From: Demequina gelatinilytica
GTDB taxonomy: Bacteria > Actinomycetota > Actinomycetes > Actinomycetales > Demequinaceae
Reading direction: 5' to 3'
Length of the DNA: 64,000 nt
NCBI RefSeq assembly: GCF_000971115.1
Contig: NZ_BBLV01000001.1
Location: forward strand, 1 to 64,000
Every line of letters begins with the position of its first letter. Position 1 is the first letter of the stretch. Shown here piece by piece: positions 1 to 64,000 of this stretch. The position numbers and the translations under genes are program-made. Below the pieces are notes generated by a model. That model was given only the letters and a program-made list of their open reading frames with translations. It did not search any database and was not told where the DNA came from.

Positions 1-7
1 CTTCTCT

Positions 8-37
8 ATGTTACTCGGACTTCGGCGCCTTGTCCAA
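8..37 (-). promoter_or_regulatory. Leftward promoter, proximal copy (rrn-like)
   Basis: Reading leftward there is TTGGAC (32-37), an 18-nt spacer and TAACAT (8-13), so the predicted start lies at about base 1. It is nearly identical to the copy 181 bp upstream, including the GCCGAA inside the spacer. Tandem strong promoters of this kind usually precede rRNA operons in actinobacteria; the transcribed gene is outside the window. Confidence 0.6.
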
Positions 38-188
38 TCGCCTTGCGGAGATCGTGTCAGGCCCGGCTGTCCGAGCGGGTTTCCATCTTACATCCTTTTG
101 ACCGGTTCGCTGACCGCTCTCCAGGCTCCGGATGGACCCTCCGTCACTGCGTCTCACCCTTCCGGGCTGCTCGCTGGCAACTCGGAAT

Positions 189-218
189 AAGTTACACAGA
201 TGTTTCGGCGTTGTCCAA
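189..218 (-). promoter_or_regulatory. Leftward promoter, distal copy (rrn-like)
   Basis: TTGGAC (213-218), an 18-nt spacer containing CGCCGAA, and TAACTT (189-194), read leftward. The same spacing and spacer core recur in the copy at 8-37. A third weaker -10-like TAAGAT lies between them. The region around it is visibly less GC-rich than the flanking genes. Confidence 0.6.
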
Positions 219-298
219 CCGAGAGCCGCATAACTTGGTGACACCAGGTACTTCCCTGGGGCCGCGGGCCCCTGCCCGCTGCGGACCGCCTCCGCGGG

Positions 299-1147
299 TC
301 AACGACGCGCCTCCTCGACGCTCTCCTGGAGCCAGTCGAGGAGCTCCTCGGCGTGCAGCAGCACCGAGATGTGTCCAGCGTCGTCGAACCTCCTGAGAGC
401 GGCGCCGGGGATGGCCTCCGCGAGCCAGCGGCCGTGGCTCGCCGGCACCACGCGGTCCTCTCCCCCGTGGGCGATCAAGGTCGCGACCGCACCAGCATCC
501 GCGGGATCGAAGCCCCAGCCCGTGACATAGGCGCGGTCATCGTCGATCATGCCGTCAGGTCCGTGCGCAAGCGCCGCCTCGACGATCCCGGTGAACCAGC
601 GCCACGGTCCGCCAAGGGCCTCATGGTCGGCAGGCGTGAACATCTCGGGATCCCAGTCCTGCGAGAGCTGGGCGCTCAAGGCGGCAGGTCCGAGCGCGGC
701 GGCCTCGAGCTCCTCCCGTCCCCCACGCCCCATCCCGCCGAACCAGTCGAGACCTGCGGCACCGTACGGCGCCAACCCCGCGATCGACGCGGCGGCGAGC
801 ACGCGCCCGGGCATCAGCGCGGCGCACGCGAGAGCGTGAGGCCCTCCTCCCGAGTGGCCGACCACCGCGAACCGCGGCATGCGCAACGCGTCGGCGACGC
901 CGGCGACGTCCTCGACGATGTCCGCCACGTATCGTCCTTCGCGGCGCGTCGAGCCGCCGTAGCCGGGACGATCGAGCGAGACCCACCGGAAGCCGCGCTC
1001 CGTGGCAGGGCGCATGAGCGGCCCCGGCGGCTGGCCGATGTTGGGTGTGCCGTGGTGCCAGAAGAGGGGGACGCCGTCAGCCGGCCCGTCCTCGTACCAG
1101 TGCACGATGCGCCCGTCCGCGCATTGCAGGTCGCCCTCGCTCGCCAT
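299..1147 (-). CDS. Alpha/beta hydrolase
   Basis: A 282-residue alpha/beta-hydrolase-fold protein with no signal peptide, so probably cytoplasmic. It has an oxyanion-hole HHGTP near residue 31, the nucleophile elbow GHSGGG with Ser about residue 99, an acid candidate in GGEDRVV and a C-terminal GHISVLL histidine. The substrate cannot be told from the sequence; esterases, haloperoxidase-like enzymes and lactonases share this layout. The ATG is preceded by TAATGT (1154-1159) six nt away and has no Shine-Dalgarno, so the mRNA is probably leaderless. The gene is divergent from the first sigma gene. A GC hairpin (258-272) lies past its stop. Confidence 0.85.
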   Translation of the reverse strand: MASEGDLQCADGRIVHWYEDGPADGVPLFWHHGTPNIGQPPGPLMRPATERGFRWVSLDRPGYGGSTRREGRYVADIVEDVAGVADALRMPRFAVVGHSGGGPHALACAALMPGRVLAAASIAGLAPYGAAGLDWFGGMGRGGREELEAAALGPAALSAQLSQDWDPEMFTPADHEALGGPWRWFTGIVEAALAHGPDGMIDDDRAYVTGWGFDPADAGAVATLIAHGGEDRVVPASHGRWLAEAIPGAALRRFDDAGHISVLLHAEELLDWLQESVEEARR

Positions 1148-1185
1148 GGCCCGACATTAGCGCCGCGCGCGGCGGTCGACGCCGA

Positions 1186-1211
1186 CCCAACACCTGCGCG
1201 CAAGGATGCGT
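1186..1211 (+). promoter_or_regulatory. ECF-type promoter of the first sigma gene
   Basis: CCCAAC (1186-1191), 17 nt, then CGT (1209-1211). The same AAC-N17-CGT arrangement preceded by CC occurs upstream of the sigma genes at 11155 and 44791 and of the propeller gene at 33907. This is the usual shape of an ECF promoter (AAC -35, CGT -10), which suggests autoregulation. No transcript start is known. Confidence 0.5.
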
Positions 1212-1236
1212 TGTCAGGTGGGACAAGGGAGGTCGG

Positions 1237-1797
1237 ATGCCCAGCTGGGGGGACACGCTCGAGGCGGTGATGCGGGAGCGCGGCGGCGCGCTCTTCGCGT
1301 ACGCCTACGTGCTGACGGGGGATGCGGACGATGCGCAGGACCTGGTGCAGGAGGCGCTCGTGCGGGCGTTCCGACGACGAGGCGCCCCTCAGGGCGTCGA
1401 CCCGGCCCACGCCTACGTGAAGCGCGCGATGCAGACCGCCTTCATCGATGCGCACCGCCGCGCGACGGCGCGTCCCCAGCGTGACCACCGCGAGGCGGAC
1501 CGGGTCGCACCGGACCACGCGCCGGCGACCGACACCCTCGACGCGCTCATGGACGCCGTGACGTCCCTGCCCCCGCGGGAACGCACCTGCATCGTCATGC
1601 GCTACCTCGACGGCCTGAGCGCGCAGGCGATCGCCCATGAGCTGGGGCTGGCGCCCGGCTCTGTCCGGCGATACCTGCACGACGGGATCGCGACGCTGCG
1701 ACGCACGCACGGCGACTTCGGGCTCGAGCCGGCGGACGCCGTCAGCGGCGGCGCCGACCACCACGTGATCGTCACCAGCAAGGGAGGCACGCGATGA
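1237..1797 (+). CDS. ECF sigma factor, SigE-like family (module A)
   Basis: A 186-residue ECF sigma factor. Region 2 is visible as AYAYVLTGDADDAQDLVQEA followed by AHAYVKRAM and FIDAHRRA (core binding and -10 reading). Region 4 starts at LPPRERTCIVMRYLDG and contains the HTH segment ELGLAPGSVRRYL (-35 reading). A tail of about 30 residues follows with GLEPADAVSGG, which recurs in the paralogues. Start chosen at ATG 1237 because GGGAGG lies just upstream and the paralogues begin at the same point; an earlier in-frame start would add an Arg-rich extension. It overlaps the next gene by ATGA, so the two are translationally coupled. Confidence 0.93.
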   Translation: MPSWGDTLEAVMRERGGALFAYAYVLTGDADDAQDLVQEALVRAFRRRGAPQGVDPAHAYVKRAMQTAFIDAHRRATARPQRDHREADRVAPDHAPATDTLDALMDAVTSLPPRERTCIVMRYLDGLSAQAIAHELGLAPGSVRRYLHDGIATLRRTHGDFGLEPADAVSGGADHHVIVTSKGGTR

Positions 1798-3242
1798 GCA
1801 GCGAGCTGGAGAAGGCCATGGAGCGCCGGGTCGCCGCGGGCCTTGCGGAGTACGGCGAGCGGGCCGACGCGATGGTGCCGCTCGCCCGCGCGCGCGTCCG
1901 ACGTGCCAGGACGATGCGAGCGCTGGGCACCGCGGGCCTCGCGGCCGTGGCGGTGGCCGCGGTCACCACGGTCGCGATCGCAGCGGGCGCCCGGGAGACG
2001 GTGGCGCCGGCGACGGCGAGCCCCACGCCGAGCGCATCCGCCGGCGTGGATGGGGCGCGGGACCCGCACGCGGCGCTCACCGCGGAGGACCTGCTCGCCG
2101 AGCAGGGAGGACCCGAGGACATCGCGCAGATCGCGATCCTGTGCGACGGGGCCGTGCCCCGCACCTGCGAGGAGGTGCGGTTCGGGGACTGGCAGATGCT
2201 GCAGCTCGAACCGGACGCGGCGCGGGTCGAGGTCTCCACGACCGACACCACCGCGACCGTCGGGTGGGGCGTGACCTACCAGGGCGACACGCCTCTCACC
2301 TACCTGCCGGACCTGGTCTACCCCCAGATCGAGCCGACGTGGACCTCGGTCGACGACGCGATCAGCAGGCTCACGGATCTCTCCATCCAGATCGACGCGG
2401 AGCCGGCGAGCATCGCGCCGGGGAGCACCGCGACCGGTACCGCGACCGTGGCGCTCGCACAGGGCTCGGCCGTGGCCCCCGGCACGTCCATCGACATGAC
2501 CGTGCTGGTTCCCGTCCCGTTCGCGGACGCCGCGGACACGCGCGAGCTGTGGCTGCTCGCGAGCATCGGCGGCACCCCGGTGATCGCGTCCGACGCGGAG
2601 GCCTCGACGGCCCAGACGATCACGGCCGACGACCTGATCGCGACCGAGGTCTCACGCACCATGGAGGACTTCGACCGCGGAGCCGCGCAGGCGGGGCTGC
2701 ACTGCACCGTCGAGCCGGGGCTCAACCCCCGCACGGACACGGTGGAGCAGGACTCCTTCGATCCGGTCTGCGACGCCGTCTGGCTGAGCGACGGGACCCC
2801 GCTGCTGCGGGTCACCGAGATGACCTTCGACGTCGACGAGGCCAACGACGTGGCGAGGATCCGATGGACCCTGCAGAACACCTCGGGGGTGCCGCTCTCG
2901 CTCGACACCGGCGGCATGACCCTCGCGATCGAGCAGCCGGTGGATCCCATGCCTCTGAACGACGGCGGGATCGTGTTCACCTCGGACGGGACGCTCATCG
3001 CGGGCAGCCTGTGGGCCTCGGAGACCGAGCGGTTCGGCCTGGTCCAGCGGGCGAGCACGGTGGAGACGGTCCAGCCATGGGAGCAGGTCGTGGGCGAACG
3101 CGAGGTGTTCCTCTCCGAGATCGGCGATCTCGCGTCGGCGCGGTTCTCGGTCCACGTGCGCGTCGCGCACGACGACGACACCGTGAGGACTCCGGAGGTG
3201 TTCCTCGAGTCGACGTGGGAGGGCGGGGACAGCTCGCAGTGA
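1794..3242 (+). CDS. Sigma-coupled single-pass membrane protein, two repeats of an unnamed domain (module A)
   Basis: 482 residues. The first ~42 are cytoplasmic and end in RVRRARTMR; a membrane segment spans about 44-66; a Ser/Pro/Thr/Ala linker follows; the rest is extracellular. Two copies of a ~190-residue domain can be seen, beginning at LTAEDL (about 95) and ITADDL (about 270). The second has the family marks: a Cys after Gln-Ala, a Cys two or three residues before a Trp, WTLQNTSGVPLSL, SLWASETERF and a final VFLESTW. No zinc anti-sigma HxxxCxxC motif is present. Coupling to the sigma gene by ATGA suggests a sensor/anti-sigma role, which is inference. Confidence 0.8.
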   Translation: MSSELEKAMERRVAAGLAEYGERADAMVPLARARVRRARTMRALGTAGLAAVAVAAVTTVAIAAGARETVAPATASPTPSASAGVDGARDPHAALTAEDLLAEQGGPEDIAQIAILCDGAVPRTCEEVRFGDWQMLQLEPDAARVEVSTTDTTATVGWGVTYQGDTPLTYLPDLVYPQIEPTWTSVDDAISRLTDLSIQIDAEPASIAPGSTATGTATVALAQGSAVAPGTSIDMTVLVPVPFADAADTRELWLLASIGGTPVIASDAEASTAQTITADDLIATEVSRTMEDFDRGAAQAGLHCTVEPGLNPRTDTVEQDSFDPVCDAVWLSDGTPLLRVTEMTFDVDEANDVARIRWTLQNTSGVPLSLDTGGMTLAIEQPVDPMPLNDGGIVFTSDGTLIAGSLWASETERFGLVQRASTVETVQPWEQVVGEREVFLSEIGDLASARFSVHVRVAHDDDTVRTPEVFLESTWEGGDSSQ

Positions 3243-3303
3243 GGTGATGGCGTGATCACGTCCGCGCTGGCAGGATCGGGCGCACGACCGGATCGGAGAT
3301 GGC

Positions 3304-3819
3304 ATGGGGCGGTGGGGGCGCGCGCTCGACGGCACGATGCGCGAGCACGGGGAGGCGATCTTCGCTCACGCCCGCGCGCTGGCTGGCGATGACGCAGCCG
3401 CGACCGCTCTGGTCGAGGAGGCGCTCGTGGAGACCTTCTCGCACGGCCACGTCCCCGAGTCCCCCACCGCGGGCATGCGAGCCGTGATGAGGACGATGCG
3501 CCGCGCCGCCGTGCGCGCCACCGCGCCGCCCGTCCCGCCCGCGCCGCCGGAGGGACGCGCCGACGCATCGTCCCTCGCGCGCGAAGCCCTCACGACGCTG
3601 CCCCGACGGGAGCGCGCGCTCACGGTGCTGCGCTACGGCGAGGGGCTGGCTGTCGAGGCGATCGCCGAGGAGGCCGGGCTCAAGGAGCGCGATGTGCGGG
3701 AGGGTCTCACCCGCGCCGTAAGGCTGCTGCTCTCCGCCTACCCGGGCATCGGGCTCACCGTCGAGGACGCGCTCGAGGGCGGCATGCTCGAGACGGCCTC
3801 CGTCGAGGAGGCGTGGTGA
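3304..3819 (+). CDS. Degenerate ECF sigma-like protein (module B)
   Basis: 171 residues, a paralogue of the module A sigma factor. Region 4 is recognisable (LPRRERALTVLRYGEGL, then EEAGLKERDVREGL) and the tail LTVEDALEGG matches. Region 2 is eroded: the acidic core-binding stretch reads AAATALVEEALVETF, and the segment that is FIDAHRRA in module A reads RRAAVRATA, losing the usual -10-reading residues. It may bind core or its partner without normal promoter recognition. No CCCAAC-N17-CGT box precedes it and only 61 bp separate it from module A, so it is probably read from that operon. Weak ribosome site (GGAG) before ATG 3304. Confidence 0.8.
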   Translation: MGRWGRALDGTMREHGEAIFAHARALAGDDAAATALVEEALVETFSHGHVPESPTAGMRAVMRTMRRAAVRATAPPVPPAPPEGRADASSLAREALTTLPRRERALTVLRYGEGLAVEAIAEEAGLKERDVREGLTRAVRLLLSAYPGIGLTVEDALEGGMLETASVEEAW

Positions 3820-5333
3820 GCGCGGCGCTCGAGCGCGCCATCGCGGCGGACGCGGAGGCGGGACGCGTCCTCGCGCACGCGCGCAAGGACGAGGTCCACA
3901 CGCGCGCAGGCTCGGCGGCATCGAGGCGGCGACGACGGCGGACGGCGCTGCTCGGTGGAGGCGCGGGTGCGGGCCTGGTCGCGGTGGCGGTGGCGCTCGG
4001 CGCCGTCGGCGCGGGAGGTCCCGCGGGGGCGGGCCCCGACGACCGTGATGCCGCCGCGGCGCCGAGCACCTCGGCGAGCGCATCCTCGGCTCCGGTGTCG
4101 GAAGGCGTGGGCACCATCTACGCGGAAGAGCTCATCGCGAGCGCCAAGCCGCGAGTGCGTGGCCTGCCGGTGCGGGGCCAGGCCGCCGTGCTGTGCCCGT
4201 CGGGCCTGGAGGCGGGCTCGATCGCACGATGCACGGCGGTGACCGTCGGCGAGTCGGCGCTGCTGGTCGCGGACTCGAGCATCTCGCGCATGGACCGGTT
4301 CGTGGCGGACGGCCACGCGCGGGTCAACGTGGCGGTCATGTTCACCGTGACGGGCTCACGCGCGCTCGCGGTCTCGGACGTCCTCTCCCCCGGCGTCATC
4401 GTGAGCGACCCCGATGCCGAATCCGACGGCTGGCTCGGCGGCGACAGGGCGACCTCCCTGTGGAACGGCTACACCACGCGCAGCGTGGTGATGCCTGAGC
4501 GGCCCTGGGGAGGCACGCTGGAGCCGACCTCCTACCTCTCGAGCAACCTCTCCGCGGATGCGGCCGCCCCCGACCCCGGCGAGCAGCGCGATCCCGTGTG
4601 GGCCGTCGCGAACGCCGGGGCGAACGCCGAGGGCACCGTCGTGACCAGCTGGGTCGAGGTCGAGGCGCGGACCGTCGATCCCGAGTCGACCCTGCTGCTG
4701 GAGGTGTCGACCCCGGTCCGTCCGGAGCTGGAAGGCCTTACCGCGAACGAGATCGCCGTCGGCTTCACCGAGCGGAGCCGGGACGATGCGGACCGGGAGG
4801 GCGCCACACGGGCCCTCCTGTGCGACGTGGACGATGCCTGGCGCAGGGAGGTGGACGAGCTGGGGTGGACCGTGCGGGACGGGTGCGCCGCGGGGTGGGT
4901 GGACGGCACCTACCTCAGCGCGGACGCGAACACCGACTGGGTCACCGATGGCGGTGCCGTCTGGGAGGTGCGCAACGCCTCCGGCGGCGAGCTGCTGATG
5001 AACTCGCTCACGGTGATCGTCGAGCACGACGCCGCCTCGCTCGAGCCGTCCCGGAGCGACACGTTGGGCGAGGGGTACGGCATCGCGTTCGATACCAACG
5101 CGTGGACCGGCGCGACCACCCGGTCGGCTGCGATCGCCACGTACGGCTACCCGCAGGGCTTCGCCTGGGAGCGCATGGGCGCCTGGTGGACCGAGCTGAC
5201 GAACGGCCAGCTCGCGGAGCTGGGCGAGCGAGGCGCGGCGACGGCCCAGGTCGCGATGCCCTTCCTGGGCGACGACAGCAGGATCCTGGTGCTCGAGGTG
5301 CCTCTGCCGCTCGACGAGCCCGTCGACGGCTGA
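3816..5333 (+). CDS. Sigma-coupled single-pass membrane protein, two repeats of the unnamed domain (module B)
   Basis: 505 residues from GTG 3816, which overlaps the sigma stop (GTGA) and has GAGGAG at 3805-3810; GTG 3813 would add one residue. The cytoplasmic tail ends in RRRRRRTALLGGG; the membrane segment is about 48-68, then an Ala/Ser linker. Domain 1 begins near IYAEELIAS and has RGQAAVLC; domain 2 begins near LTANEIAVGF with TRALLCDV, CAAGWV, WEVRNASG and ends in ILVLEVPL. It shares the layout of the module A partner but has diverged strongly. Role as sensor or anti-sigma is inferred from gene coupling only. Confidence 0.78.
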   Translation: MSAALERAIAADAEAGRVLAHARKDEVHTRAGSAASRRRRRRTALLGGGAGAGLVAVAVALGAVGAGGPAGAGPDDRDAAAAPSTSASASSAPVSEGVGTIYAEELIASAKPRVRGLPVRGQAAVLCPSGLEAGSIARCTAVTVGESALLVADSSISRMDRFVADGHARVNVAVMFTVTGSRALAVSDVLSPGVIVSDPDAESDGWLGGDRATSLWNGYTTRSVVMPERPWGGTLEPTSYLSSNLSADAAAPDPGEQRDPVWAVANAGANAEGTVVTSWVEVEARTVDPESTLLLEVSTPVRPELEGLTANEIAVGFTERSRDDADREGATRALLCDVDDAWRREVDELGWTVRDGCAAGWVDGTYLSADANTDWVTDGGAVWEVRNASGGELLMNSLTVIVEHDAASLEPSRSDTLGEGYGIAFDTNAWTGATTRSAAIATYGYPQGFAWERMGAWWTELTNGQLAELGERGAATAQVAMPFLGDDSRILVLEVPLPLDEPVDG

Positions 5334-5393
5334 CACCGCCATGCGGCCGCCGTGCCGCGGTGGGAGGATCGAAGGGTTCCTCGAGGGGGCGAT

Positions 5394-5909
5394 GTGAGCC
5401 ACTGGGAGAAGGTGCTCGACGCGACGATGCAGGCGCGCGCCGCCGATCTCTTCGCCTACGCGCACACCCTGACCGGGGACGATGCCATCGCAGCCCGCGT
5501 GGTCGAGGACGCGCTCGCCGCCGTGTTCGGCAGGCGCGGCTATCCCCGCACGGTCGACGAGGCCTACCCCGCGCTCGAGCACGCCATCCGGCGGGCGGCG
5601 GTGCGAGCGCACGCGTCCCCAGCCGTGGCCGGAACGGTCGAGGCCGACGGCCCGCCGTCGCTCCCGGAGGACCTGCACCACCTCCCCACCCGCGAACGGG
5701 CGCTGCTCGCGATGCGCTACGTCGACGGCCTCGCGGTCCCTGCGATCGGCGAGGAGACGGGGCTGCATCGCAGCGCGATCGAGGAGGCGCTCACGCACGC
5801 GGTCCAGGCGCTCGCGCTCTCGCACCCCGACCTCCGCCTGTCCGTCGAGGATGCGCTCGAGGGGGGCAGCGTCGCGCAGGACGAGGTCACGATCGGCGGG
5901 GAGCGGTGA
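5394..5909 (+). CDS. Degenerate ECF sigma-like protein (module C)
   Basis: 171 residues, the same length as the module B protein. Start chosen at GTG 5394, where VSHWEKVLDATM aligns with the paralogues and GAGGGGG lies upstream; an ATG at 5352 would add 14 residues. Region 4 is present (LPTRERALLAMRYVDGL, EETGLHRSAIEEAL) with the tail LSVEDALEGG. Region 2 has lost the standard DAQDLVQEA core (it reads IAARVVEDALAAVF) and the FIDxHRR motif (RRAAVRAHA). Like module B, it is therefore a doubtful promoter reader. It lies 60 bp after the module B membrane gene and overlaps the next gene by GTGA. Confidence 0.8.
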   Translation: MSHWEKVLDATMQARAADLFAYAHTLTGDDAIAARVVEDALAAVFGRRGYPRTVDEAYPALEHAIRRAAVRAHASPAVAGTVEADGPPSLPEDLHHLPTRERALLAMRYVDGLAVPAIGEETGLHRSAIEEALTHAVQALALSHPDLRLSVEDALEGGSVAQDEVTIGGER

Positions 5910-6838
5910 ACGGGGCGCTCGCTGCCGCGCTCGCTCCGCGGGACGGCGACCTGGACCCCGATGCCGTCGCGGCCGCGACCGCGCGAGCGCGCCGTCGCAT
6001 CGTGAGGAGGCGGCGACGCACCGCGACCGGCGCCGTGGCGGCAGGGGCCGTGGTGCTCGCGGGTGCCGCCGTGACGGCCGTGCTCGCGACGTCGCCCGCA
6101 GACGGCCCCGGCGGCATGCCCGCCGCGGATCCGGTCGACCCGCTCGAGCGCGTGGAGCGCAGCGTGCCCGCTGCGGAGCCTCGGGCCGACGCGGTCACCG
6201 CCGACGCATGGGTGGCGGGCTTCGCGCCCCGCACCGACGACGAGGCGCTGGCGGCGGACCGGCAGGCCGCGCTGCTGTGCGAGGTGCCGGACGCGCTTCA
6301 GGGCCTGACCGCGAGCGAGGCGGCGTGGCTGGGGCTCGAACCCCCCGCGTGCCTGGCAGGTTCCGTCGCCGGGCCGGTCCTCGAGCCGTCCCACGGCGTC
6401 CAGGTGGTCGACGGCGTCAACGGCAGCGCGGCCGACGTGGCGTGGGCGGCCGTCAACGTGTCCGACCAGGCGATCGTCACGGCGGGCTGGTCGGTCCTGT
6501 TCGAGACCGCGCCGGAGGCCGCACCATCCGAGGCGACCGCCTCGGTCCTGGGCTCGGTCACCCTCACGCGGTCCCTGTGGCTGGACGCGGCCCACCGCAG
6601 CCTCCCCTCGCCCGCCTCGCCGCGGTGGCGCGAGCTGGGCAGCGGCTCCACGCTGCTCGCGCAGACACACCTCGACCCGGACCGGACCGTGTCGGGCGCC
6701 ACCATCGACGCGGCCGCGCTGCGCACCGCGATCGCGGACGGCGCCGCGGTCACCGGCGCCGTGGTGGTGCCCTTCGAGGACGATCCGTCGACCGTGATGG
6801 TGCTCGAGGTCCCCCTCACCGGGATGGAGCCGTGGTGA
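5906..6838 (+). CDS. Sigma-coupled single-pass membrane protein, one copy of the unnamed domain (module C)
   Basis: 310 residues from GTG 5906, overlapping the sigma stop. The cytoplasmic tail is followed by the Arg cluster RRRIVRRRRRTATG and a membrane segment at about 36-58. One extracellular domain begins at VTADAWVAGF and shows DRQAALLCEV, a second Cys in PPACLAG, WAAVNVSDQAIV and a terminal VMVLEVPL. This is the shortest partner in the array and gives the best view of a single domain. Function unknown. Confidence 0.78.
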   Translation: MNGALAAALAPRDGDLDPDAVAAATARARRRIVRRRRRTATGAVAAGAVVLAGAAVTAVLATSPADGPGGMPAADPVDPLERVERSVPAAEPRADAVTADAWVAGFAPRTDDEALAADRQAALLCEVPDALQGLTASEAAWLGLEPPACLAGSVAGPVLEPSHGVQVVDGVNGSAADVAWAAVNVSDQAIVTAGWSVLFETAPEAAPSEATASVLGSVTLTRSLWLDAAHRSLPSPASPRWRELGSGSTLLAQTHLDPDRTVSGATIDAAALRTAIADGAAVTGAVVVPFEDDPSTVMVLEVPLTGMEPW

Positions 6839-8382
6839 CCGGGGACCTGGTCGAGGCGCTCGAGGCCGATGCCGGACCGGGCCCCGGGAGGGACGGCTTC
6901 GCGGGAGTCGCGGGCCGTGCGCGAGCACGCGCACGCCGCGGCCGGCGCTCGCGCGCGGTCGCCTGGGCGGCGGCAGCGTGCGTGGTGCTGGGCGGCGCCG
7001 CGATCGTGCTGCCGTCCTGGGATCGGGGCGAGGAGCCCCAGGTCACCCGGACCCTGACCCGCGCCCCCACCGTGTTCGCCGAGGACCTGACCGGCACCGT
7101 CGTCGACCGCACGCGAGGTGTGGCGTCGGTAGCACCCGCGCAGGCCTCGGTGCTGTGCTCGGTGCGGTCCGAGGCGAACCCCTGGGCGGCATCGTCCGAC
7201 GGCGGCAGCCTGCCGGTGCGCTCGGTCTGCACGGCGGCATGGGCGGGCGACGCGCCGATGCTCGCGGTGGATCCCGCCCGCACGCACCTCACCGCGTACG
7301 TGGGCGAGAAGAGCGCGGTGATCACGGTCGAATGGGCGTTGCGCAACCGCGCGGATGCACCGCTGGCGCTCGATGCCGGCGGTGTCCTGACGTCCCTCAC
7401 CACGGAGTCGACCGCCGTCACGACCGATCGGGAGTACGACCAGGACCGCTTCGCGGGCGGGTCGCTGTGGGCGTCGAACACGCAGCGCTACGCGTCGCTC
7501 AGCGGGGACTCGCGCCCCGTCACGGTCGAGCCCGGCGAGTACCTCCAGGGATCGACGCGCTTCACCGGCACCGCGCCGGAACCTGGAGCGCCGCGGGATG
7601 CCGTGTGGGACATCGCCACCGGTGCGGCCTGGCCGACCCTGGGCGTGCAGATCAGGGTCCAGCCGTTCGGCCTGTCCGGCGCCACCGAGCTGTTCCTCGA
7701 GGCGGAGACCTCGACCGAGCGCCTGGCGCCGGGCGTGAGCGCGGACACCCTGGTCGCCGACCTCACGCCCCGCGCGCCCGGCGAGTCCCGTGACGGCGCT
7801 CAGGCCGCCCTGCTGTGCAAGGTCCCCCCTGAGCTCCGGCCCGAACCCGGCGGCGCCTTCCCGTACGCGGCCGGCGAGGTGACGTGCCGGGCCGGATGGC
7901 TCCCCGACGCGGTGGTGGTCGATCAGTCGTCGCTCGCGCTCACCGCAGGCGAGATCGCACCGGTGGTCGGCTGGGGCGTCGTCTCGCGCGCCGAGGGCGC
8001 CCTCACCGTATCGGGATGGAGCCTGCTTATCGAGAGCGGTTCCCTGGCGGACGGGACGGCACCGCTGCTGCGGCTCGGCTCCGCGGTGGTGACCACTGCC
8101 ACGGCGTGGGATCCCGACGGCCACCGCACGGCGCTGCTCGACAACGCGACGATGGAGATCGACGTCGACCCGGGTGAGGCCATCACGGGGTACGACTCGC
8201 TCTTCCCCGCGATGCTCACCGACGGCCAGCCGATCGATGTCGACGCGGTCGCGATGGCGATCGCGAGCGGCGGCGCGGCAACCGCGCAGGTCGAGGTGCC
8301 GTTCCTTGATGACGCCCGCAGGGTCCTGATCCTCGAGACCCCGCTCGCGGGACCCTTGGCCTCCCCGTCCGCATCACCCTGA
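6835..8382 (+). CDS. Membrane protein of the same family without its own sigma gene (module D)
   Basis: 515 residues from GTG 6835, overlapping the module C membrane gene by GTGA. A cytoplasmic tail rich in Ala/Arg ([17 protein letters not shown]) leads to a membrane segment at about 42-60. Two domains follow: the first from VFAEDLTGTV with SVLCSV, CTAAWAGDAP, WALRNRADAPLALD, SLWASNTQRY, TVEPGEYL and ELFLEAET; the second from VSADTLVADL with AQAALLCKV, CRAGWL and ILETPL. It is the only member directly following another membrane gene rather than a sigma gene, so it may act with the module C sigma or have lost its own. Confidence 0.78.
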   Translation: MTGDLVEALEADAGPGPGRDGFAGVAGRARARARRGRRSRAVAWAAAACVVLGGAAIVLPSWDRGEEPQVTRTLTRAPTVFAEDLTGTVVDRTRGVASVAPAQASVLCSVRSEANPWAASSDGGSLPVRSVCTAAWAGDAPMLAVDPARTHLTAYVGEKSAVITVEWALRNRADAPLALDAGGVLTSLTTESTAVTTDREYDQDRFAGGSLWASNTQRYASLSGDSRPVTVEPGEYLQGSTRFTGTAPEPGAPRDAVWDIATGAAWPTLGVQIRVQPFGLSGATELFLEAETSTERLAPGVSADTLVADLTPRAPGESRDGAQAALLCKVPPELRPEPGGAFPYAAGEVTCRAGWLPDAVVVDQSSLALTAGEIAPVVGWGVVSRAEGALTVSGWSLLIESGSLADGTAPLLRLGSAVVTTATAWDPDGHRTALLDNATMEIDVDPGEAITGYDSLFPAMLTDGQPIDVDAVAMAIASGGAATAQVEVPFLDDARRVLILETPLAGPLASPSASP

Positions 8383-8457
8383 AGCCGGACCCTGCGTTTC
8401 CGTCCGCGCATGCGTCTGAAGCGGTGGAAGGATTCACGCGACGGGACGGGGGCTGCG

Positions 8458-9015
8458 GTGAGCGGGTGGTCGGACACGTTGGATGCGCTGGTGCGCGAGC
8501 GTGGCAGGACGCTGTACGGGTACGCGTTCGTGCTCACCGGGTCGCGCGAGGCCGCGGACGACCTGCTTCAGGACGCGCTCGTGCGCGCCTTCAAGCGCGG
8601 ACGCGGGCCCGAGTCGCTCGACGCCGCGCATGCCTACGTCAAGCGCGCGATGCAGACGGCCCTCATCGACTCGCACCGGCGGGCGAGCGTCCGGCCCCAG
8701 CGGGACCGCCGCGAGGCCGACCGCGTCGCGCCCGACCCGACCGGCGCATCGTCGACGCGGGACGCGCTGCTCCAGGCGGTGCACTCGCTCCCACCACGTG
8801 AGCGGACCTGCGTGGTGATGCGGTACTTCGACGGCCTGTCCTCGACCGCCATCGCGTCCGAGCTCGGGCTCTCCTCGGGGACGGTCCGCGGATACCTCTC
8901 GACCGCGCTCGCGACGCTGCAGCGCACGTACGGCGACTTCGGGCTCGATCCCGCAGACGCGATCGAGGGCGGAGACGAGCACGTGGTGATCCTCACGAAG
9001 GGAGCGGGACGATGA
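8458..9015 (+). CDS. ECF sigma factor, SigE-like family (module E)
   Basis: 185 residues and the closest relative of the module A sigma factor. Region 2 is intact (YGYAFVLTGSREAADDLLQDA, then AHAYVKRAMQ and ALIDSHRRA) and region 4 is standard (LPPRERTCVVMRYFDGL, ELGLSSGTVRGYL), with tail GLDPADAIEGG. Start chosen at GTG 8458 to match the paralogues; ATG 8410 would add 16 residues. Upstream (8383-8457) I could not find the CCCAAC-N17-CGT pattern seen at other modules. It overlaps the partner gene by ATGA. Confidence 0.92.
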   Translation: MSGWSDTLDALVRERGRTLYGYAFVLTGSREAADDLLQDALVRAFKRGRGPESLDAAHAYVKRAMQTALIDSHRRASVRPQRDRREADRVAPDPTGASSTRDALLQAVHSLPPRERTCVVMRYFDGLSSTAIASELGLSSGTVRGYLSTALATLQRTYGDFGLDPADAIEGGDEHVVILTKGAGR

Positions 9016-10502
9016 GCAACGAGCTGATGGAATCCCTCGCGAGGGGCGCGGATGCGGGCGGCGACCTGTTCGACTCGCGCGTGTCCTCGGTGGTGGACCC
9101 CGCGCGGAGCCGGGTGCGACGCGCCAGGACGATGCGCGGCGTGGGCCTCGCCGGTGCGGCGACCGTCGCGGCGGTCGGCATCGCGGTGGGCGCCTCGACG
9201 CTGGGCGGCCGAGGGACCGATGTCGCTCCCGCCGACCCCACCCCGACCGGGACCGCTCTCACCGCGAACGACCTGCGCTGGGACACCGCGCCACGCGTGC
9301 GCGGCGAGGCCGGCACGGGCCAGGCCGCGGTCGAGTGCACCTTCGACCACGTCAAGGCGAACCCGTGGAGCGACGGGCACTCGGGGTCGGTGACCGACGA
9401 CTGCGCGGCGCTGTGGGTCGGCGACGCCCCTGTGCTCGAGGTGGGCGAGGCGACGGTCGAGATCGCGGGCGACGGAGCGGTGACCGTCCGCTGGACCGTC
9501 TCCAACGCCTCGGATACCGCCATCACGGTCGACCCAGCCGCGACCACCCTGCTGTTCGGCACCGATCCCGATGCGGTGTCGACCGGCATCAGCCTCGTGG
9601 ACGATGCGACCGTCGCGCTCGGACCGTGGTCGGACGACACGACGCGCCACGTGACCATGGACGGGGACACGAGCCCGATGCGGCTCGAGCCGGGCGGCAC
9701 GTTCTCGGGAACCTCGCTCCTCTCGCCGGACGACCTGGATGGTCCGGGCCTCCCCTCCCTCCTCGACGACCTCACGTCGACGACCGGACAGGCGACCATC
9801 ACGGTCCAGGTCCGAATCCCGCCCGCCGGTGCGGTCTCCACCAGCGAGCTGTTCCTCGAGGCCGAGACGACCGTCCACCCGACCGGGACGCTCGACCCCA
9901 TCTCGCCCGCGCTCGAGGGCCTCGAGGCCCGTACCGCAGGCGAGATCAGGGACGATGCGCAAGCCGCGCTTCTGTGCCACGTGGGCGATGCCGACAATCC
10001 GCGCACGAGCACCAGTCGCGAGGGCGACGACGGCGGCCCCTGGCTCACGCAGCCGCTGTGCCCCACGGTCTGGGTGCCGGGCGGGCAGCAGCTCGAGCTC
10101 ACCCGCCTGCTGTTCGCCTCGGAGCCGAACGCCGGGATGATCCCGGTCACGTGGACGCTCACGAACGTGTCCGATCAGGCGCTCAGGCTCGACCGCGCGG
10201 CGATGGGGATCGTCGTCGAGATCGACGGCGCAGGGTGGATGTCCTCGACCGAGAACACCACGGTCGGCTGGCCCGCCGAGGGCGACGAACGCTACGGCTA
10301 CCTCTCGTCGGAGTCCGACGTGGTCACCGTCGAGCCGGGCGGGACCGTGACCGGGGAGGCCACGCTCGATGTGGGCGAGATCGAGGGTGCGGACAGGTTC
10401 TACGTCACCATCCGGGTCGCGCGCGACGACGACGAGAACGGCGCGCGTGAGCTGGTCCTCGAGACGGAGTGGGAGCAGCCGCCGACCAGCGCCGGCTCGT
10501 AG
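9012..10502 (+). CDS. Sigma-coupled single-pass membrane protein, two repeats of the unnamed domain (module E)
   Basis: 496 residues. The cytoplasmic part ends in RVRRARTMR, as in module A, and the membrane segment is about 43-63. Domain 1 starts at LTANDLRW with GQAAVECTF, DDCAALWVGDAP, WTVSNASDTAITVD and ELFLEAET. Domain 2 has AQAALLCHV, LCPTVWVPG, WTLTNVSDQALRLD, TVEPGGTVTGE, VTIRVARDDDE and LVLETEW. The stop is immediately followed by the stop of the opposing metallopeptidase gene. As for the other partners, a signal-sensing anti-sigma role is plausible but unproven. Confidence 0.8.
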   Translation: MSNELMESLARGADAGGDLFDSRVSSVVDPARSRVRRARTMRGVGLAGAATVAAVGIAVGASTLGGRGTDVAPADPTPTGTALTANDLRWDTAPRVRGEAGTGQAAVECTFDHVKANPWSDGHSGSVTDDCAALWVGDAPVLEVGEATVEIAGDGAVTVRWTVSNASDTAITVDPAATTLLFGTDPDAVSTGISLVDDATVALGPWSDDTTRHVTMDGDTSPMRLEPGGTFSGTSLLSPDDLDGPGLPSLLDDLTSTTGQATITVQVRIPPAGAVSTSELFLEAETTVHPTGTLDPISPALEGLEARTAGEIRDDAQAALLCHVGDADNPRTSTSREGDDGGPWLTQPLCPTVWVPGGQQLELTRLLFASEPNAGMIPVTWTLTNVSDQALRLDRAAMGIVVEIDGAGWMSSTENTTVGWPAEGDERYGYLSSESDVVTVEPGGTVTGEATLDVGEIEGADRFYVTIRVARDDDENGARELVLETEWEQPPTSAGS

Positions 10503-11042
10503 CTAGTCGACGGCGCGGCCGTTGAGCTCGGCCCGGTGCTCGCGCCAACCCGGCAGGTACGTGTCCATGATCGCGCGGAAGCCCGGCCCGTGGTTGGGCT
10601 CGAGCAGGTGGGCGAGCTCATGGACCACCACGTACTCGACCAGGTGGTGGTCCTGCCGGCCGAGCTCGACGCTGAAGGTGATCACGCGGGTGGTGTGGTT
10701 GCAGGTCCCCCAGCGGGAGCGCATGATCCGCATCCGCCACGTGGGCTCCGGCACGCCCATGCGAGGCACCCACTCGGCGACCACCGCGGCCAGCAGGGGC
10801 CGCAGCTCGCGGCGCAGCGCATCCGCCTCGGGCCCGGGCGCGAGAGCGACGGGCCGTGCGACGGCCTCGGCCTGCTTCGCCGCGATCCACGCCGCCTTGG
10901 ACCGCACCCACGCATCGATCTCGCGCTGCGGGGCACGCAACGGAGCGCTCACCCGCACCTCCCCGGTGCCGGAGACGACCACCATGCGCAGGTTCTTCAT
11001 GCGCTTACGCGTGAGGGTGTACGCGGGGATCCGGTCGGGCAT
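10503..11042 (-). CDS. YgjP/DUF45-type zinc metallopeptidase
   Basis: 179 residues from ATG 11042. The active-site motif HELAH is at 141-145, followed by a conserved NHGPGF stretch, and SRWGTCN lies at about 109-115, both typical of the DUF45 (YgjP/WLM-like, M48-related) family. No signal peptide is seen, so it should act in the cytoplasm; substrates of this family are mostly unknown. An upstream in-frame ATG at 11183 would add 47 residues overlapping the neighbouring promoter and is less likely. It ends exactly where the module E membrane gene ends. Confidence 0.85.
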   Translation of the reverse strand: MPDRIPAYTLTRKRMKNLRMVVVSGTGEVRVSAPLRAPQREIDAWVRSKAAWIAAKQAEAVARPVALAPGPEADALRRELRPLLAAVVAEWVPRMGVPEPTWRMRIMRSRWGTCNHTTRVITFSVELGRQDHHLVEYVVVHELAHLLEPNHGPGFRAIMDTYLPGWREHRAELNGRAVD

Positions 11043-11101
11043 GCGCCCACTGTAGGTGCGCGCGCCGACACCTCCGCGTCTGTCCACAGCCCCGAATCGT
11101 C

Positions 11102-11127
11102 CCCAACCTGCGCGCCCATCCATGCGT
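11102..11127 (+). promoter_or_regulatory. ECF-type promoter of the module F sigma gene
   Basis: CCCAAC with AAC at 11105-11107, 17 nt, CGT at 11125-11127. The spacer even shares CCTGCGCGC and ATG with the promoter-like sequence at 1186-1211. The start codon lies 28 nt further on behind GAGGAG. Confidence 0.5.
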
Positions 11128-11154
11128 ACTACCCGGCATGAGGAGAATCGAGCC

Positions 11155-11703
11155 ATGAGCGCGTGGGCCAGGATGCTCGACACGCTGGTCCGCGAGCGCG
11201 GCCCGGCGCTGTACGGGTACGCCTACGTGTTGACCGGGTCCCGCGAGGCGGCCGAGGACCTGATGCAGGACGCGCTGGTGCGCACCTTCCGCTCGGGAAG
11301 GGCCCTGGGCTCGCTCGACTCGGCGCACGCCTACGTGAAGCGATGCATCTCCACAGCGTTCATCGACAGCGGGCGACGCGCCGCCGCGAGGCCCCGCAGC
11401 GCGGGCATCGAGGCGCCCGAGGCCGCGGCCATCGCACCCGACGCGAGCCGGCACGTGGACGATGCCGTGACCCTGCAGGCGGCGCTGCTCACCCTCACGC
11501 CCCGCGAGCGGGCGTGCGTGGTGCTGCGCTACCTCGAGGACATGACCGTGGCCGGTGTCGCGCAGACGCTCGGGCTCGCGGAGGGCACGGTCAAGCGCTA
11601 CCTCTCCGACGGCGTGGCGCGGCTGCGCGAGACCGTCCCCCAGATCGACTTCACGGACGTCGAGACCGTCGCCGTCCACCAGCACCCAGGAGGCATCCGA
11701 TGA
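11155..11703 (+). CDS. ECF sigma factor, SigE-like family (module F)
   Basis: 182 residues from ATG 11155, with GAGGAGA upstream. Region 2 is intact (YGYAYVLTGSREAAEDLMQDA, AHAYVKRCIS, FIDSGRRA). Region 4 begins LTPRERACVVLRYLEDMTV and contains QTLGLAEGTVKRYL. The tail differs from modules A and E, lacking the DAxEGG motif. It overlaps the next gene by ATGA. An in-frame ATG at 11056 exists but would place the promoter-like CCCAAC box inside the gene. Confidence 0.93.
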   Translation: MSAWARMLDTLVRERGPALYGYAYVLTGSREAAEDLMQDALVRTFRSGRALGSLDSAHAYVKRCISTAFIDSGRRAAARPRSAGIEAPEAAAIAPDASRHVDDAVTLQAALLTLTPRERACVVLRYLEDMTVAGVAQTLGLAEGTVKRYLSDGVARLRETVPQIDFTDVETVAVHQHPGGIR

Positions 11704-12683
11704 GCACCGCGCACGATGCGCTGGCCGCGATCCGCGCGACCGCCGCACAGGACTTCGCCACGACCGGGCTGAGCGCCGGCCTCTCCCCCGTGACCCGCCG
11801 CGTGCGCCGCCACCGTGCGGTGCGGGCCGCCACCGGCTCGGTCGCCGGCATCGCGGCGCTCGGCGCCGGTGTGTACGGCTACTCGCGCTGGGGGGCCGCC
11901 GTGCCGGTGGCGCCCGCGAGCACCTCGCCGTCGGTCCAGGCCACCACGCCCGCATCGTCCGCCACGGCGGAACCGAGCGGCTCTCCCGAGGCGATGGTGA
12001 GCTCGGAGCCCGTCACCGCGGACTACCTGGTCGCCGAGGGCGACACCATCGAGGCCACCGTCACCGCGCTCGCCACGGTCTACTCCGCGACCGCGGAAGA
12101 GGCCCGCGCCGCGATCGTCGCCGCGCTGCCGCCCGAGGCCGAGGACGACCCCGAGGGATGGGTGTCGCCCGGCTCCGAGCTCGCGCCCACCACGCTCGAG
12201 GAGGCCGCGCAGTGGCTGGTGGACCTGCAGCTGCGGAACCTCCAGTCCATGGGGGTCGCGCGCGAGGACTGGAAGGAGACGCTCACCATCGCATCGATCC
12301 TGGTGGGCGAGTCCGGCGACCCGTACAACTGGACCAGGATCTCCGAGGTGATCCACAACCGGCTCGACGCGGGCATGATGCTCCAGCTGGAGTCGCCGCT
12401 GTACTACATCACGGGCGCCGCCGAGCGGCGGGTCACCGACGACGGCTTCGCGGTCGACTCGCCGTACAACACCTTCATGTACGAGGGCCTGCCGCCGACG
12501 CCGATCGGCTCCTCCGGGCTCGGCGCCGTGGACGCGGCGGCGCATCCCGAATCCGGCGACCTGATGTTCTTCCTGATCGATCCCGAGACCGGCGACGGGC
12601 ACTTCGCCGAGACGTTCCACCAGCACCAGCTCAATGCGGTCGAGCTCGGGATGATCGAGGCGGGCGACGTCCTCCCGGAGTGA
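11700..12683 (+). CDS. Sigma-coupled membrane protein with MltG/YceG-like extracellular domain (module F)
   Basis: 327 residues. The cytoplasmic tail ends in RRVRRHRAVR (33-42), the membrane segment is about 46-62, then a Ser/Pro/Thr linker to about 105. From about 108 the protein resembles the LysM-like and catalytic parts of the MltG endolytic transglycosylase: PEGWVSP (151-157), TIASILVGES (196-205), HNRLDAGMMLQ (219-229), SPYNTF (254-259) and GLPPTPIG (263-270). In ordinary MltG the helix reads ASIVEKE; here it is ASILVGE, so only the second of the two acidic residues (Glu204) remains. It may bind glycan without cleaving it. The ATGA overlap with a sigma gene suggests cell-wall sensing. 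Confidence 0.82.
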   Translation: MSTAHDALAAIRATAAQDFATTGLSAGLSPVTRRVRRHRAVRAATGSVAGIAALGAGVYGYSRWGAAVPVAPASTSPSVQATTPASSATAEPSGSPEAMVSSEPVTADYLVAEGDTIEATVTALATVYSATAEEARAAIVAALPPEAEDDPEGWVSPGSELAPTTLEEAAQWLVDLQLRNLQSMGVAREDWKETLTIASILVGESGDPYNWTRISEVIHNRLDAGMMLQLESPLYYITGAAERRVTDDGFAVDSPYNTFMYEGLPPTPIGSSGLGAVDAAAHPESGDLMFFLIDPETGDGHFAETFHQHQLNAVELGMIEAGDVLPE

Positions 12684-13799
12684 TCAGCCCTCGGGCGCGT
12701 CGAGGACCTTGCGCATCCAGCCGTGGGGGTCCTCGGCGCGTCCGTACTGAAGGTCCGTGAGGCGCGCGAGCACCGCATCGGCCACCGACTCCCCCTCGAC
12801 CCGCGGGACGGTCACGTCGAAGTCGTCGGAGGCGAGCCGGCCCACCGGCGTCACCACCGCGGCCGTGCCGCACGCGAACAGCTCGACGATCTCCCCCGAC
12901 GCGACGCCCTCGAGGATCTCCGAGAGCGCGAGGTCGCGCTCCTCCACCTCGCGGCCCTCGTCGCGCAGCAGCGTGAGGATCGAGTCGCGCGTGATACCGG
13001 GGAGGATGGTCCCGCTCAGGCGCGGCGTGACGATGCTGCCGTCGGCGCGCACGGCGACCAGGTTCATGCCGCCGAACTCCTCGACGTACGTGTCCTCCTT
13101 GGCGTCGAGGAACAGCACCTGCTGGCAGCCCTGCTCCTTCGCCTCCTGCTGAGGAAGCATGCTCGCGGCGTAGTTGCCCGCAGTCTTCGCCTCACCGGTG
13201 CCGCCCGGGTTGGCGCGATGGTAGCCGCGCGAGACCCAGATCGGGACGCCCGTGTCGCCCGGGGAGAGGTAGGCGCCCACGGGGCTCGCGGTCACCAGGA
13301 ACTCGACCTCGTGCGCTGGCTGGACCAGGAGGCTCGGCTCGCTCGCGAACACGAACGGGCGCAGGTAGAGGCTCGCGCCCGGCGTGCCGGGGACCCAGTT
13401 GCGGTCGGCCGCGATCAGCCCCTCGAGCGCGGCCATGAAGTCCTGCTCGCTCACCTCGGGGAGCGCCATGCGCCGGCAGCTCGCGGCCAGGCGCGCCGCG
13501 TTGGCCTCGGGACGGAAGAGCCACACCGAACCGTCCTCGTGCCGGTACGCCTTGAGCCCCTCGAAGGCCTGCTGCGCGTAGTGCAGCACGGCGGCGCCGG
13601 GATGCATGGGCAGCGGCGCGAGGGCGACGATGCGGTGGTCCGCCCAGCCCTCGCCGTCGCGCCACGTCGCGCGCGCCATATGGTCGGTGAAGACCTTGCC
13701 GAAGACGGGGTTCTCCATCGCGAGCCACCGCTCCTCGTCCGAGGCCGGGTGGCGGTTCGGGATCACGGTGAACGATGCGGTGAGGGCCTGCGTCTCCAT
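12684..13799 (-). CDS. ilvE: Branched-chain amino acid aminotransferase, paralogue 1
   Basis: 371-residue fold-type IV PLP enzyme that interconverts Val, Leu and Ile with their 2-oxo acids. Visible are HYAQQAFEGLKAYR near residue 90, the PLP lysine in GTGEAKTAGNYAAS and CGTAAVVTPVG. A second, clearly related copy sits in the ilv/leu cluster at 25975-27084. This copy stands alone, with its stop directly abutting the module F membrane gene. TAGGCT (13806-13811) lies six nt before the ATG, so the mRNA is probably leaderless. It may serve degradation or a different substrate range, which cannot be decided here. Confidence 0.92.
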   Translation of the reverse strand: METQALTASFTVIPNRHPASDEERWLAMENPVFGKVFTDHMARATWRDGEGWADHRIVALAPLPMHPGAAVLHYAQQAFEGLKAYRHEDGSVWLFRPEANAARLAASCRRMALPEVSEQDFMAALEGLIAADRNWVPGTPGASLYLRPFVFASEPSLLVQPAHEVEFLVTASPVGAYLSPGDTGVPIWVSRGYHRANPGGTGEAKTAGNYAASMLPQQEAKEQGCQQVLFLDAKEDTYVEEFGGMNLVAVRADGSIVTPRLSGTILPGITRDSILTLLRDEGREVEERDLALSEILEGVASGEIVELFACGTAAVVTPVGRLASDDFDVTVPRVEGESVADAVLARLTDLQYGRAEDPHGWMRKVLDAPEG

Positions 13800-13845
13800 G
13801 CGCCGAGCCTAGACCCGCACGGCCACCTTCGACCCCGGTCGGAGG

Positions 13846-14199
13846 TCAGGGGGATCGGCGCTCGGGCGGGGGCTCGACCGGCCAGCGCTGCGCGATCGGC
13901 GTGCCGACGAGCCACGCCGCCGTGTGGATCCACAGCATGGCGGTCGCGCCGATCGAGGCGTAGAGCAGCGAGCCCGCCGCCAGGAGCATGGTCCGCGCGA
14001 CCAGCGTGGCGACGGTACCGATGGGCCGAGGCGCCTTGGGCGACAACGAGACGAACCACAGCAGCCCGACCACGATGGGCAGCAGGAACGCGAGAGCCCA
14101 CCCGAGGATGCCGCCGATCGCCGCGACGGGCCACCACGCGAGCACGGCGTACATCGTGAGCTCCGCGATGAAGACGAGCCCCCCGCCGAGCCACCTCAT
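13846..14199 (-). CDS. DUF2568 (YrdB-like) small membrane protein
   Basis: 117 residues with four hydrophobic segments and the family mark FVSLSPKAPRP in the middle (about 57-67). It matches the DUF2568/YrdB layout; the function is unknown. Start ATG 14199 shares one base with the stop of the upstream gene (TGATG), so the two are likely co-translated. Confidence 0.8.
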   Translation of the reverse strand: MRWLGGGLVFIAELTMYAVLAWWPVAAIGGILGWALAFLLPIVVGLLWFVSLSPKAPRPIGTVATLVARTMLLAAGSLLYASIGATAMLWIHTAAWLVGTPIAQRWPVEPPPERRSP

Positions 14200-15080
14200 C
14201 AGAGCTGGATCCTGCCCGGTCGTGCGGCCGTGCCGGGCTGCTGCGGCGCGCCGTGGGCCTCGGCCGCGTTCGTGTCGGGCTCCGCAGGCTCGACGATCGC
14301 AACCTCCGCGAGCGCGATGCCGTGGTCGATGCGCTTCCAGTTGCGCGCGAAGTCCGTGGCGATGGCCTCGGCGAGCTCGCGCTCGACGGCCTTGGCCGCG
14401 CGGCGACCGCTCTCGCCCTGCTCGTGGCGCGCGGTCGCGAGGCGCGTCTCCGACGCGAGACGGAGGTCGCGCACGGTCCACCAGTGGTCGACGAAGGCGT
14501 CGCGCGCCTCGTGGAGCAGCTGCTGGGCGCGGCGGTAGCGGATCACCTCGCGCACCAGCGAGGGGTCGCCCTCGAACGCCGCCTGAGCCTCGGGGTTCTC
14601 GATGCGCGGGATCGCATCGGCGGGGACCGGGTCCTTCTGGACCGCCTGGGTCGCGAGGCGCAGGACCAGGCGCTGCTCGAGCGACTGCGGCGCGGCGGCC
14701 ATGACGATCGCGAGGGTGCCGTCGAGCGCACGGCCCCGCACCGCGAGATCCTCGAGCGCACGGTCGATCTCGAGCACCATGTCGATCGCGGGCACGGCGG
14801 CCCGCTGGCGCGGCGTGCCGCGCGTGAGCCGCACCGCCTGCTCGCGGAGCCCGCGCGTGAGGCTCTCCGGCGGCACCAGCGACGAGGGGTCCTTGGCCAG
14901 CGGCGGGATCAGGAGGTCGTGCGCGCTCGACAGCGCGACCGGCGCCTCCTGAGCGAACGCCCGCCTGCGGGTGCGCCGCTCCTCGACACGACGGGAGAGG
15001 TCGAGGAACCCACCCACGGCCGCACCCGCCACGATGGCGATGATGAGGCCGGGGACCAGGATCGACCAGTCGATGGACAT
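14199..15080 (-). CDS. Membrane-anchored hypothetical protein
   Basis: 293 residues, not recognised. A single N-terminal membrane segment (about 7-27, VPGLIIAIVAGAAVGGFLDL) is followed by an Arg-rich turn RRVEERRTRRR and a long charged, mainly helical cytoplasmic body with several Ala/Glu/Arg-rich stretches that could form coiled coils. TAGGGT (15087-15092) lies six nt before the ATG, so the transcript is probably leaderless. It is coupled to the DUF2568 gene downstream. Confidence 0.7.
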   Translation of the reverse strand: MSIDWSILVPGLIIAIVAGAAVGGFLDLSRRVEERRTRRRAFAQEAPVALSSAHDLLIPPLAKDPSSLVPPESLTRGLREQAVRLTRGTPRQRAAVPAIDMVLEIDRALEDLAVRGRALDGTLAIVMAAAPQSLEQRLVLRLATQAVQKDPVPADAIPRIENPEAQAAFEGDPSLVREVIRYRRAQQLLHEARDAFVDHWWTVRDLRLASETRLATARHEQGESGRRAAKAVERELAEAIATDFARNWKRIDHGIALAEVAIVEPAEPDTNAAEAHGAPQQPGTAARPGRIQL

Positions 15081-15150
15081 GCCTCGACCCTAGGCCAGCG
15101 ACCGCGCGGGAACCAGGGACGGAAGGCTGTGTCGCGCGACGTGCGCGCCT

Positions 15151-15699
15151 CTAGCCCAGGGCCTCGAACGCGATCATGTCGGGCACCTGGGTCCACACCT
15201 CGTCGGCGGAAGCGCCGTCGTCCGCGTACCAGCTGGTCGCGTTGGTGACGGTCCACGCATGCGATCCCGCATCGATGTGCAAGGCGGTGATCGGGTCGCC
15301 CTCCGCGTACCCATCCGCCCCCCGGATGGCGAACGGGGCCCACTCCGCCGCATCGTCCGGCCGCGCGAAGGGAAGGTCCGCCTCGACCACGTCGAAGGCG
15401 TAGACCACCAGGCCGCCCGAGGTGTCGACGTCGTGGCACACATGGAAGCCGCCGTCGATCTCCGAGACGCGGGAGTCTGCGGACGCGACGATGCCTGCGG
15501 CCGCCGCCGCGGAACGCGCCTCCCGGTCGCCGCGCGCGGCGGAAAACCACCACGCGAGGCTCGCGATCAGGATGACCGTGGCCATGATGACCATCAGCGT
15601 CGAGGCGCGGAGACCCGCCATGCGCGACACGTCAGGACCGGCGGATCCTCCTCGATCCCGCCGGTCCTCAGGTGACGACGACTGCTGCGCTGCGCTCAT
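15151..15699 (-). CDS. Single-pass membrane protein, paralogue of the next gene
   Basis: 182 residues. A Ser/Gly/Asp-rich cytoplasmic start is followed by a membrane segment at about 34-53 and an extracellular part with AAAAAGIVAS, a lone Cys and a Trp-rich end. It is similar in plan and in several stretches (REARSAAAAAGIV, HVxxDxxxGG, ADG, AWTV) to the protein at 15805-16365. GGGGGG precedes the ATG. No function recognised. Confidence 0.68.
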   Translation of the reverse strand: MSAAQQSSSPEDRRDRGGSAGPDVSRMAGLRASTLMVIMATVILIASLAWWFSAARGDREARSAAAAAGIVASADSRVSEIDGGFHVCHDVDTSGGLVVYAFDVVEADLPFARPDDAAEWAPFAIRGADGYAEGDPITALHIDAGSHAWTVTNATSWYADDGASADEVWTQVPDMIAFEALG

Positions 15700-15804
15700 A
15701 TCAAGACCCCCCAGCCTTGGGTGGAGAGTAGCGCGCCTTTTGTCCTTTTTCTACCCGAGATCAGCGGATCATCCGAGGTAACCCCTGATCTGCGGCCGAC
15801 GCTT

Positions 15805-16365
15805 CTATGGGGCAGGCGTGAAGTCGACGGCCGCGTCGAGCGCCGCGAAGGCCTCCGCGGCATCGTGCCGCGACGCGTTGCCCGTGAGCGACGAGATCAC
15901 GACCTGCCACGCCTGGTCGCCCGTGTCGATCACCAGCGTCGCGCGCGGATCCCAGCTCGCGTGGGCCTCGGCGCCGTCCCAGGCGTATGTGGGCCAGCCG
16001 TCCGCCACGTCGGCAGACGTCGGGGTCACCTCGAAGCCGTAGCCGCCGAAGCCGTCGGATGCCTCGTCGCCCACGTGGATGGCGAAGCCTGCGCCGGCCT
16101 CGCTGATCTGGACCAGGTCGGTGGCCGACTCCTCGACCACGATGCCCTGTGCTGCGGCCGCCTCCCGCGCGGACGCGTCGTCACCTGTGGCGACACGCCA
16201 CCACAGCACGACCGCGCCGACGATGAGAACGATCGCCGCGAGCGCGAGCCAGGTCCGTGCCCGCGTCGCCACCTGGGCGCCGTCGCCGTGCGCGGTCACG
16301 CCGGCGATCCGCGGGTCCTCGGGTCCTGCGCCCTGATGAGCTGACGGCTGCTGCCCTGCGATCAT
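15805..16365 (-). CDS. Single-pass membrane protein, paralogue of the preceding gene
   Basis: 186 residues from ATG 16365, preceded by a run of seven G; a TTG at 16380 would add five residues. A cytoplasmic segment of about 40, a membrane segment at about 39-58 and an extracellular domain with AREAAAAQGIVVEE, IHVGDEASDGFGGYGFEV and AWQVVISS. The two neighbouring genes look like a tandem duplication that has drifted apart. TAGGCT upstream (about 16394) may be the -10. Confidence 0.68.
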   Translation of the reverse strand: MIAGQQPSAHQGAGPEDPRIAGVTAHGDGAQVATRARTWLALAAIVLIVGAVVLWWRVATGDDASAREAAAAQGIVVEESATDLVQISEAGAGFAIHVGDEASDGFGGYGFEVTPTSADVADGWPTYAWDGAEAHASWDPRATLVIDTGDQAWQVVISSLTGNASRHDAAEAFAALDAAVDFTPAP

Positions 16366-16410
16366 GTTCGTCCCCCCCAACGATGTTGACGGGAGCCTAG
16401 CGCGCGCGAG

Positions 16411-17058
16411 CTACGCCTGCTGGACCCGCTCGACCGAGGGCAGGATGGCCTCGAGCTCGGACGCGGTGGTGCGCTTGCCATAGGCAGGGGTGTCGCGCTC
16501 GACGCGCCAGGACTCCTCCAGCGGGCCGAGGTCCACAGCGTCGAAGCCGATCGCATCGAGGAAGCTCGCGACCAGGTGCTTCGCGGCCTCGTCGTCGCCG
16601 GCGATAGGAAGCGCGCGGCGGTTCTCCGTTCCGACCGGGGTACCGTCCTGCGGGATCTCGTGGGCGTAGATGTTGTTGAAGGTCTTCACCACGCGGGCGC
16701 TCGGCGCGAGGGCCTGCAGCAGGCCGCTCGTGGTGCTCGTGTTGGCGTCGAGGGCCGCGATGCGACCGTCGCGCTGGGGGTAGTAGTTGTTGGCGTCCAT
16801 GACGACCTTGCCCGCGAGCGCCTCGGCCGGGAGCTGATCGATCTTGCCGAGCGGGACGGCCACGAGGACGAGGTCGCCCCGCTCGGCCGCCTGCTCAGGC
16901 GTCGCCGCGCTCGCGCGCTCCCCCAGCTCCTCAACGAGGTCGCCGAGCGTGGCAGGGCCGCGCGAGTTCGAGAGGACGACGTCGTAGCCGGCCGCGACGG
17001 CGGCGCGGGCGACGTTGGAGCCGATGCGGCCGGAGCCGATGATGCCGATGGTGGTCAT
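16411..17058 (-). CDS. NAD(P)-binding oxidoreductase, F420-dependent NADP reductase-like
   Basis: 215 residues with an N-terminal Rossmann motif GIIGSGRIGSNVAR and VVLSNSRGP, then DANNYYPQRDG and KTFNNIYAHEI, typical of the NPD/F420-NADP oxidoreductase-like family whose members often act without F420. Cytoplasmic; substrate unknown. It is divergent from the HNH nuclease gene at 17141. Confidence 0.82.
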   Translation of the reverse strand: MTTIGIIGSGRIGSNVARAAVAAGYDVVLSNSRGPATLGDLVEELGERASAATPEQAAERGDLVLVAVPLGKIDQLPAEALAGKVVMDANNYYPQRDGRIAALDANTSTTSGLLQALAPSARVVKTFNNIYAHEIPQDGTPVGTENRRALPIAGDDEAAKHLVASFLDAIGFDAVDLGPLEESWRVERDTPAYGKRTTASELEAILPSVERVQQA

Positions 17059-17140
17059 GGTTGCGGGAACCCGGGGGGTGGGGTGGGTATTCCGGCTGGG
17101 GCGCTAGCTTCTCGCGTCCAGGTGCGGCAAGCTGCTTGAC

Positions 17141-18151
17141 ATGACTCTTGGCGGCCCTCAGGCCTGGCTCCTGCTTGCCGCCGACGACAACCGAGGTCAT
17201 GCGGGCAACGATGGCTACGACGACCAGGTCGACGCGTACTACTCCTGGGACAGCAACGTCCCCAACCACAAGAAGCTCGCAGTCGGCGACCCCATCGCGC
17301 TCTGGGACAAGGAGCGGCTTCTCGGAGTCTCTGTCATCGAGGAGATCACGACGACGCGGGGCCCGAAGATGCTGAGCCGGTGTCCGCGATGCAGAGCTAC
17401 GCGGATCAGCGAACGCAAGACACGCGCTCCCCGATACCGATGCATGAAGTCGGAATGCCGCCATGAGTTCGATGAGCCGCACATCGATGTGGTGGAGGTG
17501 GACCGCTTCCGGGCAAGGTACGACGCGGGCTGGACACCGCTCGACGGCCTGCTCGTCGGTGCGGAGATCCGCGACCTCACGGTGCACGCTGGAGACTTCA
17601 ACGCGATGAGACCGATCGACTGGAACGCGATGGAGAGCGCGCTGACGGAGAAGCGCGCCGAGCGCGCGCTCGCGCGCGTGAGGGGGCGCATGCCACAGGT
17701 CACGCGACCGACCTCAGGCATCACCGTCGCCATGCCCCAGGGCTTCCGGCACGCGCTCGTCCGGGTGCGCAAGGGTCAGACCCAGTTCCGCACCCAGATC
17801 CTCGCCCAGCAAGGCCGAGTCTGCGCGTTCACGGGTGGAGCCCCTGAACGCGTTCTGGAAGCCGGGCACCTGTACAGCTACGCCCAGCTCGGCGAGCACC
17901 GCCCCCACGGCGGCCTCATGCTCAGGCGAGATATCCATCGGCTGTTCGACGACGGCTTGCTTGCGGTCGACCCGACGCGCTTCCGAGTCGATGTCGCTCC
18001 CGACCTTGCGGCCTACCCCCAGTACGAGAGGCTCCATGGCGAGCCTCTCACCGTCGGCCTCAGGGATGAGCAGGTCGACTGGCTCGCCAAGTATTGGGAT
18101 GAGCACCGAAGCCCGCTGCACGCACAGCGCTCGCTGGTCGCCCGGCAGTAG
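17141..18151 (+). CDS. HNH endonuclease with N-terminal EVE/PUA-like region
   Basis: 336 residues. The first ~70 (QAWLLLAADDNRG, YYSWDS, LAVGDPIALWD, LLGVSVIEEI) resemble an EVE/PUA-like modified-base reader, though this is weaker than the rest. A zinc ribbon follows (Cys 81, 84, 101, 106). The C-terminal HNH nuclease shows VCAFTG, AGHLYSYA (His243) and GGLMLRRDIHRLFDDGLL at about 258-274. This plan fits modification-dependent (type IV-like) restriction. It sits 6 bp before a Vsr-like nuclease gene, with no methyltransferase nearby. The DNA looks less GC-rich than its neighbours, suggesting transfer. Confidence 0.8.
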   Translation: MTLGGPQAWLLLAADDNRGHAGNDGYDDQVDAYYSWDSNVPNHKKLAVGDPIALWDKERLLGVSVIEEITTTRGPKMLSRCPRCRATRISERKTRAPRYRCMKSECRHEFDEPHIDVVEVDRFRARYDAGWTPLDGLLVGAEIRDLTVHAGDFNAMRPIDWNAMESALTEKRAERALARVRGRMPQVTRPTSGITVAMPQGFRHALVRVRKGQTQFRTQILAQQGRVCAFTGGAPERVLEAGHLYSYAQLGEHRPHGGLMLRRDIHRLFDDGLLAVDPTRFRVDVAPDLAAYPQYERLHGEPLTVGLRDEQVDWLAKYWDEHRSPLHAQRSLVARQ

Positions 18152-18157
18152 CGTCGG

Positions 18158-18586
18158 ATGATGGACCGCGATGTCTCCTGGGCCTCCACCCCCGGCGTCG
18201 CGCGGTCGATGCGCGGCAACAGGAAGCGTGACACGAAGCCCGAGCTCGCCGTCCGACGCATCGTCCACGCCGCGGGGCTCCGCTACCGGGTGGCCGCGCA
18301 GCCCATCCGGGGCATGCGTCGCACCGCGGACCTGCTCTTCCGCCCCACCAAGGTGGCGGTGTTCATCGACGGTTGCTTCTGGCACTCATGCCCCGTCCAC
18401 GGCACCAGCCCTCGCGCCCACAGCGACTACTGGCTCCCCAAGCTCGAGCGCAACCGCGAGCGCGACCGCGAGACCACCGCCACTCTCGAGGCCGCCGGCT
18501 GGCTGGTCCTGCGCTTCTGGGAGCACGAGGATCCTGACGAGGTCGCCGCGAGCATCGTCGCGGCCGTCCTGGGCCGCCGCTCCTGA
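18158..18586 (+). CDS. Very short patch repair (Vsr)-type endonuclease
   Basis: 142 residues with the Vsr layout: DTKPELAVRRIVHAAGLRYR at the start, RRTADLLF (Asp about 58, the metal site), VFIDGCFWHSCPVHG (69-82) with the zinc Cys/His residues, and KLERNRERDRETTATLEAAG toward the end. Classical Vsr nicks T:G mismatches arising from deamination at methylated cytosine and is paired with a methylase; none is seen here. The six-base gap to the HNH gene indicates one operon, so it may act in defence rather than in mismatch repair. Confidence 0.87.
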   Translation: MMDRDVSWASTPGVARSMRGNRKRDTKPELAVRRIVHAAGLRYRVAAQPIRGMRRTADLLFRPTKVAVFIDGCFWHSCPVHGTSPRAHSDYWLPKLERNRERDRETTATLEAAGWLVLRFWEHEDPDEVAASIVAAVLGRRS

Positions 18587-19303
18587 CTAAGCCGCCGCTC
18601 CAGCAAGCAGCAACGCCCCGCCGCCGAGGCACGCGACCGTCACCAGCCAGAACAGCGCGACCCACACGCCGCCAGGCACGCGCGTGAGCCGCGCCAGCGC
18701 ATCGGCGTCCGATCCCCTCGCGCCTCCTCGACGCGAGCCCTGCAGCTCGACCACCGCGCGCACTCCTCCGATCAGCAGCAGCCACGCGAGCCCGCACGCG
18801 ATCCCCACGCGCCACCCGTCCGGCAGCGCCCACGCCGCCCAGCCCAGCCCTGCTCCCACGGCGACCACCACGAGCACCCCATAGACGTTGCGGACGCGCA
18901 GGAGCACGATCAGCAACGCCGCGACGCTCACCCACAGGACCGCGACCCCATGCCCTGCTCCGATGGCCCACGCGATCGCGAGGCCGGCGATGCCGGGAGC
19001 CGGGTAGCCCGCGAACGCCTTGAGCGCGAGAGGCAGCCGCCTGGCGTCGCCCGGGGACACGGTGAGCCCGGAGGTGTCCGAGTGCAGGCTGATGCTCCGC
19101 ACCTCTCGCCCCAGCAGGGTCGCGACGAGCGCGTGGCCGGCCTCGTGCACCAGCGTCACCACGTGCCGGGCCAGGTGCCACAGGGACGGCACGGCGACGC
19201 ACACGAGCACCGCGCCCAGCGCGATCCACAAGCTCTGGGGCGACGGAGAGGCCGTCGCGGTGATGTCGCCCCAGATGCGGTCCCACGCGTCGCCCAAGCT
19301 CAT
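18587..19303 (-). CDS. M50-type membrane zinc metallopeptidase
   Basis: 238 residues with about six membrane segments. The zinc motif HEAGH lies in the second segment (TLVHEAGHALVATLLGREV), as in M50B-like proteins, and GYPAPGIAGLA may supply the other conserved part. Intramembrane proteases of this class cut membrane-bound regulators, including anti-sigma factors, but nothing here ties it to the sigma array. ATG 19303 chosen; an in-frame start ten residues earlier is possible. Ends next to the Vsr gene (convergent). Confidence 0.78.
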   Translation of the reverse strand: MSLGDAWDRIWGDITATASPSPQSLWIALGAVLVCVAVPSLWHLARHVVTLVHEAGHALVATLLGREVRSISLHSDTSGLTVSPGDARRLPLALKAFAGYPAPGIAGLAIAWAIGAGHGVAVLWVSVAALLIVLLRVRNVYGVLVVVAVGAGLGWAAWALPDGWRVGIACGLAWLLLIGGVRAVVELQGSRRGGARGSDADALARLTRVPGGVWVALFWLVTVACLGGGALLLAGAAA

Positions 19304-19361
19304 GGTCCAGGACCCTAACCCGCGCCGCCCCACGCGCGGCGCAGCGGCCTATCCTGGCGCC

Positions 19362-19928
19362 ATGGGAAGGCTCATCGTCGAGCAGATCGTGTCCGCGGAC
19401 GGCTTCGCCGCCGGGCCGCAGGGCGAGATCGACTTCATGACCGCACCGGGCGACTTCGACCCGGACGACCCAGGCCAGCTGGCCATGGTCGCGCGCTGCG
19501 ATGCGATCCTGTTGGGCCGCCACACCTACGGGATGTTCGCCCAGTACTGGCCCGAGCGCACCGCGGCGGACGAGTCGATCGCATCGTTCATCAACGGCGC
19601 TCCCAAGCACGTGGTGAGCAACACGCTCACGCGCGCACCGTGGGGCGACTACGCGTCCGCGACCGTCGAGCCCGGCGAGCCCCGCGACACGGTGCGTCGC
19701 CTCAAGCACCGCTACCGGGGCGACATCATCCTGTGGGGCAGCCTCATGCTGGCGGGGGCCCTGCTCCAGGCCGAGCTGGTCGACCAGGTGCGCCTGCGCA
19801 TCGTCCCTGTGCTCATCGGCGAGGGACGGACCGCCACCCCGGGCCTGCGCCACTACAGGGGTCTGCGGCCCCGCGAGATCGACACCCTGCCCAGCGGGCA
19901 CGTGACGCTCGTCTACGACGTCCTGTAG
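19362..19928 (+). CDS. Dihydrofolate reductase-like (RibD C-terminal) protein
   Basis: 188 residues of the DHFR/RibD C-terminal fold: VEQIVSADGFAAGPQGEIDF at the N terminus, DAILLGRHTYGMF for the nucleotide site, HVVSNTL and GSLMLAGALLQAELVDQVRL. Proteins of this family are NADPH-dependent reductases of mostly unknown substrate and are not the housekeeping DHFR. TATCCT (19350-19355) ends six nt before ATG 19362 and no ribosome site is seen, so it is probably leaderless. A repeat element lies just past the stop. Confidence 0.87.
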   Translation: MGRLIVEQIVSADGFAAGPQGEIDFMTAPGDFDPDDPGQLAMVARCDAILLGRHTYGMFAQYWPERTAADESIASFINGAPKHVVSNTLTRAPWGDYASATVEPGEPRDTVRRLKHRYRGDIILWGSLMLAGALLQAELVDQVRLRIVPVLIGEGRTATPGLRHYRGLRPREIDTLPSGHVTLVYDVL

Positions 19929-19946
19929 CCGCGCGGGCCATCTACA

Positions 19947-20035
19947 CCGACGTTTGGTGCACGATTCTGCGGCGAAACGGGCACTGAGCGGCGGGGTAAA
20001 CGCTTGCCCGCGGGAGGGGGGTGGGGCGGGGCGGG
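19947..20035. repeat. Palindrome / 16-mer / G-tract element, copy 1
   Basis: A 17-nt arm (19947-19963), a 14-nt loop, a degenerate 17-nt second arm (19978-19994), the 16-mer GGTAAACGCTTGCCCG (19995-20010), then a run of G tracts to 20035. Arm, loop and tail lengths match the copy at 27152-27247 exactly. It lies between convergent genes. No transposase is associated. Confidence 0.7.
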
Positions 20036-20140
20036 AAACCCGGCCGGACATGGAAGGACTCCGAGATCGGGAACCCGGAACTGGAAGGAAAGGGCACCCG
20101 ACCTCGGAGTCGGTTCAATTATCGGGCATGAAGCGCGATC

Positions 20141-20548
20141 TCAGTCGCAGTAGTCGCACAGACCCGTCGACGGAAGGTTGGTGAAGCACGAGGCGCACGT
20201 CGGGATGACCGCCTCGGCGACCTTCTCCGCGACCGCGGCGAAGCCCTTCGCGGCGGCCTGGTGGGCGGGCAGCTCGACCCAGTAGTTCGGGCCGTCCTGG
20301 GGGTGCACCGCGATGTAGCCGTGAGCGATGAAGGCGACGGGGCTGCCGCCGCCGGCGGGCTCGAGCGCGATGAAGGCACGCGACTCGGGGATGTACACGT
20401 GCTCGAAGCGGAGCTCGCGGACGGTCTCGACGATCTGATCGATGTTCTCGGCCGGGGGGCGGAAGTCCGCGAGCGCGGCCTCGAAGGATCGGAAGTACGT
20501 CCGGGGTTCGATGTCCTGGGCAATTGTCACCGGAAGATTATTCAGCAT
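20141..20548 (-). CDS. Hypothetical protein with C-terminal zinc ribbon
   Basis: 135 residues from ATG 20548. The body (about 1-115) has AAxxFRPPxENIDQIVETVRELRFEHVYIPESRAF-like features split by a short glycine run and is not recognised. The extreme C terminus CASCFTNLPSTGLCDYC carries a CxxC-x9-CxxC zinc knuckle. No transmembrane segment or signal peptide, so cytoplasmic. A weak start with no clear ribosome site. Confidence 0.62.
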   Translation of the reverse strand: MLNNLPVTIAQDIEPRTYFRSFEAALADFRPPAENIDQIVETVRELRFEHVYIPESRAFIALEPAGGGSPVAFIAHGYIAVHPQDGPNYWVELPAHQAAAKGFAAVAEKVAEAVIPTCASCFTNLPSTGLCDYCD

Positions 20549-20617
20549 CCGTGAAGCACCGAGTGCCACCGATGGTCCCGCTCCCCTCAAGAACGATCAG
20601 GACCAGGGACGATGCGC

Positions 20618-21463
20618 TCAACGGGGGTCGCGGTAGCGCCACATGGTGAGCGTGCCGAAGACCGCGACGAGGCCCGCGGACCACGCCAGCGCCATCACGA
20701 GCTCGCCTCCGAGCTCCGTCCCGTCCATGAGCGCCCGCACCGCGGTCACGAGGTCCGAGACCGGGTTGACGTCCACCCACGCCTGGAGCCACCCCGGCAT
20801 GGTGCTCGGGTCGACGAAGATGTTCGAGCCGAACAGCAGCGGCATGAGCGTGAACCCCGCGACTCCCATGATCGCCTGCGGGGTGCGCAGCACCAGCGAC
20901 AGGAACGTCCAGATCCACCCGAGCGAGAAGGCGAAGACCAGCACCAGAGCGATGCCCGCGCCGACGCCGAGCACTCCCCCGCCGGGTCGCCAGCCGATGG
21001 CCAGGCAGACTGCGGCCGTGATGAGCGAGGCCACCAGGAACCGGATGGCGTCGCCCAGGAGCATCCCGACCAACGGGCTGGGCCGCCAGATGGGAAGCGA
21101 GCGGAACCTGTCGAAGACGCCGCGGTCGATGTCCGTCCGCAGGTTCGAGCCCGTGTACATGGTGATGAACAGCACGGACTGCACCAGGACGCCGGGCGCG
21201 ATGTACGCGATGTAGTCCGCGGTCGAGCCCGCGATCGCGCCGCCGAACAGGTAGGTGAACAGCAGCGTCATCATGACCGGGAACACCGTCACGTCGAAGA
21301 GCTGCTCGGGCACATGCTTGATCTTGAGCAGGGCGCGCCATCCGAACGTGATCGAGGTGGACAGCGCGCTCGGGCGCGGCGGGCGCGCGACGCTCGTGAG
21401 CGCCGACGCGATGGCGTCGGTGCGCGGCGCCGCCGGCTCCGCGGTGGCGGTCTGCGCGCTCAT
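20618..21463 (-). CDS. ABC-2 type exporter permease (DrrB-like)
   Basis: 281 residues with six membrane segments in the ABC-2 layout: [39 protein letters not shown] (the conserved cytoplasmic loop), and late [20 protein letters not shown] and [14 protein letters not shown]. It forms a transporter with the ATPase encoded just upstream; the two genes overlap by ATGA (21460-21463). Such pairs export drugs, lipids or polyketides; the substrate is not evident. Confidence 0.9.
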
Positions 21464-22422
21464 GCCGCCTCCTCCTCGGTGTCCTCGGCCGTATGGCCGG
21501 TGAGCGCCAGGAACACCTCGTCCAGCGTCGGCTGACCCAGCGCAAACTGAGCGAGCTCGATGTGCGCCGCCTCGAGCGCCGCGAGCGCGCGGGTCACCCC
21601 GGAGCGGTCCTCGAGCGCCGCGACCAGGGCCTGGGGATCGTGGGTGGTGTCGAGCCCCACACCGAGCTCCTTCGACAGGATCGCGCGCGCCGCGTCGCGG
21701 TCGGCGCGGTGCATGACCCGCACGTGCACCGTCCCCGAGCCCACGGACGCCTTGAGCTCGCTCGAGGTCCCCTCCGCGATGATCCTGCCGCTGTCGATCA
21801 CGGAGATGCGGTCGGCGAGCTGATCCGCCTCGTCCAGGTACTGCGTGGTGAGCATCACCGTGGTGCCGTGGCGCACGAGCGCGCGGATGATGTCCCATAC
21901 CTCGTTGCGGGCGCGCGGGTCGAGCCCCGTGGTCGGCTCGTCGAGGAACAGCAGCTCGGGGCTCACCACAAGCGACGCCGCGATGTCGATGCGCCGCCTC
22001 ATGCCCCCGCTGTACTTCTTCACCTGCCGGTCCCCGGCATCGTCCAGGCTGAACGCCGCGAGCAGCTCATCTGCCCGATCCGTGGCGGCCCCGCCCCGGA
22101 ATCCATAGAGCCGTGCGATGAGGCGCAGGTTCTCGCGCCCCGACAGGTCCTCATCCACCGACGCGAACTGGCCGGTGAGACCCACACGGCTGCGGACCTC
22201 GTCCGACTGCCGCTCGATGTCGTAGCCCAGCACACGGCCGCTGCCTCCGTCGGGACGGATGAGGGTCGCAAGCATGCGGATCGCCGTGGTCTTCCCCGCG
22301 CCGTTGGGGCCCAGGAAGCCGTGGACGCCTCCCCGCGGGATCGCGAGGTCGATGCCGTCGACCGCGCGCGTGCTCCCGTAGACCTTGGTGAGGCCCTCGG
22401 TCTCGATGGCCGGCTGCGTCAT
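21460..22422 (-). CDS. ABC exporter ATP-binding protein (DrrA-like)
   Basis: 320 residues from ATG 22422, with a strong GGGGGAGGG site before it. Walker [14 protein letters not shown]-loop [15 protein letters not shown], signature [15 protein letters not shown] and Walker [13 protein letters not shown] are all in place, plus a DrrA-type C-terminal domain ending in [13 protein letters not shown]. It supplies ATP hydrolysis for the adjacent permease. Confidence 0.93.
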
Positions 22423-22527
22423 CGTCGCCCTCCCCCGGGCTCGTTGCGACCCCGCCAGGCTACGTCCGCCGGCCGACCAGAGGAAGGTCCCCACTTGTGG
22501 GGGCAGCGGCCGCTCCGCCCTCAGGCG

Positions 22528-24339
22528 CTACGAGCGAGCCGCGGGCGCGGCACCGCCCGCCGGGGTGTAGATCGACTCGATGACGTCCGCGAAGTGCTCC
22601 ATCACCGCGGCCCGGCGCACCTTGAGCGACGCGGTGACCTCCTCACGCACCTCGGTGAACTCGCGCGGCAGGATACGGAACTCACGGATGGCCTCGGCGC
22701 GCGAGACGTGCTCGTTGGCCGCCGCGATCGCGCGACCGATCAGCTCGCGCACGCGCTCGTGCGTCGATGCCTGCTCGAGCGACATCTCGGGGAGCTGATG
22801 CGCCGCGAGCCACGCCGGGAGCATGGTCGAGTCGAGCGTCACCACGGCGGACACGAAGTGGCGGCCGTCACCGATCACCACCGAGTCCTGGATGGCAGGG
22901 TGCGAGCGGATCGAGTCCTCGAGCACCGCGGGCTGGATGTTCTTGCCCGAGGAGAGGACCAGGATCTCCTTCTTGCGCCCCGTGATGGTCAGGGCGCCGT
23001 CGCGGATCTCACCCAGGTCGCCCGTGGCGAACCAGCCGTCCCGCACCGCCTCGGCCGTCGCCTCGGGGGCGTTCCAGTAGCCCGCGAACACGTTGACGCC
23101 GCGCACCAGGATCTCGCCGTCGTCCGCGACCATGACGTCGCAGCCCGCGATCGGGTGGCCCACGGTGCCCATGATCTGGCCGGACGCGGGGGTGCCCATG
23201 TGAGCCGCCGTCGTCTCGGTCAGGCCGTAGCCCTGCATCACGGTCACGCCGAGACCTCGGAAGAAGTGGCCGACCTGCGGCGTGAGCTTGGCACCGCCCG
23301 CCAGGACGAAGCCGAGCTGTCCGCCGAGCAGGTGGCGGATCTTCTTCAGCACCAGCGCGTCGGCGACCGCGTACTGCGCCTTGAGGACGATGCCGTGGCC
23401 GCCCGTCTCCTGGGCCATCGACACCTTGCGCGCCACCCAGGCGGACCAGCGGAAGATCTTCTTCTTGAACCCCGTCTGCGCGGCGTCGGCACGGTTGTAG
23501 ATGGTCTCGAGGACGCGCGGCACCAGGGGGATCCACGTGGGCCGGAAGGAGGAGAGGTCCGCGGCGAGCGTCTTGTGGCTCGGCGAGTAGCCGATCACGG
23601 CGCCCGAGGAGAGCGCGAGCACCATCGCGAGGCGCGCGAACACGTGCGCGAGCGGCAGGAACAGCAGCACGCGGGTCTCTCCCTGGACGAACACCCCGAA
23701 GTCCGGGTCGAGCTCGATGTTCGCGACGTGGCTCACCAGGTTGCCGTGCGTCAGCATCGCGCCCTTGGGACGTCCCGTGGTGCCCGAGGTGTAGATGATG
23801 GACGCGAGATCGCCCAGGACCACGTCCGACGTGCGAGCGTCGAGGAGCTCGTCGGCGATGTCGGCGCCCCTGCTCGCGACCTCGTCCAGACCCTCCGGGG
23901 TCAGCGCGAGCACGGCGGGGGCGTGCTCGAGCCCGCTCAGCATGGTGCGCTGCTCCTGGGACTGCGCGGCGACGAACGCGAGGCCGGCGTCCTCGATGAT
24001 CCACGCGCACTGGTGCGCGGACGACGACGGATAGATCGGGACGGTCACGCCGCCCGCGGCGAGCACCGCGAAGTCCATGACCGACCACTCGAGGCTCGTG
24101 TCTCCCATGACGCCCACCCGGTCGCCGGCCGCGACGCCCGAGGCGATCAGGCCCTTGGCAGCCGCGCGCACACGCCGCTCGAACTCGCCCACGGAGACGG
24201 GGCTCCAGGCGCCGGACGCGTCCTTGACCTCGGCGAAGGGCGCGGAGGCGTCGGCGGAGGCGCGAGCGCGCAGGAGCGCGGTGAGGTGGAGGTGGTCGTC
24301 GACGGTGGCAAGGGCGGGGGACGTCATGCTGCTCTGCAT
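22528..24339 (-). CDS. Long-chain acyl-CoA synthetase (AMP-dependent)
   Basis: 603 residues of the ANL superfamily. The AMP/phosphate loop is IIYTSGTTGRPKGAMLTHGN; later motifs are GYGLTETTAAHMGTP, GDLGEIRDG and ITGRKKEILVLSSGKNI. The length and the LLFLPLAHVFAR stretch fit the FadD15-like long-chain ligases, which charge fatty acids with CoA in the cytoplasm. TAGCCT (24346-24351) lies six nt before the ATG (leaderless), and a perfect palindrome abuts it (24351-24370), so a TetR-type regulator probably controls it. Confidence 0.93.
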   Translation of the reverse strand: MQSSMTSPALATVDDHLHLTALLRARASADASAPFAEVKDASGAWSPVSVGEFERRVRAAAKGLIASGVAAGDRVGVMGDTSLEWSVMDFAVLAAGGVTVPIYPSSSAHQCAWIIEDAGLAFVAAQSQEQRTMLSGLEHAPAVLALTPEGLDEVASRGADIADELLDARTSDVVLGDLASIIYTSGTTGRPKGAMLTHGNLVSHVANIELDPDFGVFVQGETRVLLFLPLAHVFARLAMVLALSSGAVIGYSPSHKTLAADLSSFRPTWIPLVPRVLETIYNRADAAQTGFKKKIFRWSAWVARKVSMAQETGGHGIVLKAQYAVADALVLKKIRHLLGGQLGFVLAGGAKLTPQVGHFFRGLGVTVMQGYGLTETTAAHMGTPASGQIMGTVGHPIAGCDVMVADDGEILVRGVNVFAGYWNAPEATAEAVRDGWFATGDLGEIRDGALTITGRKKEILVLSSGKNIQPAVLEDSIRSHPAIQDSVVIGDGRHFVSAVVTLDSTMLPAWLAAHQLPEMSLEQASTHERVRELIGRAIAAANEHVSRAEAIREFRILPREFTEVREEVTASLKVRRAAVMEHFADVIESIYTPAGGAAPAARS

Positions 24340-24350
24340 GGTTCCAGGCT

Positions 24351-24370
24351 AACCTACGCGACCGTAGGTT
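24351..24370 (-). promoter_or_regulatory. Operator palindrome of the acyl-CoA ligase gene
   Basis: Perfect 8-bp arms AACCTACG/CGTAGGTT around CGAC. It shares its last bases with the -10 TAGCCT (24346-24351) and fills the spacer to the -35 region, the position expected for a repressor. This arm sequence is of the kind bound by TetR-family lipid regulators; no such gene is adjacent. Confidence 0.65.
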
Positions 24371-24406
24371 GGCATGTGCCAAACGGCCCGGGTCGCGCGC
24401 GTCGCG

Positions 24407-25369
24407 CTACGCGATGGCCTGCTCGGCCCACCAGCGATGGATCATGCGGGCGTGACGGGCAGGATCGTCGAGCCACGGCTGATGCCCCGACCCCTCCATC
24501 ACCTGGACCGACGCGCGGGTCGCGTGGCGAGCCCACGCCCGGACCCGCGCGGACGATGCGAAGGGGTCGCGGTCGCCCACGATCCACAGGCTCGGCATGC
24601 GCAGCGCGTCGAGGTCCTCCTTGCCCGCGACCCACTCGGGCCTCAGCCCGCGCCACGTCGCGGTCCGGCGGATGAGCGAGAGCTCGTGCCAGTACGTGTC
24701 GGTGTAGCGCGACAACGCGATGCGCCATGCGAGCTCCTCCGCGGGCGGGCCGCCCGCCTCCAGCAGGCCGCCATGGCCCATGGCCCGGAACGAGCGACGG
24801 AGATCGCCCTCGTTGACCCTGTGCCCGGCGACCAGCCGAGCGACCGGCGAGAGCGAGCTGAGACGCAGGAGGCGGGGCAGCTGCATGCCACGGATCGCGG
24901 GCACGCCCTCGATCACCACGCTGCGCACCTTCTCCGGCATCTGCGCCGCGGCGACCACCACGGCGCCGCCGCCCGCCGAGTTGCCCAGCAGGTCCACCGC
25001 GCCTCCCACAAGGGCGTCGATGATCGTCCCGAGGTATGCGGTGATCGCGGCACGCAGGTCCTCCGGGCCCATCCCCGAGTAGTCGAGCGGCTCGCTCAGC
25101 CCGCAGCCGGGGCGGTCCACCACGATCGCCCTGACGTCCGGAAGCGCGGCGACGAGCGGCACGAACACGTTGCCGGCGGTCGGGTTCCCGTGGACGAGGA
25201 CCACCGGTCTGCCCTCGCCGTGCTCGAGCGCGCGGACACGGATCCCGTACCCGGGCACGTCCACCCAGCGCTCGACCGGCGCCATCCCGCGGCTCGCCCA
25301 GACGGCCGCCTCCGCGTCGCGGTAGCGCGCATCGTCGCGTCGCGAGACGCGTGGGGTCGCGGAAGGCAT
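24407..25369 (-). CDS. Alpha/beta hydrolase
   Basis: 320 residues from ATG 25369, with GAGGAG seven nt upstream. The fold motifs are VLVHGNPTAGNVF (oxyanion), GNSAGGGAVVVAA (nucleophile Ser), GDRDPFASSA (acid) and GSGHQPWLDDP (His). The closest plan is epoxide hydrolase/haloperoxidase-like, but the substrate is unclear. Not obviously operonic with either neighbour. Confidence 0.88.
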   Translation of the reverse strand: MPSATPRVSRRDDARYRDAEAAVWASRGMAPVERWVDVPGYGIRVRALEHGEGRPVVLVHGNPTAGNVFVPLVAALPDVRAIVVDRPGCGLSEPLDYSGMGPEDLRAAITAYLGTIIDALVGGAVDLLGNSAGGGAVVVAAAQMPEKVRSVVIEGVPAIRGMQLPRLLRLSSLSPVARLVAGHRVNEGDLRRSFRAMGHGGLLEAGGPPAEELAWRIALSRYTDTYWHELSLIRRTATWRGLRPEWVAGKEDLDALRMPSLWIVGDRDPFASSARVRAWARHATRASVQVMEGSGHQPWLDDPARHARMIHRWWAEQAIA

Positions 25370-25465
25370 GGCCACTCTCCTCGGGCACGCGGGGCTGTCT
25401 TCCAGGATGCGCCCACGCGCGCCGGCGCGCGAACGGTCCGGGCCCTGCGTGCCGCCCCGACCCGC

Positions 25466-25909
25466 TCAGCGCGAGTAGGTCGCCACCAGGCGCGCCTGCT
25501 CGATCACCGCATCGGCGTACGCATCGAGGAAGGTCCCGCGGTCCGGCGTGCCCTCGACCTTGCGCGACAGCGCGTAGACCCAGAAGTAGTAGTGGTGGTC
25601 GCCGTGGCCGAACGGCGGGAAGGGGCCCACATAGCCGAAACGGTCGTCGTCGTTCGGGCCCGGGCGCCCGCGCGCGACGGACATCTCTCCATCCACCGGC
25701 GGCAGCCCGTACAGCGTCCAGTGCGTGAAGCCGTGCGGCATGGGCGCGTCGGGGTCGTGGCACACCACCGCGAGCTCGACGGTGCCCGCCGGCACGCCGC
25801 TCACCGCGAGGCGCGGCGCCTCGGCTCCCGTCTGGCCGGCGAAGCGGTCGTCGATGCGCTCGCCCCACGCGATGTCGGGGCTGGTGAGGGTGAGATCCGC
25901 GACGGCCAT
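25466..25909 (-). CDS. YbhB/YbcL family phosphatidylethanolamine-binding-like protein
   Basis: 147 residues with the PEBP marks ELAVVCHDPDAPMPHGFTHW, GYVGPFPPFGHGDHHYYF and VYALS. The bacterial members are small cytoplasmic or periplasmic proteins related to Raf kinase inhibitor; their role is unsettled. ATG 25909; no signal peptide. Confidence 0.9.
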   Translation of the reverse strand: MAVADLTLTSPDIAWGERIDDRFAGQTGAEAPRLAVSGVPAGTVELAVVCHDPDAPMPHGFTHWTLYGLPPVDGEMSVARGRPGPNDDDRFGYVGPFPPFGHGDHHYYFWVYALSRKVEGTPDRGTFLDAYADAVIEQARLVATYSR

Positions 25910-25974
25910 GAGGCCAGGATGCCTCACCGGCACGGGACGCGCAGGAGGACCGAGCCTCCCGCGCCCCGCGGGCG

Positions 25975-27084
25975 TCAGATGACCTGGGTCATCCAGCCGT
26001 AGGTGTCCTCGGCGCGGCCGTACTGGATGTCCGTCAGGCGCTGGCGCACCTTGAGCGTGACCTCGCCGGGCTCGCCGTCGCCCACCGTGACGTCGAAGTC
26101 GGTGGAGGCCATGCGCCCCACCGGGGTGACGATCGCCGCGGTGCCGCACGCGAACACCTCGGTGATGTCGCCGTCCTCGATCCCCTGGCGCAGCTCGGCG
26201 AGCGTGATGTCGCGCTCGACCACCTTGAGGTCCTGGTCCTCGACCAGCTGGATGATCGACGAGCGCGTCACGCCCTCGAGGATGTTGCCGTTGATGATCG
26301 GCGTGAGCACGGTGCCGTCCTTGTGGACCGCGAAGACGTTCATGCCGCCCAGCTCCTCGAGCACGGAGCCGGTGGCCGCATCGAGGTAGAGGACCTGGTC
26401 GAAGCCTCGCTCGATCGCCGCCATCTGCGGGCGCAGCGAGGCCGCGTAGTTGCCGCCGCACTTCGCGGCGCCGGTGCCGCCCGGACCCGCGCGGTGGTAG
26501 TCGCGCTCGACCCAGATGCTGACGGGCTTGACGCCTCCCTTGAAGTACGGGCCGGAGGGCGACGCGATGAGCAGGTAGTCGACCCGCTTGGGCGCACGCA
26601 GGCCCAGGAAGACGTCGGTCCCGATGAGGAACGGACGCAGGTACAGCGACGTCTCGGGGGCGTCGGGGACCCAGGCCTGGTCGATCTCGACAAGCGCGCG
26701 GATCGACTCCATGAAGTCCTCGACCGGGAGCTCCGGGAGAGCCATGCGCCACGCGGAGCGGTTGAGACGCTCGGCGTTCGCGATCGGGCGGAACAGGTGC
26801 ACCGAGCCGTCGGCCCAGCGGTACGCCTTGAGGCCCTCGAAGACCTCCTGCGCGTAGTGCAGCACGGAGGCGGCGGGGTCCATCGGGAGGGGGCCGTAGG
26901 GCTCGACCCGGCGGTCGCCCCATCCCTCCGCAGCGGTCCACGTCATGTGGGCCATGTGGTCCGTGAACTGGAGGCCGAAGGCGAGGTCGCGCAGGCGCTC
27001 CGTGCGCTCGGCGTCGGTGGCCGGGCTCGGGTGGGGGACGACCCGGAAGGCCTCCGCAGTGGACGATGCAGCGATGTCGGTCAC
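25975..27084 (-). CDS. ilvE: Branched-chain amino acid aminotransferase, paralogue 2 (biosynthetic cluster)
   Basis: 369 residues from GTG 27084, behind AGGAAGG. PLP class IV features: HYAQEVFEGLKAYRW, the PLP lysine in GTGAAKCGGNYAAS and CGTAAIVTPVGRM. It makes Val, Ile and Leu from their oxo acids and closes the leftward ilvB-ilvN-ilvC-leuB-ilvE run. Across the gap to leuB lie a repeat element (27152-27247) and a TTGACG at 27144-27149 that might start its own transcript. The other copy is at 12684-13799. Confidence 0.94.
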   Translation of the reverse strand: MTDIAASSTAEAFRVVPHPSPATDAERTERLRDLAFGLQFTDHMAHMTWTAAEGWGDRRVEPYGPLPMDPAASVLHYAQEVFEGLKAYRWADGSVHLFRPIANAERLNRSAWRMALPELPVEDFMESIRALVEIDQAWVPDAPETSLYLRPFLIGTDVFLGLRAPKRVDYLLIASPSGPYFKGGVKPVSIWVERDYHRAGPGGTGAAKCGGNYAASLRPQMAAIERGFDQVLYLDAATGSVLEELGGMNVFAVHKDGTVLTPIINGNILEGVTRSSIIQLVEDQDLKVVERDITLAELRQGIEDGDITEVFACGTAAIVTPVGRMASTDFDVTVGDGEPGEVTLKVRQRLTDIQYGRAEDTYGWMTQVI

Positions 27085-27151
27085 GTCTGGGCCTTCCTGT
27101 GATGGGGTGTCTGTCTGAGGGTAGTGCTCGCCGGGTGGCGCTTCGTCAATC

Positions 27152-27247
27152 CCGACGTCCGGTGCACGCTTCTCTCGCGGATCGTGCACCGGACGTCGGG
27201 GTAAACGCTTGCCCGCTGGGGGGGCGGGGGCGGGGGCGGGGGCGGGG
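27152..27247. repeat. Palindrome / 16-mer / G-tract element, copy 2
   Basis: Perfect 17-nt inverted arms CCGACGTCCGGTGCACG (27152-27168) and its complement (27183-27199), 14-nt loop, then GGTAAACGCTTGCCCG (27200-27215), then G tracts separated by single C or T to 27247. The arms could form a strong cruciform or RNA hairpin, and the G tract could form a quadruplex on the + strand. It sits between leuB and ilvE. Confidence 0.8.
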
Positions 27248-27252
27248 TGGGC

Positions 27253-28311
27253 TCAGCCTCGGATGCGGGCGGCGATCGCGTCGCCGACCTCGGACGTGGA
27301 GCGCGGGCCGTTGCCCTCGGCGCCGGCGGCGACCTTGGCCGAGGCATCGGCCGCGACCGCGTCCTCGACCTTCTGCGCGAGGTCCTTGTGGCCGAGGAAG
27401 TCGAGCATCATCCCGACCGAGAGGACGGTCGCCGACGGGTCCGCGATCCCCTTGCCGGCGATGTCGGGCGCCGAGCCGTGGACCGGCTCGAACATGGACG
27501 GACCGGTCTTGTCGGGGTTGACGTTGCCGGAGGCCGCGAGACCGATGCCGCCCGAGATCGCGGCGGCCTCGTCGGTGAGGATGTCGCCGAACAGGTTGTC
27601 GGTCACGATCACGTCGAACGATGCGGGCGCGGTGACCAGCTTGATGGTCGCCGCATCCACGTGCAGGTAGTCCCACGTGACGTCCGGGAACTCCGGCGCC
27701 ACGGCCTCGACCGTGCGGCGCCACAGGTGGCCGGCGTGGACGAGCACGTTGTGCTTGTGGACCAGGGTGACGTGCTTGCGGTCGCGGCCCTGAGCGACGG
27801 TGAAGGCGTAGCGGACCACGCGCTCGACGCCGTGACGGGTGTTCACGGAGACCTCGGTCGCGATCTCGTGCGGAGTGTCGACGCGCAGCGCGCCGCCGTT
27901 GCCGACGTACGGTCCCTCGGTGCCTTCGCGGACCACGATGAAGTCGATGTCGCCGGGCTCGCTCAGCGGCGACACCTCGCCCGGGTAGAGGCGCGAGGGA
28001 CGCAGGTTGACGTACTGGTCGAGCTCGAAGCGGAGCTTGAGCAGCAGGCCGCGCTCGAGGACGCCGGACGGCACGGTCGGGTCGCCGATCGCGCCGAGCA
28101 GGATGACGTCGTGGCCCTTGATCGCCTCGAGGTCCGCGTCGGTGAGGGTCTCCCCCGTCGCGTGCCAGCGCTTGGCACCGAGGTCGAACTCGGTGGTCTC
28201 GAACGTGATGTCGGTGCCCTCGGTCGCGGCGGCGAGGCACTTGAGGCCCTCCGCCACGACCTCCGGGCCGATGCCGTCGCCGGCGACGACTGCGAGGCGG
28301 TAGGTGGTCAT
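27253..28311 (-). CDS. leuB: 3-isopropylmalate dehydrogenase
   Basis: 352 residues. It oxidises and decarboxylates 3-isopropylmalate in leucine synthesis. Motifs: [15 protein letters not shown] at the N terminus, [19 protein letters not shown] (substrate Arg residues), [25 protein letters not shown] (metal Asp) and [19 protein letters not shown]. Start ATG 28311 has GGGAG upstream; TAGGAT at 28371-28376 may be its -10, so it may be read both from its own promoter and from ilvC. Confidence 0.95.
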
Positions 28312-28542
28312 CGGTTCTCCCTCGGTCGGATGCTGACCCGCCCCGTCATCGGGCCGCGGGCTCTGCCTCCATCCTAGGGGAACTGTCCACATGTTGGGGA
28401 GCCCGTCTCGCATCGCGAGACGCGCCTCGCGCAGGCTAGGGCGCGACGTCGAACACGAACGACTCGACGACCGGCTCGGCGAGTGGCGCTCCACGTGCGG
28501 CTTCGGCGACCGGCCGCCCGCAGCATCGTCCTGACGCACGAC

Positions 28543-28574
28543 GAAGGGGAGGTCCCGGACGGGACCTCCCCTTC
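28543..28574 (-). terminator. Terminator after ilvC
   Basis: Perfect 14-bp stem GAAGGGGAGGTCCC with its complement around a GGAC loop, 22 bp past the ilvC stop. There is no long T run, as is common in high-GC actinobacteria. Confidence 0.8.
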
Positions 28575-28595
28575 GCTTCGGTCAGGCGGGGCGGA

Positions 28596-29690
<1,095 letters not shown>

Positions 29691-29713
29691 TCACCCGCGC
29701 ATCGGCCGTGGGG

Positions 29714-30235
29714 TCAAGCGGTGGCGACGCGGTCGAGCGCGCGCTCGGTGATGGAGCGGGCGCCGCGGCCGATGGCGACGGTGCCGGACTGGACGATCTC
29801 GCGGACGTCGTGCGGCGCGAGGGCCGCGAGCAGCGCCTCGAGCTTGTCAGGGGTGCCGACGGCCTCGATCACCACGGAGTCCGTGGAGACGTCGACGATG
29901 TGCGCGCGGAACAGGTCCACGATCTGGAGCACGTCCGTGCGCTGGCGGGCGTCGGCGCGGACCTTCACCAGGAGCAGGTCGCGCTGGACCGAGCGGCCCT
30001 GCTCGAGCTCGACGATCTTGAGCACGTGCACCAGCTTGTTGAGCTGCTTGGTGACCTGCTCGAGCGGGAGGTCCTCGACATCGACCACCACCGTGATCCG
30101 CGAGATCTCGGGGTGCTCCGTCTGGCCGACCGCGAGCGAGTGGATGTTGAAGGCACGACGGCTGAAGAGGCCCGCGACGCGGGCGAGGACGCCGGGCTTG
30201 TTCTCGACGAGCACGGAGAGCGTGTGCTTGGTCAT
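29714..30235 (-). CDS. ilvN: Acetolactate synthase small (regulatory) subunit
   Basis: 173 residues with an N-terminal ACT domain (LSVLVENKPGVLARVAGLF, NIHSLAVGQTE) that binds valine for feedback control and a C-terminal domain (RDLLLVKVRA, VVIEAVGTPDKL). It activates and regulates IlvB. Only four nt separate it from the ilvB stop. Confidence 0.95.
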   Translation of the reverse strand: MTKHTLSVLVENKPGVLARVAGLFSRRAFNIHSLAVGQTEHPEISRITVVVDVEDLPLEQVTKQLNKLVHVLKIVELEQGRSVQRDLLLVKVRADARQRTDVLQIVDLFRAHIVDVSTDSVVIEAVGTPDKLEALLAALAPHDVREIVQSGTVAIGRGARSITERALDRVATA

Positions 30236-30239
30236 GGGG

Positions 30240-32111
30240 TCAGTCCTCCCGGTCCCACTCGGGCGCGATGCCCTTGGCGTACTGGATCTCGTCGTTCGAC
30301 TTGCCGGCGGCGACCATCGGCCACACCATCGCGTCGCGCGACACCGTGAAGTCGACCACCACGGGCTGGTCGTCGATCTCGTTGGCGCGCTTGATGGTCG
30401 CGTCGACGTCCGCATCGGACTCGCAGCGCAACCCCACGCAGCCCATGGCCTCCGCGAGCTTGACGAAGTCGGGGACGCGGCGCGTGCCGTGGCCGGTGTG
30501 CAGGTCCGTGTTCGAGTAGCGCTGGTCGTAGAACAGCGTCTGCCACTGCCGGACCATGCCCAGGCTCGAGTTGTTGATGATCGCGACCTTGATCGGGATC
30601 TCGTTGATCGCGCAGGTGACCAGCTCCTGGTTGGTCATCTGGAAGCACCCGTCGCCGTCGATCGCCCACACCTGCTTGTCGGGCGCGCCCACCTGGGCGC
30701 CCATCGCTGCGGGCACCGAGAAGCCCATGGTGCCGAGGCCTCCCGAGTTGATCCACGTGTTCGGGTGCTCGTACTTGATGAACTGGCTGGCCCACATCTG
30801 GTGCTGGCCCACACCCGCGGTGTAGATGGTGCGGTCGGGGTCGTTGAGCTCGCCCAGGCGCTGGATCACGTGCTGCGGGCTCGACAGCTGGTCGTTGGTC
30901 GGCGTGTAGCCGAGCGCGTACGTGGTGCGCCAGTCGTCGAGCTGCGCCCACCAGGCCTCGAGGTCCGGCTTGCCGTGGCGCTCATGCTCGGCGGCGAGCG
31001 CCGGGACGAGCGCCTCGAACACATCCTTGAGGTCGCCGACGATCGGCACGTCGACGGCGCGGTTCTTGCCGATCTCCGCCGGGTCGATGTCCGCGTGGAC
31101 GATGGTCGCGTGCGGGGCGAAGCTGTTGAGCGCTCCCGTGACGCGGTCGTCGAAGCGTGCGCCGAGCGACACCACCAGGTCCGCCTTCTGCATCGACGCG
31201 ACCGCCGCCACCGTGCCGTGCATGCCGGGCATGCCCAGGTGCTGCGGGTGGCTGTCGGGCAGCGCGCCGCGCGCCATGAGCGTGGTCACCACGGCCGCGC
31301 CGGACAGGTCCACGAGCTTGCGCAGCCCGGCCGATGCGCCGGAGCGGATCACGCCGCCGCCGACGTACAGGACGGGTCGACGCGCCGTGGCCAGCAGGCG
31401 CGCGGCCTCCTGGATGGTCTTCTGGTGCGGACGCGCGCCGGCGTTGAAGCCGGGCAGCTCGATGCGGCCGGGCCACTGGAACGTGGTGGTGGCCTGCTGC
31501 GCGGACTTCGCGATGTCGACCAGGACGGGGCCGGGCCGGCCATGGCTTGCGATGTAGAAGGCCTCGGCGATGGCTCGGGGGATCTCCGCCGGGTCCGTCA
31601 CCAGCACGTTGTGCTTGGTGATGGGCGCCGTGATGCCCACGATGTCCGCCTCCTGGAAGGCGTCGGTGCCGATCATCGCCGCACCCACCTGACCGGTGAT
31701 GGCGACCATGGGGATGGAGTCCATGTTCGCGTCGGCGATCGGGGTCACCAGGTTGGTCGCACCGGGGCCCGAGGTGGCGATGCACACGCCGACCTTGCCC
31801 GTCGCGTGGGCGTAGCCCTGAGCAGCGTGGCCGGCGCCCTGCTCGTGGCGCACCAGGATGTGGCGCAGGCGCTGCGAGTCCATCAGGGGGTCGTAGGTCG
31901 GGAGGATCGCTCCGCCGGGGATGCCGAAGACGTCGGTGGCTCCCGCGCACTCGAGCGAGCGGATGATCGCCTCCGCACCCGTCATCTGGACGCCGTTGAG
32001 CGCAGGGTCGGGGTTCGACTGCGGCGTGGGGCGCGCCAGCGTGGGTGCGCTGGGCGCCTGGCGGGCGATGCGGGCCGCGGGCACGCCCGGCTTGGCCTGA
32101 ACCTGTGCCAT
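30240..32111 (-). CDS. ilvB: Acetolactate synthase large (catalytic) subunit
   Basis: 623 residues, a thiamine-diphosphate enzyme making acetolactate and acetohydroxybutyrate. The N-terminal domain has [13 protein letters not shown] and the catalytic Glu in [13 protein letters not shown]; a central FAD-binding domain follows; the C-terminal TPP site is [14 protein letters not shown] with [13 protein letters not shown] ~40-residue N-terminal extension rich in Ala/Pro precedes the conserved part. It is the first gene of the cluster, controlled by the leader at 32161-32301. Confidence 0.97.
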
Positions 32112-32160
32112 CTTCTCTCCTGGGGGTCGGGGTGAGGCGGTCCTCGCGTCCGCCTCGCAT

Positions 32161-32204
32161 GAAAGAACCCCTCGGCCTGGCGGCGTCGGGGTCAGCGCGC
32201 GGAC
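32161..32204 (-). terminator. ilvB attenuator hairpins
   Basis: The early pause hairpin pairs GCGCGCGGAC at the end of the leader peptide (32226-32235) with GTCCGCGCGC (32195-32204). Just after it, a GC stem built from ACCCC...GCC/GGC...GGGGT (32166-32192) is followed by TTCTTTC, the expected attenuator terminator. Ribosome stalling on the Ile/Val/Leu codons would block the first hairpin and change folding of the second. Exact folds were not computed. Confidence 0.65.
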
Positions 32205-32222
32205 GATGCGTGGGTCTCGGGG

Positions 32223-32264
32223 CTAGTCCGCGCGCCCGATAACTCGTACGAGGATCGTCTGCAT
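32223..32264 (-). CDS. ilvB leader peptide
   Basis: A 13-codon reading frame MQTILVRVIGRAD with five branched-chain codons (Ile, Leu, Val, Val, Ile) in the span from codon 4 to codon 9, ending in TAG. It begins seven nt after the -10, so the leader is read without a 5' untranslated part. A leader of this type controls ilvB operons in corynebacteria and other actinobacteria by attenuation. Confidence 0.85.
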   Translation of the reverse strand: MQTILVRVIGRAD

Positions 32265-32271
32265 GCCAGCG

Positions 32272-32301
32272 ACTCTACGCCCGGGTTCGCGCGCGTGTCA
32301 C
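32272..32301 (-). promoter_or_regulatory. ilvB operon promoter
   Basis: Read leftward: GTGACA (32296-32301), 18 nt, TAGAGT (32272-32277), then seven nt to the leader ATG at 32264. The spacing fits the main sigma factor. Confidence 0.7.
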
Positions 32302-32351
32302 CAGATGGACAATGAATCTCACATCGTGGTTCACCATCTTGCATTCTGAGA

Positions 32352-32377
32352 CGGTGCTCCCCTGGCGGGGAGCACCG
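32352..32377 (-). terminator. Terminator of the propeller gene
   Basis: Perfect 11-bp stem CGGTGCTCCCC / GGGGAGCACCG around a four-base loop, directly after the stop at 32381. Only a short AT-containing stretch follows. Confidence 0.75.
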
Positions 32378-32380
32378 CGC

Positions 32381-33907
32381 TCACTCCACGTACGTGTGAC
32401 GTGCCACCAGCGCGCCGTCGTTGTCCTCGATGAGCCAGCGACCGTCCGCGGCCCAGACCGCGCCGGAGTACCGGTGGCCCTCGACAGGAAGCCACATGAG
32501 GTCCACGCTCTCCACGTCGTAGAGGCCCGTCCACGCCTCCGAACGCGTCGTGCCGTTGATGATCAGCCCGGACGAGTCCGGCGTCCACGCGACCGACAGC
32601 GGCTCGAGGCCGCTGAACCAGATGTCGCTCTCGTCGAGCTCGTCCGGGTGCGCGGCGTCGTCGACGTCGACCACCGCGACACCGTCCCAGCCGATCACGG
32701 AGAACCGCTGTCCCGAAGGCGCCCAGCGGATCCCGCGGTAGCTGCTCACACCTGGCACCTCGCGATCGCCGCTGCCGTCGGCGGCGAACAGCCGCACCGG
32801 CTCGTGGTCGTCGCCGTCGCCCTGCGAGTAGGTGTACGCACCCCACTCGCCGGTGGGGTCCCACACGGGCGTGGAGAGCGCGTAGACCGAGGGGTCCTCC
32901 AGGGTCAGCGCCGCGGCGGAGATCGCCTGCTCGGTCCCTGACGCCAGCAGCGTGCGGTAGAGCCGGATCTCGCCATCGTGCGATGCGTAGTAGACGACCG
33001 CGCGCCCGTCCGGCGCGAACGTCCCTCGCGCGCCCATCGCGACCTCGGTCACGCGCTTCGAGGCGCGGTCGACGACCACGATCGAGCTCGCCGTGCCGTC
33101 GAGGCTCCAGTCGCGGCCCGTCCCGAGGGAGACCACCATGCTGTCGCCCGACGGGCTCCACTGCGCGTCCACCACGGTCCTGCCGGGGAAGTCGACCGAC
33201 CAGGAGACATCGCCCGTGACCACGTCGACCACCTCGAGCGCGTGCCCGTCCTCGCCGGACGTGCCGATGAGCAGCTCGTGGCCGGTCGGCGCGAGCTCGA
33301 TCGTGGTGAGGGTCGAGCCCGTGAGCTTCCGCGCTTGGAGCGGCCCGGACCCCGCCACGGAGCCCACGTAGATGAGGGAGGACTCGTATCCGCCGGTGAA
33401 CGTGGTGGCGCGGGCGACGTACGCGGCGCCGTCAGGCGTCGTGTCGACCGCGAAGAACGCGTTCGCGGTGGCGCCAAGACTGCGCACCTCGCCCGCGTAG
33501 GCGGCGTTCCACACCTGGGGCGCCGCGATCGCGACGGGCTCTTCTGTGGGCTCCGGCTCGGCGCTCGCCGATGCGCTGGGCCCGGGCGACGGGGGCGCGA
33601 CAGCGATCTCGCTCGGCGTCGCGCTGGGAACAGGGGATCCGGCGGGCACCGCGACGACGTCGGGCTCGACCGTCGCCGTGACGCTCGGGACAGGGCTCGG
33701 GCTCGACGACGGCGCGTCGGTCGCGGCCACAGCATCGTCGGCGTTCGCCTGCACCACGACGACGCCGATCGACAGAGCGATCACGCCGATCGCAGCGGCG
33801 GTCGGCACCCACACCTTGGGCGGCCTCAGCGCGTCAGCCCACGCGGCCCAGCGTGATGCCCCGGGCCCCGGTGCGTCCGGCGTCGACTCCTGCGTCTGCT
33901 CATCCAT
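32381..33907 (-). CDS. Membrane-anchored beta-propeller (TolB/WD-like) protein
   Basis: 508 residues: cytoplasmic start to about 30, PPKVWVPTAAA leading into a membrane segment (about 35-53), a long Ser/Pro/Thr/Ala/Glu linker to about 130, then an extracellular propeller with repeated blades such as VDAQWSPSGDSMVVSL, GTFAPDGRAVVYY, PVWDPTGEWGAYTY, IRWAPSGQRFSVIG and VAWTPDSSGLIING. It resembles the protein at 40943-42520 and the sigma partner at 42636-44249. A CCCAAC-N17-CGT box precedes it although no sigma gene is attached, so it may belong to the same regulon. Confidence 0.8.
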   Translation of the reverse strand: MDEQTQESTPDAPGPGASRWAAWADALRPPKVWVPTAAAIGVIALSIGVVVVQANADDAVAATDAPSSSPSPVPSVTATVEPDVVAVPAGSPVPSATPSEIAVAPPSPGPSASASAEPEPTEEPVAIAAPQVWNAAYAGEVRSLGATANAFFAVDTTPDGAAYVARATTFTGGYESSLIYVGSVAGSGPLQARKLTGSTLTTIELAPTGHELLIGTSGEDGHALEVVDVVTGDVSWSVDFPGRTVVDAQWSPSGDSMVVSLGTGRDWSLDGTASSIVVVDRASKRVTEVAMGARGTFAPDGRAVVYYASHDGEIRLYRTLLASGTEQAISAAALTLEDPSVYALSTPVWDPTGEWGAYTYSQGDGDDHEPVRLFAADGSGDREVPGVSSYRGIRWAPSGQRFSVIGWDGVAVVDVDDAAHPDELDESDIWFSGLEPLSVAWTPDSSGLIINGTTRSEAWTGLYDVESVDLMWLPVEGHRYSGAVWAADGRWLIEDNDGALVARHTYVE

Positions 33908-33987
33908 GCTGCCCCCAGCGGATCCGTTGATGAGACCCTAGCGGCACCATGTGCCATGACCGGGTGACCCCGGGTCTCGACTCGATA

Positions 33988-34013
33988 ACGACACCGCTGG
34001 CAGATCGGTTGGG
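33988..34013 (-). promoter_or_regulatory. ECF-type promoter of the propeller gene
   Basis: Read leftward: CCCAAC with AAC at 34008-34010, 17 nt, CGT at 33988-33990, followed by TATC. The same spacing and bases occur at the three sigma genes (1186, 11102, 44820). The start codon lies 81 nt further on. Confidence 0.45.
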
Positions 34014-34022
34014 TCGGGTCTG

Positions 34023-35672
34023 TCAGAACCCGTACATCAGCTCCTCGAGCGAGCCGTCCTCGCTCGCGTCGGCGTAGCCCTCGGTGACGCGGACCAGGTA
34101 GTCGCCCAGCGTCGCGAACGGGCTCACCAGCCAGCCGTCGCCTTCCTTGAGGACGGTGAGCGTGAGATCGTCGATCCCGAGCATCTCGAGCGGCGGTGCG
34201 TCGGAGAGGCAGAGCTCCTCCTGGTACGACGTCTCGACCGTCATGCAGCCGTCGTCGTAGCGCACGGTCGACGGGCTCCCGCCGTCCGTCGGCTCGACCG
34301 CGACGAGGAACGCGAGGACCTCGGCGACCGCACGGCCGCCGTCCGTGGCCACGTCCACGTCGGTGATGTCGAGCGTCAGCTCGGGCGCCCCGGACCAGTC
34401 CACCTCATCGAGGAGGGGCTCTCCGTAGATCGACAGGAGCCGGCGCTCGGGCAGCGGCATGACCGCCGCCAGGGCCTCGAGGTCGTGCGTGCTGAAGAAC
34501 TCCTCCACGGCGTCCGCGGTCCCGGTGACGGCCTGCTCCGGCGTGGCGAACGCGAGCGCGTCGACCACCGCGCCGCCATGGTCGACGCGACCCACCGCCG
34601 CGTACGAGGCGAGCTCCGCGACCGTGAGCATCGGGCTGACGTACCAGCCGCCCTCGTCGACCGTGACGAACGCCAGGGGCGAGAGGTCGCCGGCGTCCGG
34701 GTCGACATGCTCGGCCTGCTCCTCGAGCACCTGCGCGATGTCGAAGGTCCACGGGAACGTCTCGTCGACCCACGAGTCGATCGCGTCGCGCGCGGTGTCG
34801 AGCTCGGAGTCGATCATCGAAGGGTCGTAGCCCATCTCCTCGAGGCCCGCGGTCGCCGCGGCCTCGTACTGCTCCATCACGGCGTCGATGAAGGGGCCCT
34901 TGTCCACATCGGCCTCGATCACCCCGCCTGTGATGCGGACCACCGCGACGCCCTCGGCGAGCTCCTCGGTCTCGTACACCATCCCGCGGAGATCCACGTC
35001 GACGGTGTCGAGGATCGCCTCCACGTCGAAGGACTCCTCCGCGTCCGCGACGCCGCCGAGCCGCTGCTGGGCGATCTCGTCGAAGCCGTCCGCCAGATCC
35101 TGGAACAGCTCACGCTCGGACGGCGCGATCGAGGTGCCGAGCGCGACCATGTCCCCGCTCAGCGCGCCGTCGACGAGCTTCTCGACCGCGCTCTGCGGGC
35201 TGCCCGCCCCGTGGAGGAACGTGAAGTAGGCGAACGCACCGCCCGCGGCAAGCGCGAGCACGACCACGCCGGCGACGATCCCGGCGACCACGCGACCGCG
35301 AGGACGCGGACGGGTCGCCCCGAGGACATCGACGTCCGCCTGCTCGGGGGCGGGCGCCACGGGATCGGCGACCGCGACGGGCGCCGCATGGGCGGCGACG
35401 TACCCCGCCTGAGCCGGCGCGTGACCGGCCGTCAGGGGCCCCGCCGGCGTGAACGATGCCGGCTCGGGCGTGCGCAGCGCGGCGACCGTCGCGCGTGCCT
35501 GGGGGTCACCGTAGGCGGCGAGCCAGTCGAGCAGCGCGGGGTACGCCTGCGGGTGCCGGGCGACCGCCGCACCGAGGTCGGGACGCTGCTGGACGATCTC
35601 ACCGAGCCGCGCCGGCGCGGTGTGCGGATCCAGGACCTCGGCGTCGGGCGCGGCGGGCTGGCCAGTCGTCAT
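34023..35672 (-). CDS. Membrane protein with N-terminal LRV-like domain
   Basis: 549 residues. The first ~70 (ARLGEIVQQRPDLGAAVARH, YPALLDWLAAYGDPQARATV) fit the variant leucine-rich repeat domain found in many Micrococcales and Bifidobacterium membrane proteins. A Pro/Ala linker follows, then a membrane segment at about 130-152 (VVAGIVAGVVVLALAAGGAF) and a large acidic extracellular part with two related halves (GWYVSPMLTVAELASYAAV and GWLVSPFATLGDYLVRV). The role is unknown. GGGGGAAGA precedes the ATG. Confidence 0.78.
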   Translation of the reverse strand: MTTGQPAAPDAEVLDPHTAPARLGEIVQQRPDLGAAVARHPQAYPALLDWLAAYGDPQARATVAALRTPEPASFTPAGPLTAGHAPAQAGYVAAHAAPVAVADPVAPAPEQADVDVLGATRPRPRGRVVAGIVAGVVVLALAAGGAFAYFTFLHGAGSPQSAVEKLVDGALSGDMVALGTSIAPSERELFQDLADGFDEIAQQRLGGVADAEESFDVEAILDTVDVDLRGMVYETEELAEGVAVVRITGGVIEADVDKGPFIDAVMEQYEAAATAGLEEMGYDPSMIDSELDTARDAIDSWVDETFPWTFDIAQVLEEQAEHVDPDAGDLSPLAFVTVDEGGWYVSPMLTVAELASYAAVGRVDHGGAVVDALAFATPEQAVTGTADAVEEFFSTHDLEALAAVMPLPERRLLSIYGEPLLDEVDWSGAPELTLDITDVDVATDGGRAVAEVLAFLVAVEPTDGGSPSTVRYDDGCMTVETSYQEELCLSDAPPLEMLGIDDLTLTVLKEGDGWLVSPFATLGDYLVRVTEGYADASEDGSLEELMYGF

Positions 35673-35798
35673 TCTTCCCCCTCAAGAAGCCGCGCCTTCG
35701 CGCGTTGTCGCGCACGGTAGCACGCGCCCTCTACCTCGGCCGACGCGTTCCCGACGACGCGCCGCCCGCGCATCGTCCGGTCGGGACGTCCGTCCCAA

Positions 35799-35826
35799 TT
35801 GACGATGTGTCAATGGGCGCTAGCGT
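35799..35826 (+). promoter_or_regulatory. Promoter and operator of the TetR gene
   Basis: TTGACG (35799-35804), 16 nt, TAGCGT (35821-35826), six nt to ATG 35833, so a leaderless start. The -35 is part of the palindrome TTGAC-GATGT-GTCAA (35799-35813), a likely site of autorepression. Confidence 0.6.
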
Positions 35827-35832
35827 CCTGTC

Positions 35833-36477
35833 ATGGAGACCCGACGCCGGCGCACCGTCAAGGCGCCCGATGCGCGCCGCGAGGAGATCGTCGCCGCGGC
35901 CCGACGGATGTTCGCGCAGCGCGGCGTCCGGGCGACGACGTTCCAGCACATCGCCGACGAGGTCGGCGTGACGCGCGGCCTGGTGTACCACTACGCCGGT
36001 TCCATGGACCAGCTGGTGACCCTGGTGCTCGATGCATGCGTCGCGGACTTCGCGGACGAGCTCCGCGCATGGGACGCCGCGCGCACCCCCGGTGACATCG
36101 ACGGAGCGGTCCGCACCTACATCCAGCTGTTCCGGCGCAACCTTCCCCACCGTCTCGACGGCAAGGCGCACACCGCGCACCCGCTCCCGCGCCTCGACGA
36201 CGCGGGCCTGTACGTCCGCTACGTCGACCAGTCCGTCACCGCGCTGCTCGACGTGCTCGAGGCGACCACCATCCCGGCCTACGCCGCGCGGCACACCATC
36301 GAGATCCGCCACGTGCGCGCGACCTTCGCGATGCTCCTCCACGGCATCGTCGGCGTGATGCGCACCACCCCCGACATCGGCGACGACGTGCTCGCCGACC
36401 TCGTGCGCCAGACCCTCCGTCTGGCGCCTCACACCTCCCGGGGCCCCGACCGGGAACGACCGCTCGAAGGAGAGTGA
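35833..36477 (+). CDS. TetR family transcriptional regulator
   Basis: 214 residues. The N-terminal HTH (REEIVAAARRMFAQRGVRATTFQHIADEVGVTRGLVYHYAGSM split across about 16-62) is typical; the C-terminal ligand domain is not recognised. The stop is one base before the next ATG, so the regulator probably controls the DUF5692 protein in one transcript from the promoter at 35799-35826. Confidence 0.9.
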   Translation: METRRRRTVKAPDARREEIVAAARRMFAQRGVRATTFQHIADEVGVTRGLVYHYAGSMDQLVTLVLDACVADFADELRAWDAARTPGDIDGAVRTYIQLFRRNLPHRLDGKAHTAHPLPRLDDAGLYVRYVDQSVTALLDVLEATTIPAYAARHTIEIRHVRATFAMLLHGIVGVMRTTPDIGDDVLADLVRQTLRLAPHTSRGPDRERPLEGE

Positions 36478-36478
36478 G

Positions 36479-37465
36479 ATGTTCCTGTTCGAATCGATCA
36501 CGTTGGCCCAGGGGGTCATGTGGTTCGTGGTGCTCGGGGCCCTGATCGGGCTCAACGAGCTCTCGCGCCGCGGGCCCTGGGCCGGCATGTTCTTCTTCAT
36601 CGCCGTACCGGTGGTGCTCACCATCTTCGTGTGGCCGCACACCGCCGGCGAGGGATCCTCCACCGGCACCTGGTTCCACTGGGTGAAGGTGTACTCGGCC
36701 CTCGCCGGCTGCCTGGGCTTCCTCGCGATTCGCTACATCCCGCGGCTCCAGAGGAACCGATGGGCGCTGATGTTCCCCGCGGGCATCCTCGCCCTCAACA
36801 TCCTCGAGGCGTGCATCCGCGACTTCCAGGTCGGCGCCATGAACGCCGACGGCATGGTCGACGGCGTCTACATGCTGTCCGGCTCCTGGAACTGGATGAA
36901 CGGCGTCGCCGGGCTCATCAACCTGCTCGCGATCACCGGCTGGATGGGCATCTACATCGCGCGCGACAAGGTCCAGGACATGATCTACCCGGACATGATC
37001 TGGCCCTGGATCATCGCGTACGACCTGTGGAACTTCGCGTACGTCTACAACTGCGTGGGCGACCACTCGTTCTACGCGGGCGCCGCGCTGCTCATCAGCT
37101 GCACCATCCCCGCGTTCTTCATCCGCAAGGGTGCGTGGCTCCAGCACCGCGCGCACACCCTCGCGTTCTGGATGATGTGGACCATGGCCGTGCCGGCCTT
37201 CGTGTCCGACTCGTCGTTCGCCGTCGAGTCCTCGCACGACCCTGCCGCGCTGTTCACGGTGTCCGCGATCTCGCTTGCGGCCAACCTGGCCCTCGCCGTC
37301 TACCAGATCCGCAAGATGCGCGCGGGTCGCAAGAACCCCCTCAAGGTCGAGATCTACGACGACACGCCGGCCTACCGCCGCGTGGTCAGGTCCATCCCCG
37401 GCGCATCCGAGGCGCAGCTGGCGGCGGCCGGCGTCGAGCCCGCGCGTGTCGAGGCGGCCGTCTGA
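36479..37465 (+). CDS. DUF5692 family multi-pass membrane protein
   Basis: 328 residues with eight to nine membrane segments. The start LFESITLAQGVMWFVVLGAL, LNELSRRGPWAGM, VVLTIFVWPHTAG and WFHWVKVYSALAG match my memory of DUF5692. Later segments contain GSWNWMNGVAGLINLLAITGW and YDLWNFAYVYNCVGDHSFYAG. A soluble 50-residue tail closes it. Function unknown; pairing with a TetR regulator suggests transport or resistance to a small molecule. Confidence 0.72.
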   Translation: MFLFESITLAQGVMWFVVLGALIGLNELSRRGPWAGMFFFIAVPVVLTIFVWPHTAGEGSSTGTWFHWVKVYSALAGCLGFLAIRYIPRLQRNRWALMFPAGILALNILEACIRDFQVGAMNADGMVDGVYMLSGSWNWMNGVAGLINLLAITGWMGIYIARDKVQDMIYPDMIWPWIIAYDLWNFAYVYNCVGDHSFYAGAALLISCTIPAFFIRKGAWLQHRAHTLAFWMMWTMAVPAFVSDSSFAVESSHDPAALFTVSAISLAANLALAVYQIRKMRAGRKNPLKVEIYDDTPAYRRVVRSIPGASEAQLAAAGVEPARVEAAV

Positions 37466-37486
37466 CCGAGGCGCTCCCCCGCACCA

Positions 37487-37534
37487 AGGAGGCCCCGCAT
37501 CGTCCGCCCGGAGACGGACGATGCGGGGCCTCCT
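37487..37534. terminator. Bidirectional-looking terminator built on an inverted GGACGATGC pair
   Basis: Stem of 20 bp: AGGAGGCCCCGCATCGTCCG with its complement (37515-37534) around an eight-base loop. The arms contain GCATCGTCC (37497-37505) and GGACGATGC (37516-37524). It lies 22 bp after the DUF5692 stop and before the next promoter. Confidence 0.85.
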
Positions 37535-37602
37535 CGCGCGCCAGGCTGCCCAGGACCTCCGACCCTAATTTCGCAACGCTGGAGTGCCGTTAAGATTGGC
37601 CG

Positions 37603-39186
37603 GTGCTGACCTATCGCCCCCTTGTGCTGGGCGTCCTCGCGACCGTGCTGACCGCCCTCCTGTACCTCCGGGCCGGACGCGCGATCGACGACCAGGACGG
37701 CGCAGGCCTCGTGCTCGCCGCCCTCGTGCTCGCCGCGGTCGTGGGGGCGAGCTCGTGGTACGCGACACACGCCGCCGCACGGGATCAGGTCGCGCTCGAG
37801 GGCGCGGACCGCTCGCGCCTGGTGCGGCACGTCATCGCGCTCGGGCCGGTGCACCGCACACGCGCGCAGGCCGGGCGGCTCGTCTCCACCGCGACCGATG
37901 CCGTGGAGCGGTCGGCCCAGTACCGAGCGACGTTCCTCGGCTCGGTCATCGGATCGCTGCTCGCTCCTCTCGCCGTGGTGGTGATCGTCGCGGTCGCGAT
38001 CGACCTGCGGATCGCGCTCCTCCTCCTTGCCGCGGTCCCCGTGGTGCCCCTCGCGATCTGGGGCTTCCGGAAGCTGTTCCGCAAGGTGTCGACCACGTAC
38101 CGAGCCTCCGCACGCCGCCTGGCCGCGGAGTACCTCGACTCGCTCCAGGGACTGCCCACGCTGCGCGGGCTGGGCGCCGGTCGAGCACGCGGAGCGGCAC
38201 TCGCGGTGCACGCCGAGCGCGTGCGTGCCGATGTGATGCGCCTGCTGGCGGGGAACCAGCTGGTGCTGTTCGTGACGGACGCCGTGTTCTCGCTCGCGAT
38301 GATCGTCCTCGCCACCGGGCTCGCGATGGCGGGCGCCGCGGCGGGCACGCTGACCGCGGGCGAGGCCATCGCCGTGGTGCTGCTGTCGACGCTCATGACG
38401 GAGCCGGTGGACCGCATCGGACAGTTCTTCTACATCGGCATGGGCGGCATCGCGTCCGGCAAGGAGATCGCGCGCACGCTCGCGCAGCCGACCCCGCGCG
38501 CCGCCGCGGATGCACCCGAGCCCACCGCCGACGACGGCTCGATCGTGCTGGAGGACGTGACCTTCACCTATGGCCGGGACGCGTCCGCACCGGTGCTCGA
38601 CGGCTTCGCGCTCCAGGTGCGGCGCGGTGAGCGCGTGGTGCTCGCGGGCCGCTCGGGAGCAGGCAAGTCGACGGTGCTCGGCCTGATCCAGGGCCACCTC
38701 GCTGCGCAGTCCGGGACGGTGAAGGTCGGCGGGCACGATGTCCGCGACGTCTCCCCCGCGTGGCTCCATCGCCGTCTGGGGATCGTTGCGCAGCAGACGT
38801 ACCTGTTCACCGGGTCGCTCGCCGAGAACCTGCGGCTCGCGGCACCCGAGGCGAGCGAGCGGGACCTGTGGGAGGCGCTGAGGCGCGCACGCCTCGAGGA
38901 CGAGGTGCGCGCGTGGCCGCGCGGCCTCGACACCCCGGTGGGCGAGCGCGGCATGGCGCTCAGCGGCGGCCAGGCCCAGCGCGTCGGCATCGCGCGGGCG
39001 CTGCTCGCGGACGCCCCGATCCTGCTGCTCGACGAGCCGACGTCGCAGACCGACCTCGACGCCGAGGCGGAGATCCTCGCCGCGATCGCGGAGCTATGCG
39101 AGGACCGCACGGTGCTCGCTGTCGGTCACACCGAGGCCGTGCTGTCGTCCTCGACCCGCATCGTCACCGTGGGAGGTGCCGCATGA
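37603..39186 (+). CDS. cydD: ABC exporter half, CydD-like
   Basis: 527 residues, about six membrane segments, then an ATPase domain: Walker A AGRSGAGKSTVLG, signature LSGGQAQRVGIARAL, Walker B ILLLDEPTSQTDLD. The layout with a partner gene fits CydDC, which exports glutathione/cysteine for cytochrome bd assembly in bacteria; no cydAB genes are in the window, so another thiol or a lipid substrate is possible. GTG 37603 follows TAAGAT (37591-37596) by six nt, so it is probably leaderless. Overlaps the next gene by ATGA. Confidence 0.82.
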   Translation: MLTYRPLVLGVLATVLTALLYLRAGRAIDDQDGAGLVLAALVLAAVVGASSWYATHAAARDQVALEGADRSRLVRHVIALGPVHRTRAQAGRLVSTATDAVERSAQYRATFLGSVIGSLLAPLAVVVIVAVAIDLRIALLLLAAVPVVPLAIWGFRKLFRKVSTTYRASARRLAAEYLDSLQGLPTLRGLGAGRARGAALAVHAERVRADVMRLLAGNQLVLFVTDAVFSLAMIVLATGLAMAGAAAGTLTAGEAIAVVLLSTLMTEPVDRIGQFFYIGMGGIASGKEIARTLAQPTPRAAADAPEPTADDGSIVLEDVTFTYGRDASAPVLDGFALQVRRGERVVLAGRSGAGKSTVLGLIQGHLAAQSGTVKVGGHDVRDVSPAWLHRRLGIVAQQTYLFTGSLAENLRLAAPEASERDLWEALRRARLEDEVRAWPRGLDTPVGERGMALSGGQAQRVGIARALLADAPILLLDEPTSQTDLDAEAEILAAIAELCEDRTVLAVGHTEAVLSSSTRIVTVGGAA

Positions 39187-40928
39187 CCCGCTGGCTGCTG
39201 ACCGTCGCTCGCCCGGTGCTCGCACCGCTGAGCATCTCCATCCTCATGCGCACCGTCGCGCTCATCGGCGGCGTCGCGCTCCTGGTGGTCGCCGTCGAGG
39301 GCGTGACGACGGCGGTGGACGGCGGTGCGCTCGCGCCCGTGCTGTGGACACTGGTCGCGATCGCGCTGGTCAAGGCCTTCGCGCGCTACCTCGAGCAGTA
39401 CGCGGGCCACTACGTCGCCTTCAAGGCGCTCGCGCTCCTCCGCGTCATGATGTTCGAGCGCCTCGAGCCCCAGGCACCCGCCGCCGTCGAGGGGCGCCGC
39501 ACGGGAGACCTCCTGTCGCGCGCGACCCGCGACGTGGACCGCGTCGAGGTCTTCTTCGCGCACACCATCGGCCCGGCGCTCACCGCGGTGCTGGTGCCGC
39601 TCGGGGTCGGTACCTGGCTCGCGCTCGCCGTCTCCCCCGCTGCCGCTGCCGTCGCGGCGGTCGGCTGGGTGCTCATGCTGGGGGTCGCCTCCCTGGGCGC
39701 ACGGGCCTCGGTGACGGCGTCCGCCGGGCTGCGCGAGCGGCGCGGGGCACTGGCGCAGCACGTCACCGACACCGTGCAGGGCGTGTCCGAGGTGATCGCG
39801 TTCTCCGCCAACGAGCGCCGTGTGGCGGAGCTCGAGGGCATCGGCCGCGACACCGCCATGCTCCAGGCGACCCGCGCCCGGTGGGCCTCCGCTCGCCGGG
39901 GGCTGACGCACGCGCTGGCGGTCGCGACCCCGATGGTCGCGCTGGCCGCCGCGCTCCCGCTCGGCTGGGAGACCGCGGTGGTCGCCGCCGCCGCTGTGCT
40001 CGGCGCGACGCCCGCCGTGGTCGCCGTCGAGGAGTTCGCCGCGGAGCTCGACCAGGCGTACGCCGCCGCCGCGCGCCTGCGCGAGGTCATGGATGCGCCG
40101 CCGGCCACGCCCGAGCCGCTTGTGCCCGCCACCGCGCCGCGCGGCGAGATCGACGTCGCGCTCACGGACGTGACGTTCTCCTATCCGAGCATGGAGGCCG
40201 GCACGGATGGCGACGTCCCCGCACGCCGCGCCCTCGACGGCGCGACGCTGTCCATCCCCGCCGGCACCACCACGGCGCTCGTCGGGGTCTCGGGCGCCGG
40301 GAAGTCCACCATCGGCGCGCTGATCGCGCGTTTCCACGACCCGGGCGAAGGCAGGGTGACGCTCGGCGGCGTCGACGCCCGCGACCTCGCCGACGCGGAC
40401 CTGCGGCGGCTCGTCTCCGTGGTGCCGCAGCGTCCGTACCTGTTCGCCGGGACCATCCGCGACAACCTGCTGCTCGCGCGTCCCGACGCCACGGAGGACG
40501 AGCTGCACCGGGCATGCGCCGACGCGATGCTCACCGACACGCTCGCGCGGATGCCCCAGGGACTCGACACACCCGTGGGCGAGCACGGCACGCAGCTCTC
40601 GGGTGGCGAGCGTCAGCGCGTGGCGATCGCGCGTGCGCTCCTGCGGGACGCGCCCGTCCTGGTGCTCGACGAGATCACGAGCCAGCTCGACTCCGCCACC
40701 GAGGCAGGTCTGGGCGAGGCGATGCGCGCCGTGCGCCGCGGCCGCGCGGTCGCGGTGATCGCGCATCGGCTCACGTCGATCGTGGACGCCGACCAGATCG
40801 TCGTGGTCGATGCGGGACGCATCGTCGAGCGGGGCACGCACCATGAGCTGCTCGCCACGGGTGGCGCGTACGCGCGCCTCTGGGCGCGTCAGGCCGCGGC
40901 CGAGGACGCCGCCGGCGCGCGTCGCTGA
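39183..40928 (+). CDS. cydC: ABC exporter half, CydC-like
   Basis: 581 residues, an exporter half with six membrane segments and an ATPase: VGVSGAGKSTIGAL, LSGGERQRVAIARAL, VLVLDEITSQLDSATE (Walker B with a slightly unusual DEITS) and AHRLTSIVDADQIVV. Together with the upstream half it forms a heterodimer. The stop is 14 bp before the convergent propeller gene. Confidence 0.85.
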   Translation: MTRWLLTVARPVLAPLSISILMRTVALIGGVALLVVAVEGVTTAVDGGALAPVLWTLVAIALVKAFARYLEQYAGHYVAFKALALLRVMMFERLEPQAPAAVEGRRTGDLLSRATRDVDRVEVFFAHTIGPALTAVLVPLGVGTWLALAVSPAAAAVAAVGWVLMLGVASLGARASVTASAGLRERRGALAQHVTDTVQGVSEVIAFSANERRVAELEGIGRDTAMLQATRARWASARRGLTHALAVATPMVALAAALPLGWETAVVAAAAVLGATPAVVAVEEFAAELDQAYAAAARLREVMDAPPATPEPLVPATAPRGEIDVALTDVTFSYPSMEAGTDGDVPARRALDGATLSIPAGTTTALVGVSGAGKSTIGALIARFHDPGEGRVTLGGVDARDLADADLRRLVSVVPQRPYLFAGTIRDNLLLARPDATEDELHRACADAMLTDTLARMPQGLDTPVGEHGTQLSGGERQRVAIARALLRDAPVLVLDEITSQLDSATEAGLGEAMRAVRRGRAVAVIAHRLTSIVDADQIVVVDAGRIVERGTHHELLATGGAYARLWARQAAAEDAAGARR

Positions 40929-40942
40929 AGCGCCGGCGCCGC

Positions 40943-42520
40943 TCAGCGGCGCGTCACCAGGAAGCGTCCCGCGACGCCCTGGTCGCCGTCGGGCACGGGG
41001 CCGAGCGACAGCAGCAGGCGGTCGCCGTCCGGGGACCACACGGGCGCCGATGCGGCATACCCGGGCTGAGGATCCGAGAGCCGGGCCGCCTCGCCGTCGC
41101 GCACGACCACGGGCCACGCCGCGGCCGGCTTCTCGCTCGAGGCGGGCCTGCCGACCATCACCACGATCCCGGAGCCGTCCGGGAGCGGGGTCGGGTAGTC
41201 CAGGGCGGTCCCGCGCGCATGCGGAACCTTCACCTGCTCCGCGGCGCCCGACACGCTGTCGACCAGCCACACCTCGCACGCGGTGACGCTCCCATCGCAG
41301 TCGTCGACGAGCAGCGTGACGCCGTCGGGCATCCATCGCACACGCGCCCACGGCAGGTCGAGCGTGGTCGCGAGCGAATCGTGCACGCCCTCGACGTCGA
41401 CCACCCGGATGGAGACCGGAGAGCTCTGCTCCGCGTACGCGACGGTGCTGCGATCGGCCGAGAGCGCGGGCGCGGTGACCACCGTGCGCGCGGTGAACAG
41501 CTTGCCTGCGCCCGAGCCGAGCACGCCCTGCCGGGTGCCGTCGAGCGACGAGGACCACAGCTCGAGCCGTCCGCCGTCGACCTTGCGGTAGATCAGCGTG
41601 CCGTCCTCGGCGAAGCCGGGCATCACGCCCGTGTCGATCGCGGTCACGGCGCCGTCGGACAGGCGCACGGTCGAGATCCTGTAGGCCCGGGGGTCGCCGT
41701 CCGCACCGGACGCGGCGGTGTCACGGACGGCGACCGCGAGGCAGGCACCGTCCGCCGACCACACGACGGACTCGGTGCCCGCGCCGGCGAGCTGCGCGAC
41801 CAGCGTCTGCTCGCCTGAGAGGGTGTCGATGGTCGAGACCTCGACCGCGTCGTCACCGACGCCGCGCACCACCGCGAGGAGGGTGCGGGTGGGGTTCCAT
41901 GCCAGGCTCGGCGCGCCGATCGATGGCAGGTCGAGCACCGAGGCCATCCCCTGGGCCTCGAGCAGGCGGACCGTGTACGCCCCCTCGCCATGCTCGACGG
42001 CGGCGACGCGGGCGCCGTCGGCCGAGAACCCCGCGTCGACGTACTCGGGGAGCTCGGTGGTGGCCGGGGCCTCGACGTCCGCGGACCTGGCGCCCTTGTC
42101 GCCCGGAAGCACCTGCGTCGCGGCCTGCAGCGCGACCGGCAGCGCGAGGTCCGGCACGCACGCGGTCACCGGCGTCCGGTCGGCCTCGAGCGGCAGCGCC
42201 TCCGGCTCCGCCGATGCCGGCGCGCTGGGAGAGGTCGACGGCGCGACCGCCGCCTCGGGCGTCGCGTCGAGGGACGGCGCAGCGATCGCCGCATCGTCAC
42301 CGGGGCTCGCGGTCACGCGCGGAACCTCCGCCGCGGCGCGCTCACGCGCGACCGGCCCTACCAGGGCGAGGCCGAGTGCGACGGCAAGCGCCGTCGCCGC
42401 CGCCCCCGCCGGGATCCAGAAGCGCGGCGAGCTCAGCACGGCGGGCCAGCGCGAGCCAGGCACGCCCGAATCGACACCGCGTTCGTCGTCCACGTGATCC
42501 TCTCCGCTGTTCCCGCTCAC
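40943..42520 (-). CDS. Membrane-anchored beta-propeller (TolB/WD-like) protein
   Basis: 525 residues from GTG 42520. Cytoplasmic start, SSPRFWIPAGAA, membrane segment about 36-55, Ala/Pro/Ser linker, then propeller blades such as VAYAEQSSPVSIRVVD, VRWMPDGVTLLVDDC, PTPLPDGSGIVVMVG and PVWSPDGDRLLLSL. The PRFWIPAGAA/PKVWVPTAAA entry to the membrane links it to the protein at 32381-33907. TAGGGT lies six nt before the GTG, so it is probably leaderless. No ECF-type box seen. Confidence 0.8.
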   Translation of the reverse strand: MSGNSGEDHVDDERGVDSGVPGSRWPAVLSSPRFWIPAGAAATALAVALGLALVGPVARERAAAEVPRVTASPGDDAAIAAPSLDATPEAAVAPSTSPSAPASAEPEALPLEADRTPVTACVPDLALPVALQAATQVLPGDKGARSADVEAPATTELPEYVDAGFSADGARVAAVEHGEGAYTVRLLEAQGMASVLDLPSIGAPSLAWNPTRTLLAVVRGVGDDAVEVSTIDTLSGEQTLVAQLAGAGTESVVWSADGACLAVAVRDTAASGADGDPRAYRISTVRLSDGAVTAIDTGVMPGFAEDGTLIYRKVDGGRLELWSSSLDGTRQGVLGSGAGKLFTARTVVTAPALSADRSTVAYAEQSSPVSIRVVDVEGVHDSLATTLDLPWARVRWMPDGVTLLVDDCDGSVTACEVWLVDSVSGAAEQVKVPHARGTALDYPTPLPDGSGIVVMVGRPASSEKPAAAWPVVVRDGEAARLSDPQPGYAASAPVWSPDGDRLLLSLGPVPDGDQGVAGRFLVTRR

Positions 42521-42585
42521 CTGTGAACCCTAGAGGCACAGGGTGACGCTCACGTGATCCTCGTCCCCGAGCCGCCACATGACAA

Positions 42586-42621
42586 GGGACGATGCGCGGG
42601 CCGAGGCCCACGCATCGTCCC
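42586..42621 (-). terminator. Terminator with inverted GGACGATGC pair
   Basis: GGGACGATGCG and its complement CGCATCGTCCC flank a second stem GGGCC/GGCCC, with one mismatch between and a two-base loop. The arms hold GGACGATGC (42587-42595) and GCATCGTCC (42612-42620). It follows the stop of the propeller gene at 42636. Confidence 0.8.
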
Positions 42622-42635
42622 GTCGGGAGGTCGGG

Positions 42636-44249
42636 CTACTGCTCGACCACGTAGAGCGCCCCGCGCCCGCTGCCCGGTCCCGCGAGGATCTGGAGCACGT
42701 ACCGGCCGTCGGGGGACGCCACCGGCATGCCGCCCTCGATCCAGCCATCGGCGGTGGGCGCAGGGGCGCCCGAGGTGAGCGTCGGCTCGATCACGAGCGA
42801 GCGGTAGGACTCCTCCCCGCAGAGCGAAGCGAGCGCGACCACGCGCGAGCCGCTCGCGGAGTAGACGCCCACGCTGTTGCGCAGCTTCGCCTCAGCCACC
42901 GTGCCCGTGGCGGCGTCGATCGATGCGGCGCCCGAGCTCCCCACCGCGACCGCATGGCCGTCGGACGTCCAGACCGGAGGGTAGTCCGAGTCCACGTCCG
43001 CCTGCGCGATCAGCGCGCCATCGCGCGACGCCACGGTCAGGCGCGTGCGGTGCGGCTCGTCGTCGCGTGCGGTGAGCACCGCGATGTACGAGGAGTCCGC
43101 GGACCACACGGGGGCGCCGCGGTCCGCATAGCTCGTGGACGCGCCAAGGGTCGCACCGGTGGCGCCGACGGCCGCGAGCTCTCCCGACTCGGCGTCGAGC
43201 AGCTTGGTGCCGTACTCGGCGGCCGCGGCGATCATCGTGCCATCGGGCGAGTACGCAGGCCACCCGCCTGCCCGGAGCCGCTGCTGATCCCCCGTCTCGG
43301 CATCGACACGCATGACGACGGGGAACGACCCGCCCATGCGGCCGCCGCCCGTCGCGCTCGCCGCGCCGTACACGATGTCGCCGGTGAGCGGCGAGACGTC
43401 GTACCCATGGATACGGTCCGCGCGTGCGACCTCGGACACGTCGCCCGTGGCCACCTCGCCCCGGTAGAGGATGTGGGTGCCGTCCTCGGCCGCGCCGATC
43501 CAGAGCACGAACGTGCCGTCGGGCGACCACCGGACGGGGCTGAGCGACTCGACGGCGAAGCCCTCGGACAGCTCGGTGGCCGCGCCGTCGACACCGAGGA
43601 TCCAGACCGCGCCCGGACCCACCGTGAGCACGGCTGCGCGGGTGGAGTCCGGAGACCAGACCATGTCCACGATCCCGTCCCTCGCCTCGTCACCGCGGAA
43701 CCGCGTGAGCGCATGGGTCGCGTCCGACCGTGCCGGCGAGGCAGGGGCACCATGCGCCTTGAGGTTCCACGGCGCACCCAGGTAGTCGGTGTTCGAGCTC
43801 GTGTCGGCGCAGCGGATGCTCGCGAGCGCGAGCCCCGCATACACGTCGCCGCTCGTGTCGAACTGCGGGACGGTGGGCGTGACCTCGGTGGGCGCGGGCG
43901 TAGGCGAGGCCGACGGAAGCGCCTGGGCCGTCGCGGTCGCCTGCGGCGTGGCCGAGGCGGACGGCGTGGCGCTCGGCGTGGCGGAGGGCGTCACGCTGGG
44001 CGACGGGCTGGTCGACACGGTCGGCGCCGCGGGCGCCGGCTCTCCGCCCCACGCACCGATCGACAGGAAGCCGATCCCGCCCGCGGCCACGATGCCCATG
44101 GCGACCGCCCCCGTCAGGACGGCGGAGCGGGTCCGGCGGCGGCGACGGGCGGCGCCGCCGAGCTGCGCGGCCGAAGCCGGGTCGAGCGAGCCGGCGCTCG
44201 CCGCCAACGCCTGCTCGCGGCGGCGCATCATCTCCTCGAGATCGTTCAT
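42636..44249 (-). CDS. Sigma-coupled membrane beta-propeller protein (module G)
   Basis: 537 residues from ATG 44249, overlapping the sigma stop by ATGA. The cytoplasmic tail has MNDLEEMMRRREQ and AARRRRRTRSAV; the membrane segment is about 43-64; then a long Thr/Pro/Ser/Ala linker. The extracellular part is a propeller with blades IVDMVWSPDSTRAAVL, PVRWSPDGTFVLWIG, PAYSPDGTMIAAAAEYG, PVWSADSSYIAVLT and PPVWTSDGHAVAVG. It plays the same genomic part as the repeat-domain proteins of 1794-10502, which points to a sensor slot that can be filled by different outside domains. Confidence 0.85.
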   Translation of the reverse strand: MNDLEEMMRRREQALAASAGSLDPASAAQLGGAARRRRRTRSAVLTGAVAMGIVAAGGIGFLSIGAWGGEPAPAAPTVSTSPSPSVTPSATPSATPSASATPQATATAQALPSASPTPAPTEVTPTVPQFDTSGDVYAGLALASIRCADTSSNTDYLGAPWNLKAHGAPASPARSDATHALTRFRGDEARDGIVDMVWSPDSTRAAVLTVGPGAVWILGVDGAATELSEGFAVESLSPVRWSPDGTFVLWIGAAEDGTHILYRGEVATGDVSEVARADRIHGYDVSPLTGDIVYGAASATGGGRMGGSFPVVMRVDAETGDQQRLRAGGWPAYSPDGTMIAAAAEYGTKLLDAESGELAAVGATGATLGASTSYADRGAPVWSADSSYIAVLTARDDEPHRTRLTVASRDGALIAQADVDSDYPPVWTSDGHAVAVGSSGAASIDAATGTVAEAKLRNSVGVYSASGSRVVALASLCGEESYRSLVIEPTLTSGAPAPTADGWIEGGMPVASPDGRYVLQILAGPGSGRGALYVVEQ

Positions 44250-44791
44250 CGCTGCCCCCTCGTGATGGTGACGGACACACGGTCCGAGCTGTCGAGCTGC
44301 GCGTCCGTGCCGAGGCGCGAGTTGAGCGCGGAGAGGCCGTCCGAGACGTAGCGCTTCACGGCGCCCTCGGACAGCCCGAGCGCGGCGGCGGTGTCGCGGA
44401 CGCTCATGTCGTCGAGGAAGCGCAGCACCACGCACGCACGCTCCCGAGGCGGAAGGGACTGCAGGGCTGCATCGAGGTCCGGCCAGGGCTCCGCCGGCCG
44501 GTCCGAGTGCGCGCGGGGCGTCTGAGCCGCGACCCTCCGCACGGTCGCATCATGGCGCGAGCTCTTGCGCCCGCGATCGACGAACCTTGTCGCGATCGCC
44601 TTGCGCACATACGCGTCCGCCGCGTCGAGCGACGCGAAGCGGCGGTGGCGGGCGAAGACCGCCACCATCGCATCGTGCACCAGGTCCGGCGCCTCATCCG
44701 GGCCCGCGAGCATGGTCGCGAGCGCCATCAGCCTCCCGTAGCGCTCCCGGCAGAGCGCCTCGAACATCGGTTCAGCAGCCTTGGTCACCAC
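44246..44791 (-). CDS. ECF sigma factor, SigE-like family (module G)
   Basis: 181 residues from GTG 44791 (GTG 44788 also possible), with GAGGGGGG upstream. Region 2: ALATMLAGPDEAPDLVHDAM, ADAYVRKAIATRFVDRGRKS; region 4: LPPRERACVVLRFLDDMSV and LGLSEGAVKRYVSDGL. The order and coupling are the same as in the 1.2-12.7 kb array, on the opposite strand 32 kb away. Confidence 0.92.
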   Translation of the reverse strand: MVTKAAEPMFEALCRERYGRLMALATMLAGPDEAPDLVHDAMVAVFARHRRFASLDAADAYVRKAIATRFVDRGRKSSRHDATVRRVAAQTPRAHSDRPAEPWPDLDAALQSLPPRERACVVLRFLDDMSVRDTAAALGLSEGAVKRYVSDGLSALNSRLGTDAQLDSSDRVSVTITRGQR

Positions 44792-44819
44792 GATCCGATC
44801 ACCCCCCTCAGCCCTATGA

Positions 44820-44845
44820 ACGTGAGACCTCCGTCCGAGGTTGGG
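44820..44845 (-). promoter_or_regulatory. ECF-type promoter of the module G sigma gene
   Basis: Read leftward: CCCAAC with AAC at 44840-44842, 17 nt, CGT at 44820-44822, followed by TCATAG. Matches the boxes at 1186, 11102 and 33988. Confidence 0.5.
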
Positions 44846-44994
44846 GGGACCGCGCTCGCGCACGCCCCGTGGATCTCCATGCTCATGGCTCGCCCCTTCG
44901 CCGATCGCTTCCGAAGACCCTAGCCGGGCCGGCACCGCGAACCGGCGACTCCTCATCACGATTCCGTCACAGAGGCGCACGACGGGGCCGAACG

Positions 44995-45038
44995 CACGGA
45001 GGCCCCGCATCGTCACCGGACGATGCGGGGCCTCCGTG
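44995..45038 (-). terminator. Terminator of ilvD with inverted GGACGATGC core
   Basis: Twenty-base-pair stem (CACGGAGGCCCCGCATCGTC and its complement at 45019-45038) around a four-base loop, nine bp past the ilvD stop. The + arm contains GGACGATGC (45018-45026); the other has eight of nine bases. Confidence 0.88.
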
Positions 45039-45047
45039 GGGATGCGA

Positions 45048-46745
45048 TCAGCTGAGGACGGCGCCCTTCGAAGCCGAGCCCACGAGCTTCTGGTACTTGC
45101 CCAGGACGCCCTTGGTGAAGCGCGCGGGGATGGGCTCCCAGCCCTCCTTGCGCGCCTCGAGCTCCGCGGCGTCGACGTGCAGCTCGAGGGTGCCGTTCGC
45201 CACGTCGAGCGTGATCCTGTCCCCGTCGCGGACGAAGGCGATGGGTCCGCCGTCGACCGCCTCGGGGGCGATGTGGCCCACGCACAGCCCGGTGGTGCCG
45301 CCGGAGAAGCGCCCGTCGGTGACGAGCAGGACGTCCTTGCCGAGGCCCGCGCCCTTGATGGCCGCGGTGATCGCGAGCATCTCGCGCATGCCGGGGCCGC
45401 CCTTGGGGCCCTCGTAGCGGATGACGACGCAGTCACCCTTCTGGATCTCGCCGGCCTCGAGGGCGTCGAGCGCCGCACGCTCGCGGTCGAAGACGCGCGC
45501 CGTGGCCTCGAACACGTCGTCGTCGAAGCCGGCCGACTTCACCACGGCGCCCTCCGGAGCGAGCGTGCCCTTGAGGATGGTGATGCCGCCCGACTTGTGG
45601 ATCGGGTTGTTGAGCGCACGCACCACGCGGCCGTCGATCTTGGCGGGCTTGAGCTCGTCCATGTTCTCGGCGAGGGTCTTGCCGGTGACCGTCATGACGT
45701 CGCCGTGCATGAGGCCCGCATCGAGCAGGGTCTTCATGACGGCGGGGACACCGCCCACGCGGTCGACGTCGTTCATGACGAACTGACCGAACGGCTTGAG
45801 GTCGCCCAGGTGCGGGACCTTGGCGGCGACGCGCGCGAAGTCGTCGAGCGTGAGGTCCACCTCCGCCTCGTTGGCGATCGCGAGCAGGTGCAGGACGGCG
45901 TTGGTCGAGCCGCCGAACGCCATCACCACGGCGATGGCGTTCTCGAAGGCCTCCTTGGTCATGATCTGGCGCGCGGTGATCCCCTTGCGCAGCATCTCGA
46001 CCACGGCCTCGCCCGACTTGTGCGCGTAGTAGTCGCGGCGGCGGTCGGCGCTCGGCGGGGCGGCCGAGCCGGGGATCGACATGCCGAGCGCCTCGCCCAC
46101 GGACGCCATCGTGTTGGCGGTGTACATGCCGCCGCACGCGCCCTCGCCGGGGCAGATGGCCTTCTCGATCGCGAGGCGGTCCTCCTCCGACATGAGGCCC
46201 GCGGCGCACGCGCCCACGGCCTCGAACGCGTCGATGATGGTGACGTCCTTCTCGGTGCCGTCCGACAGCTTCACGTGGCCCGGCATGATCGAGCCGGCGT
46301 AGAGGAACACGCTCGCAAGGTCCAGGCGCGCCGCGGCCATGAGCATGCCCGGGAGCGACTTGTCGCAGCCCGCGAGGAGCACGCTGCCGTCGAGGCGCTC
46401 CGCCATCATCACCGTCTCGACCGAGTCCGCGATGAGGTCGCGGGAGACGAGCGAGAAGTGCATGCCCTCGTGGCCCATCGAGATGCCGTCGGAGACGGAG
46501 ATGGTGCCGAACTCCAGCGGGTAGCCGCCGCCGGCGTGGACGCCGTTCTTGGAGGCCGCGGCAAGGCGCTGCAGCGAGAGGTTGCAGGGCGTGATCTCGT
46601 TCCACGAGGACGCGATGCCGATCTGCGGCTTCGCGAAGTCGTCGTCGCCGAGACCGACCGCGCGGAGCATGCCGCGCGACGCGGTCGCCTCCAGGCCATC
46701 GGTGACCTGGCGCGAGCGGGGCTTGATGTCGGGAGTCTGCGTCAT
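45048..46745 (-). CDS. ilvD: Dihydroxy-acid dehydratase
   Basis: 565 residues, iron-sulfur enzyme of Val/Ile synthesis. Cluster and active-site motifs are [49 protein letters not shown] and [16 protein letters not shown]. It is complete and stands apart from the ilvB cluster 13 kb away. TAGACT (46753-46758) is followed by seven nt to the ATG, so the mRNA is probably leaderless. Confidence 0.96.
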
Positions 46746-46886
46746 ACGCGCGAGTCTAGGGCGCTCGCGTGGGACACGGTGCCCGCATGGTGGACACGGA
46801 CGATGCCGGGGTTGCCGGGGAGGTCCCGGCACCTCTCCAGCACCATGGACCGCATGGGCGGGGCGCGCCGGCACGCCTGGCCCAAG

Positions 46887-46926
46887 GTTCACCGAGGATT
46901 CACCGGCCCATGTCCGGTTCGTCACC
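46887..46926 (+). promoter_or_regulatory. PHO-box-like direct repeats
   Basis: GTTCACC (46887), ATTCACC (46898) and CGTCACC (46920) stand at 11-bp steps (the step at 46909 is poor). Eleven-base direct repeats of GTTCACC are how PhoP of Streptomyces binds. The site lies about 90 bp before the secreted protein gene. Confidence 0.5.
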
Positions 46927-47015
46927 TTGCGCTCAGTACGTTGAGTTCGACGCGGCACCCCCTCACTCAGGGACGATGCACGACCGCCGGCCGCGGCCCG
47001 ACCCCGGAGGAACCG

Positions 47016-48734
47016 ATGAAGCTGCTCCTTGCCGCCTGCGCGGCCACCGCCCTCGCCGCCGCGGCGGCGGCGCCTGCGACCGCCGCGATCGTGAGCGGTC
47101 CGACCACGTTCTCCGCCGACGGCGCGGCGCTCACGGTCTCCCCGCTCGGGACCTACGAGACGGGCGTCTTCGACGCGTCCGCCGCGGAGATCGTCGCCTT
47201 CCACGCGCGCTCGCAGCAGCTCTACAGCGTCGACGCGAACGTCGGGGAGGTCAACGTGCTCGACGCCTCGGACCCCGCCGCCCCGTCGCTGGTGGGCACG
47301 CTGGCCGTCGCCGGCATCGTCGACGCCTCCGGCGACATGATCCCCGCGGGCTCCGAGGCGAACTCGGTCGCGGTGCGCGAGGACGGGCTCGTGGTGGTGG
47401 CGGTCGAGGCCGCCGCCAAGACGGACCGCGGGTGGCTCGCGTTCTTCGACACCGACGGCGACGCGCTGGGCGCGGTCCGCGTGGGCGCGCAGCCCGACAT
47501 GGTGACGGTGACGCCCGACGGCCGCATGGCGATCAGCGCGGACGAGGGCGAGCCCGACCCCACGTACACGGTCGACCCCGAGGGCACCGTGAGCATCGTG
47601 ACCCTGCCGAGGAAGGTCGCCGCACCGACGCAGGCCGCGGTGCGGACCGCCGACTTCCACGCGTACGAGGGCGATGCCCTGCCCGACGGCGTGCGCGTCT
47701 TCGGTCCGACGTCCAAGGACGGCCTCGCCTACCCGGTCTCCCGCAACCTCGAGCCCGAGTACGTGACGGTCGACTCCAGGTCGCGCACCGCCTACGTCAC
47801 CCTCCAGGAGGCGAACGCGATCGCGGTGGTCGACCTGCGCGCCGCCACGGTCGCCGACCTGTGGTCGCTGGGCGCGAAGGATCTGTCGGTTGCGGGCAAC
47901 GGCATCGACCCCTCCGACAAGGACGATGCCATCGCAATCCGGCCGGTCCCCCTCAAGAGCCTGTACATGCCCGACTCGATCGCGGCCTACACCTCGCGCG
48001 GCATCACCTACCTGGTGACCGCGAACGAGGGCGACGCGCGCGACGACTGGAACGAGGGCCCGGACGGGTACGAGGAGTCGATCCGCATCGCCGACCTCGC
48101 GGACGACGGCCTGCTGTGCGACGGCGTCCTCACCGACGACCAGCTGAAGAAGGGCGCGCTCGGCCGCCTCGACGTCTCCACCGCATCGGGCTACAACGAG
48201 GACCTGGGCTGCTTCGACGAGCTCTACGCCTTCGGCGGGCGGTCCTTCTCGATCTGGACCACCGACGGCACGCAGGTGTTCGACTCGGGCGACGACCTCG
48301 AGCAGATCACCGCGGAGGCGCTGCCGGACTACTTCAACTCGAGCAACGACGAGACCGAGCTCGACTCGCGCTCGGACGCCAAGGGACCGGAGCCCGAGGG
48401 CGTCACCGTCGGCGAGGTGCGCGGCCGCACCTACGCATTCGTGGGTCTCGAGCGCATCGGCGGCGTGATGGTCTACGACGTGACCTCGCCGGCGTGCGCC
48501 GAGTTCGTCACCTACGTCAACAACCGCGACTTCGAGGCGGACCCCGAGTCCTCCGCAGCGGGCGACCTGGGCCCCGAGGGCCTCGCATTCATCGCGGCGA
48601 AGGACTCCCCGACGCGCTCGCCGATGCTCGCGGTGGGCAACGAGGTCTCGGGCACCACCACGCTGTACTCGGTCGACACCGTCACGGTCGACCGTCCCGC
48701 GAAGGGCAAGGGTCGACCGACGCAGCACCGCTGA
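47016..48734 (+). CDS. Secreted choice-of-anchor I domain beta-propeller protein
   Basis: 572 residues from ATG 47016, GGAGGAACCG upstream. A signal peptide (1-24, cleaving after PATAA) is followed by a propeller of the choice-of-anchor I family: [26 protein letters not shown] split over 45-75, [53 protein letters not shown] and [14 protein letters not shown]. Members are extracellular and often associated with phosphate-starvation genes; no catalytic site is identified. The signal peptide without a lipobox indicates release or loose wall binding. Longer in-frame starts upstream have no support. Confidence 0.88.
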
Positions 48735-48742
48735 TCCTGCCC

Positions 48743-48780
48743 AGGGCCCGGGGTGCCGCAGGCGCGACGCCCCGGGCCCT
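48743..48780 (+). terminator. Terminator after the choice-of-anchor I gene
   Basis: Stem AGGGCCCGGGG paired with CCCCGGGCCCT (48770-48780) over a GC loop, nine bp after the stop. Confidence 0.75.
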
Positions 48781-48797
48781 TGCGCTGCACACCCGGC

Positions 48798-48828
48798 TTG
48801 ACGTTGACGTGGCGTCAACTTCTACCGT
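48798..48828 (+). promoter_or_regulatory. MerR-type promoter
   Basis: TTGACG (48798-48803), a 19-nt spacer, TACCGT (48823-48828), then seven nt to ATG 48836. The spacer holds GTTGACG-TGG-CGTCAAC (48803-48819). A 19-base spacer with a palindrome is the hallmark of MerR-controlled promoters, so the gene probably controls itself. Confidence 0.75.
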
Positions 48829-48835
48829 GGTCGGC

Positions 48836-49585
48836 ATGGACCTCGACATCGCCGCCGTCGCGCGGCTCACGGGCGTGACGAGCCGCACGCTGCGCCACTA
48901 CGACGCGATCGGGCTGCTCACCCCCGCGCGGACCGGCCACGACGGTCGGCGGTTCTACGGCGACGCCCAGCTGCTGCGCCTCCAGCACATCCTTGTGCTG
49001 CGCGAGCTCGAGGTCCCGCTCGACACCATCGCGAGCATCGTCGACACGGACGATGCCACCCTCACCTCCGCGCTCATGCGTGACCACCACGTCGCGCTGC
49101 TCGCGCGCCGCGACCGCTTCGCTGCGCTCGCCGAGACGGTCGAGCGCACCATCACCCGCATCGAGAAGGGACTCCCCATGACCGCCGACGACATGTTCGA
49201 AGGCTTCGATCACACCGCGTACGAGCCCGAGGCTCGCGAGCGTTGGGGCGACGATGCGGTCGCGCGATCGAACGCCGCCTGGGCGTCGCTGGACAAGGCC
49301 GACCAGCGCGCCCACCTTGCCGAGCACGAGGCGATCGCGGAGGCGCTGGGACGCCTCGCGGCGGCCGACGCCGACCCCGCGAGCGACGAGGTCCAGGCCC
49401 TGGTCGCCCGCCATCACGCGTGGGTCTCGCTGTTCTGGACCCCTGGCCGCGAGGCGTACACGGGACTGGGCGCGACGTACGCGGACGACGCGCGCTTCCG
49501 CGCGACCTACGACAAGCACGGGGACGGCACCGCGGTCCTCCTGAGGGACGCGATCGCGGTCTACGCACAGTCGTTGCACGACTGA
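48836..49585 (+). CDS. MerR family regulator, TipAL-like with TipAS domain
   Basis: 249 residues. N-terminal MerR HTH (DIAAVARLTGVTSRTLRHYD, then RTGHDGRRFYGDAQL), a dimer helix (LDTIASIVDT) and, from about 115, a TipAS-like antibiotic-binding domain (DMFEGFDHTAYEPEARERWG, HHAWVSLFWTPGREAYTGLG). TipAL proteins bind thiopeptides and activate multidrug genes. No obvious target adjacent except the leaderless self-promoter. Confidence 0.9.
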   Translation: MDLDIAAVARLTGVTSRTLRHYDAIGLLTPARTGHDGRRFYGDAQLLRLQHILVLRELEVPLDTIASIVDTDDATLTSALMRDHHVALLARRDRFAALAETVERTITRIEKGLPMTADDMFEGFDHTAYEPEARERWGDDAVARSNAAWASLDKADQRAHLAEHEAIAEALGRLAAADADPASDEVQALVARHHAWVSLFWTPGREAYTGLGATYADDARFRATYDKHGDGTAVLLRDAIAVYAQSLHD

Positions 49586-49608
49586 CCAGGGCTCTTTGCC
49601 ACCCGTCG

Positions 49609-49634
49609 GGAATCACTTGGGGCGCCGCGCCGTT
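49609..49634 (+). promoter_or_regulatory. SigR/SigH-type promoter
   Basis: GGAAT (49609-49613), 18 nt, GTT (49632-49634). This equals the thiol-stress sigma R consensus GGAAT-N18-GTT of actinobacteria. It sits 25 bp before an FMN reductase, a plausible redox-stress gene. Confidence 0.6.
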
Positions 49635-49659
49635 GACCCGTGCGACCCAAGGGGGAACG

Positions 49660-50334
49660 ATGCCGACGATCGGTCTGCTGCTAGGCCAGCTCCCGCAGGC
49701 GCGATCGACGCGACTGCTCTCCTCGCTGCTCCACCGCGCCGCGTCGCGCGGCACCACGCTGGTGGAGCTCACGCCCCAGGCGCTGCCGATGCACCCGCCG
49801 TACACCGACGCGCCGATGCCGTCGGCCGGAGCGGCGTGGAAGTGCGCCCTCGCCGGGGTCGACGGCCTGATCGTCGTCACGCCCAGCCATGAGCGCTCGA
49901 TCCCCGGCACGCTCAAGCACGCGCTGGACTGGGCCGCATCGACGCCGAGCCCGTTGGCAGGCATGCCCGTGATGATCGCGGGTGTCGCGCGTCCGCACGA
50001 GGGCCTCTTCTCCCCTGTGGCGCATCTGCGCACCATCCTCAACGACGCGGGAGCCGAGGTCGCGGGCCAGCCCGAGCGCTCGCTCGCGATGGACCCCGCC
50101 GCCTTCGGCGAGGCGGGCGAGTGCTCCGATGCCGCGCTGTGGCAGCAGGCTGCGGAGCTGCTCGCGGATGCGGCCGGGTTCACGGTGCATGTGCGACGTG
50201 CGCGTGCCGCGGTCCCGTCGACGCCTGTGCCCGCCATCGATGCCGCAGGCACAGCACCGCTGAGCCCCGAGGTCGGCGTGCCCATGGCGACGCAGGCGAT
50301 GGCTCCGGTCGCGGGCCCTGCCGTGATCGCGTGA
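49660..50334 (+). CDS. NADPH-dependent FMN reductase-like oxidoreductase
   Basis: 224 residues from ATG 49660, GGGGGAACG before it. Flavodoxin-like fold: LLLGQLPQARSTRLL (phosphate loop), GLIVVTPSHERSIPGTLKHALDW (flavin site). The C-terminal ~45 residues are Ala/Pro-rich and not part of the fold. It is related to the protein at 50450-51013 and probably reduces quinones or flavin. Confidence 0.88.
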   Translation: MPTIGLLLGQLPQARSTRLLSSLLHRAASRGTTLVELTPQALPMHPPYTDAPMPSAGAAWKCALAGVDGLIVVTPSHERSIPGTLKHALDWAASTPSPLAGMPVMIAGVARPHEGLFSPVAHLRTILNDAGAEVAGQPERSLAMDPAAFGEAGECSDAALWQQAAELLADAAGFTVHVRRARAAVPSTPVPAIDAAGTAPLSPEVGVPMATQAMAPVAGPAVIA

Positions 50335-50342
50335 CGCACAAC

Positions 50343-50381
50343 TTGGTTGATGCATCATCTTCTGGAATAGTTGACGCGTCA
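50343..50381 (+). promoter_or_regulatory. Promoter with two flanking palindromes
   Basis: TTGGTT (50343-50348), 17 nt, AATAGT (50366-50371). TGATGCATCA (50348-50357) follows the -35, and TGACGCGTCA (50372-50381) follows the -10; both are perfect palindromes, 24 nt apart centre to centre. This looks like a double operator for a MarR- or HxlR-type redox repressor, which is not encoded nearby. Confidence 0.55.
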
Positions 50382-50449
50382 CCCTCGTTGGGGTGATCGA
50401 CCGACGACGGAGTCGGCGCCTCCACCCTCACCCTGAACAGGAGACTCCC

Positions 50450-51013
50450 ATGACCCGCATCGGCATCATCGTCGGCTCCATCGCCGACGCCTCCATCAAC
50501 CGCCAGGTCGCCAACGCCCTCCCCAGCCTCGCCTCGAGCGACGACGTCGAGTTCGTCTTCCTCGAGTACAAGGACCTGCCCTTCTACGACTACGCCCACG
50601 ACGCGGACTACCCGCAGGTGGCGCGCGACTGGAAGCAGGCGATCGCCGACGTCGACGGCGTCATAATCGTGACCCCCGAGTACTCGCGCTCGATCCCCGG
50701 CGTCCTCAAGAACGCCCTCGACTGGTCGGCCCGCCCGTGGGGCCAGGGCTCGTTCGCGGGCAAGCCCGTCGCGATCATGGGCGCCTCGATCGGCGCCGCC
50801 GGCACCGCCGCCGCGCAGCAGCACCTGCGCGCGATCCTGGGCCACTACGACGCCCCCACCATGGGCCAGCCGGAGACCTTCTTCCACTACCGCGCGGACG
50901 CGTTCGGCGCCGACGGCTCGCTCCAGGACGAGGCCTCGGCCGCCGTCCTTGGGGGCTTCGTCAACGCCGCGATCGCGCACGTCGAGAAGCACGCGCCGGT
51001 CGCCGTCGCATAG
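50450..51013 (+). CDS. NADPH-dependent FMN reductase
   Basis: 187 residues with the standard flavodoxin-like plan: IIVGSIADASINRQVANAL, GVIIVTPEYSRSIPGVLKNALDW and GASIGAAGTAAAQQHLR. It should bind FMN and use NADPH to reduce quinones, azo dyes or iron. An AACAGGAG-like site precedes ATG 50450. A hairpin follows at 51029-51067. Regulated by the palindromic promoter at 50343-50381. Confidence 0.93.
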   Translation: MTRIGIIVGSIADASINRQVANALPSLASSDDVEFVFLEYKDLPFYDYAHDADYPQVARDWKQAIADVDGVIIVTPEYSRSIPGVLKNALDWSARPWGQGSFAGKPVAIMGASIGAAGTAAAQQHLRAILGHYDAPTMGQPETFFHYRADAFGADGSLQDEASAAVLGGFVNAAIAHVEKHAPVAVA

Positions 51014-51028
51014 CCCCCGATCTCAGTC

Positions 51029-51067
51029 CGAAGGCCCCGTCAGGCAGCACGCCAGGCGGGGCCTTCG
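51029..51067. terminator. Convergent terminator
   Basis: Stem CGAAGGCCCCG / CGGGGCCTTCG with a 17-nt loop between the FMN reductase and the converging HTH gene. Confidence 0.75.
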
Positions 51068-51116
51068 CCATGCGCCGCCTCAGCGCACGAGGGCGAGCGC
51101 TCGCATCCCCGGCGCG

Positions 51117-51344
51117 TCAGCCGCCGATGCGAAGGAGGTCCGAGACGTCGCAGTCCAGCGCCTGGCAGATCGCCGTGAGGGTGGAGAAGCGCACGGCGCG
51201 CGCACGGTTGTTCTTGAGCACCGAGAGGTTCACGACGGTGACGCCCGCGCGCTCAGCGAGCTCGGTGAGGGTCACGCCGCGCGCCTCGAGCATCGCGTCG
51301 AGCGTGCAGACGATGCGGTGGTCGTCGACCTCGGCCGGGCTCAC
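51117..51344 (-). CDS. Cro/CI-type HTH regulator (YozG-like)
   Basis: 75 residues from GTG 51344, overlapping the DUF2975 stop by GTGA. A single HTH domain (LTELAERAGVTVVNLSVLKN) and a C-terminal CQALDCDVSDLLRI, typical of the short YozG-type regulators paired with DUF2975 membrane proteins. Likely binds the palindromes at 52045-52059. Confidence 0.88.
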   Translation of the reverse strand: MSPAEVDDHRIVCTLDAMLEARGVTLTELAERAGVTVVNLSVLKNNRARAVRFSTLTAICQALDCDVSDLLRIGG

Positions 51345-52033
51345 ACCAGACCCTCCAGGTCCCTCCGCATCGCCGCGGCCTCGCGCCACGCGACGCCCAG
51401 GGCCATGATGACGAGGCCCGCCACGACGACCGACAGGTTGACGGCGAGCGGCGCCGCCGTCGCGACGGCTCCCGCAGCCGAGCCCTCGACGATCCAGTCG
51501 GCGACCGCCCACCGCGCCCACGCCGCGAGCGGTGAGCCGACGGCGACGAGCACCCCGATCGCGATGATGCGGCGCGAGGCCGCAGGCCCGAACCCCGCAG
51601 CGCGGCGGATCTCGCCAACGGTGCGGAACACCAGCCACCAGATCACGGCGACCCCGGCGAGCGGGAGCGCGCGGACCGCCATCCACGCGAACTGTTCGAC
51701 GCGCGATGCCCCATAGATGGTGACATGCGACTCGTTGCCGTAGAACTCGACACCGAAGTCACCGTTGGACGTGGACTGGAGACCCCCCGCGAGCTGCTGC
51801 GCCGCGATCGCGGACTGCACGCCGGCCTCCCCGTCGATCGTGACGGCCTCGTTCGGCCCCAGGGTGTTCGCATCCGACCACATGAGCACATCGCCGAGAC
51901 GCCACAGCTCGATCACGTCGACGCCGTTCGGACCGAGCGCCCACGCCAGCGCCCAGACCGCCGACACGACCGCGAGCGCCATCGCGGTCCACTGCACCAC
52001 CCCGATCGCGGAGCGCCTCACCATGACCTTCAT
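51341..52033 (-). CDS. DUF2975 membrane protein
   Basis: 230 residues with four membrane segments (about 12-32, 115-135, 152-172, 190-212) and a 75-residue outside loop after the first. EIRRAAGFGPAASRRIIAIG is typical of DUF2975. Its gene precedes and is coupled to the HTH gene; this pairing is widespread, with unknown function. Confidence 0.82.
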   Translation of the reverse strand: MKVMVRRSAIGVVQWTAMALAVVSAVWALAWALGPNGVDVIELWRLGDVLMWSDANTLGPNEAVTIDGEAGVQSAIAAQQLAGGLQSTSNGDFGVEFYGNESHVTIYGASRVEQFAWMAVRALPLAGVAVIWWLVFRTVGEIRRAAGFGPAASRRIIAIGVLVAVGSPLAAWARWAVADWIVEGSAAGAVATAAPLAVNLSVVVAGLVIMALGVAWREAAAMRRDLEGLV

Positions 52034-52044
52034 CGACCACCCCC

Positions 52045-52059
52045 TATCGAAAATCGATA
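52045..52059 (-). promoter_or_regulatory. Operator of the DUF2975/HTH pair
   Basis: TATCGA-AAA-TCGATA, exact 6-bp arms, in an AT-rich patch (52045-52077) with related ATCGAT words. It lies 12 bp before the DUF2975 start and is the AT-rich part of an otherwise GC-rich intergene, the usual place for the -10. Confidence 0.6.
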
Positions 52060-52090
52060 ATAACGATGATCGATATGCTGTCAAGGGTGT

Positions 52091-52117
52091 GGAATCACGC
52101 CGGGCCGCCCAGGCGTT
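52091..52117 (+). promoter_or_regulatory. Possible ECF promoter of the photolyase gene
   Basis: GGAAT (52091-52095), 19 nt, GTT (52115-52117), nine nt before ATG. This is one base longer than the sigma R spacing at 49609, so weaker. Confidence 0.35.
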
Positions 52118-52126
52118 GAGCGCACC

Positions 52127-53440
52127 ATGACGTCGGTGTGGTGGGTGCGCAGAGACGCACGGCTCGCGGACAACCCGGCCCTGCTCGCGGCGCAGGAGGA
52201 CGGCCGGGCCGCGGCGGTCTTCGCATGGAACCGCGGCGTCCACCTGTGGTCCGGTCGTCGCCGCGCCCACCTCGCGCGCGTGCTGTGGAGCCTGCGCGAG
52301 GACACGGGCGGGGCGCTCGGCGTCCGCAGCGGGGACCCCGCGGACGCGATCCTCTCGAGCGCCCGTGAGCACGATGCGCGGGTGGTCGTCGCGGCGAGGG
52401 AGGCCTCCCCCGCCGGCATCGCCGCTCAGGACGCGGTCCGCGCGGCTCTCGAGTCGGACGGTCGGGAGCTGCGCCTGGTCGGCACGCCGTACGCCGTGGC
52501 ACCGGGGCGCATCGTCAAGGCCGACGGGACCGAGTACAAGGTGTTCACGCCGTTCTCCCGCGCGTGGCGCGAGCACGGCTGGCCCGCGCCCGCGCCGCCC
52601 GCGGACCCCGACGCGTTCGTGCGCGTCGCCTCGGACGTCGACCTCGACCAGGAGGCGGCGCGCGGCGACACCGACGACCCGCTCGCGGCGCCGCACGAGT
52701 TCCGCGAGGAGCGCGTCGTCCAGGCCTGGGCGGACTACGTCGACGGACCGCTCGCGCGCTACGCCGTCGAGCGCGACCGGCCCGACCTCGACTCGACGTC
52801 GCACGTCTCGGTGCCGCTGGCTTTCGGCCAGCTCCACCCGCGCACGCTGCTCGCTGCGACCGGCGCCGTCCCCGGCGACGCCGCCCGCAAGCTCGAGTCG
52901 GAGATCGCGTGGCGCGACTTCCATGCGGATGTCCTGTTCCACCACCCGCGCGCCCAGCGCGAGTCGTTGACCCCGGTCATGCCGGACGCGCATTGGGCCG
53001 CAGGCCGCGAGGCCGACCAGGCGTTCATGGCGTGGCGCGACGGCCGCACCGGCTACCCGCTGGTCGACGCCGGCATGCGGGAGCTCGCCGCGACGGGAGC
53101 CATGCACAACCGGGTCCGCATGGTGGTCGCCAGCTTCCTGGTCAAGGACCTCCACCTGCCATGGCAGCGCGGGGCCGACCACTTCCGCCGCGCGCTGCTC
53201 GACTACGACCACGCGCAGAACCAGCTCAACTGGCAGTGGGTCGCAGGCACCGGGCGGGACGCGGCGCCCTTCTTCCGCGTGTTCAACCCCACGACGCAGG
53301 CGGACCGCTACGACCCGGACCGACACTATGCGGAGCGGTGGATCCCCGAGCTGGACACCCCCGCCTACCCCGCACCGATGGTCGACCACGCCGCCGAGCG
53401 CGAGGTCGCGCTCGCCGCGCTACGGCACTCACGGGCGTAA
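52127..53440 (+). CDS. phrB: Deoxyribodipyrimidine photolyase (cryptochrome/photolyase family)
   Basis: 437 residues. N-terminal antenna domain (WWVRRDARLADNPALLAA) and a C-terminal FAD domain with EIAWRDFHADVL, MHNRVRMVVASFLVKDLHLPW, DYDHAQNQLNWQWVAGTG and RVFNPTTQADRYDP. These are the FAD and DNA-binding residues of class I CPD photolyase, which reverses cyclobutane dimers with blue light. Divergent from the DUF2975 gene. Confidence 0.95.
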   Translation: MTSVWWVRRDARLADNPALLAAQEDGRAAAVFAWNRGVHLWSGRRRAHLARVLWSLREDTGGALGVRSGDPADAILSSAREHDARVVVAAREASPAGIAAQDAVRAALESDGRELRLVGTPYAVAPGRIVKADGTEYKVFTPFSRAWREHGWPAPAPPADPDAFVRVASDVDLDQEAARGDTDDPLAAPHEFREERVVQAWADYVDGPLARYAVERDRPDLDSTSHVSVPLAFGQLHPRTLLAATGAVPGDAARKLESEIAWRDFHADVLFHHPRAQRESLTPVMPDAHWAAGREADQAFMAWRDGRTGYPLVDAGMRELAATGAMHNRVRMVVASFLVKDLHLPWQRGADHFRRALLDYDHAQNQLNWQWVAGTGRDAAPFFRVFNPTTQADRYDPDRHYAERWIPELDTPAYPAPMVDHAAEREVALAALRHSRA

Positions 53441-53580
53441 CAAGGTTATTTCCCGGTCGACACCGCGCCGACACACACGCGTCGTAGCGTGAGTCCCGCC
53501 AGCGAGGGCGCCCACCCGGGCGCACGGCCCATGCCGACGCCCTCCCGGCATGGCGCCCTCCCCGACGGGAAGGACCGGTC

Positions 53581-53904
53581 ATGGAGACTCCTGCACGCGA
53601 GTACCTGGGATACGTGGGCCACCCCGAGCTTCCGCACGGCTACTACCCGTATCTGGGACGACGCCCGGACCAGCGCAAGGACTGGCTGGCGACGGCGGCG
53701 GTGGCCTCAGGGTCCCTGCTGCTGTTCCCCGCGGCCATCGCCTTCGGCCATGCCAGCATGCGCGCGATCCGGCGCGGGGAGTCCGCCGCCACGCGTCGGG
53801 CACGTGCGGGGCTCGCGCTGGGATACGGTGCGGCGGCCGTGGTCCAGATCGCGTACTTCGCATTCGCCGCCCATGCGCTCGCGAGCCGCGGCGTGACCAC
53901 CTGA
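53581..53904 (+). CDS. DUF4190-like small membrane protein
   Basis: 107 residues. After a 30-residue N-terminal stretch come two membrane segments (about 36-58 and 76-99) with the DUF4190-like FGHASMRAIRRGES and AGLALGYGAAA between them. GGAAGG lies upstream of ATG 53581. An overlapping +2 frame across the same bases is less plausible because it loses these hydrophobic patterns. Function unknown. Confidence 0.6.
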   Translation: METPAREYLGYVGHPELPHGYYPYLGRRPDQRKDWLATAAVASGSLLLFPAAIAFGHASMRAIRRGESAATRRARAGLALGYGAAAVVQIAYFAFAAHALASRGVTT

Positions 53905-53913
53905 TCGCGACGC

Positions 53914-53940
53914 GCGGAGCACCGCCGAGGGGCGCTCCGC
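53914..53940 (+). terminator. Short hairpin after the DUF4190-like gene
   Basis: GCGGAGC (53914-53920) paired with GCTCCGC (53934-53940), nine bp past the stop. Short and weak. Confidence 0.35.
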
Positions 53941-54013
53941 ACACGCGAAGGCGTTCAGGCCATGTCCGATGACCGCGAGCGCCACCTCCCTTCCATGGGT
54001 CACACTCATGAGC

Positions 54014-55546
54014 ATGTGGGACGACGACACGCGCTACGCGGTGATCCACGGTAAGGACGCCCGCTACGACGGGCAGTTCTTCACCGCGGTCCGCACCACG
54101 GGCATCTACTGCCGGCCCTCGTGCCCCGCCCGCACCCCCGCCCGCGCCAACGTCACCTTCTACCCGAGCGCTGCCGCCGCTCAGCGCGCCGGCTTCCGCG
54201 CATGCCGCCGATGCTTCCCGGACGATGCACCCGGCTCGCCCCGCTGGAAGGTGGGAGAGGACATCGCGAGCCGCGCGATGCGGATGATCGACGACGGGCT
54301 GGTCGAGCGCGAGGGGGTCGCGGGCCTCGCGCGCAGGCTCGGCTACACCGAGCGGCACGTGTCGCGCGTGCTGGTCGACGAGCTCGGCGCAAGCCCGCAG
54401 GCCCTCGCGATCGCGCATCGTCTCCACCACGCCCGCGCGCTGCTCGAGGGCACGGAGATGCCCGTCTCCGAGGTCGCCTTCGCCGCGGGATTCGGGTCGG
54501 TGCGGCAGTTCAACGACGCCGCGCGGTCGGCGTGGGACCTCACCCCGTCGCAGGTGCGCGGGCGCGGGGCGGCACCCCAGGCGGCGCTCCCTGGAGAGGC
54601 ACGCCTCGAGCTTCGCCTGAGGCACCGCCGACCGGCGACCACCGCACGCACGCTCGCGTTCCTCGGCGCGCGCGCCGTCGACGGCGTCGAGTCCTGGGAC
54701 GGCACGTCCTACTCCCGCACCCTCTCGCTCCCGCACGGGCCGGGGCGTGTGAGCCTCGCGCCGGCGGACGGCTACGTGAGCGCCAGGCTCTCGCTCGCGG
54801 ATGTTCGCGACCTCGGCACGGCGGTGGCGCGGTGCCGTCGCCTGCTCGATCTCGACGCGGACCCCGCGGCGGTCGACGCGGCGCTCGGAGCCTCGCCCCT
54901 GCTCGCCGCGCATGTGGAGGCCACGCCGGGCCTGCGCGTGCCAGGGGCGGTCGCACCGTTCGAGATGGTCGTCCGGGCGATCGTGGGGCAGCAGGTGAGC
55001 GTCGCGGGCGCGCGGCGGACGCTGGGCGCGCTGGTCGAGCGCTGGGCTCCGGAGCCGAGCGTCCCGCGAGGCGGCCATGAGGCGGATCCACGCATGGCGA
55101 CCGTCCCGGCCGGCATGGGAAGCGTGTTCCCCGGGCCCGCAGAGCTCGCCGACGTCGACCCCACGAGCGGGCTGATCCCGCAGGCGCGGTGGCGCGCGAT
55201 CTCCGCGGCGGCGCGGGCGATGCTCGACGGCGCCCTCGACCTGGGGCCGGGCGCGGACCGCACCGAGGCGCGCCGGGCGCTGCTCGCCATCCCCGGGATC
55301 GGGCCATGGACCGCCGAGTACGTGGCCCTGCGCGCCCTGGGCGACCCGGATGCCTTCCCCACGGGGGACCTGGTGCTGCAGCGCGCCGCGGGGCTCGACG
55401 CGGCAGCCCTCGCGTCAGCCGCGGAGGCCTGGCGGCCGTGGCGCGCCTACGCCGCGCTTCACCTGTGGACCGCGGTGGCGGAGGGCCGGATCGACGCGTC
55501 CGCACCCGCGCGGCCTCGCCGCGCGCGCCGACCCGCGCGGGTCTAG
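54014..55546 (+). CDS. Ada/AlkA fusion: DNA alkylation sensor and 3-methyladenine glycosylase
   Basis: 510 residues from ATG 54014 (ATG 54008 also possible). The N-terminal zinc-Cys domain has GIYCRPSCPARTP (Cys about 33 and 37) and FRACRRCFPD (two more Cys), as in Ada. An AraC-type HTH follows (GYTERHVSRVLVDELGASP). The C-terminal half is AlkA-like: an N-terminal fold and the HhH-GPD site LAIPGIGPWTAEYVALRALG with the catalytic Asp in TGDLVL. Such fusions act as regulator and glycosylase in one protein. It lies near the photolyase gene, so this may be a DNA-repair neighbourhood. Confidence 0.93.
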   Translation: MWDDDTRYAVIHGKDARYDGQFFTAVRTTGIYCRPSCPARTPARANVTFYPSAAAAQRAGFRACRRCFPDDAPGSPRWKVGEDIASRAMRMIDDGLVEREGVAGLARRLGYTERHVSRVLVDELGASPQALAIAHRLHHARALLEGTEMPVSEVAFAAGFGSVRQFNDAARSAWDLTPSQVRGRGAAPQAALPGEARLELRLRHRRPATTARTLAFLGARAVDGVESWDGTSYSRTLSLPHGPGRVSLAPADGYVSARLSLADVRDLGTAVARCRRLLDLDADPAAVDAALGASPLLAAHVEATPGLRVPGAVAPFEMVVRAIVGQQVSVAGARRTLGALVERWAPEPSVPRGGHEADPRMATVPAGMGSVFPGPAELADVDPTSGLIPQARWRAISAAARAMLDGALDLGPGADRTEARRALLAIPGIGPWTAEYVALRALGDPDAFPTGDLVLQRAAGLDAAALASAAEAWRPWRAYAALHLWTAVAEGRIDASAPARPRRARRPARV

Positions 55547-55623
55547 CCTGAGCCTGAGGGGGGTCGTTCACCGAGCGCGATGTGCTCGGGTCTGAGGGGC
55601 GGTGCCTTCCCCGCGACGGGGGG

Positions 55624-56574
55624 CTACGTGGGGAAGGCGCCTATCAGCACCGCGTTGACAGGCTCCTCGCCACCCACGAGCGCCGCGATCTGACGGCGCA
55701 CCAGGTCCGTGTAGCGACGATCGGTCAGCCGCTCGGTGCCCGCGATGTGCGGCACCACGATGCAGCCCGGCGCGCTGAACAGCGGGTGCCCGTCGGGCAG
55801 CGGCTCGGGATCGGTGACGTCGAGCGCCGCGCGCAGCCGCCCGCTCTCGAGCTCCGCGAGCAGGGCATCGGTGTCGACCACCTTGCCGCGGCCGACGTTG
55901 AGGAGCAGCGCATCGTCCCTCATCGCGGCGAGGAAGCGCGCGTCGACGAGCTTGTCCGTCTCCTCCGTGTGCGGCGTGACAAGGATGACGATGTCGAAGC
56001 CCGGCAGCAGCCCGTGGATGTCCGCGATCGCGTGGACCAGGGTCCCGTCGGGCGCCGTGCGGGACGTGCGCGCGACGCCCTCGACGTGGACCTCGCTCGC
56101 GCGCAGCCGCACCGCGATCGCCTCGCCGATGCTTCCGTAGCCGACGATGAGCGCGCGCGAGTCCGCGAGCGACGGCGTGTCCTGGTCGGGCTCCCACCGG
56201 CCGCGCCGCTGCGCGTCGAGGAACCGCGGCAGGCGCCGCTGCGAGGCGAGCGCGAGCAGCATCGTCATCTCCGCGACGCGCGTGTCGTGGACGCCGCGCG
56301 CGTTCGCGAGCGTGACGCCCGGTGGAACGAAGGGCGCGATGTGCTCATAGCCGGCCGAGGCGATCTGCACCACGCGGAGGTTCGGGCACGCGGCGAGACG
56401 CCCGTACACGCGGCGCCCTCCCGTCCAGTGCGGCATGCACATGAGGACGATGCGGTCGCGCTCGGCCTCCGGGACCTCGCCCTCGGCGGGGTTCCAGACG
56501 ATCACGCGGGCACCCTCGCCGGGGTCGCCCAGGGCGTCGGCCACCTCGCGCGACGGCACCCCGACCGTGATCAC
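55624..56574 (-). CDS. D-isomer 2-hydroxyacid dehydrogenase
   Basis: 316 residues from GTG 56574, overlapping the ROK gene stop by GTGA. NAD-binding LIVGYGSIGEAIAVRL, catalytic Arg in LLLNVGRGKVVDTDAL, Glu in VTDPEPLPDGHPLF and His in CIVVPHIAGT. This family reduces 2-oxo acids or oxidises D-2-hydroxy acids with NAD. Coupled to the ROK repressor, so probably part of sugar metabolism. Confidence 0.92.
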   Translation of the reverse strand: MITVGVPSREVADALGDPGEGARVIVWNPAEGEVPEAERDRIVLMCMPHWTGGRRVYGRLAACPNLRVVQIASAGYEHIAPFVPPGVTLANARGVHDTRVAEMTMLLALASQRRLPRFLDAQRRGRWEPDQDTPSLADSRALIVGYGSIGEAIAVRLRASEVHVEGVARTSRTAPDGTLVHAIADIHGLLPGFDIVILVTPHTEETDKLVDARFLAAMRDDALLLNVGRGKVVDTDALLAELESGRLRAALDVTDPEPLPDGHPLFSAPGCIVVPHIAGTERLTDRRYTDLVRRQIAALVGGEEPVNAVLIGAFPT

Positions 56575-57752
56575 GCGGCCACCGTGAGCGGGGTCCCGGC
56601 GGGGTCCTGGAGCAGCGGCGCGAACGCGCGCTCCGCGGCCCCGATGAGCAGCCGGTTGCCGCCGAGCGCGGCCCGCGCGATGGCGACGTCCTCCGCATCG
56701 GGCCGGAACGCGAGCGCGCGGACGCGCTGCTGGACCAGCTCGCGCCGCACGTCGAACAGCCCGCCCAGGTAGCCCGCGAGCAGCACGGCATCGGGATCGA
56801 AGGCGCACTCGAGGTTGGCGATCGCGAGCGCGAGCGTCTCGGCGTAGCCGTCCAGCGCCGCGTCGTCGTGCGCGGCGGCGTCGAGGCGCGGGGCGTTGAC
56901 CTCCGTCTCGAGGCAGCCGCGGCGCCCGCACGAGCAGCGCTCGCCGTTCGAACGGATCATCATGTGGCCGAACTCGCCGCCGTAGCCGCGACCGCCGCGG
57001 AGCATGCGCCCGCCCACGAGCGCCGCGCCGCCGATGCCGGACGCGGATCCGTTGAGGTAGACCACGGTGTCGATGCCGCGCGCGGCCCCGAAGCTCCACT
57101 CGGCGCGCAGGCCCATGTTGGCGTCGTTGCCCACCGTCACGGGAAGCTCGAGCGCCTCTGCGAGCTGCTCCCTGAACGACACCTCGCGCCAGCCGAGGTG
57201 CGGCGCGTCGACCACCACCTCGCCGTCGACCGAGACCAGCCCGGGCACCGCGGCGCCCAGGCCCGCGATGCGAGGCCCGTCGAGCTCGGCCGCGACCTCG
57301 CGGGCCGCCTCCCAGGCGAACGCGACCGCATCGGCGGGCGTGGGCGGCGCGCTCACCGAAGCGCGCCGACGCGCGAGCACCGTCCCGTCGATCGCGACGG
57401 CGCCCAGCTCGAGGGCGTCCACATCGGGGTGGAGGGCGAGCGCGACCACATCGCGCCGCGGCCGCACGATGAGGCTCGGACGCCCGACCGCGCCGGTCTC
57501 TGCGGCCGCGTCCTCGATCACCAGGCCGAGCTCCGCGAGCTCCGTCACCAGGCCGCCGATGGTCGAGCGGTTGAGCCCGGTGTCGCGCGTGAGCTGCGCG
57601 CGGGTGAGCGGGCCGCCGTAGTGGACAGCGGTGAGGAGCGCCGAGAGGTTGTGGCGGCGCGTGTGGTCGTTGCGGCTGCCACGCGCGGCGGCGACGCGCG
57701 CCTCCGCGGGCGACTCGTCGGTCGCGTCCGTGATCCCCGTCGCCTCTGGCAT
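56571..57752 (-). CDS. xylR: ROK family repressor (XylR-type)
   Basis: 393 residues. N-terminal winged HTH (HNLSALLTAVHYGGPLTRAQ, TGLNRSTIGGLVTELAELGL) and a ROK sugar-kinase-like domain with the zinc motif GERCSCGRRGCLETEV and GYGGEFGHMMI. XylR-type ROK proteins repress xylose genes and lift on xylose. It is divergent from xylA and has a palindrome between them, so it is a good candidate for the xylA regulator. Confidence 0.88.
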   Translation of the reverse strand: MPEATGITDATDESPAEARVAAARGSRNDHTRRHNLSALLTAVHYGGPLTRAQLTRDTGLNRSTIGGLVTELAELGLVIEDAAAETGAVGRPSLIVRPRRDVVALALHPDVDALELGAVAIDGTVLARRRASVSAPPTPADAVAFAWEAAREVAAELDGPRIAGLGAAVPGLVSVDGEVVVDAPHLGWREVSFREQLAEALELPVTVGNDANMGLRAEWSFGAARGIDTVVYLNGSASGIGGAALVGGRMLRGGRGYGGEFGHMMIRSNGERCSCGRRGCLETEVNAPRLDAAAHDDAALDGYAETLALAIANLECAFDPDAVLLAGYLGGLFDVRRELVQQRVRALAFRPDAEDVAIARAALGGNRLLIGAAERAFAPLLQDPAGTPLTVAA

Positions 57753-57917
57753 CGTTCCTCCTTCGTGCTCGTCAGTATGCCCGGGACTCGCCTGCACCGT
57801 GATCCCCCGCGCCTCGGATCGGGGTGCTCCGGACTCCGGATCGCACGCGGCGGGCCACCACGGGACACCCTGTCGTCGGCCGGGGCGCCCCGCCCGTCGA
57901 CGCGCGTGCGCCCCGCT

Positions 57918-57960
57918 TTGACGGAGCCGCCCGTCGGGTATATGTTTCCTGCGGGAACAT
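57918..57960 (+). promoter_or_regulatory. xylA promoter and ROK operator
   Basis: TTGACG (57918-57923), 17 nt, TATGTT (57941-57946). ATGTTTCC-TGC-GGGAACAT (57942-57960, one mismatch) overlaps the -10. A repressor here would block polymerase. It is 33 bp before the xylA ATG. Confidence 0.7.
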
Positions 57961-57993
57961 TTTACCCCGCTCAATGACGAATGGAGTTCGAGC

Positions 57994-59184
57994 ATGTCGC
58001 TCACCCCCACCCCGGCCGATCACTTCACGTTCGGCCTCTGGACCATCGGCTGGCCGGCTGCGGACCCGTTCGGCTCCGCGACGCGCGGCCCGCTCGGCGC
58101 GGTCGAGGCGATCCACAAGCTCGCGGAGCTCGGCGCCTACGGCATGACGTTCCACGACGACGACCTCTTCCCCTTCGGGTGCTCGGACGCGGACCGTCGC
58201 GCCGCGATCGACGCGCTGAAGAAGGCGTGCGACGAGACCGGGATGAAGATCCCGATGATCACCACCAACACCTTCACCCACCCGGTGTTCAAGGACGGCG
58301 GCGTCACCTCCAACGACCGCGCGGTGCGCCGCTTCACCCTTCGCAAGGTGCTGCGCAACATCGACCTGGCCGCCGAGCTGGGCGCGACCACCTTCGTGAT
58401 GTGGGGCGGCCGCGAGGGTGCCGAGTACGACTTCTCGAAGGACATCCGGGTCGCGCTCGAGCGCTACCGCGAGGCGGCGAACATCTTCGGCGCCTACGTG
58501 CTGGAGAAGGGCTACGACCTCAAGTTCGCGATCGAGCCCAAGCCCAACGAGCCCCGCGGCGACATCCTGCTGCCGACCGTGGGCCACGCGATGGCGTTCA
58601 TCGAGACGCTCGACCACCCCGAGCTGGTGGGCCTCAACCCCGAGGTCGGCCACGAGCAGATGGCGGGCCTCAACTTCACCGCCGGCATCGCTCAGGCGCT
58701 GTACCAGGGCAAGCTCTTCCACATCGACCTCAACGGCCAGCGCGGCATCAAGTACGACCAGGACCTGGTGTTCGGCCACGGCGACCTGCAGAACGCGTTC
58801 GCGCTGGTGGACCTGCTCGAGAACGGCGGCCCCGACGGCGGCCCGTCCTACACCGGCCCCCGCCACTTCGACTACAAGCCCTCGCGCACCGAGGACTTCG
58901 ACGGCGTGTGGGAGTCCGCGCGGGCGAACATGCGGATGTACCTCGCGCTCAAGGAGCGCGCGGCCGCGTTCCGCGCCGACCCCGAGGTGCAGGAGGCCAT
59001 CGCGGCCACCAAGCAGCACGAGCTCGCGCAGACCACCCTGGGCGCCGGGGAGACGATCTCCGACCTCCTCGCCGACGCCTCCGCGTACGAGGACTTCGAC
59101 GCGGACGCGTACTACAACGGCAAGGGCTTCGGCTTCGTGCGCCTGCAGCAGCTCGCTGTCGAGCACCTCATGGGCGCCCGCTGA
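57994..59184 (+). CDS. xylA: Xylose isomerase
   Basis: 396 residues, class I (actinobacterial) length. It turns xylose into xylulose with two metal ions. Active site: FHDDDLFP (catalytic His/Asp), the metal glutamate in [10 protein letters not shown] and [11 protein letters not shown] with Glu/His, and the hinge [24 protein letters not shown] precedes the ATG. First gene of the xylA-xylB pair. Confidence 0.97.
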
Positions 59185-59198
59185 CCTTCCCCCCTCCC

Positions 59199-59238
59199 GC
59201 GTCCCGGCCGCCCGACCTCCTTGGGGCGGCCGGGACGC
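59199..59238 (+). other. Hairpin between xylA and xylB
   Basis: Perfect 15-bp stem GCGTCCCGGCCGCCC with its complement at 59224-59238 over a ten-base loop, 15 bp after the xylA stop. Without a T run it may be a weak terminator or an mRNA end that makes xylA more abundant than xylB. Confidence 0.65.
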
Positions 59239-59272
59239 ACCTTCTCCCGCCTGATCAACGAAAGGCCCGCGC

Positions 59273-60700
59273 ATGACCCTCGTCGCCGGCGTCGACTCCT
59301 CCACCCAGTCCTGCAAGGTGGTGATCCGCGACCTCGACACCGGTGCCGTGGTGCGCACCGGGCGCGCATCGCACCCGGACGGCACCTCCGTGGACCCCGC
59401 GTCCTGGTGGGACGCGCTGCTCGCAGCGCTCGCCGAAGCGGGCGGCCTCGCCGACGTCGCCGCCATCTCCGTGGGCGGCCAGCAGCATGGCATGGTCGCG
59501 CTCGACGCCGCGGGCGAGGTGGTCCGCGACGCGCTGCTGTGGAACGACACCCGCTCCGCGGGCGCGGCGGCGGACCTCATCGCCGAGCTCGGCGCGGACG
59601 CCCTGGCGGACAGGACGGGCCTGGTGCCCGTCGCATCGTTCACGTCGACCAAGCTGCGCTGGCTGCGCGACGCCGAGCCGGAGAACGCCGCGCGGGTCGC
59701 GGCGGTCGCGCTTCCCCACGACTGGCTCACGTGGCGTCTGCGGGGCTACGGGCCCGCGGCGTCGTCCCCGCTGGGACCCGACCTCGAGGCGCTCACCACG
59801 GACCGCTCCGACGCGTCCGGCACCGGCTACTGGAGCGCCGCCACGGGCGAGTACGACCGCGACCTGCTGGTCACCGCGCTGGGGCACGATGCCGTGGTCC
59901 CGCGCGTGCTCGGGCCGGGCGAGAGCGCGGGCACCGTCCTGCCCGAGATCGCCGGCCACGAGGGCTGCCTGGTGGGCCCCGGTGCGGGCGACAACGCCGC
60001 GGCGGGCCTGGGCCTGGGAGCGGCCGTGGGCGACGTGGTCATCTCGCTCGGCACGTCCGGCACGGTGTTCGCGGTGACCGAGCGGGGCTTCCGCGACGCG
60101 ACCGGGATCGTGGCGGGCTTCGCCTCGGCCTCGGGCGAGCACCTGCCGCTCGTGTGCACGCTCAACGCCTCCCGCGTGCTCGACGCCTTCGCCCGGGTGC
60201 TGGGCGTCGACTACGACGAGCTCGGCGCGCTGGCCCTCGAGGCCGAGCCCGGCGCGGGCGGCCTCACCCTGGTCCCCTACTTCGAGGGCGAGCGCACCCC
60301 GAACCTGCCCGACGCGACCGCGACACTGTCGGGCATGACCCTGGCCAACACCACGCGCGCGAACATGGCGCGCGCCGCGATCGAGGGCATGCTCGCGGCG
60401 CAGGCGGTCGGGATGGAGGCGATCCTGTCCGCGGGGGTGTCCGCCACGCGCGCGCTCCTGGTCGGCGGCTCGGCGCAGAACCCGGCGGTCCAGGCGATCG
60501 CGGCGCAGGTCTTCGACGTGCCCGTCGAGGTGCCCGAGCCCGGCGAGTACGTGGCCGCCGGCGCTGCGGTGCAGGCGGCGTGGGCGCTCACGGGGACACG
60601 GCCCGCGTGGCCGCTCGCGGTGGTCGCGGCGCCGGAGAAGGACACGCGGCCCGAGATCATGGCGGCGTACGCCGCGGCCGCCGGGACCTACACCGCGTAG
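59273..60700 (+). CDS. xylB: Xylulokinase
   Basis: 475 residues of the FGGY sugar-kinase family: [15 protein letters not shown] (phosphate loop), [10 protein letters not shown] (substrate Asp nearby), [13 protein letters not shown] and [19 protein letters not shown]. It phosphorylates xylulose with ATP to enter the pentose phosphate pathway. GAAAGG lies before ATG 59273. Confidence 0.96.
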
Positions 60701-60792
60701 CCGGACCCGGCATCGTCCCTCGACGGGCGCGTGTCGGAGCGCGCGCGTAATGTCCGTATTCGGGGCCTCCGGCGGCCCCGGAGGGGCGGACC

Positions 60793-62139
60793 ATGACCAT
60801 CAGCTTCGTGCTCGAGGCGATCGTGGTGCTCGGCTCGATCGTGCTGGGCACCCGCGCCGGCGGCGTGGGCGTCGGCATCTGGGGCGGCGTCGGCATGTTC
60901 GTCCTCGTGTTCCTCTTCGGGGAGGCGCCGGGCGAGGCCCCGATCACGGCGATCGGCATCATCCTCGGCGTGGTCACCTCCGCGGCGCTCATGCAGGCCG
61001 CGGGCGGCATCGACTGGATGGTCGCCATGGCGGCGCGCGTCATCGAGAAGCGGCCCAAGCAGATCACGGTCATCGCGCCGCTCACCGCGTTCCTGTTCTG
61101 CGCGGGTGCCGGGACCGGCAACATCGTCTTCCCGCTGCTGCCCGTGGTCTACGACCTCTCGGTCAAGAACGGCATCCGGCCGGCACGGCCGCTCACGGTC
61201 ACGGTGGTCCAGTCCGGCATCGCGCTCGCCGCCTCGCCGGTGTCCGCCGCCATGGCCGCGATGCTCGCCTTCACCGACGTCGCGCCCTACAACCTGGGTC
61301 TGGCGCAGATCCTCGCGATCACGTTCCCCGCGTGCGTCATCGGCATCGTGGTCACGTCGCTCGTGGTGAACCGCATGTGGAAGGACATGGACGACGACCC
61401 CGAGATCCAGGAGCGCATCGCGGCCGGCGCCGTCGCCGCCTTGCGGCCCGATGCGGGCGGCAGCTCCACGGCGCACCTCACCTACACGGCGCGCGGCAGG
61501 AACGCGGCGATCACGTTCCTGCTGGGAGTGCTCGCGATCGTGCTGTTCGGCATCTTCGAGGCCCTCCGCCCCACCTACACGGTCGACGGCGAGGAGGTGC
61601 GCGTCGGGATGGGCGTCACCATCATCCTGGTGATGCTCGTCGTGAGCGCGATCATCATCTTCGTCGGCCGGCCCAAGGTCGCATCGGTCCCCGACCAGTC
61701 GGTGTTCAAGGCGGGCATGGTGGCCGCCATCGCGCTGTTCGGCATCGCATGGCTCACGGCGACGTTCATCGCGGCGCACGAGGACTACATCGTGTCCACG
61801 GTCGGCTCCTGGGTCACCGACTTCCGCTTCATCTTCGCCCTCGCGGTGTTCCTGGTCGCCGCGATGACCACCAGCCAGTCGACCGCGACCAACACCATCG
61901 TCCCCATCGGCCTCGCGGCAGGGCTGCCTGTCGGCTCGGTGGCGGGCATGTGGGCCGGCGGCCTCGGCGGCGTCTACACGCTTCCGGCCAACGGCCCCCA
62001 GATCGCCGCGGCCAACTTCGACGAGACCGGCTCGACCAAGCTGGGCACCAAGCTGCTCGACCACAGCTTCTTCGTGCCGATGGCGATCCTCTCCTTCACT
62101 ACAGTCGTGGTCGGCGCGCTCATCGGCGCATTCTTCTGA
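60793..62139 (+). CDS. Anaerobic C4-dicarboxylate transporter family protein (DcuA/B-like)
   Basis: 448 residues with about 11 membrane segments. The N-terminal part (IVVLGSIVLGTRAGGVGVGIWGG, then QAAGGIDWMV) and CAGAGTGNIVFPLLPVVYDL, ALAASPVSAAMAAML match DcuA/DcuB. These carriers exchange C4-dicarboxylates such as aspartate/fumarate/succinate. The gene lies 30 bp before an M20 peptidase, so import or export of an acidic peptide product is possible. Confidence 0.82.
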   Translation: MTISFVLEAIVVLGSIVLGTRAGGVGVGIWGGVGMFVLVFLFGEAPGEAPITAIGIILGVVTSAALMQAAGGIDWMVAMAARVIEKRPKQITVIAPLTAFLFCAGAGTGNIVFPLLPVVYDLSVKNGIRPARPLTVTVVQSGIALAASPVSAAMAAMLAFTDVAPYNLGLAQILAITFPACVIGIVVTSLVVNRMWKDMDDDPEIQERIAAGAVAALRPDAGGSSTAHLTYTARGRNAAITFLLGVLAIVLFGIFEALRPTYTVDGEEVRVGMGVTIILVMLVVSAIIIFVGRPKVASVPDQSVFKAGMVAAIALFGIAWLTATFIAAHEDYIVSTVGSWVTDFRFIFALAVFLVAAMTTSQSTATNTIVPIGLAAGLPVGSVAGMWAGGLGGVYTLPANGPQIAAANFDETGSTKLGTKLLDHSFFVPMAILSFTTVVVGALIGAFF

Positions 62140-62168
62140 CCCGCATCCGCACGGAAAGGCGTTCACCC

Positions 62169-63515
62169 ATGCCCGCAACGTCCATGGCCGCGAAGGTCCA
62201 TGACCTCATGCCCGGCGTCATCGAGGACCTCAAGGAGCTCATCTCGATCCCGTCGATCGCGTTCCCCGGCTACCCCGAGGAGCCCGTGCACGCGATGGCG
62301 CAGCGCACGCTCGAGCTGGTCCAGGAGGCCGGCTTCGCGGATGCGCGCCTCATGGACGTGCCATGGGGCTACCCGCCCATCTACGGCGAGATCGCAGGTC
62401 CTCCCGGCTCCCCGGTGGTGGTGCTGTACGCGCACTACGACGTGCAGCCCGCCGCCGTCTCGCAGGGATGGACCACCGAGCCGTTCATGCCCACCGTGAA
62501 GGACGACGGCCGCATCTACGGCCGCGGCGCCGCCGACGACAAGTCCGGCATCGCGACCCACCTGGGCACGCTGCGCGCGTTCGACGGGCAGCCGCCGGTC
62601 ACGCTCCGCCTGATCCTCGAGGGCATGGAGGAGACCGAGAGCAACCTCGAGGAGTTCGTCGAGGCGCACCCGGAGCTGTTCCAGTGCGACCTCTTCGTGG
62701 TCTGCGACATGGGCAACCTGGTCGCCGGCGAGCCGGTGCTGACCACGGCGCTCCGCGGCGACGTGTCCTGCACCGTGACGGTGCGCACGCTCGACCACCC
62801 GCTGCACTCCGGAGTCTTCGGCGGCGCCGCCCCCGACGCCATGATGGCGCTCGCGCGCCTGCTGTCCTCGCTGGTGGACGATGCGGGCGAGGTCGCGGTC
62901 GAGGGCGTCACCACGGGCACGTGGGAGGGCGCGGTGCAGAGCGAGGAGAGCTTCCGCGACGGCGCTCCCCTGCTCGACGGCGTCTCGCTCATCGGCACGG
63001 GGACCATCTCGGACCGGTTGTGGGCCAAGCCGTCGATCAACGCGATCGGTGTCGACATCACGTCGATCAAGGACTCCTCCAACGTGATCCACCCGGCCGC
63101 GAGCGCGAAGATCTCCATGCGCATCGTCCCCGGATCCAACCCCGAGGCGGAGCTCGACGCCCTGGTCGCGCACCTCGAGACCCACGCGCCGTGGGGCGCG
63201 CAGGTCGAGGTCAAGCGCGTCAAGGCCGCTCCGGCGTTCCTGGTGCCCGGCGGCGGCACGGCCGTCGCGGCGGCGCGCGAGGCGATGACGGAGGCCTTCG
63301 GGATGGAGGTCAGCGAGGTCGGGTCGGGCGGCTCCATCCCGCTGCTCCAGACCCTGCGCGAGGCCTGCCCGGCGGCGGAGTTCGCGCTCTGGGGGCCGGA
63401 GGACATGGATAAGTCGCGCATCCACGCGTCCGACGAGAGCGTCGACCCCGCGGAGATCGAGCGCATGGTGCTCGCGCAGGCGCTTCTGCTCGAGAAGCTC
63501 GGCGCGCAGGGCTGA
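62169..63515 (+). CDS. M20 family metallopeptidase
   Basis: 448 residues, a dizinc peptidase: VVLYAHYDVQP (metal His/Asp), GRGAADDKSG (metal Asp), EGMEETESNL (catalytic Glu), DPxHSGVFGGAAPDAM-like HPLHSGVFGG and late DESVDPAEIERM. Similar to ArgE/DapE/dipeptidases and carnosinases. No signal peptide, so cytoplasmic. GGAAAGG precedes ATG 62169; the stop lies within a 15-bp tandem duplication. Confidence 0.92.
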   Translation: MPATSMAAKVHDLMPGVIEDLKELISIPSIAFPGYPEEPVHAMAQRTLELVQEAGFADARLMDVPWGYPPIYGEIAGPPGSPVVVLYAHYDVQPAAVSQGWTTEPFMPTVKDDGRIYGRGAADDKSGIATHLGTLRAFDGQPPVTLRLILEGMEETESNLEEFVEAHPELFQCDLFVVCDMGNLVAGEPVLTTALRGDVSCTVTVRTLDHPLHSGVFGGAAPDAMMALARLLSSLVDDAGEVAVEGVTTGTWEGAVQSEESFRDGAPLLDGVSLIGTGTISDRLWAKPSINAIGVDITSIKDSSNVIHPAASAKISMRIVPGSNPEAELDALVAHLETHAPWGAQVEVKRVKAAPAFLVPGGGTAVAAAREAMTEAFGMEVSEVGSGGSIPLLQTLREACPAAEFALWGPEDMDKSRIHASDESVDPAEIERMVLAQALLLEKLGAQG

Positions 63516-63534
63516 GCCGCGCAGGGCTGAGCCG
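63504..63534. repeat. Tandem 15-bp duplication
   Basis: GCGCAGGGCTGAGCC is repeated head to tail with a 15-bp step across the M20 stop codon, making two in-frame TGA codons. Confidence 0.8.
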
Positions 63535-63546
63535 CGCCGCGCCCCG

Positions 63547-64000
63547 TCAGCTCGCGAGACGCCGCACCATCGCTTCGTAGACCCCGTCGCCCAGCCAGCG
63601 TCGCACCGCCATGGCCGGGCGCGCGAGATAACCCTTGACGTAGCGGCGCCTGGGCCGCGGCGCGGTGGCGGCCTCCGCGAACACCTCTCCGAGCACGGCG
63701 GCCGGCGTGGCCCTGTCGCGGCCATCGCCGCCGCTCGCGACCATGGACGCCACCATCGCCCGGTACGGGCCGTCCGCGAAGTCCGCGAGCCGTCCGCTCA
63801 TGCGCGGGCCCCACTCGCTCCGGACGCTGCCCGGCTCGACGACGACCACGTCGATCCCGAACGGCGCGAGCTCGTAGCGCAGGCAGTCGGACCAACCCTC
63901 GAGCGCGTGCTTGGAGGCGTGGTACCACGCGCCCATCGGCGTGTAGATCCTGCCGCCCATCGACGAGATGTTGACGATCCTCCCCGTGCCGCGCTCCCGC
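63547..64000 (-). CDS. Short-chain dehydrogenase/reductase, partial
   Basis: 151 C-terminal residues; the N terminus is beyond the window. It carries the SDR catalytic Ser in NISSMGG, the YHASKHALEG Tyr/Lys pair and VVVEPGSVRSEWG after it. The missing part should hold the Gly-rich NAD(P) motif. Substrate unknown. Convergent with the M20 gene. Confidence 0.9.
   Translation of the reverse strand, partial: RERGTGRIVNISSMGGRIYTPMGAWYHASKHALEGWSDCLRYELAPFGIDVVVVEPGSVRSEWGPRMSGRLADFADGPYRAMVASMVASGGDGRDRATPAAVLGEVFAEAATAPRPRRRYVKGYLARPAMAVRRWLGDGVYEAMVRRLAS

Follow-up and report, generated by a model that had tools for sequence, protein, structure and literature searches.

Tandem modules of SigE-like sigma factors and putative anti-sigma membrane sensors, with degenerate sigma-like members, in Demequina

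What is regulated by a row of sigma factor genes that overlap the genes of membrane proteins, when those membrane proteins share an extracellular domain of no known family? This question is raised by a gene array near the start of the window, i.e., the whole 64,000-nucleotide stretch of Demequina gelatinilytica DNA that was analyzed. The array lies on the forward strand and comprises sigA (1237..1797, 186 aa) with pA (1794..3242), sigB (3304..3819, 171 aa) with pB (3816..5333), sigC (5394..5909, 171 aa) with pC (5906..6838), pD (6835..8382), sigE (8458..9015) with pE (9012..10502), and sigF (11155..11703) with pF (11700..12683); module G, on the reverse strand at approximately 45.1-42.6 kb, is outside the array. 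As the initial annotation had reported, five sigmas (A, B, C, E, and F) each overlap the gene of a membrane partner, every junction being either ATGA (as in sigA/pA) or GTGA (as in sigB/pB and sigC/pC). Its description of the modules as sigma-partner pairs fits these five and fails for pD, which is coupled by GTGA to pC and lacks its own sigma; the array thus counts five sigmas to six partners. A start-stop overlap is present in each module of each Demequina species compared. The dN/dS values over all 11 genes, relative to the D. subtropica genome (G011), were 0.04-0.38, as under purifying selection, and the 11 reading frames and their proteins are therefore considered real.

Partners pA-pE hold nine homologous domain copies of about 200 residues each. 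Two copies are found in pA (A1, 2070..2573; A2, 2610..3224), pB (B1, 4110..4721; B2, 4731..5315), pD (D1, 7066..7716; D2, 7729..8355), and pE (E1, 9249..9875; E2, 9894..10478), and one in pC (C1, 6185..6826), all on the forward strand. That partners A-E carry about nine related copies had been proposed earlier, and BLASTP and a family HMM linked them (copies A2, B1, B2, C1, D1, D2, and E2 by both). The best BLASTP pairs were E1/D1 (1e-26), A2/E2 (7e-21), and C1/D2 (9e-17); A1, the most divergent copy, showed the weakest BLASTP link (0.004), yet scored 81 bits with the family HMM. Among the sequence marks that had been listed as shared, both cysteines are invariant across the copies and the others occur in most of them, but C-x-x-W is missing from A1, B1, and C1. 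An all-beta fold of one copy had been set beforehand as a test, and a confident all-beta AlphaFold2 model was obtained for E1 (pLDDT 94.6, pTM 0.92).

No convincing match to the domain was detected in Pfam (each family was matched by at most 2 of 65 domain copies, best E 0.01), NCBIfam, or the PDB sequences (no matches to the domain profile at E<=10), as expected from the initial proposal that it belongs to no known family. Foldseek searches with the E1-type fold gave weak matches, the best TM-score normalized to the query being 0.34 among the matches listed; no solved fold family among them exceeded a TM-score of 0.5 to the query, and TM-scores of the ectodomain against the viral fold library were low throughout. 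BsuPI and other Ig-like beta domains (3isy, GH3 C-terminal domains), which appeared among the weak Foldseek matches, are all-beta too, but the ectodomain has no sequence match and its query-normalized TM-score is at most 0.34. Judged by Pfam, NCBIfam, and PDB sequence and fold comparison, the ectodomain is a new family. A search for related loci with nine E1 orthologs as the query found it in one genus only, Demequina, in which some species have partners with a single domain and others carry 3-4 such modules in an array. The earlier suggestion of an expanding sensor repertoire agrees with this range: the repertoire is seen mid-expansion within one genus, sister species still carrying one-domain modules. 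The genus-restricted family, with its confident model, is ready for structural and ligand work.

The sigmas of the array fall into two kinds, intact (A, E, and F) and degenerate (B and C). SigA, SigE, and SigF are SigE-like ECF sigma factors (TIGR02937 superfamily, sigma2 plus sigma4), scoring 73.2, 75.2, and 70.6 bits with TIGR02937 (curated cut-off 42.9) and exceeding the Pfam cut-offs for Sigma70_r2 and r4_2. SigB and SigC fall outside this definition, with TIGR02937 scores of 37.0 and 23.6 bits, both below the cut-off, and no match to Pfam Sigma70_r2. SigE-fam_strep (TIGR02983) was the best match for all five sigmas (119, 124, 125, 56, and 46 bits), none of which reached its curated cut-off of 141.55. 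The intact-class residues D35, Q38, Y60, K62, I70-D71, and R74-R75 are missing from SigB, and likewise from SigC. Seven positions (Q38, H58, K62, T67, D71, R74, and R75) are kept in 30/30 intact sigmas and in 0/20 proteins of the B/C type. Region 2.4 is deleted in SigB and SigC and region 4 is retained; both proteins have lost the residues for core binding and promoter reading. The ECF fold is nevertheless retained by the degenerate class despite these losses, which makes it a sister class of sigma-like proteins with the fold kept and the transcription contacts gone. The split between intact and degenerate sigmas has 96-99% tree support, and the degenerate class is confined to Demequina genomes with arrays. 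The existence of two sigma kinds had been overlooked in the initial annotation.

The two kinds also differ upstream. Three exact matches to CCC[AT][AG]C-N15-TGCGT were found in the whole window (0.08 expected), all on the forward strand: CCCAAC-N15-TGCGT at 1186..1211 (starting 51 bp upstream of sigA), CCCTGC-N15-TGCGT at 8390..8415 (68 bp upstream of sigE), and CCCAAC-N15-TGCGT at 11102..11127 (53 bp upstream of sigF). The motif precedes no other gene in the window, and the three matches are conserved in orthologs. With at most one mismatch it lies upstream of 29/30 intact sigma genes vs 0/20 B/C-type genes in 15 Demequina loci plus the window, counts that come from related, not independent, genes, most of which were also used to find the motif. 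The footprints upstream of sigB (ctggcaggatcggg, 3267..3280, forward strand) and sigC (gcggtgggaggatcgaagg, 5357..5375, forward strand) are conserved elements without the ECF-type motif. The label "sigma factor/sensor" given earlier to all modules therefore suits A, E, and F only, because B and C have lost both functional residues and the ECF-type promoter. The motif occurs genus-wide in Demequina: by pattern search, 10 of the 19 exact CCCAAC-N15-TGCGT sites in six array-negative genomes are followed at 56-72 bp by an intact SigE-like sigma gene, and others stand before genes for two lipoproteins, one serpin-like and one small. Autoregulation by the intact sigmas is, on these sites, highly probable, although the reader of each genus-wide site could be another SigE-like sigma. 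The shared motif defines a testable regulon.

Partners pA-pE follow one plan, with a basic cytoplasmic tail of about 42 residues, a single membrane span, and an ectodomain in one or two copies. In pA the cytoplasmic N-terminus (1-42) is followed by the TM segment (43-63) and two ectodomains, and a positive-inside single-TM topology was found in pA, pB, pC, and pE. With a sigma neighbor, a cytoplasmic tail, and a TM span, these four proteins fit the plan of membrane-anchored anti-sigma factors. Although pF belongs to the array for which a shared ectodomain had been proposed, it lacks this domain and is instead YceG/MltG-like (PF02618, E=3e-34, 119 bits, cut-off 32.4; PDB matches 4iiw, 8yq7, and 2r1f). 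Topology of pF was assigned by analogy because its N-terminal span is below the hydropathy threshold used. The ectodomain of module G is beta-propeller-like. Overlapping genes for a sigma and a single-TM partner are likewise found in known ECF/anchored anti-sigma pairs (SigW-RsiW; the actinobacterial SigE family, TIGR02983), which also share with A, E, and F the sigma2 and sigma4 domains and an apparent autoregulatory ECF-type promoter. Unlike those pairs, the Demequina modules are tandem paralogs, two of them with a degenerate sigma, and combine an ectodomain of a new family with a tail of about 42 residues lacking a known anti-sigma domain. Tails of the CnrY type (class II), in which two helices wrap sigma2 and sigma4, likewise place a short cytoplasmic segment before the membrane span; the agreement is in length only.

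Since neither Pfam nor NCBIfam detected a known (class I) anti-sigma domain in the partners or their tails, and the ectodomains are as diverse as the MltG-like domain of module F and the beta-propeller-like domain of module G, the partners might be unrelated envelope proteins that are co-transcribed with the sigmas and controlled by them. We regard this as improbable: the start-stop overlap is present in all modules of all species, one basic tail and single-TM plan is common to partners with unrelated ectodomains, and the pE tail is far more conserved than the pE ectodomains (mean identity of orthologs from 9 species 81% for cytoplasmic residues 1-40 vs 49%; the contrast is weaker in pA orthologs, 57% vs 40-49%). 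The partner tails are thus likely to bind sigmas as putative anti-sigma factors. It is similarly improbable that SigB and SigC are working sigmas with changed specificity or conditional activation, by EcfP-like phosphorylation or as a split sigma like SigO-RsoA. Region 4 is retained, and the acidic DAED-type core-binding motif is absent from the B/C type as it is from EcfP/ECF43, a phospho-activated ECF (PMC8999054, PMC8103513). Unlike in EcfP/ECF43, no Ser/Thr is conserved at the motif position (18 aligned B/C sequences), and a phospho-switch is therefore judged less likely; region 2.4 is also deleted, which is beyond repair by phosphorylation, and no separate sigma2-only gene was found in the array.

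A stronger competitor, though still one that we doubt, is that sigB and sigC are decaying copies whose partners are sensors without output, the genes being kept for translational coupling or for the fold stability of the module. Both the sites of protein function and the ECF promoter have been lost, and dN/dS (vs D. subtropica) is 0.22 for sigB and 0.26 for sigC, about five times the values of sigA (0.04) and sigE (0.06); sigF has 0.11. These ratios are still well below 1, however, and the reading frame is open in all 20 B/C-type copies from 11 genomes. The clade has its own conserved residue, E38 (19/20), and retains L26, G28, A40, L41, L111, R116, R122, and L147 in 20/20 proteins; the upstream element is conserved within the B/C subtypes.

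What, then, might SigB and SigC do? The sigma-like domain of PhyR is an anti-anti-sigma that titrates NepR. It has an ECF fold in which the regions contacting core and promoter have degenerated (PMC8103513), and SigB and SigC likewise keep the ECF fold with these contacts lost. Unlike PhyR they have no receiver domain (the 171-residue proteins consist of sigma domains only) and no NepR, are coupled to a membrane sensor, and are actinobacterial. The best TM-scores of a degenerate sigma among the PDB matches listed were 0.51-0.52 (PhyR-NepR complex) and 0.50 (SigW-RsiW complex), and the match to PhyR is weak evidence because closed ECF models are commonly PhyR-like in shape. The NCBIfam PhyR-family match was also weak (3.8e-5 for SigB, 7.8e-4 for SigC).

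We favor, with some reserve, a model in which autoregulated sigma/anti-sigma envelope sensors have expanded in tandem and are accompanied by pseudo-sigma pairs as possible decoys. The partner tail in modules A, E, and F would hold the intact sigma until a change in the ectodomain frees it to transcribe its own operon and shared targets (SigE-like sigma genes, the serpin-like lipoprotein, and the small lipoprotein) via CCC[AT][AG]C-N15-TGCGT promoters. The stimulus sensed is putatively envelope-related. In modules B and C, the sigma-like protein most likely no longer initiates transcription; it would bind anti-sigma tails, as the sigma-like domain of PhyR does, and signals at the B/C ectodomains would alter the amount of free intact sigmas. 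By analogy with PhyR, a decoy role for B and C is plausible, though slightly short of an even chance; a sigma/anti-sigma pair that was duplicated and then ceased to read DNA would in that case have turned from a switch into a regulator of switches. A partner-switch, in which B and C are released by their own sensors and displace A, E, and F from the membrane tails, is more speculative and rather unlikely. If it is true, several extracellular inputs are summed on one promoter class and read out through the array's own sensor domain family, and PhyR-like anti-anti-sigma logic has evolved independently by duplication and decay within one array.

Among the papers available for searching, none relevant joined Demequina to sigma-factor work. 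We also considered whether the position of arrays at contig ends is an assembly fault. This was rejected, as an rRNA operon adjoins the array in the one complete genome examined; assemblies probably break at the arrays because of this adjoining operon.

The array and the ectodomain of its membrane partners are real, and undescribed by the tests applied here. The main new result is that the array sigmas fall into two classes, intact (A, E and F type) and degenerate (B/C type). A tree of 52 array sigmas separates the two with support of 99/95 and 96/96 on the branches concerned. All 30 intact sigmas keep D35, Q38, H58, K62, T67, D71, R74, R75 and P80; among 20 B/C-type sequences, D35 is found in three and the remaining eight residues in none (0/20), a deletion runs across the FID-x-HRR stretch, and L26, G28, A40, L41, L111, R116, R122 and L147 are retained throughout (20/20). 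When aligned to M. tuberculosis SigL and judged by what is generally known of ECF factors, the lost residues fall in the core-binding region 2.2 and in regions 2.3-2.4, which read the -10 element. Mean charge of the sigma4 recognition helix is +0.25 in degenerate versus +1.03 in intact proteins. Two sequences with long linker inserts and partial loss of contact residues, L042_2121 and L045_3802 (L042:1989-2744 and L045:3718-4473, array orientation), lie between the classes in the tree. The initial annotation had described the modules as pairs of a sigma factor and a membrane sensor; the term sigma factor fits sigA, sigE and sigF, which exceed the ECF superfamily cut-off, and not sigB and sigC, which fall under it with their contact residues lost.

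Upstream alignments of the sigA, sigE and sigF orthologs have the motif CCC[AT][AG]C-N15-TGCGT in common; it is missing from those of the B and C types, which share other elements instead. The window holds exactly three matches (0.08 expected), located 51 bp upstream of sigA, 68 bp upstream of sigE and 53 bp upstream of sigF. Allowing at most one mismatch, the motif precedes 29/30 intact and 0/20 degenerate genes across all loci, counts that are phylogenetically dependent and come mostly from the sequences that had suggested it. This promoter footprint supports the same split. Six genomes lacking the array provide a check independent of the motif-defining sequences: of 19 exact CCCAAC-N15-TGCGT sites, ten lie 56-72 bp upstream of SigE-like sigma genes, and two others stand before lipoprotein genes, 49 bp from a serpin-like one and 35 bp from a small one. 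In array genomes, more sites precede genes that, by reading of the sequences without family search, were named small lipoprotein, serpin-like, another sigma and Wzz-like exopolysaccharide. From both sets of sites, the motif looks like the promoter class that intact SigE-like sigmas use across the genus. Enrichment of a looser pattern in the window's genome was weak (17 matches versus 16 for a reversed control), so single genomic matches are no proof of a target.

A sigma/anti-sigma arrangement, here predicted from the genes, is of an already known kind; the new variation on it is a class of pseudo-sigmas, conserved and paired with membrane sensors, that has a putative decoy role. Strong matches to the degenerate class were confined to array-bearing genomes. 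AlphaFold2, given degenerate sequences alone, retained the sigma2-sigma4 fold (pLDDT 84, pTM 0.79), with top TM-scores among the matches listed of 0.51-0.52 for PhyR-NepR and 0.50 for SigW-RsiW. The sigma-like domain of PhyR keeps the ECF structure, has degenerated promoter and core contacts, and titrates NepR (PMC8103513); it is the closest known logic for the putative decoy action of the B/C proteins. Phospho-activation of the EcfP kind is less likely, since the B/C proteins have no conserved Ser/Thr where the acidic motif used to be and region 2.4 is lost as well. For class I anti-sigma domains the mean length is ~101 residues, with a filter set at 50 (PMC7406223); because the array partners' tail is shorter, a CnrY-like short tail would be the nearest known plan. 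Across nine species, mean identity in pE is 81% for the tail versus 49% for the ectodomains, a contrast weaker in pA; a constant tail and a drifting sensor in pE is the pattern to be expected of an anti-sigma tail whose ligand-facing side keeps changing.

Direct reading of ORFs and junctions in the window bore out the coupling described initially: each of the five sigma-like genes runs into the following one through an ATGA or GTGA overlap. On the cytoplasmic side the partners have a basic stretch of 39-43 residues; a single span near 43-63 follows, and in the acidic ectodomain every domain carries two cysteines. Purifying selection acts on all 11 genes (dN/dS 0.04-0.38 against the D. subtropica genome). 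Scans of Pfam and NCBIfam matched no family in pA-pE, unlike pF, which matched YceG. The nine ectodomain copies are homologous, as had been claimed; only C30, C52 and L203 are invariant among them, and the two cysteines suggest a disulfide. An HMM built from the nine found 88 copies at 15 relative loci and the window (consensus TAedL...PR.rGe....QAALLC...C.AVWV..PLL...V.W.v.NvS..L.vD...SlW.sd..R.A...L.PG...G...TvQVRVPf...ReL.LEvp). Within the order, the domain is present in 17/396 genomes and 1/109 genera, Demequina (named relatives: D. subtropica, D. iriomotensis, D. rhizosphaerae, D. maris, D. silvatica, D. soli and D. phytophila); it is absent from 395 genomes drawn from the class, the window's own excepted, and pE had no match outside the array in the window's genome. 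A model from a 65-copy input (pLDDT 94.6, pTM 0.92) is mostly beta with short helices, in keeping with the beta fold that the initial reading had set as a test, and its TM-scores to known folds are low. Against the PDB, Foldseek gave no match that was global; the lowest E-value was 6e-4 (GH3 beta-glucosidase, TM-score 0.23) and the highest query TM-score among the matches listed was 0.34 (BsuPI, 3isy). With no global match from Foldseek, no hit at all from a PDB sequence search and no family from Pfam (all 65 copies scanned), the ectodomain is, by the tests available, a new family, as the initial reading had supposed, of beta-sandwich-like fold class.

The array lies at contig ends in most draft genomes of relatives, the window included, probably because of the ribosomal RNA operon that adjoins it in the complete genome (G026, L040 11301-16528). 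Modules E and F are separated by a YgjP/SprT-like metallopeptidase gene (10503-11045, minus strand). The partner pF (11700-12683) is a membrane-anchored YceG/MltG-like protein in which one aligned Glu of the MltG EKE motif is retained and another substituted; a sigma partner with a cell-wall-enzyme-like ectodomain is unusual in itself. Module G (42636-45100, minus strand), listed earlier as a pair outside the main array, was recovered as such: a further SigE-like sigma gene overlaps by ATGA the gene of a partner that has one TM span and repeat motifs of TolB/WD40-like kind. At 17141-18586, an HNH_2 endonuclease adjoins a Vsr-like endonuclease gene, possibly a restriction or defence remnant. 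At L095 (G000:C10:29600-30150), another SigE-like sigma of the intact class again has the CCCAAC-N15-TGCGT promoter, with conservation in D. subtropica (G011) and G002. Candidate motif targets at L097, L098, L101, L102, L106, L110, L115 and L125 are the serpin-like lipoprotein and the small lipoprotein; the latter carries a PACG[ND]E motif, and its ATG stands 9 bases past TGCGT in 5/5 genomes where it was found, a spacing suggesting leaderless transcripts.
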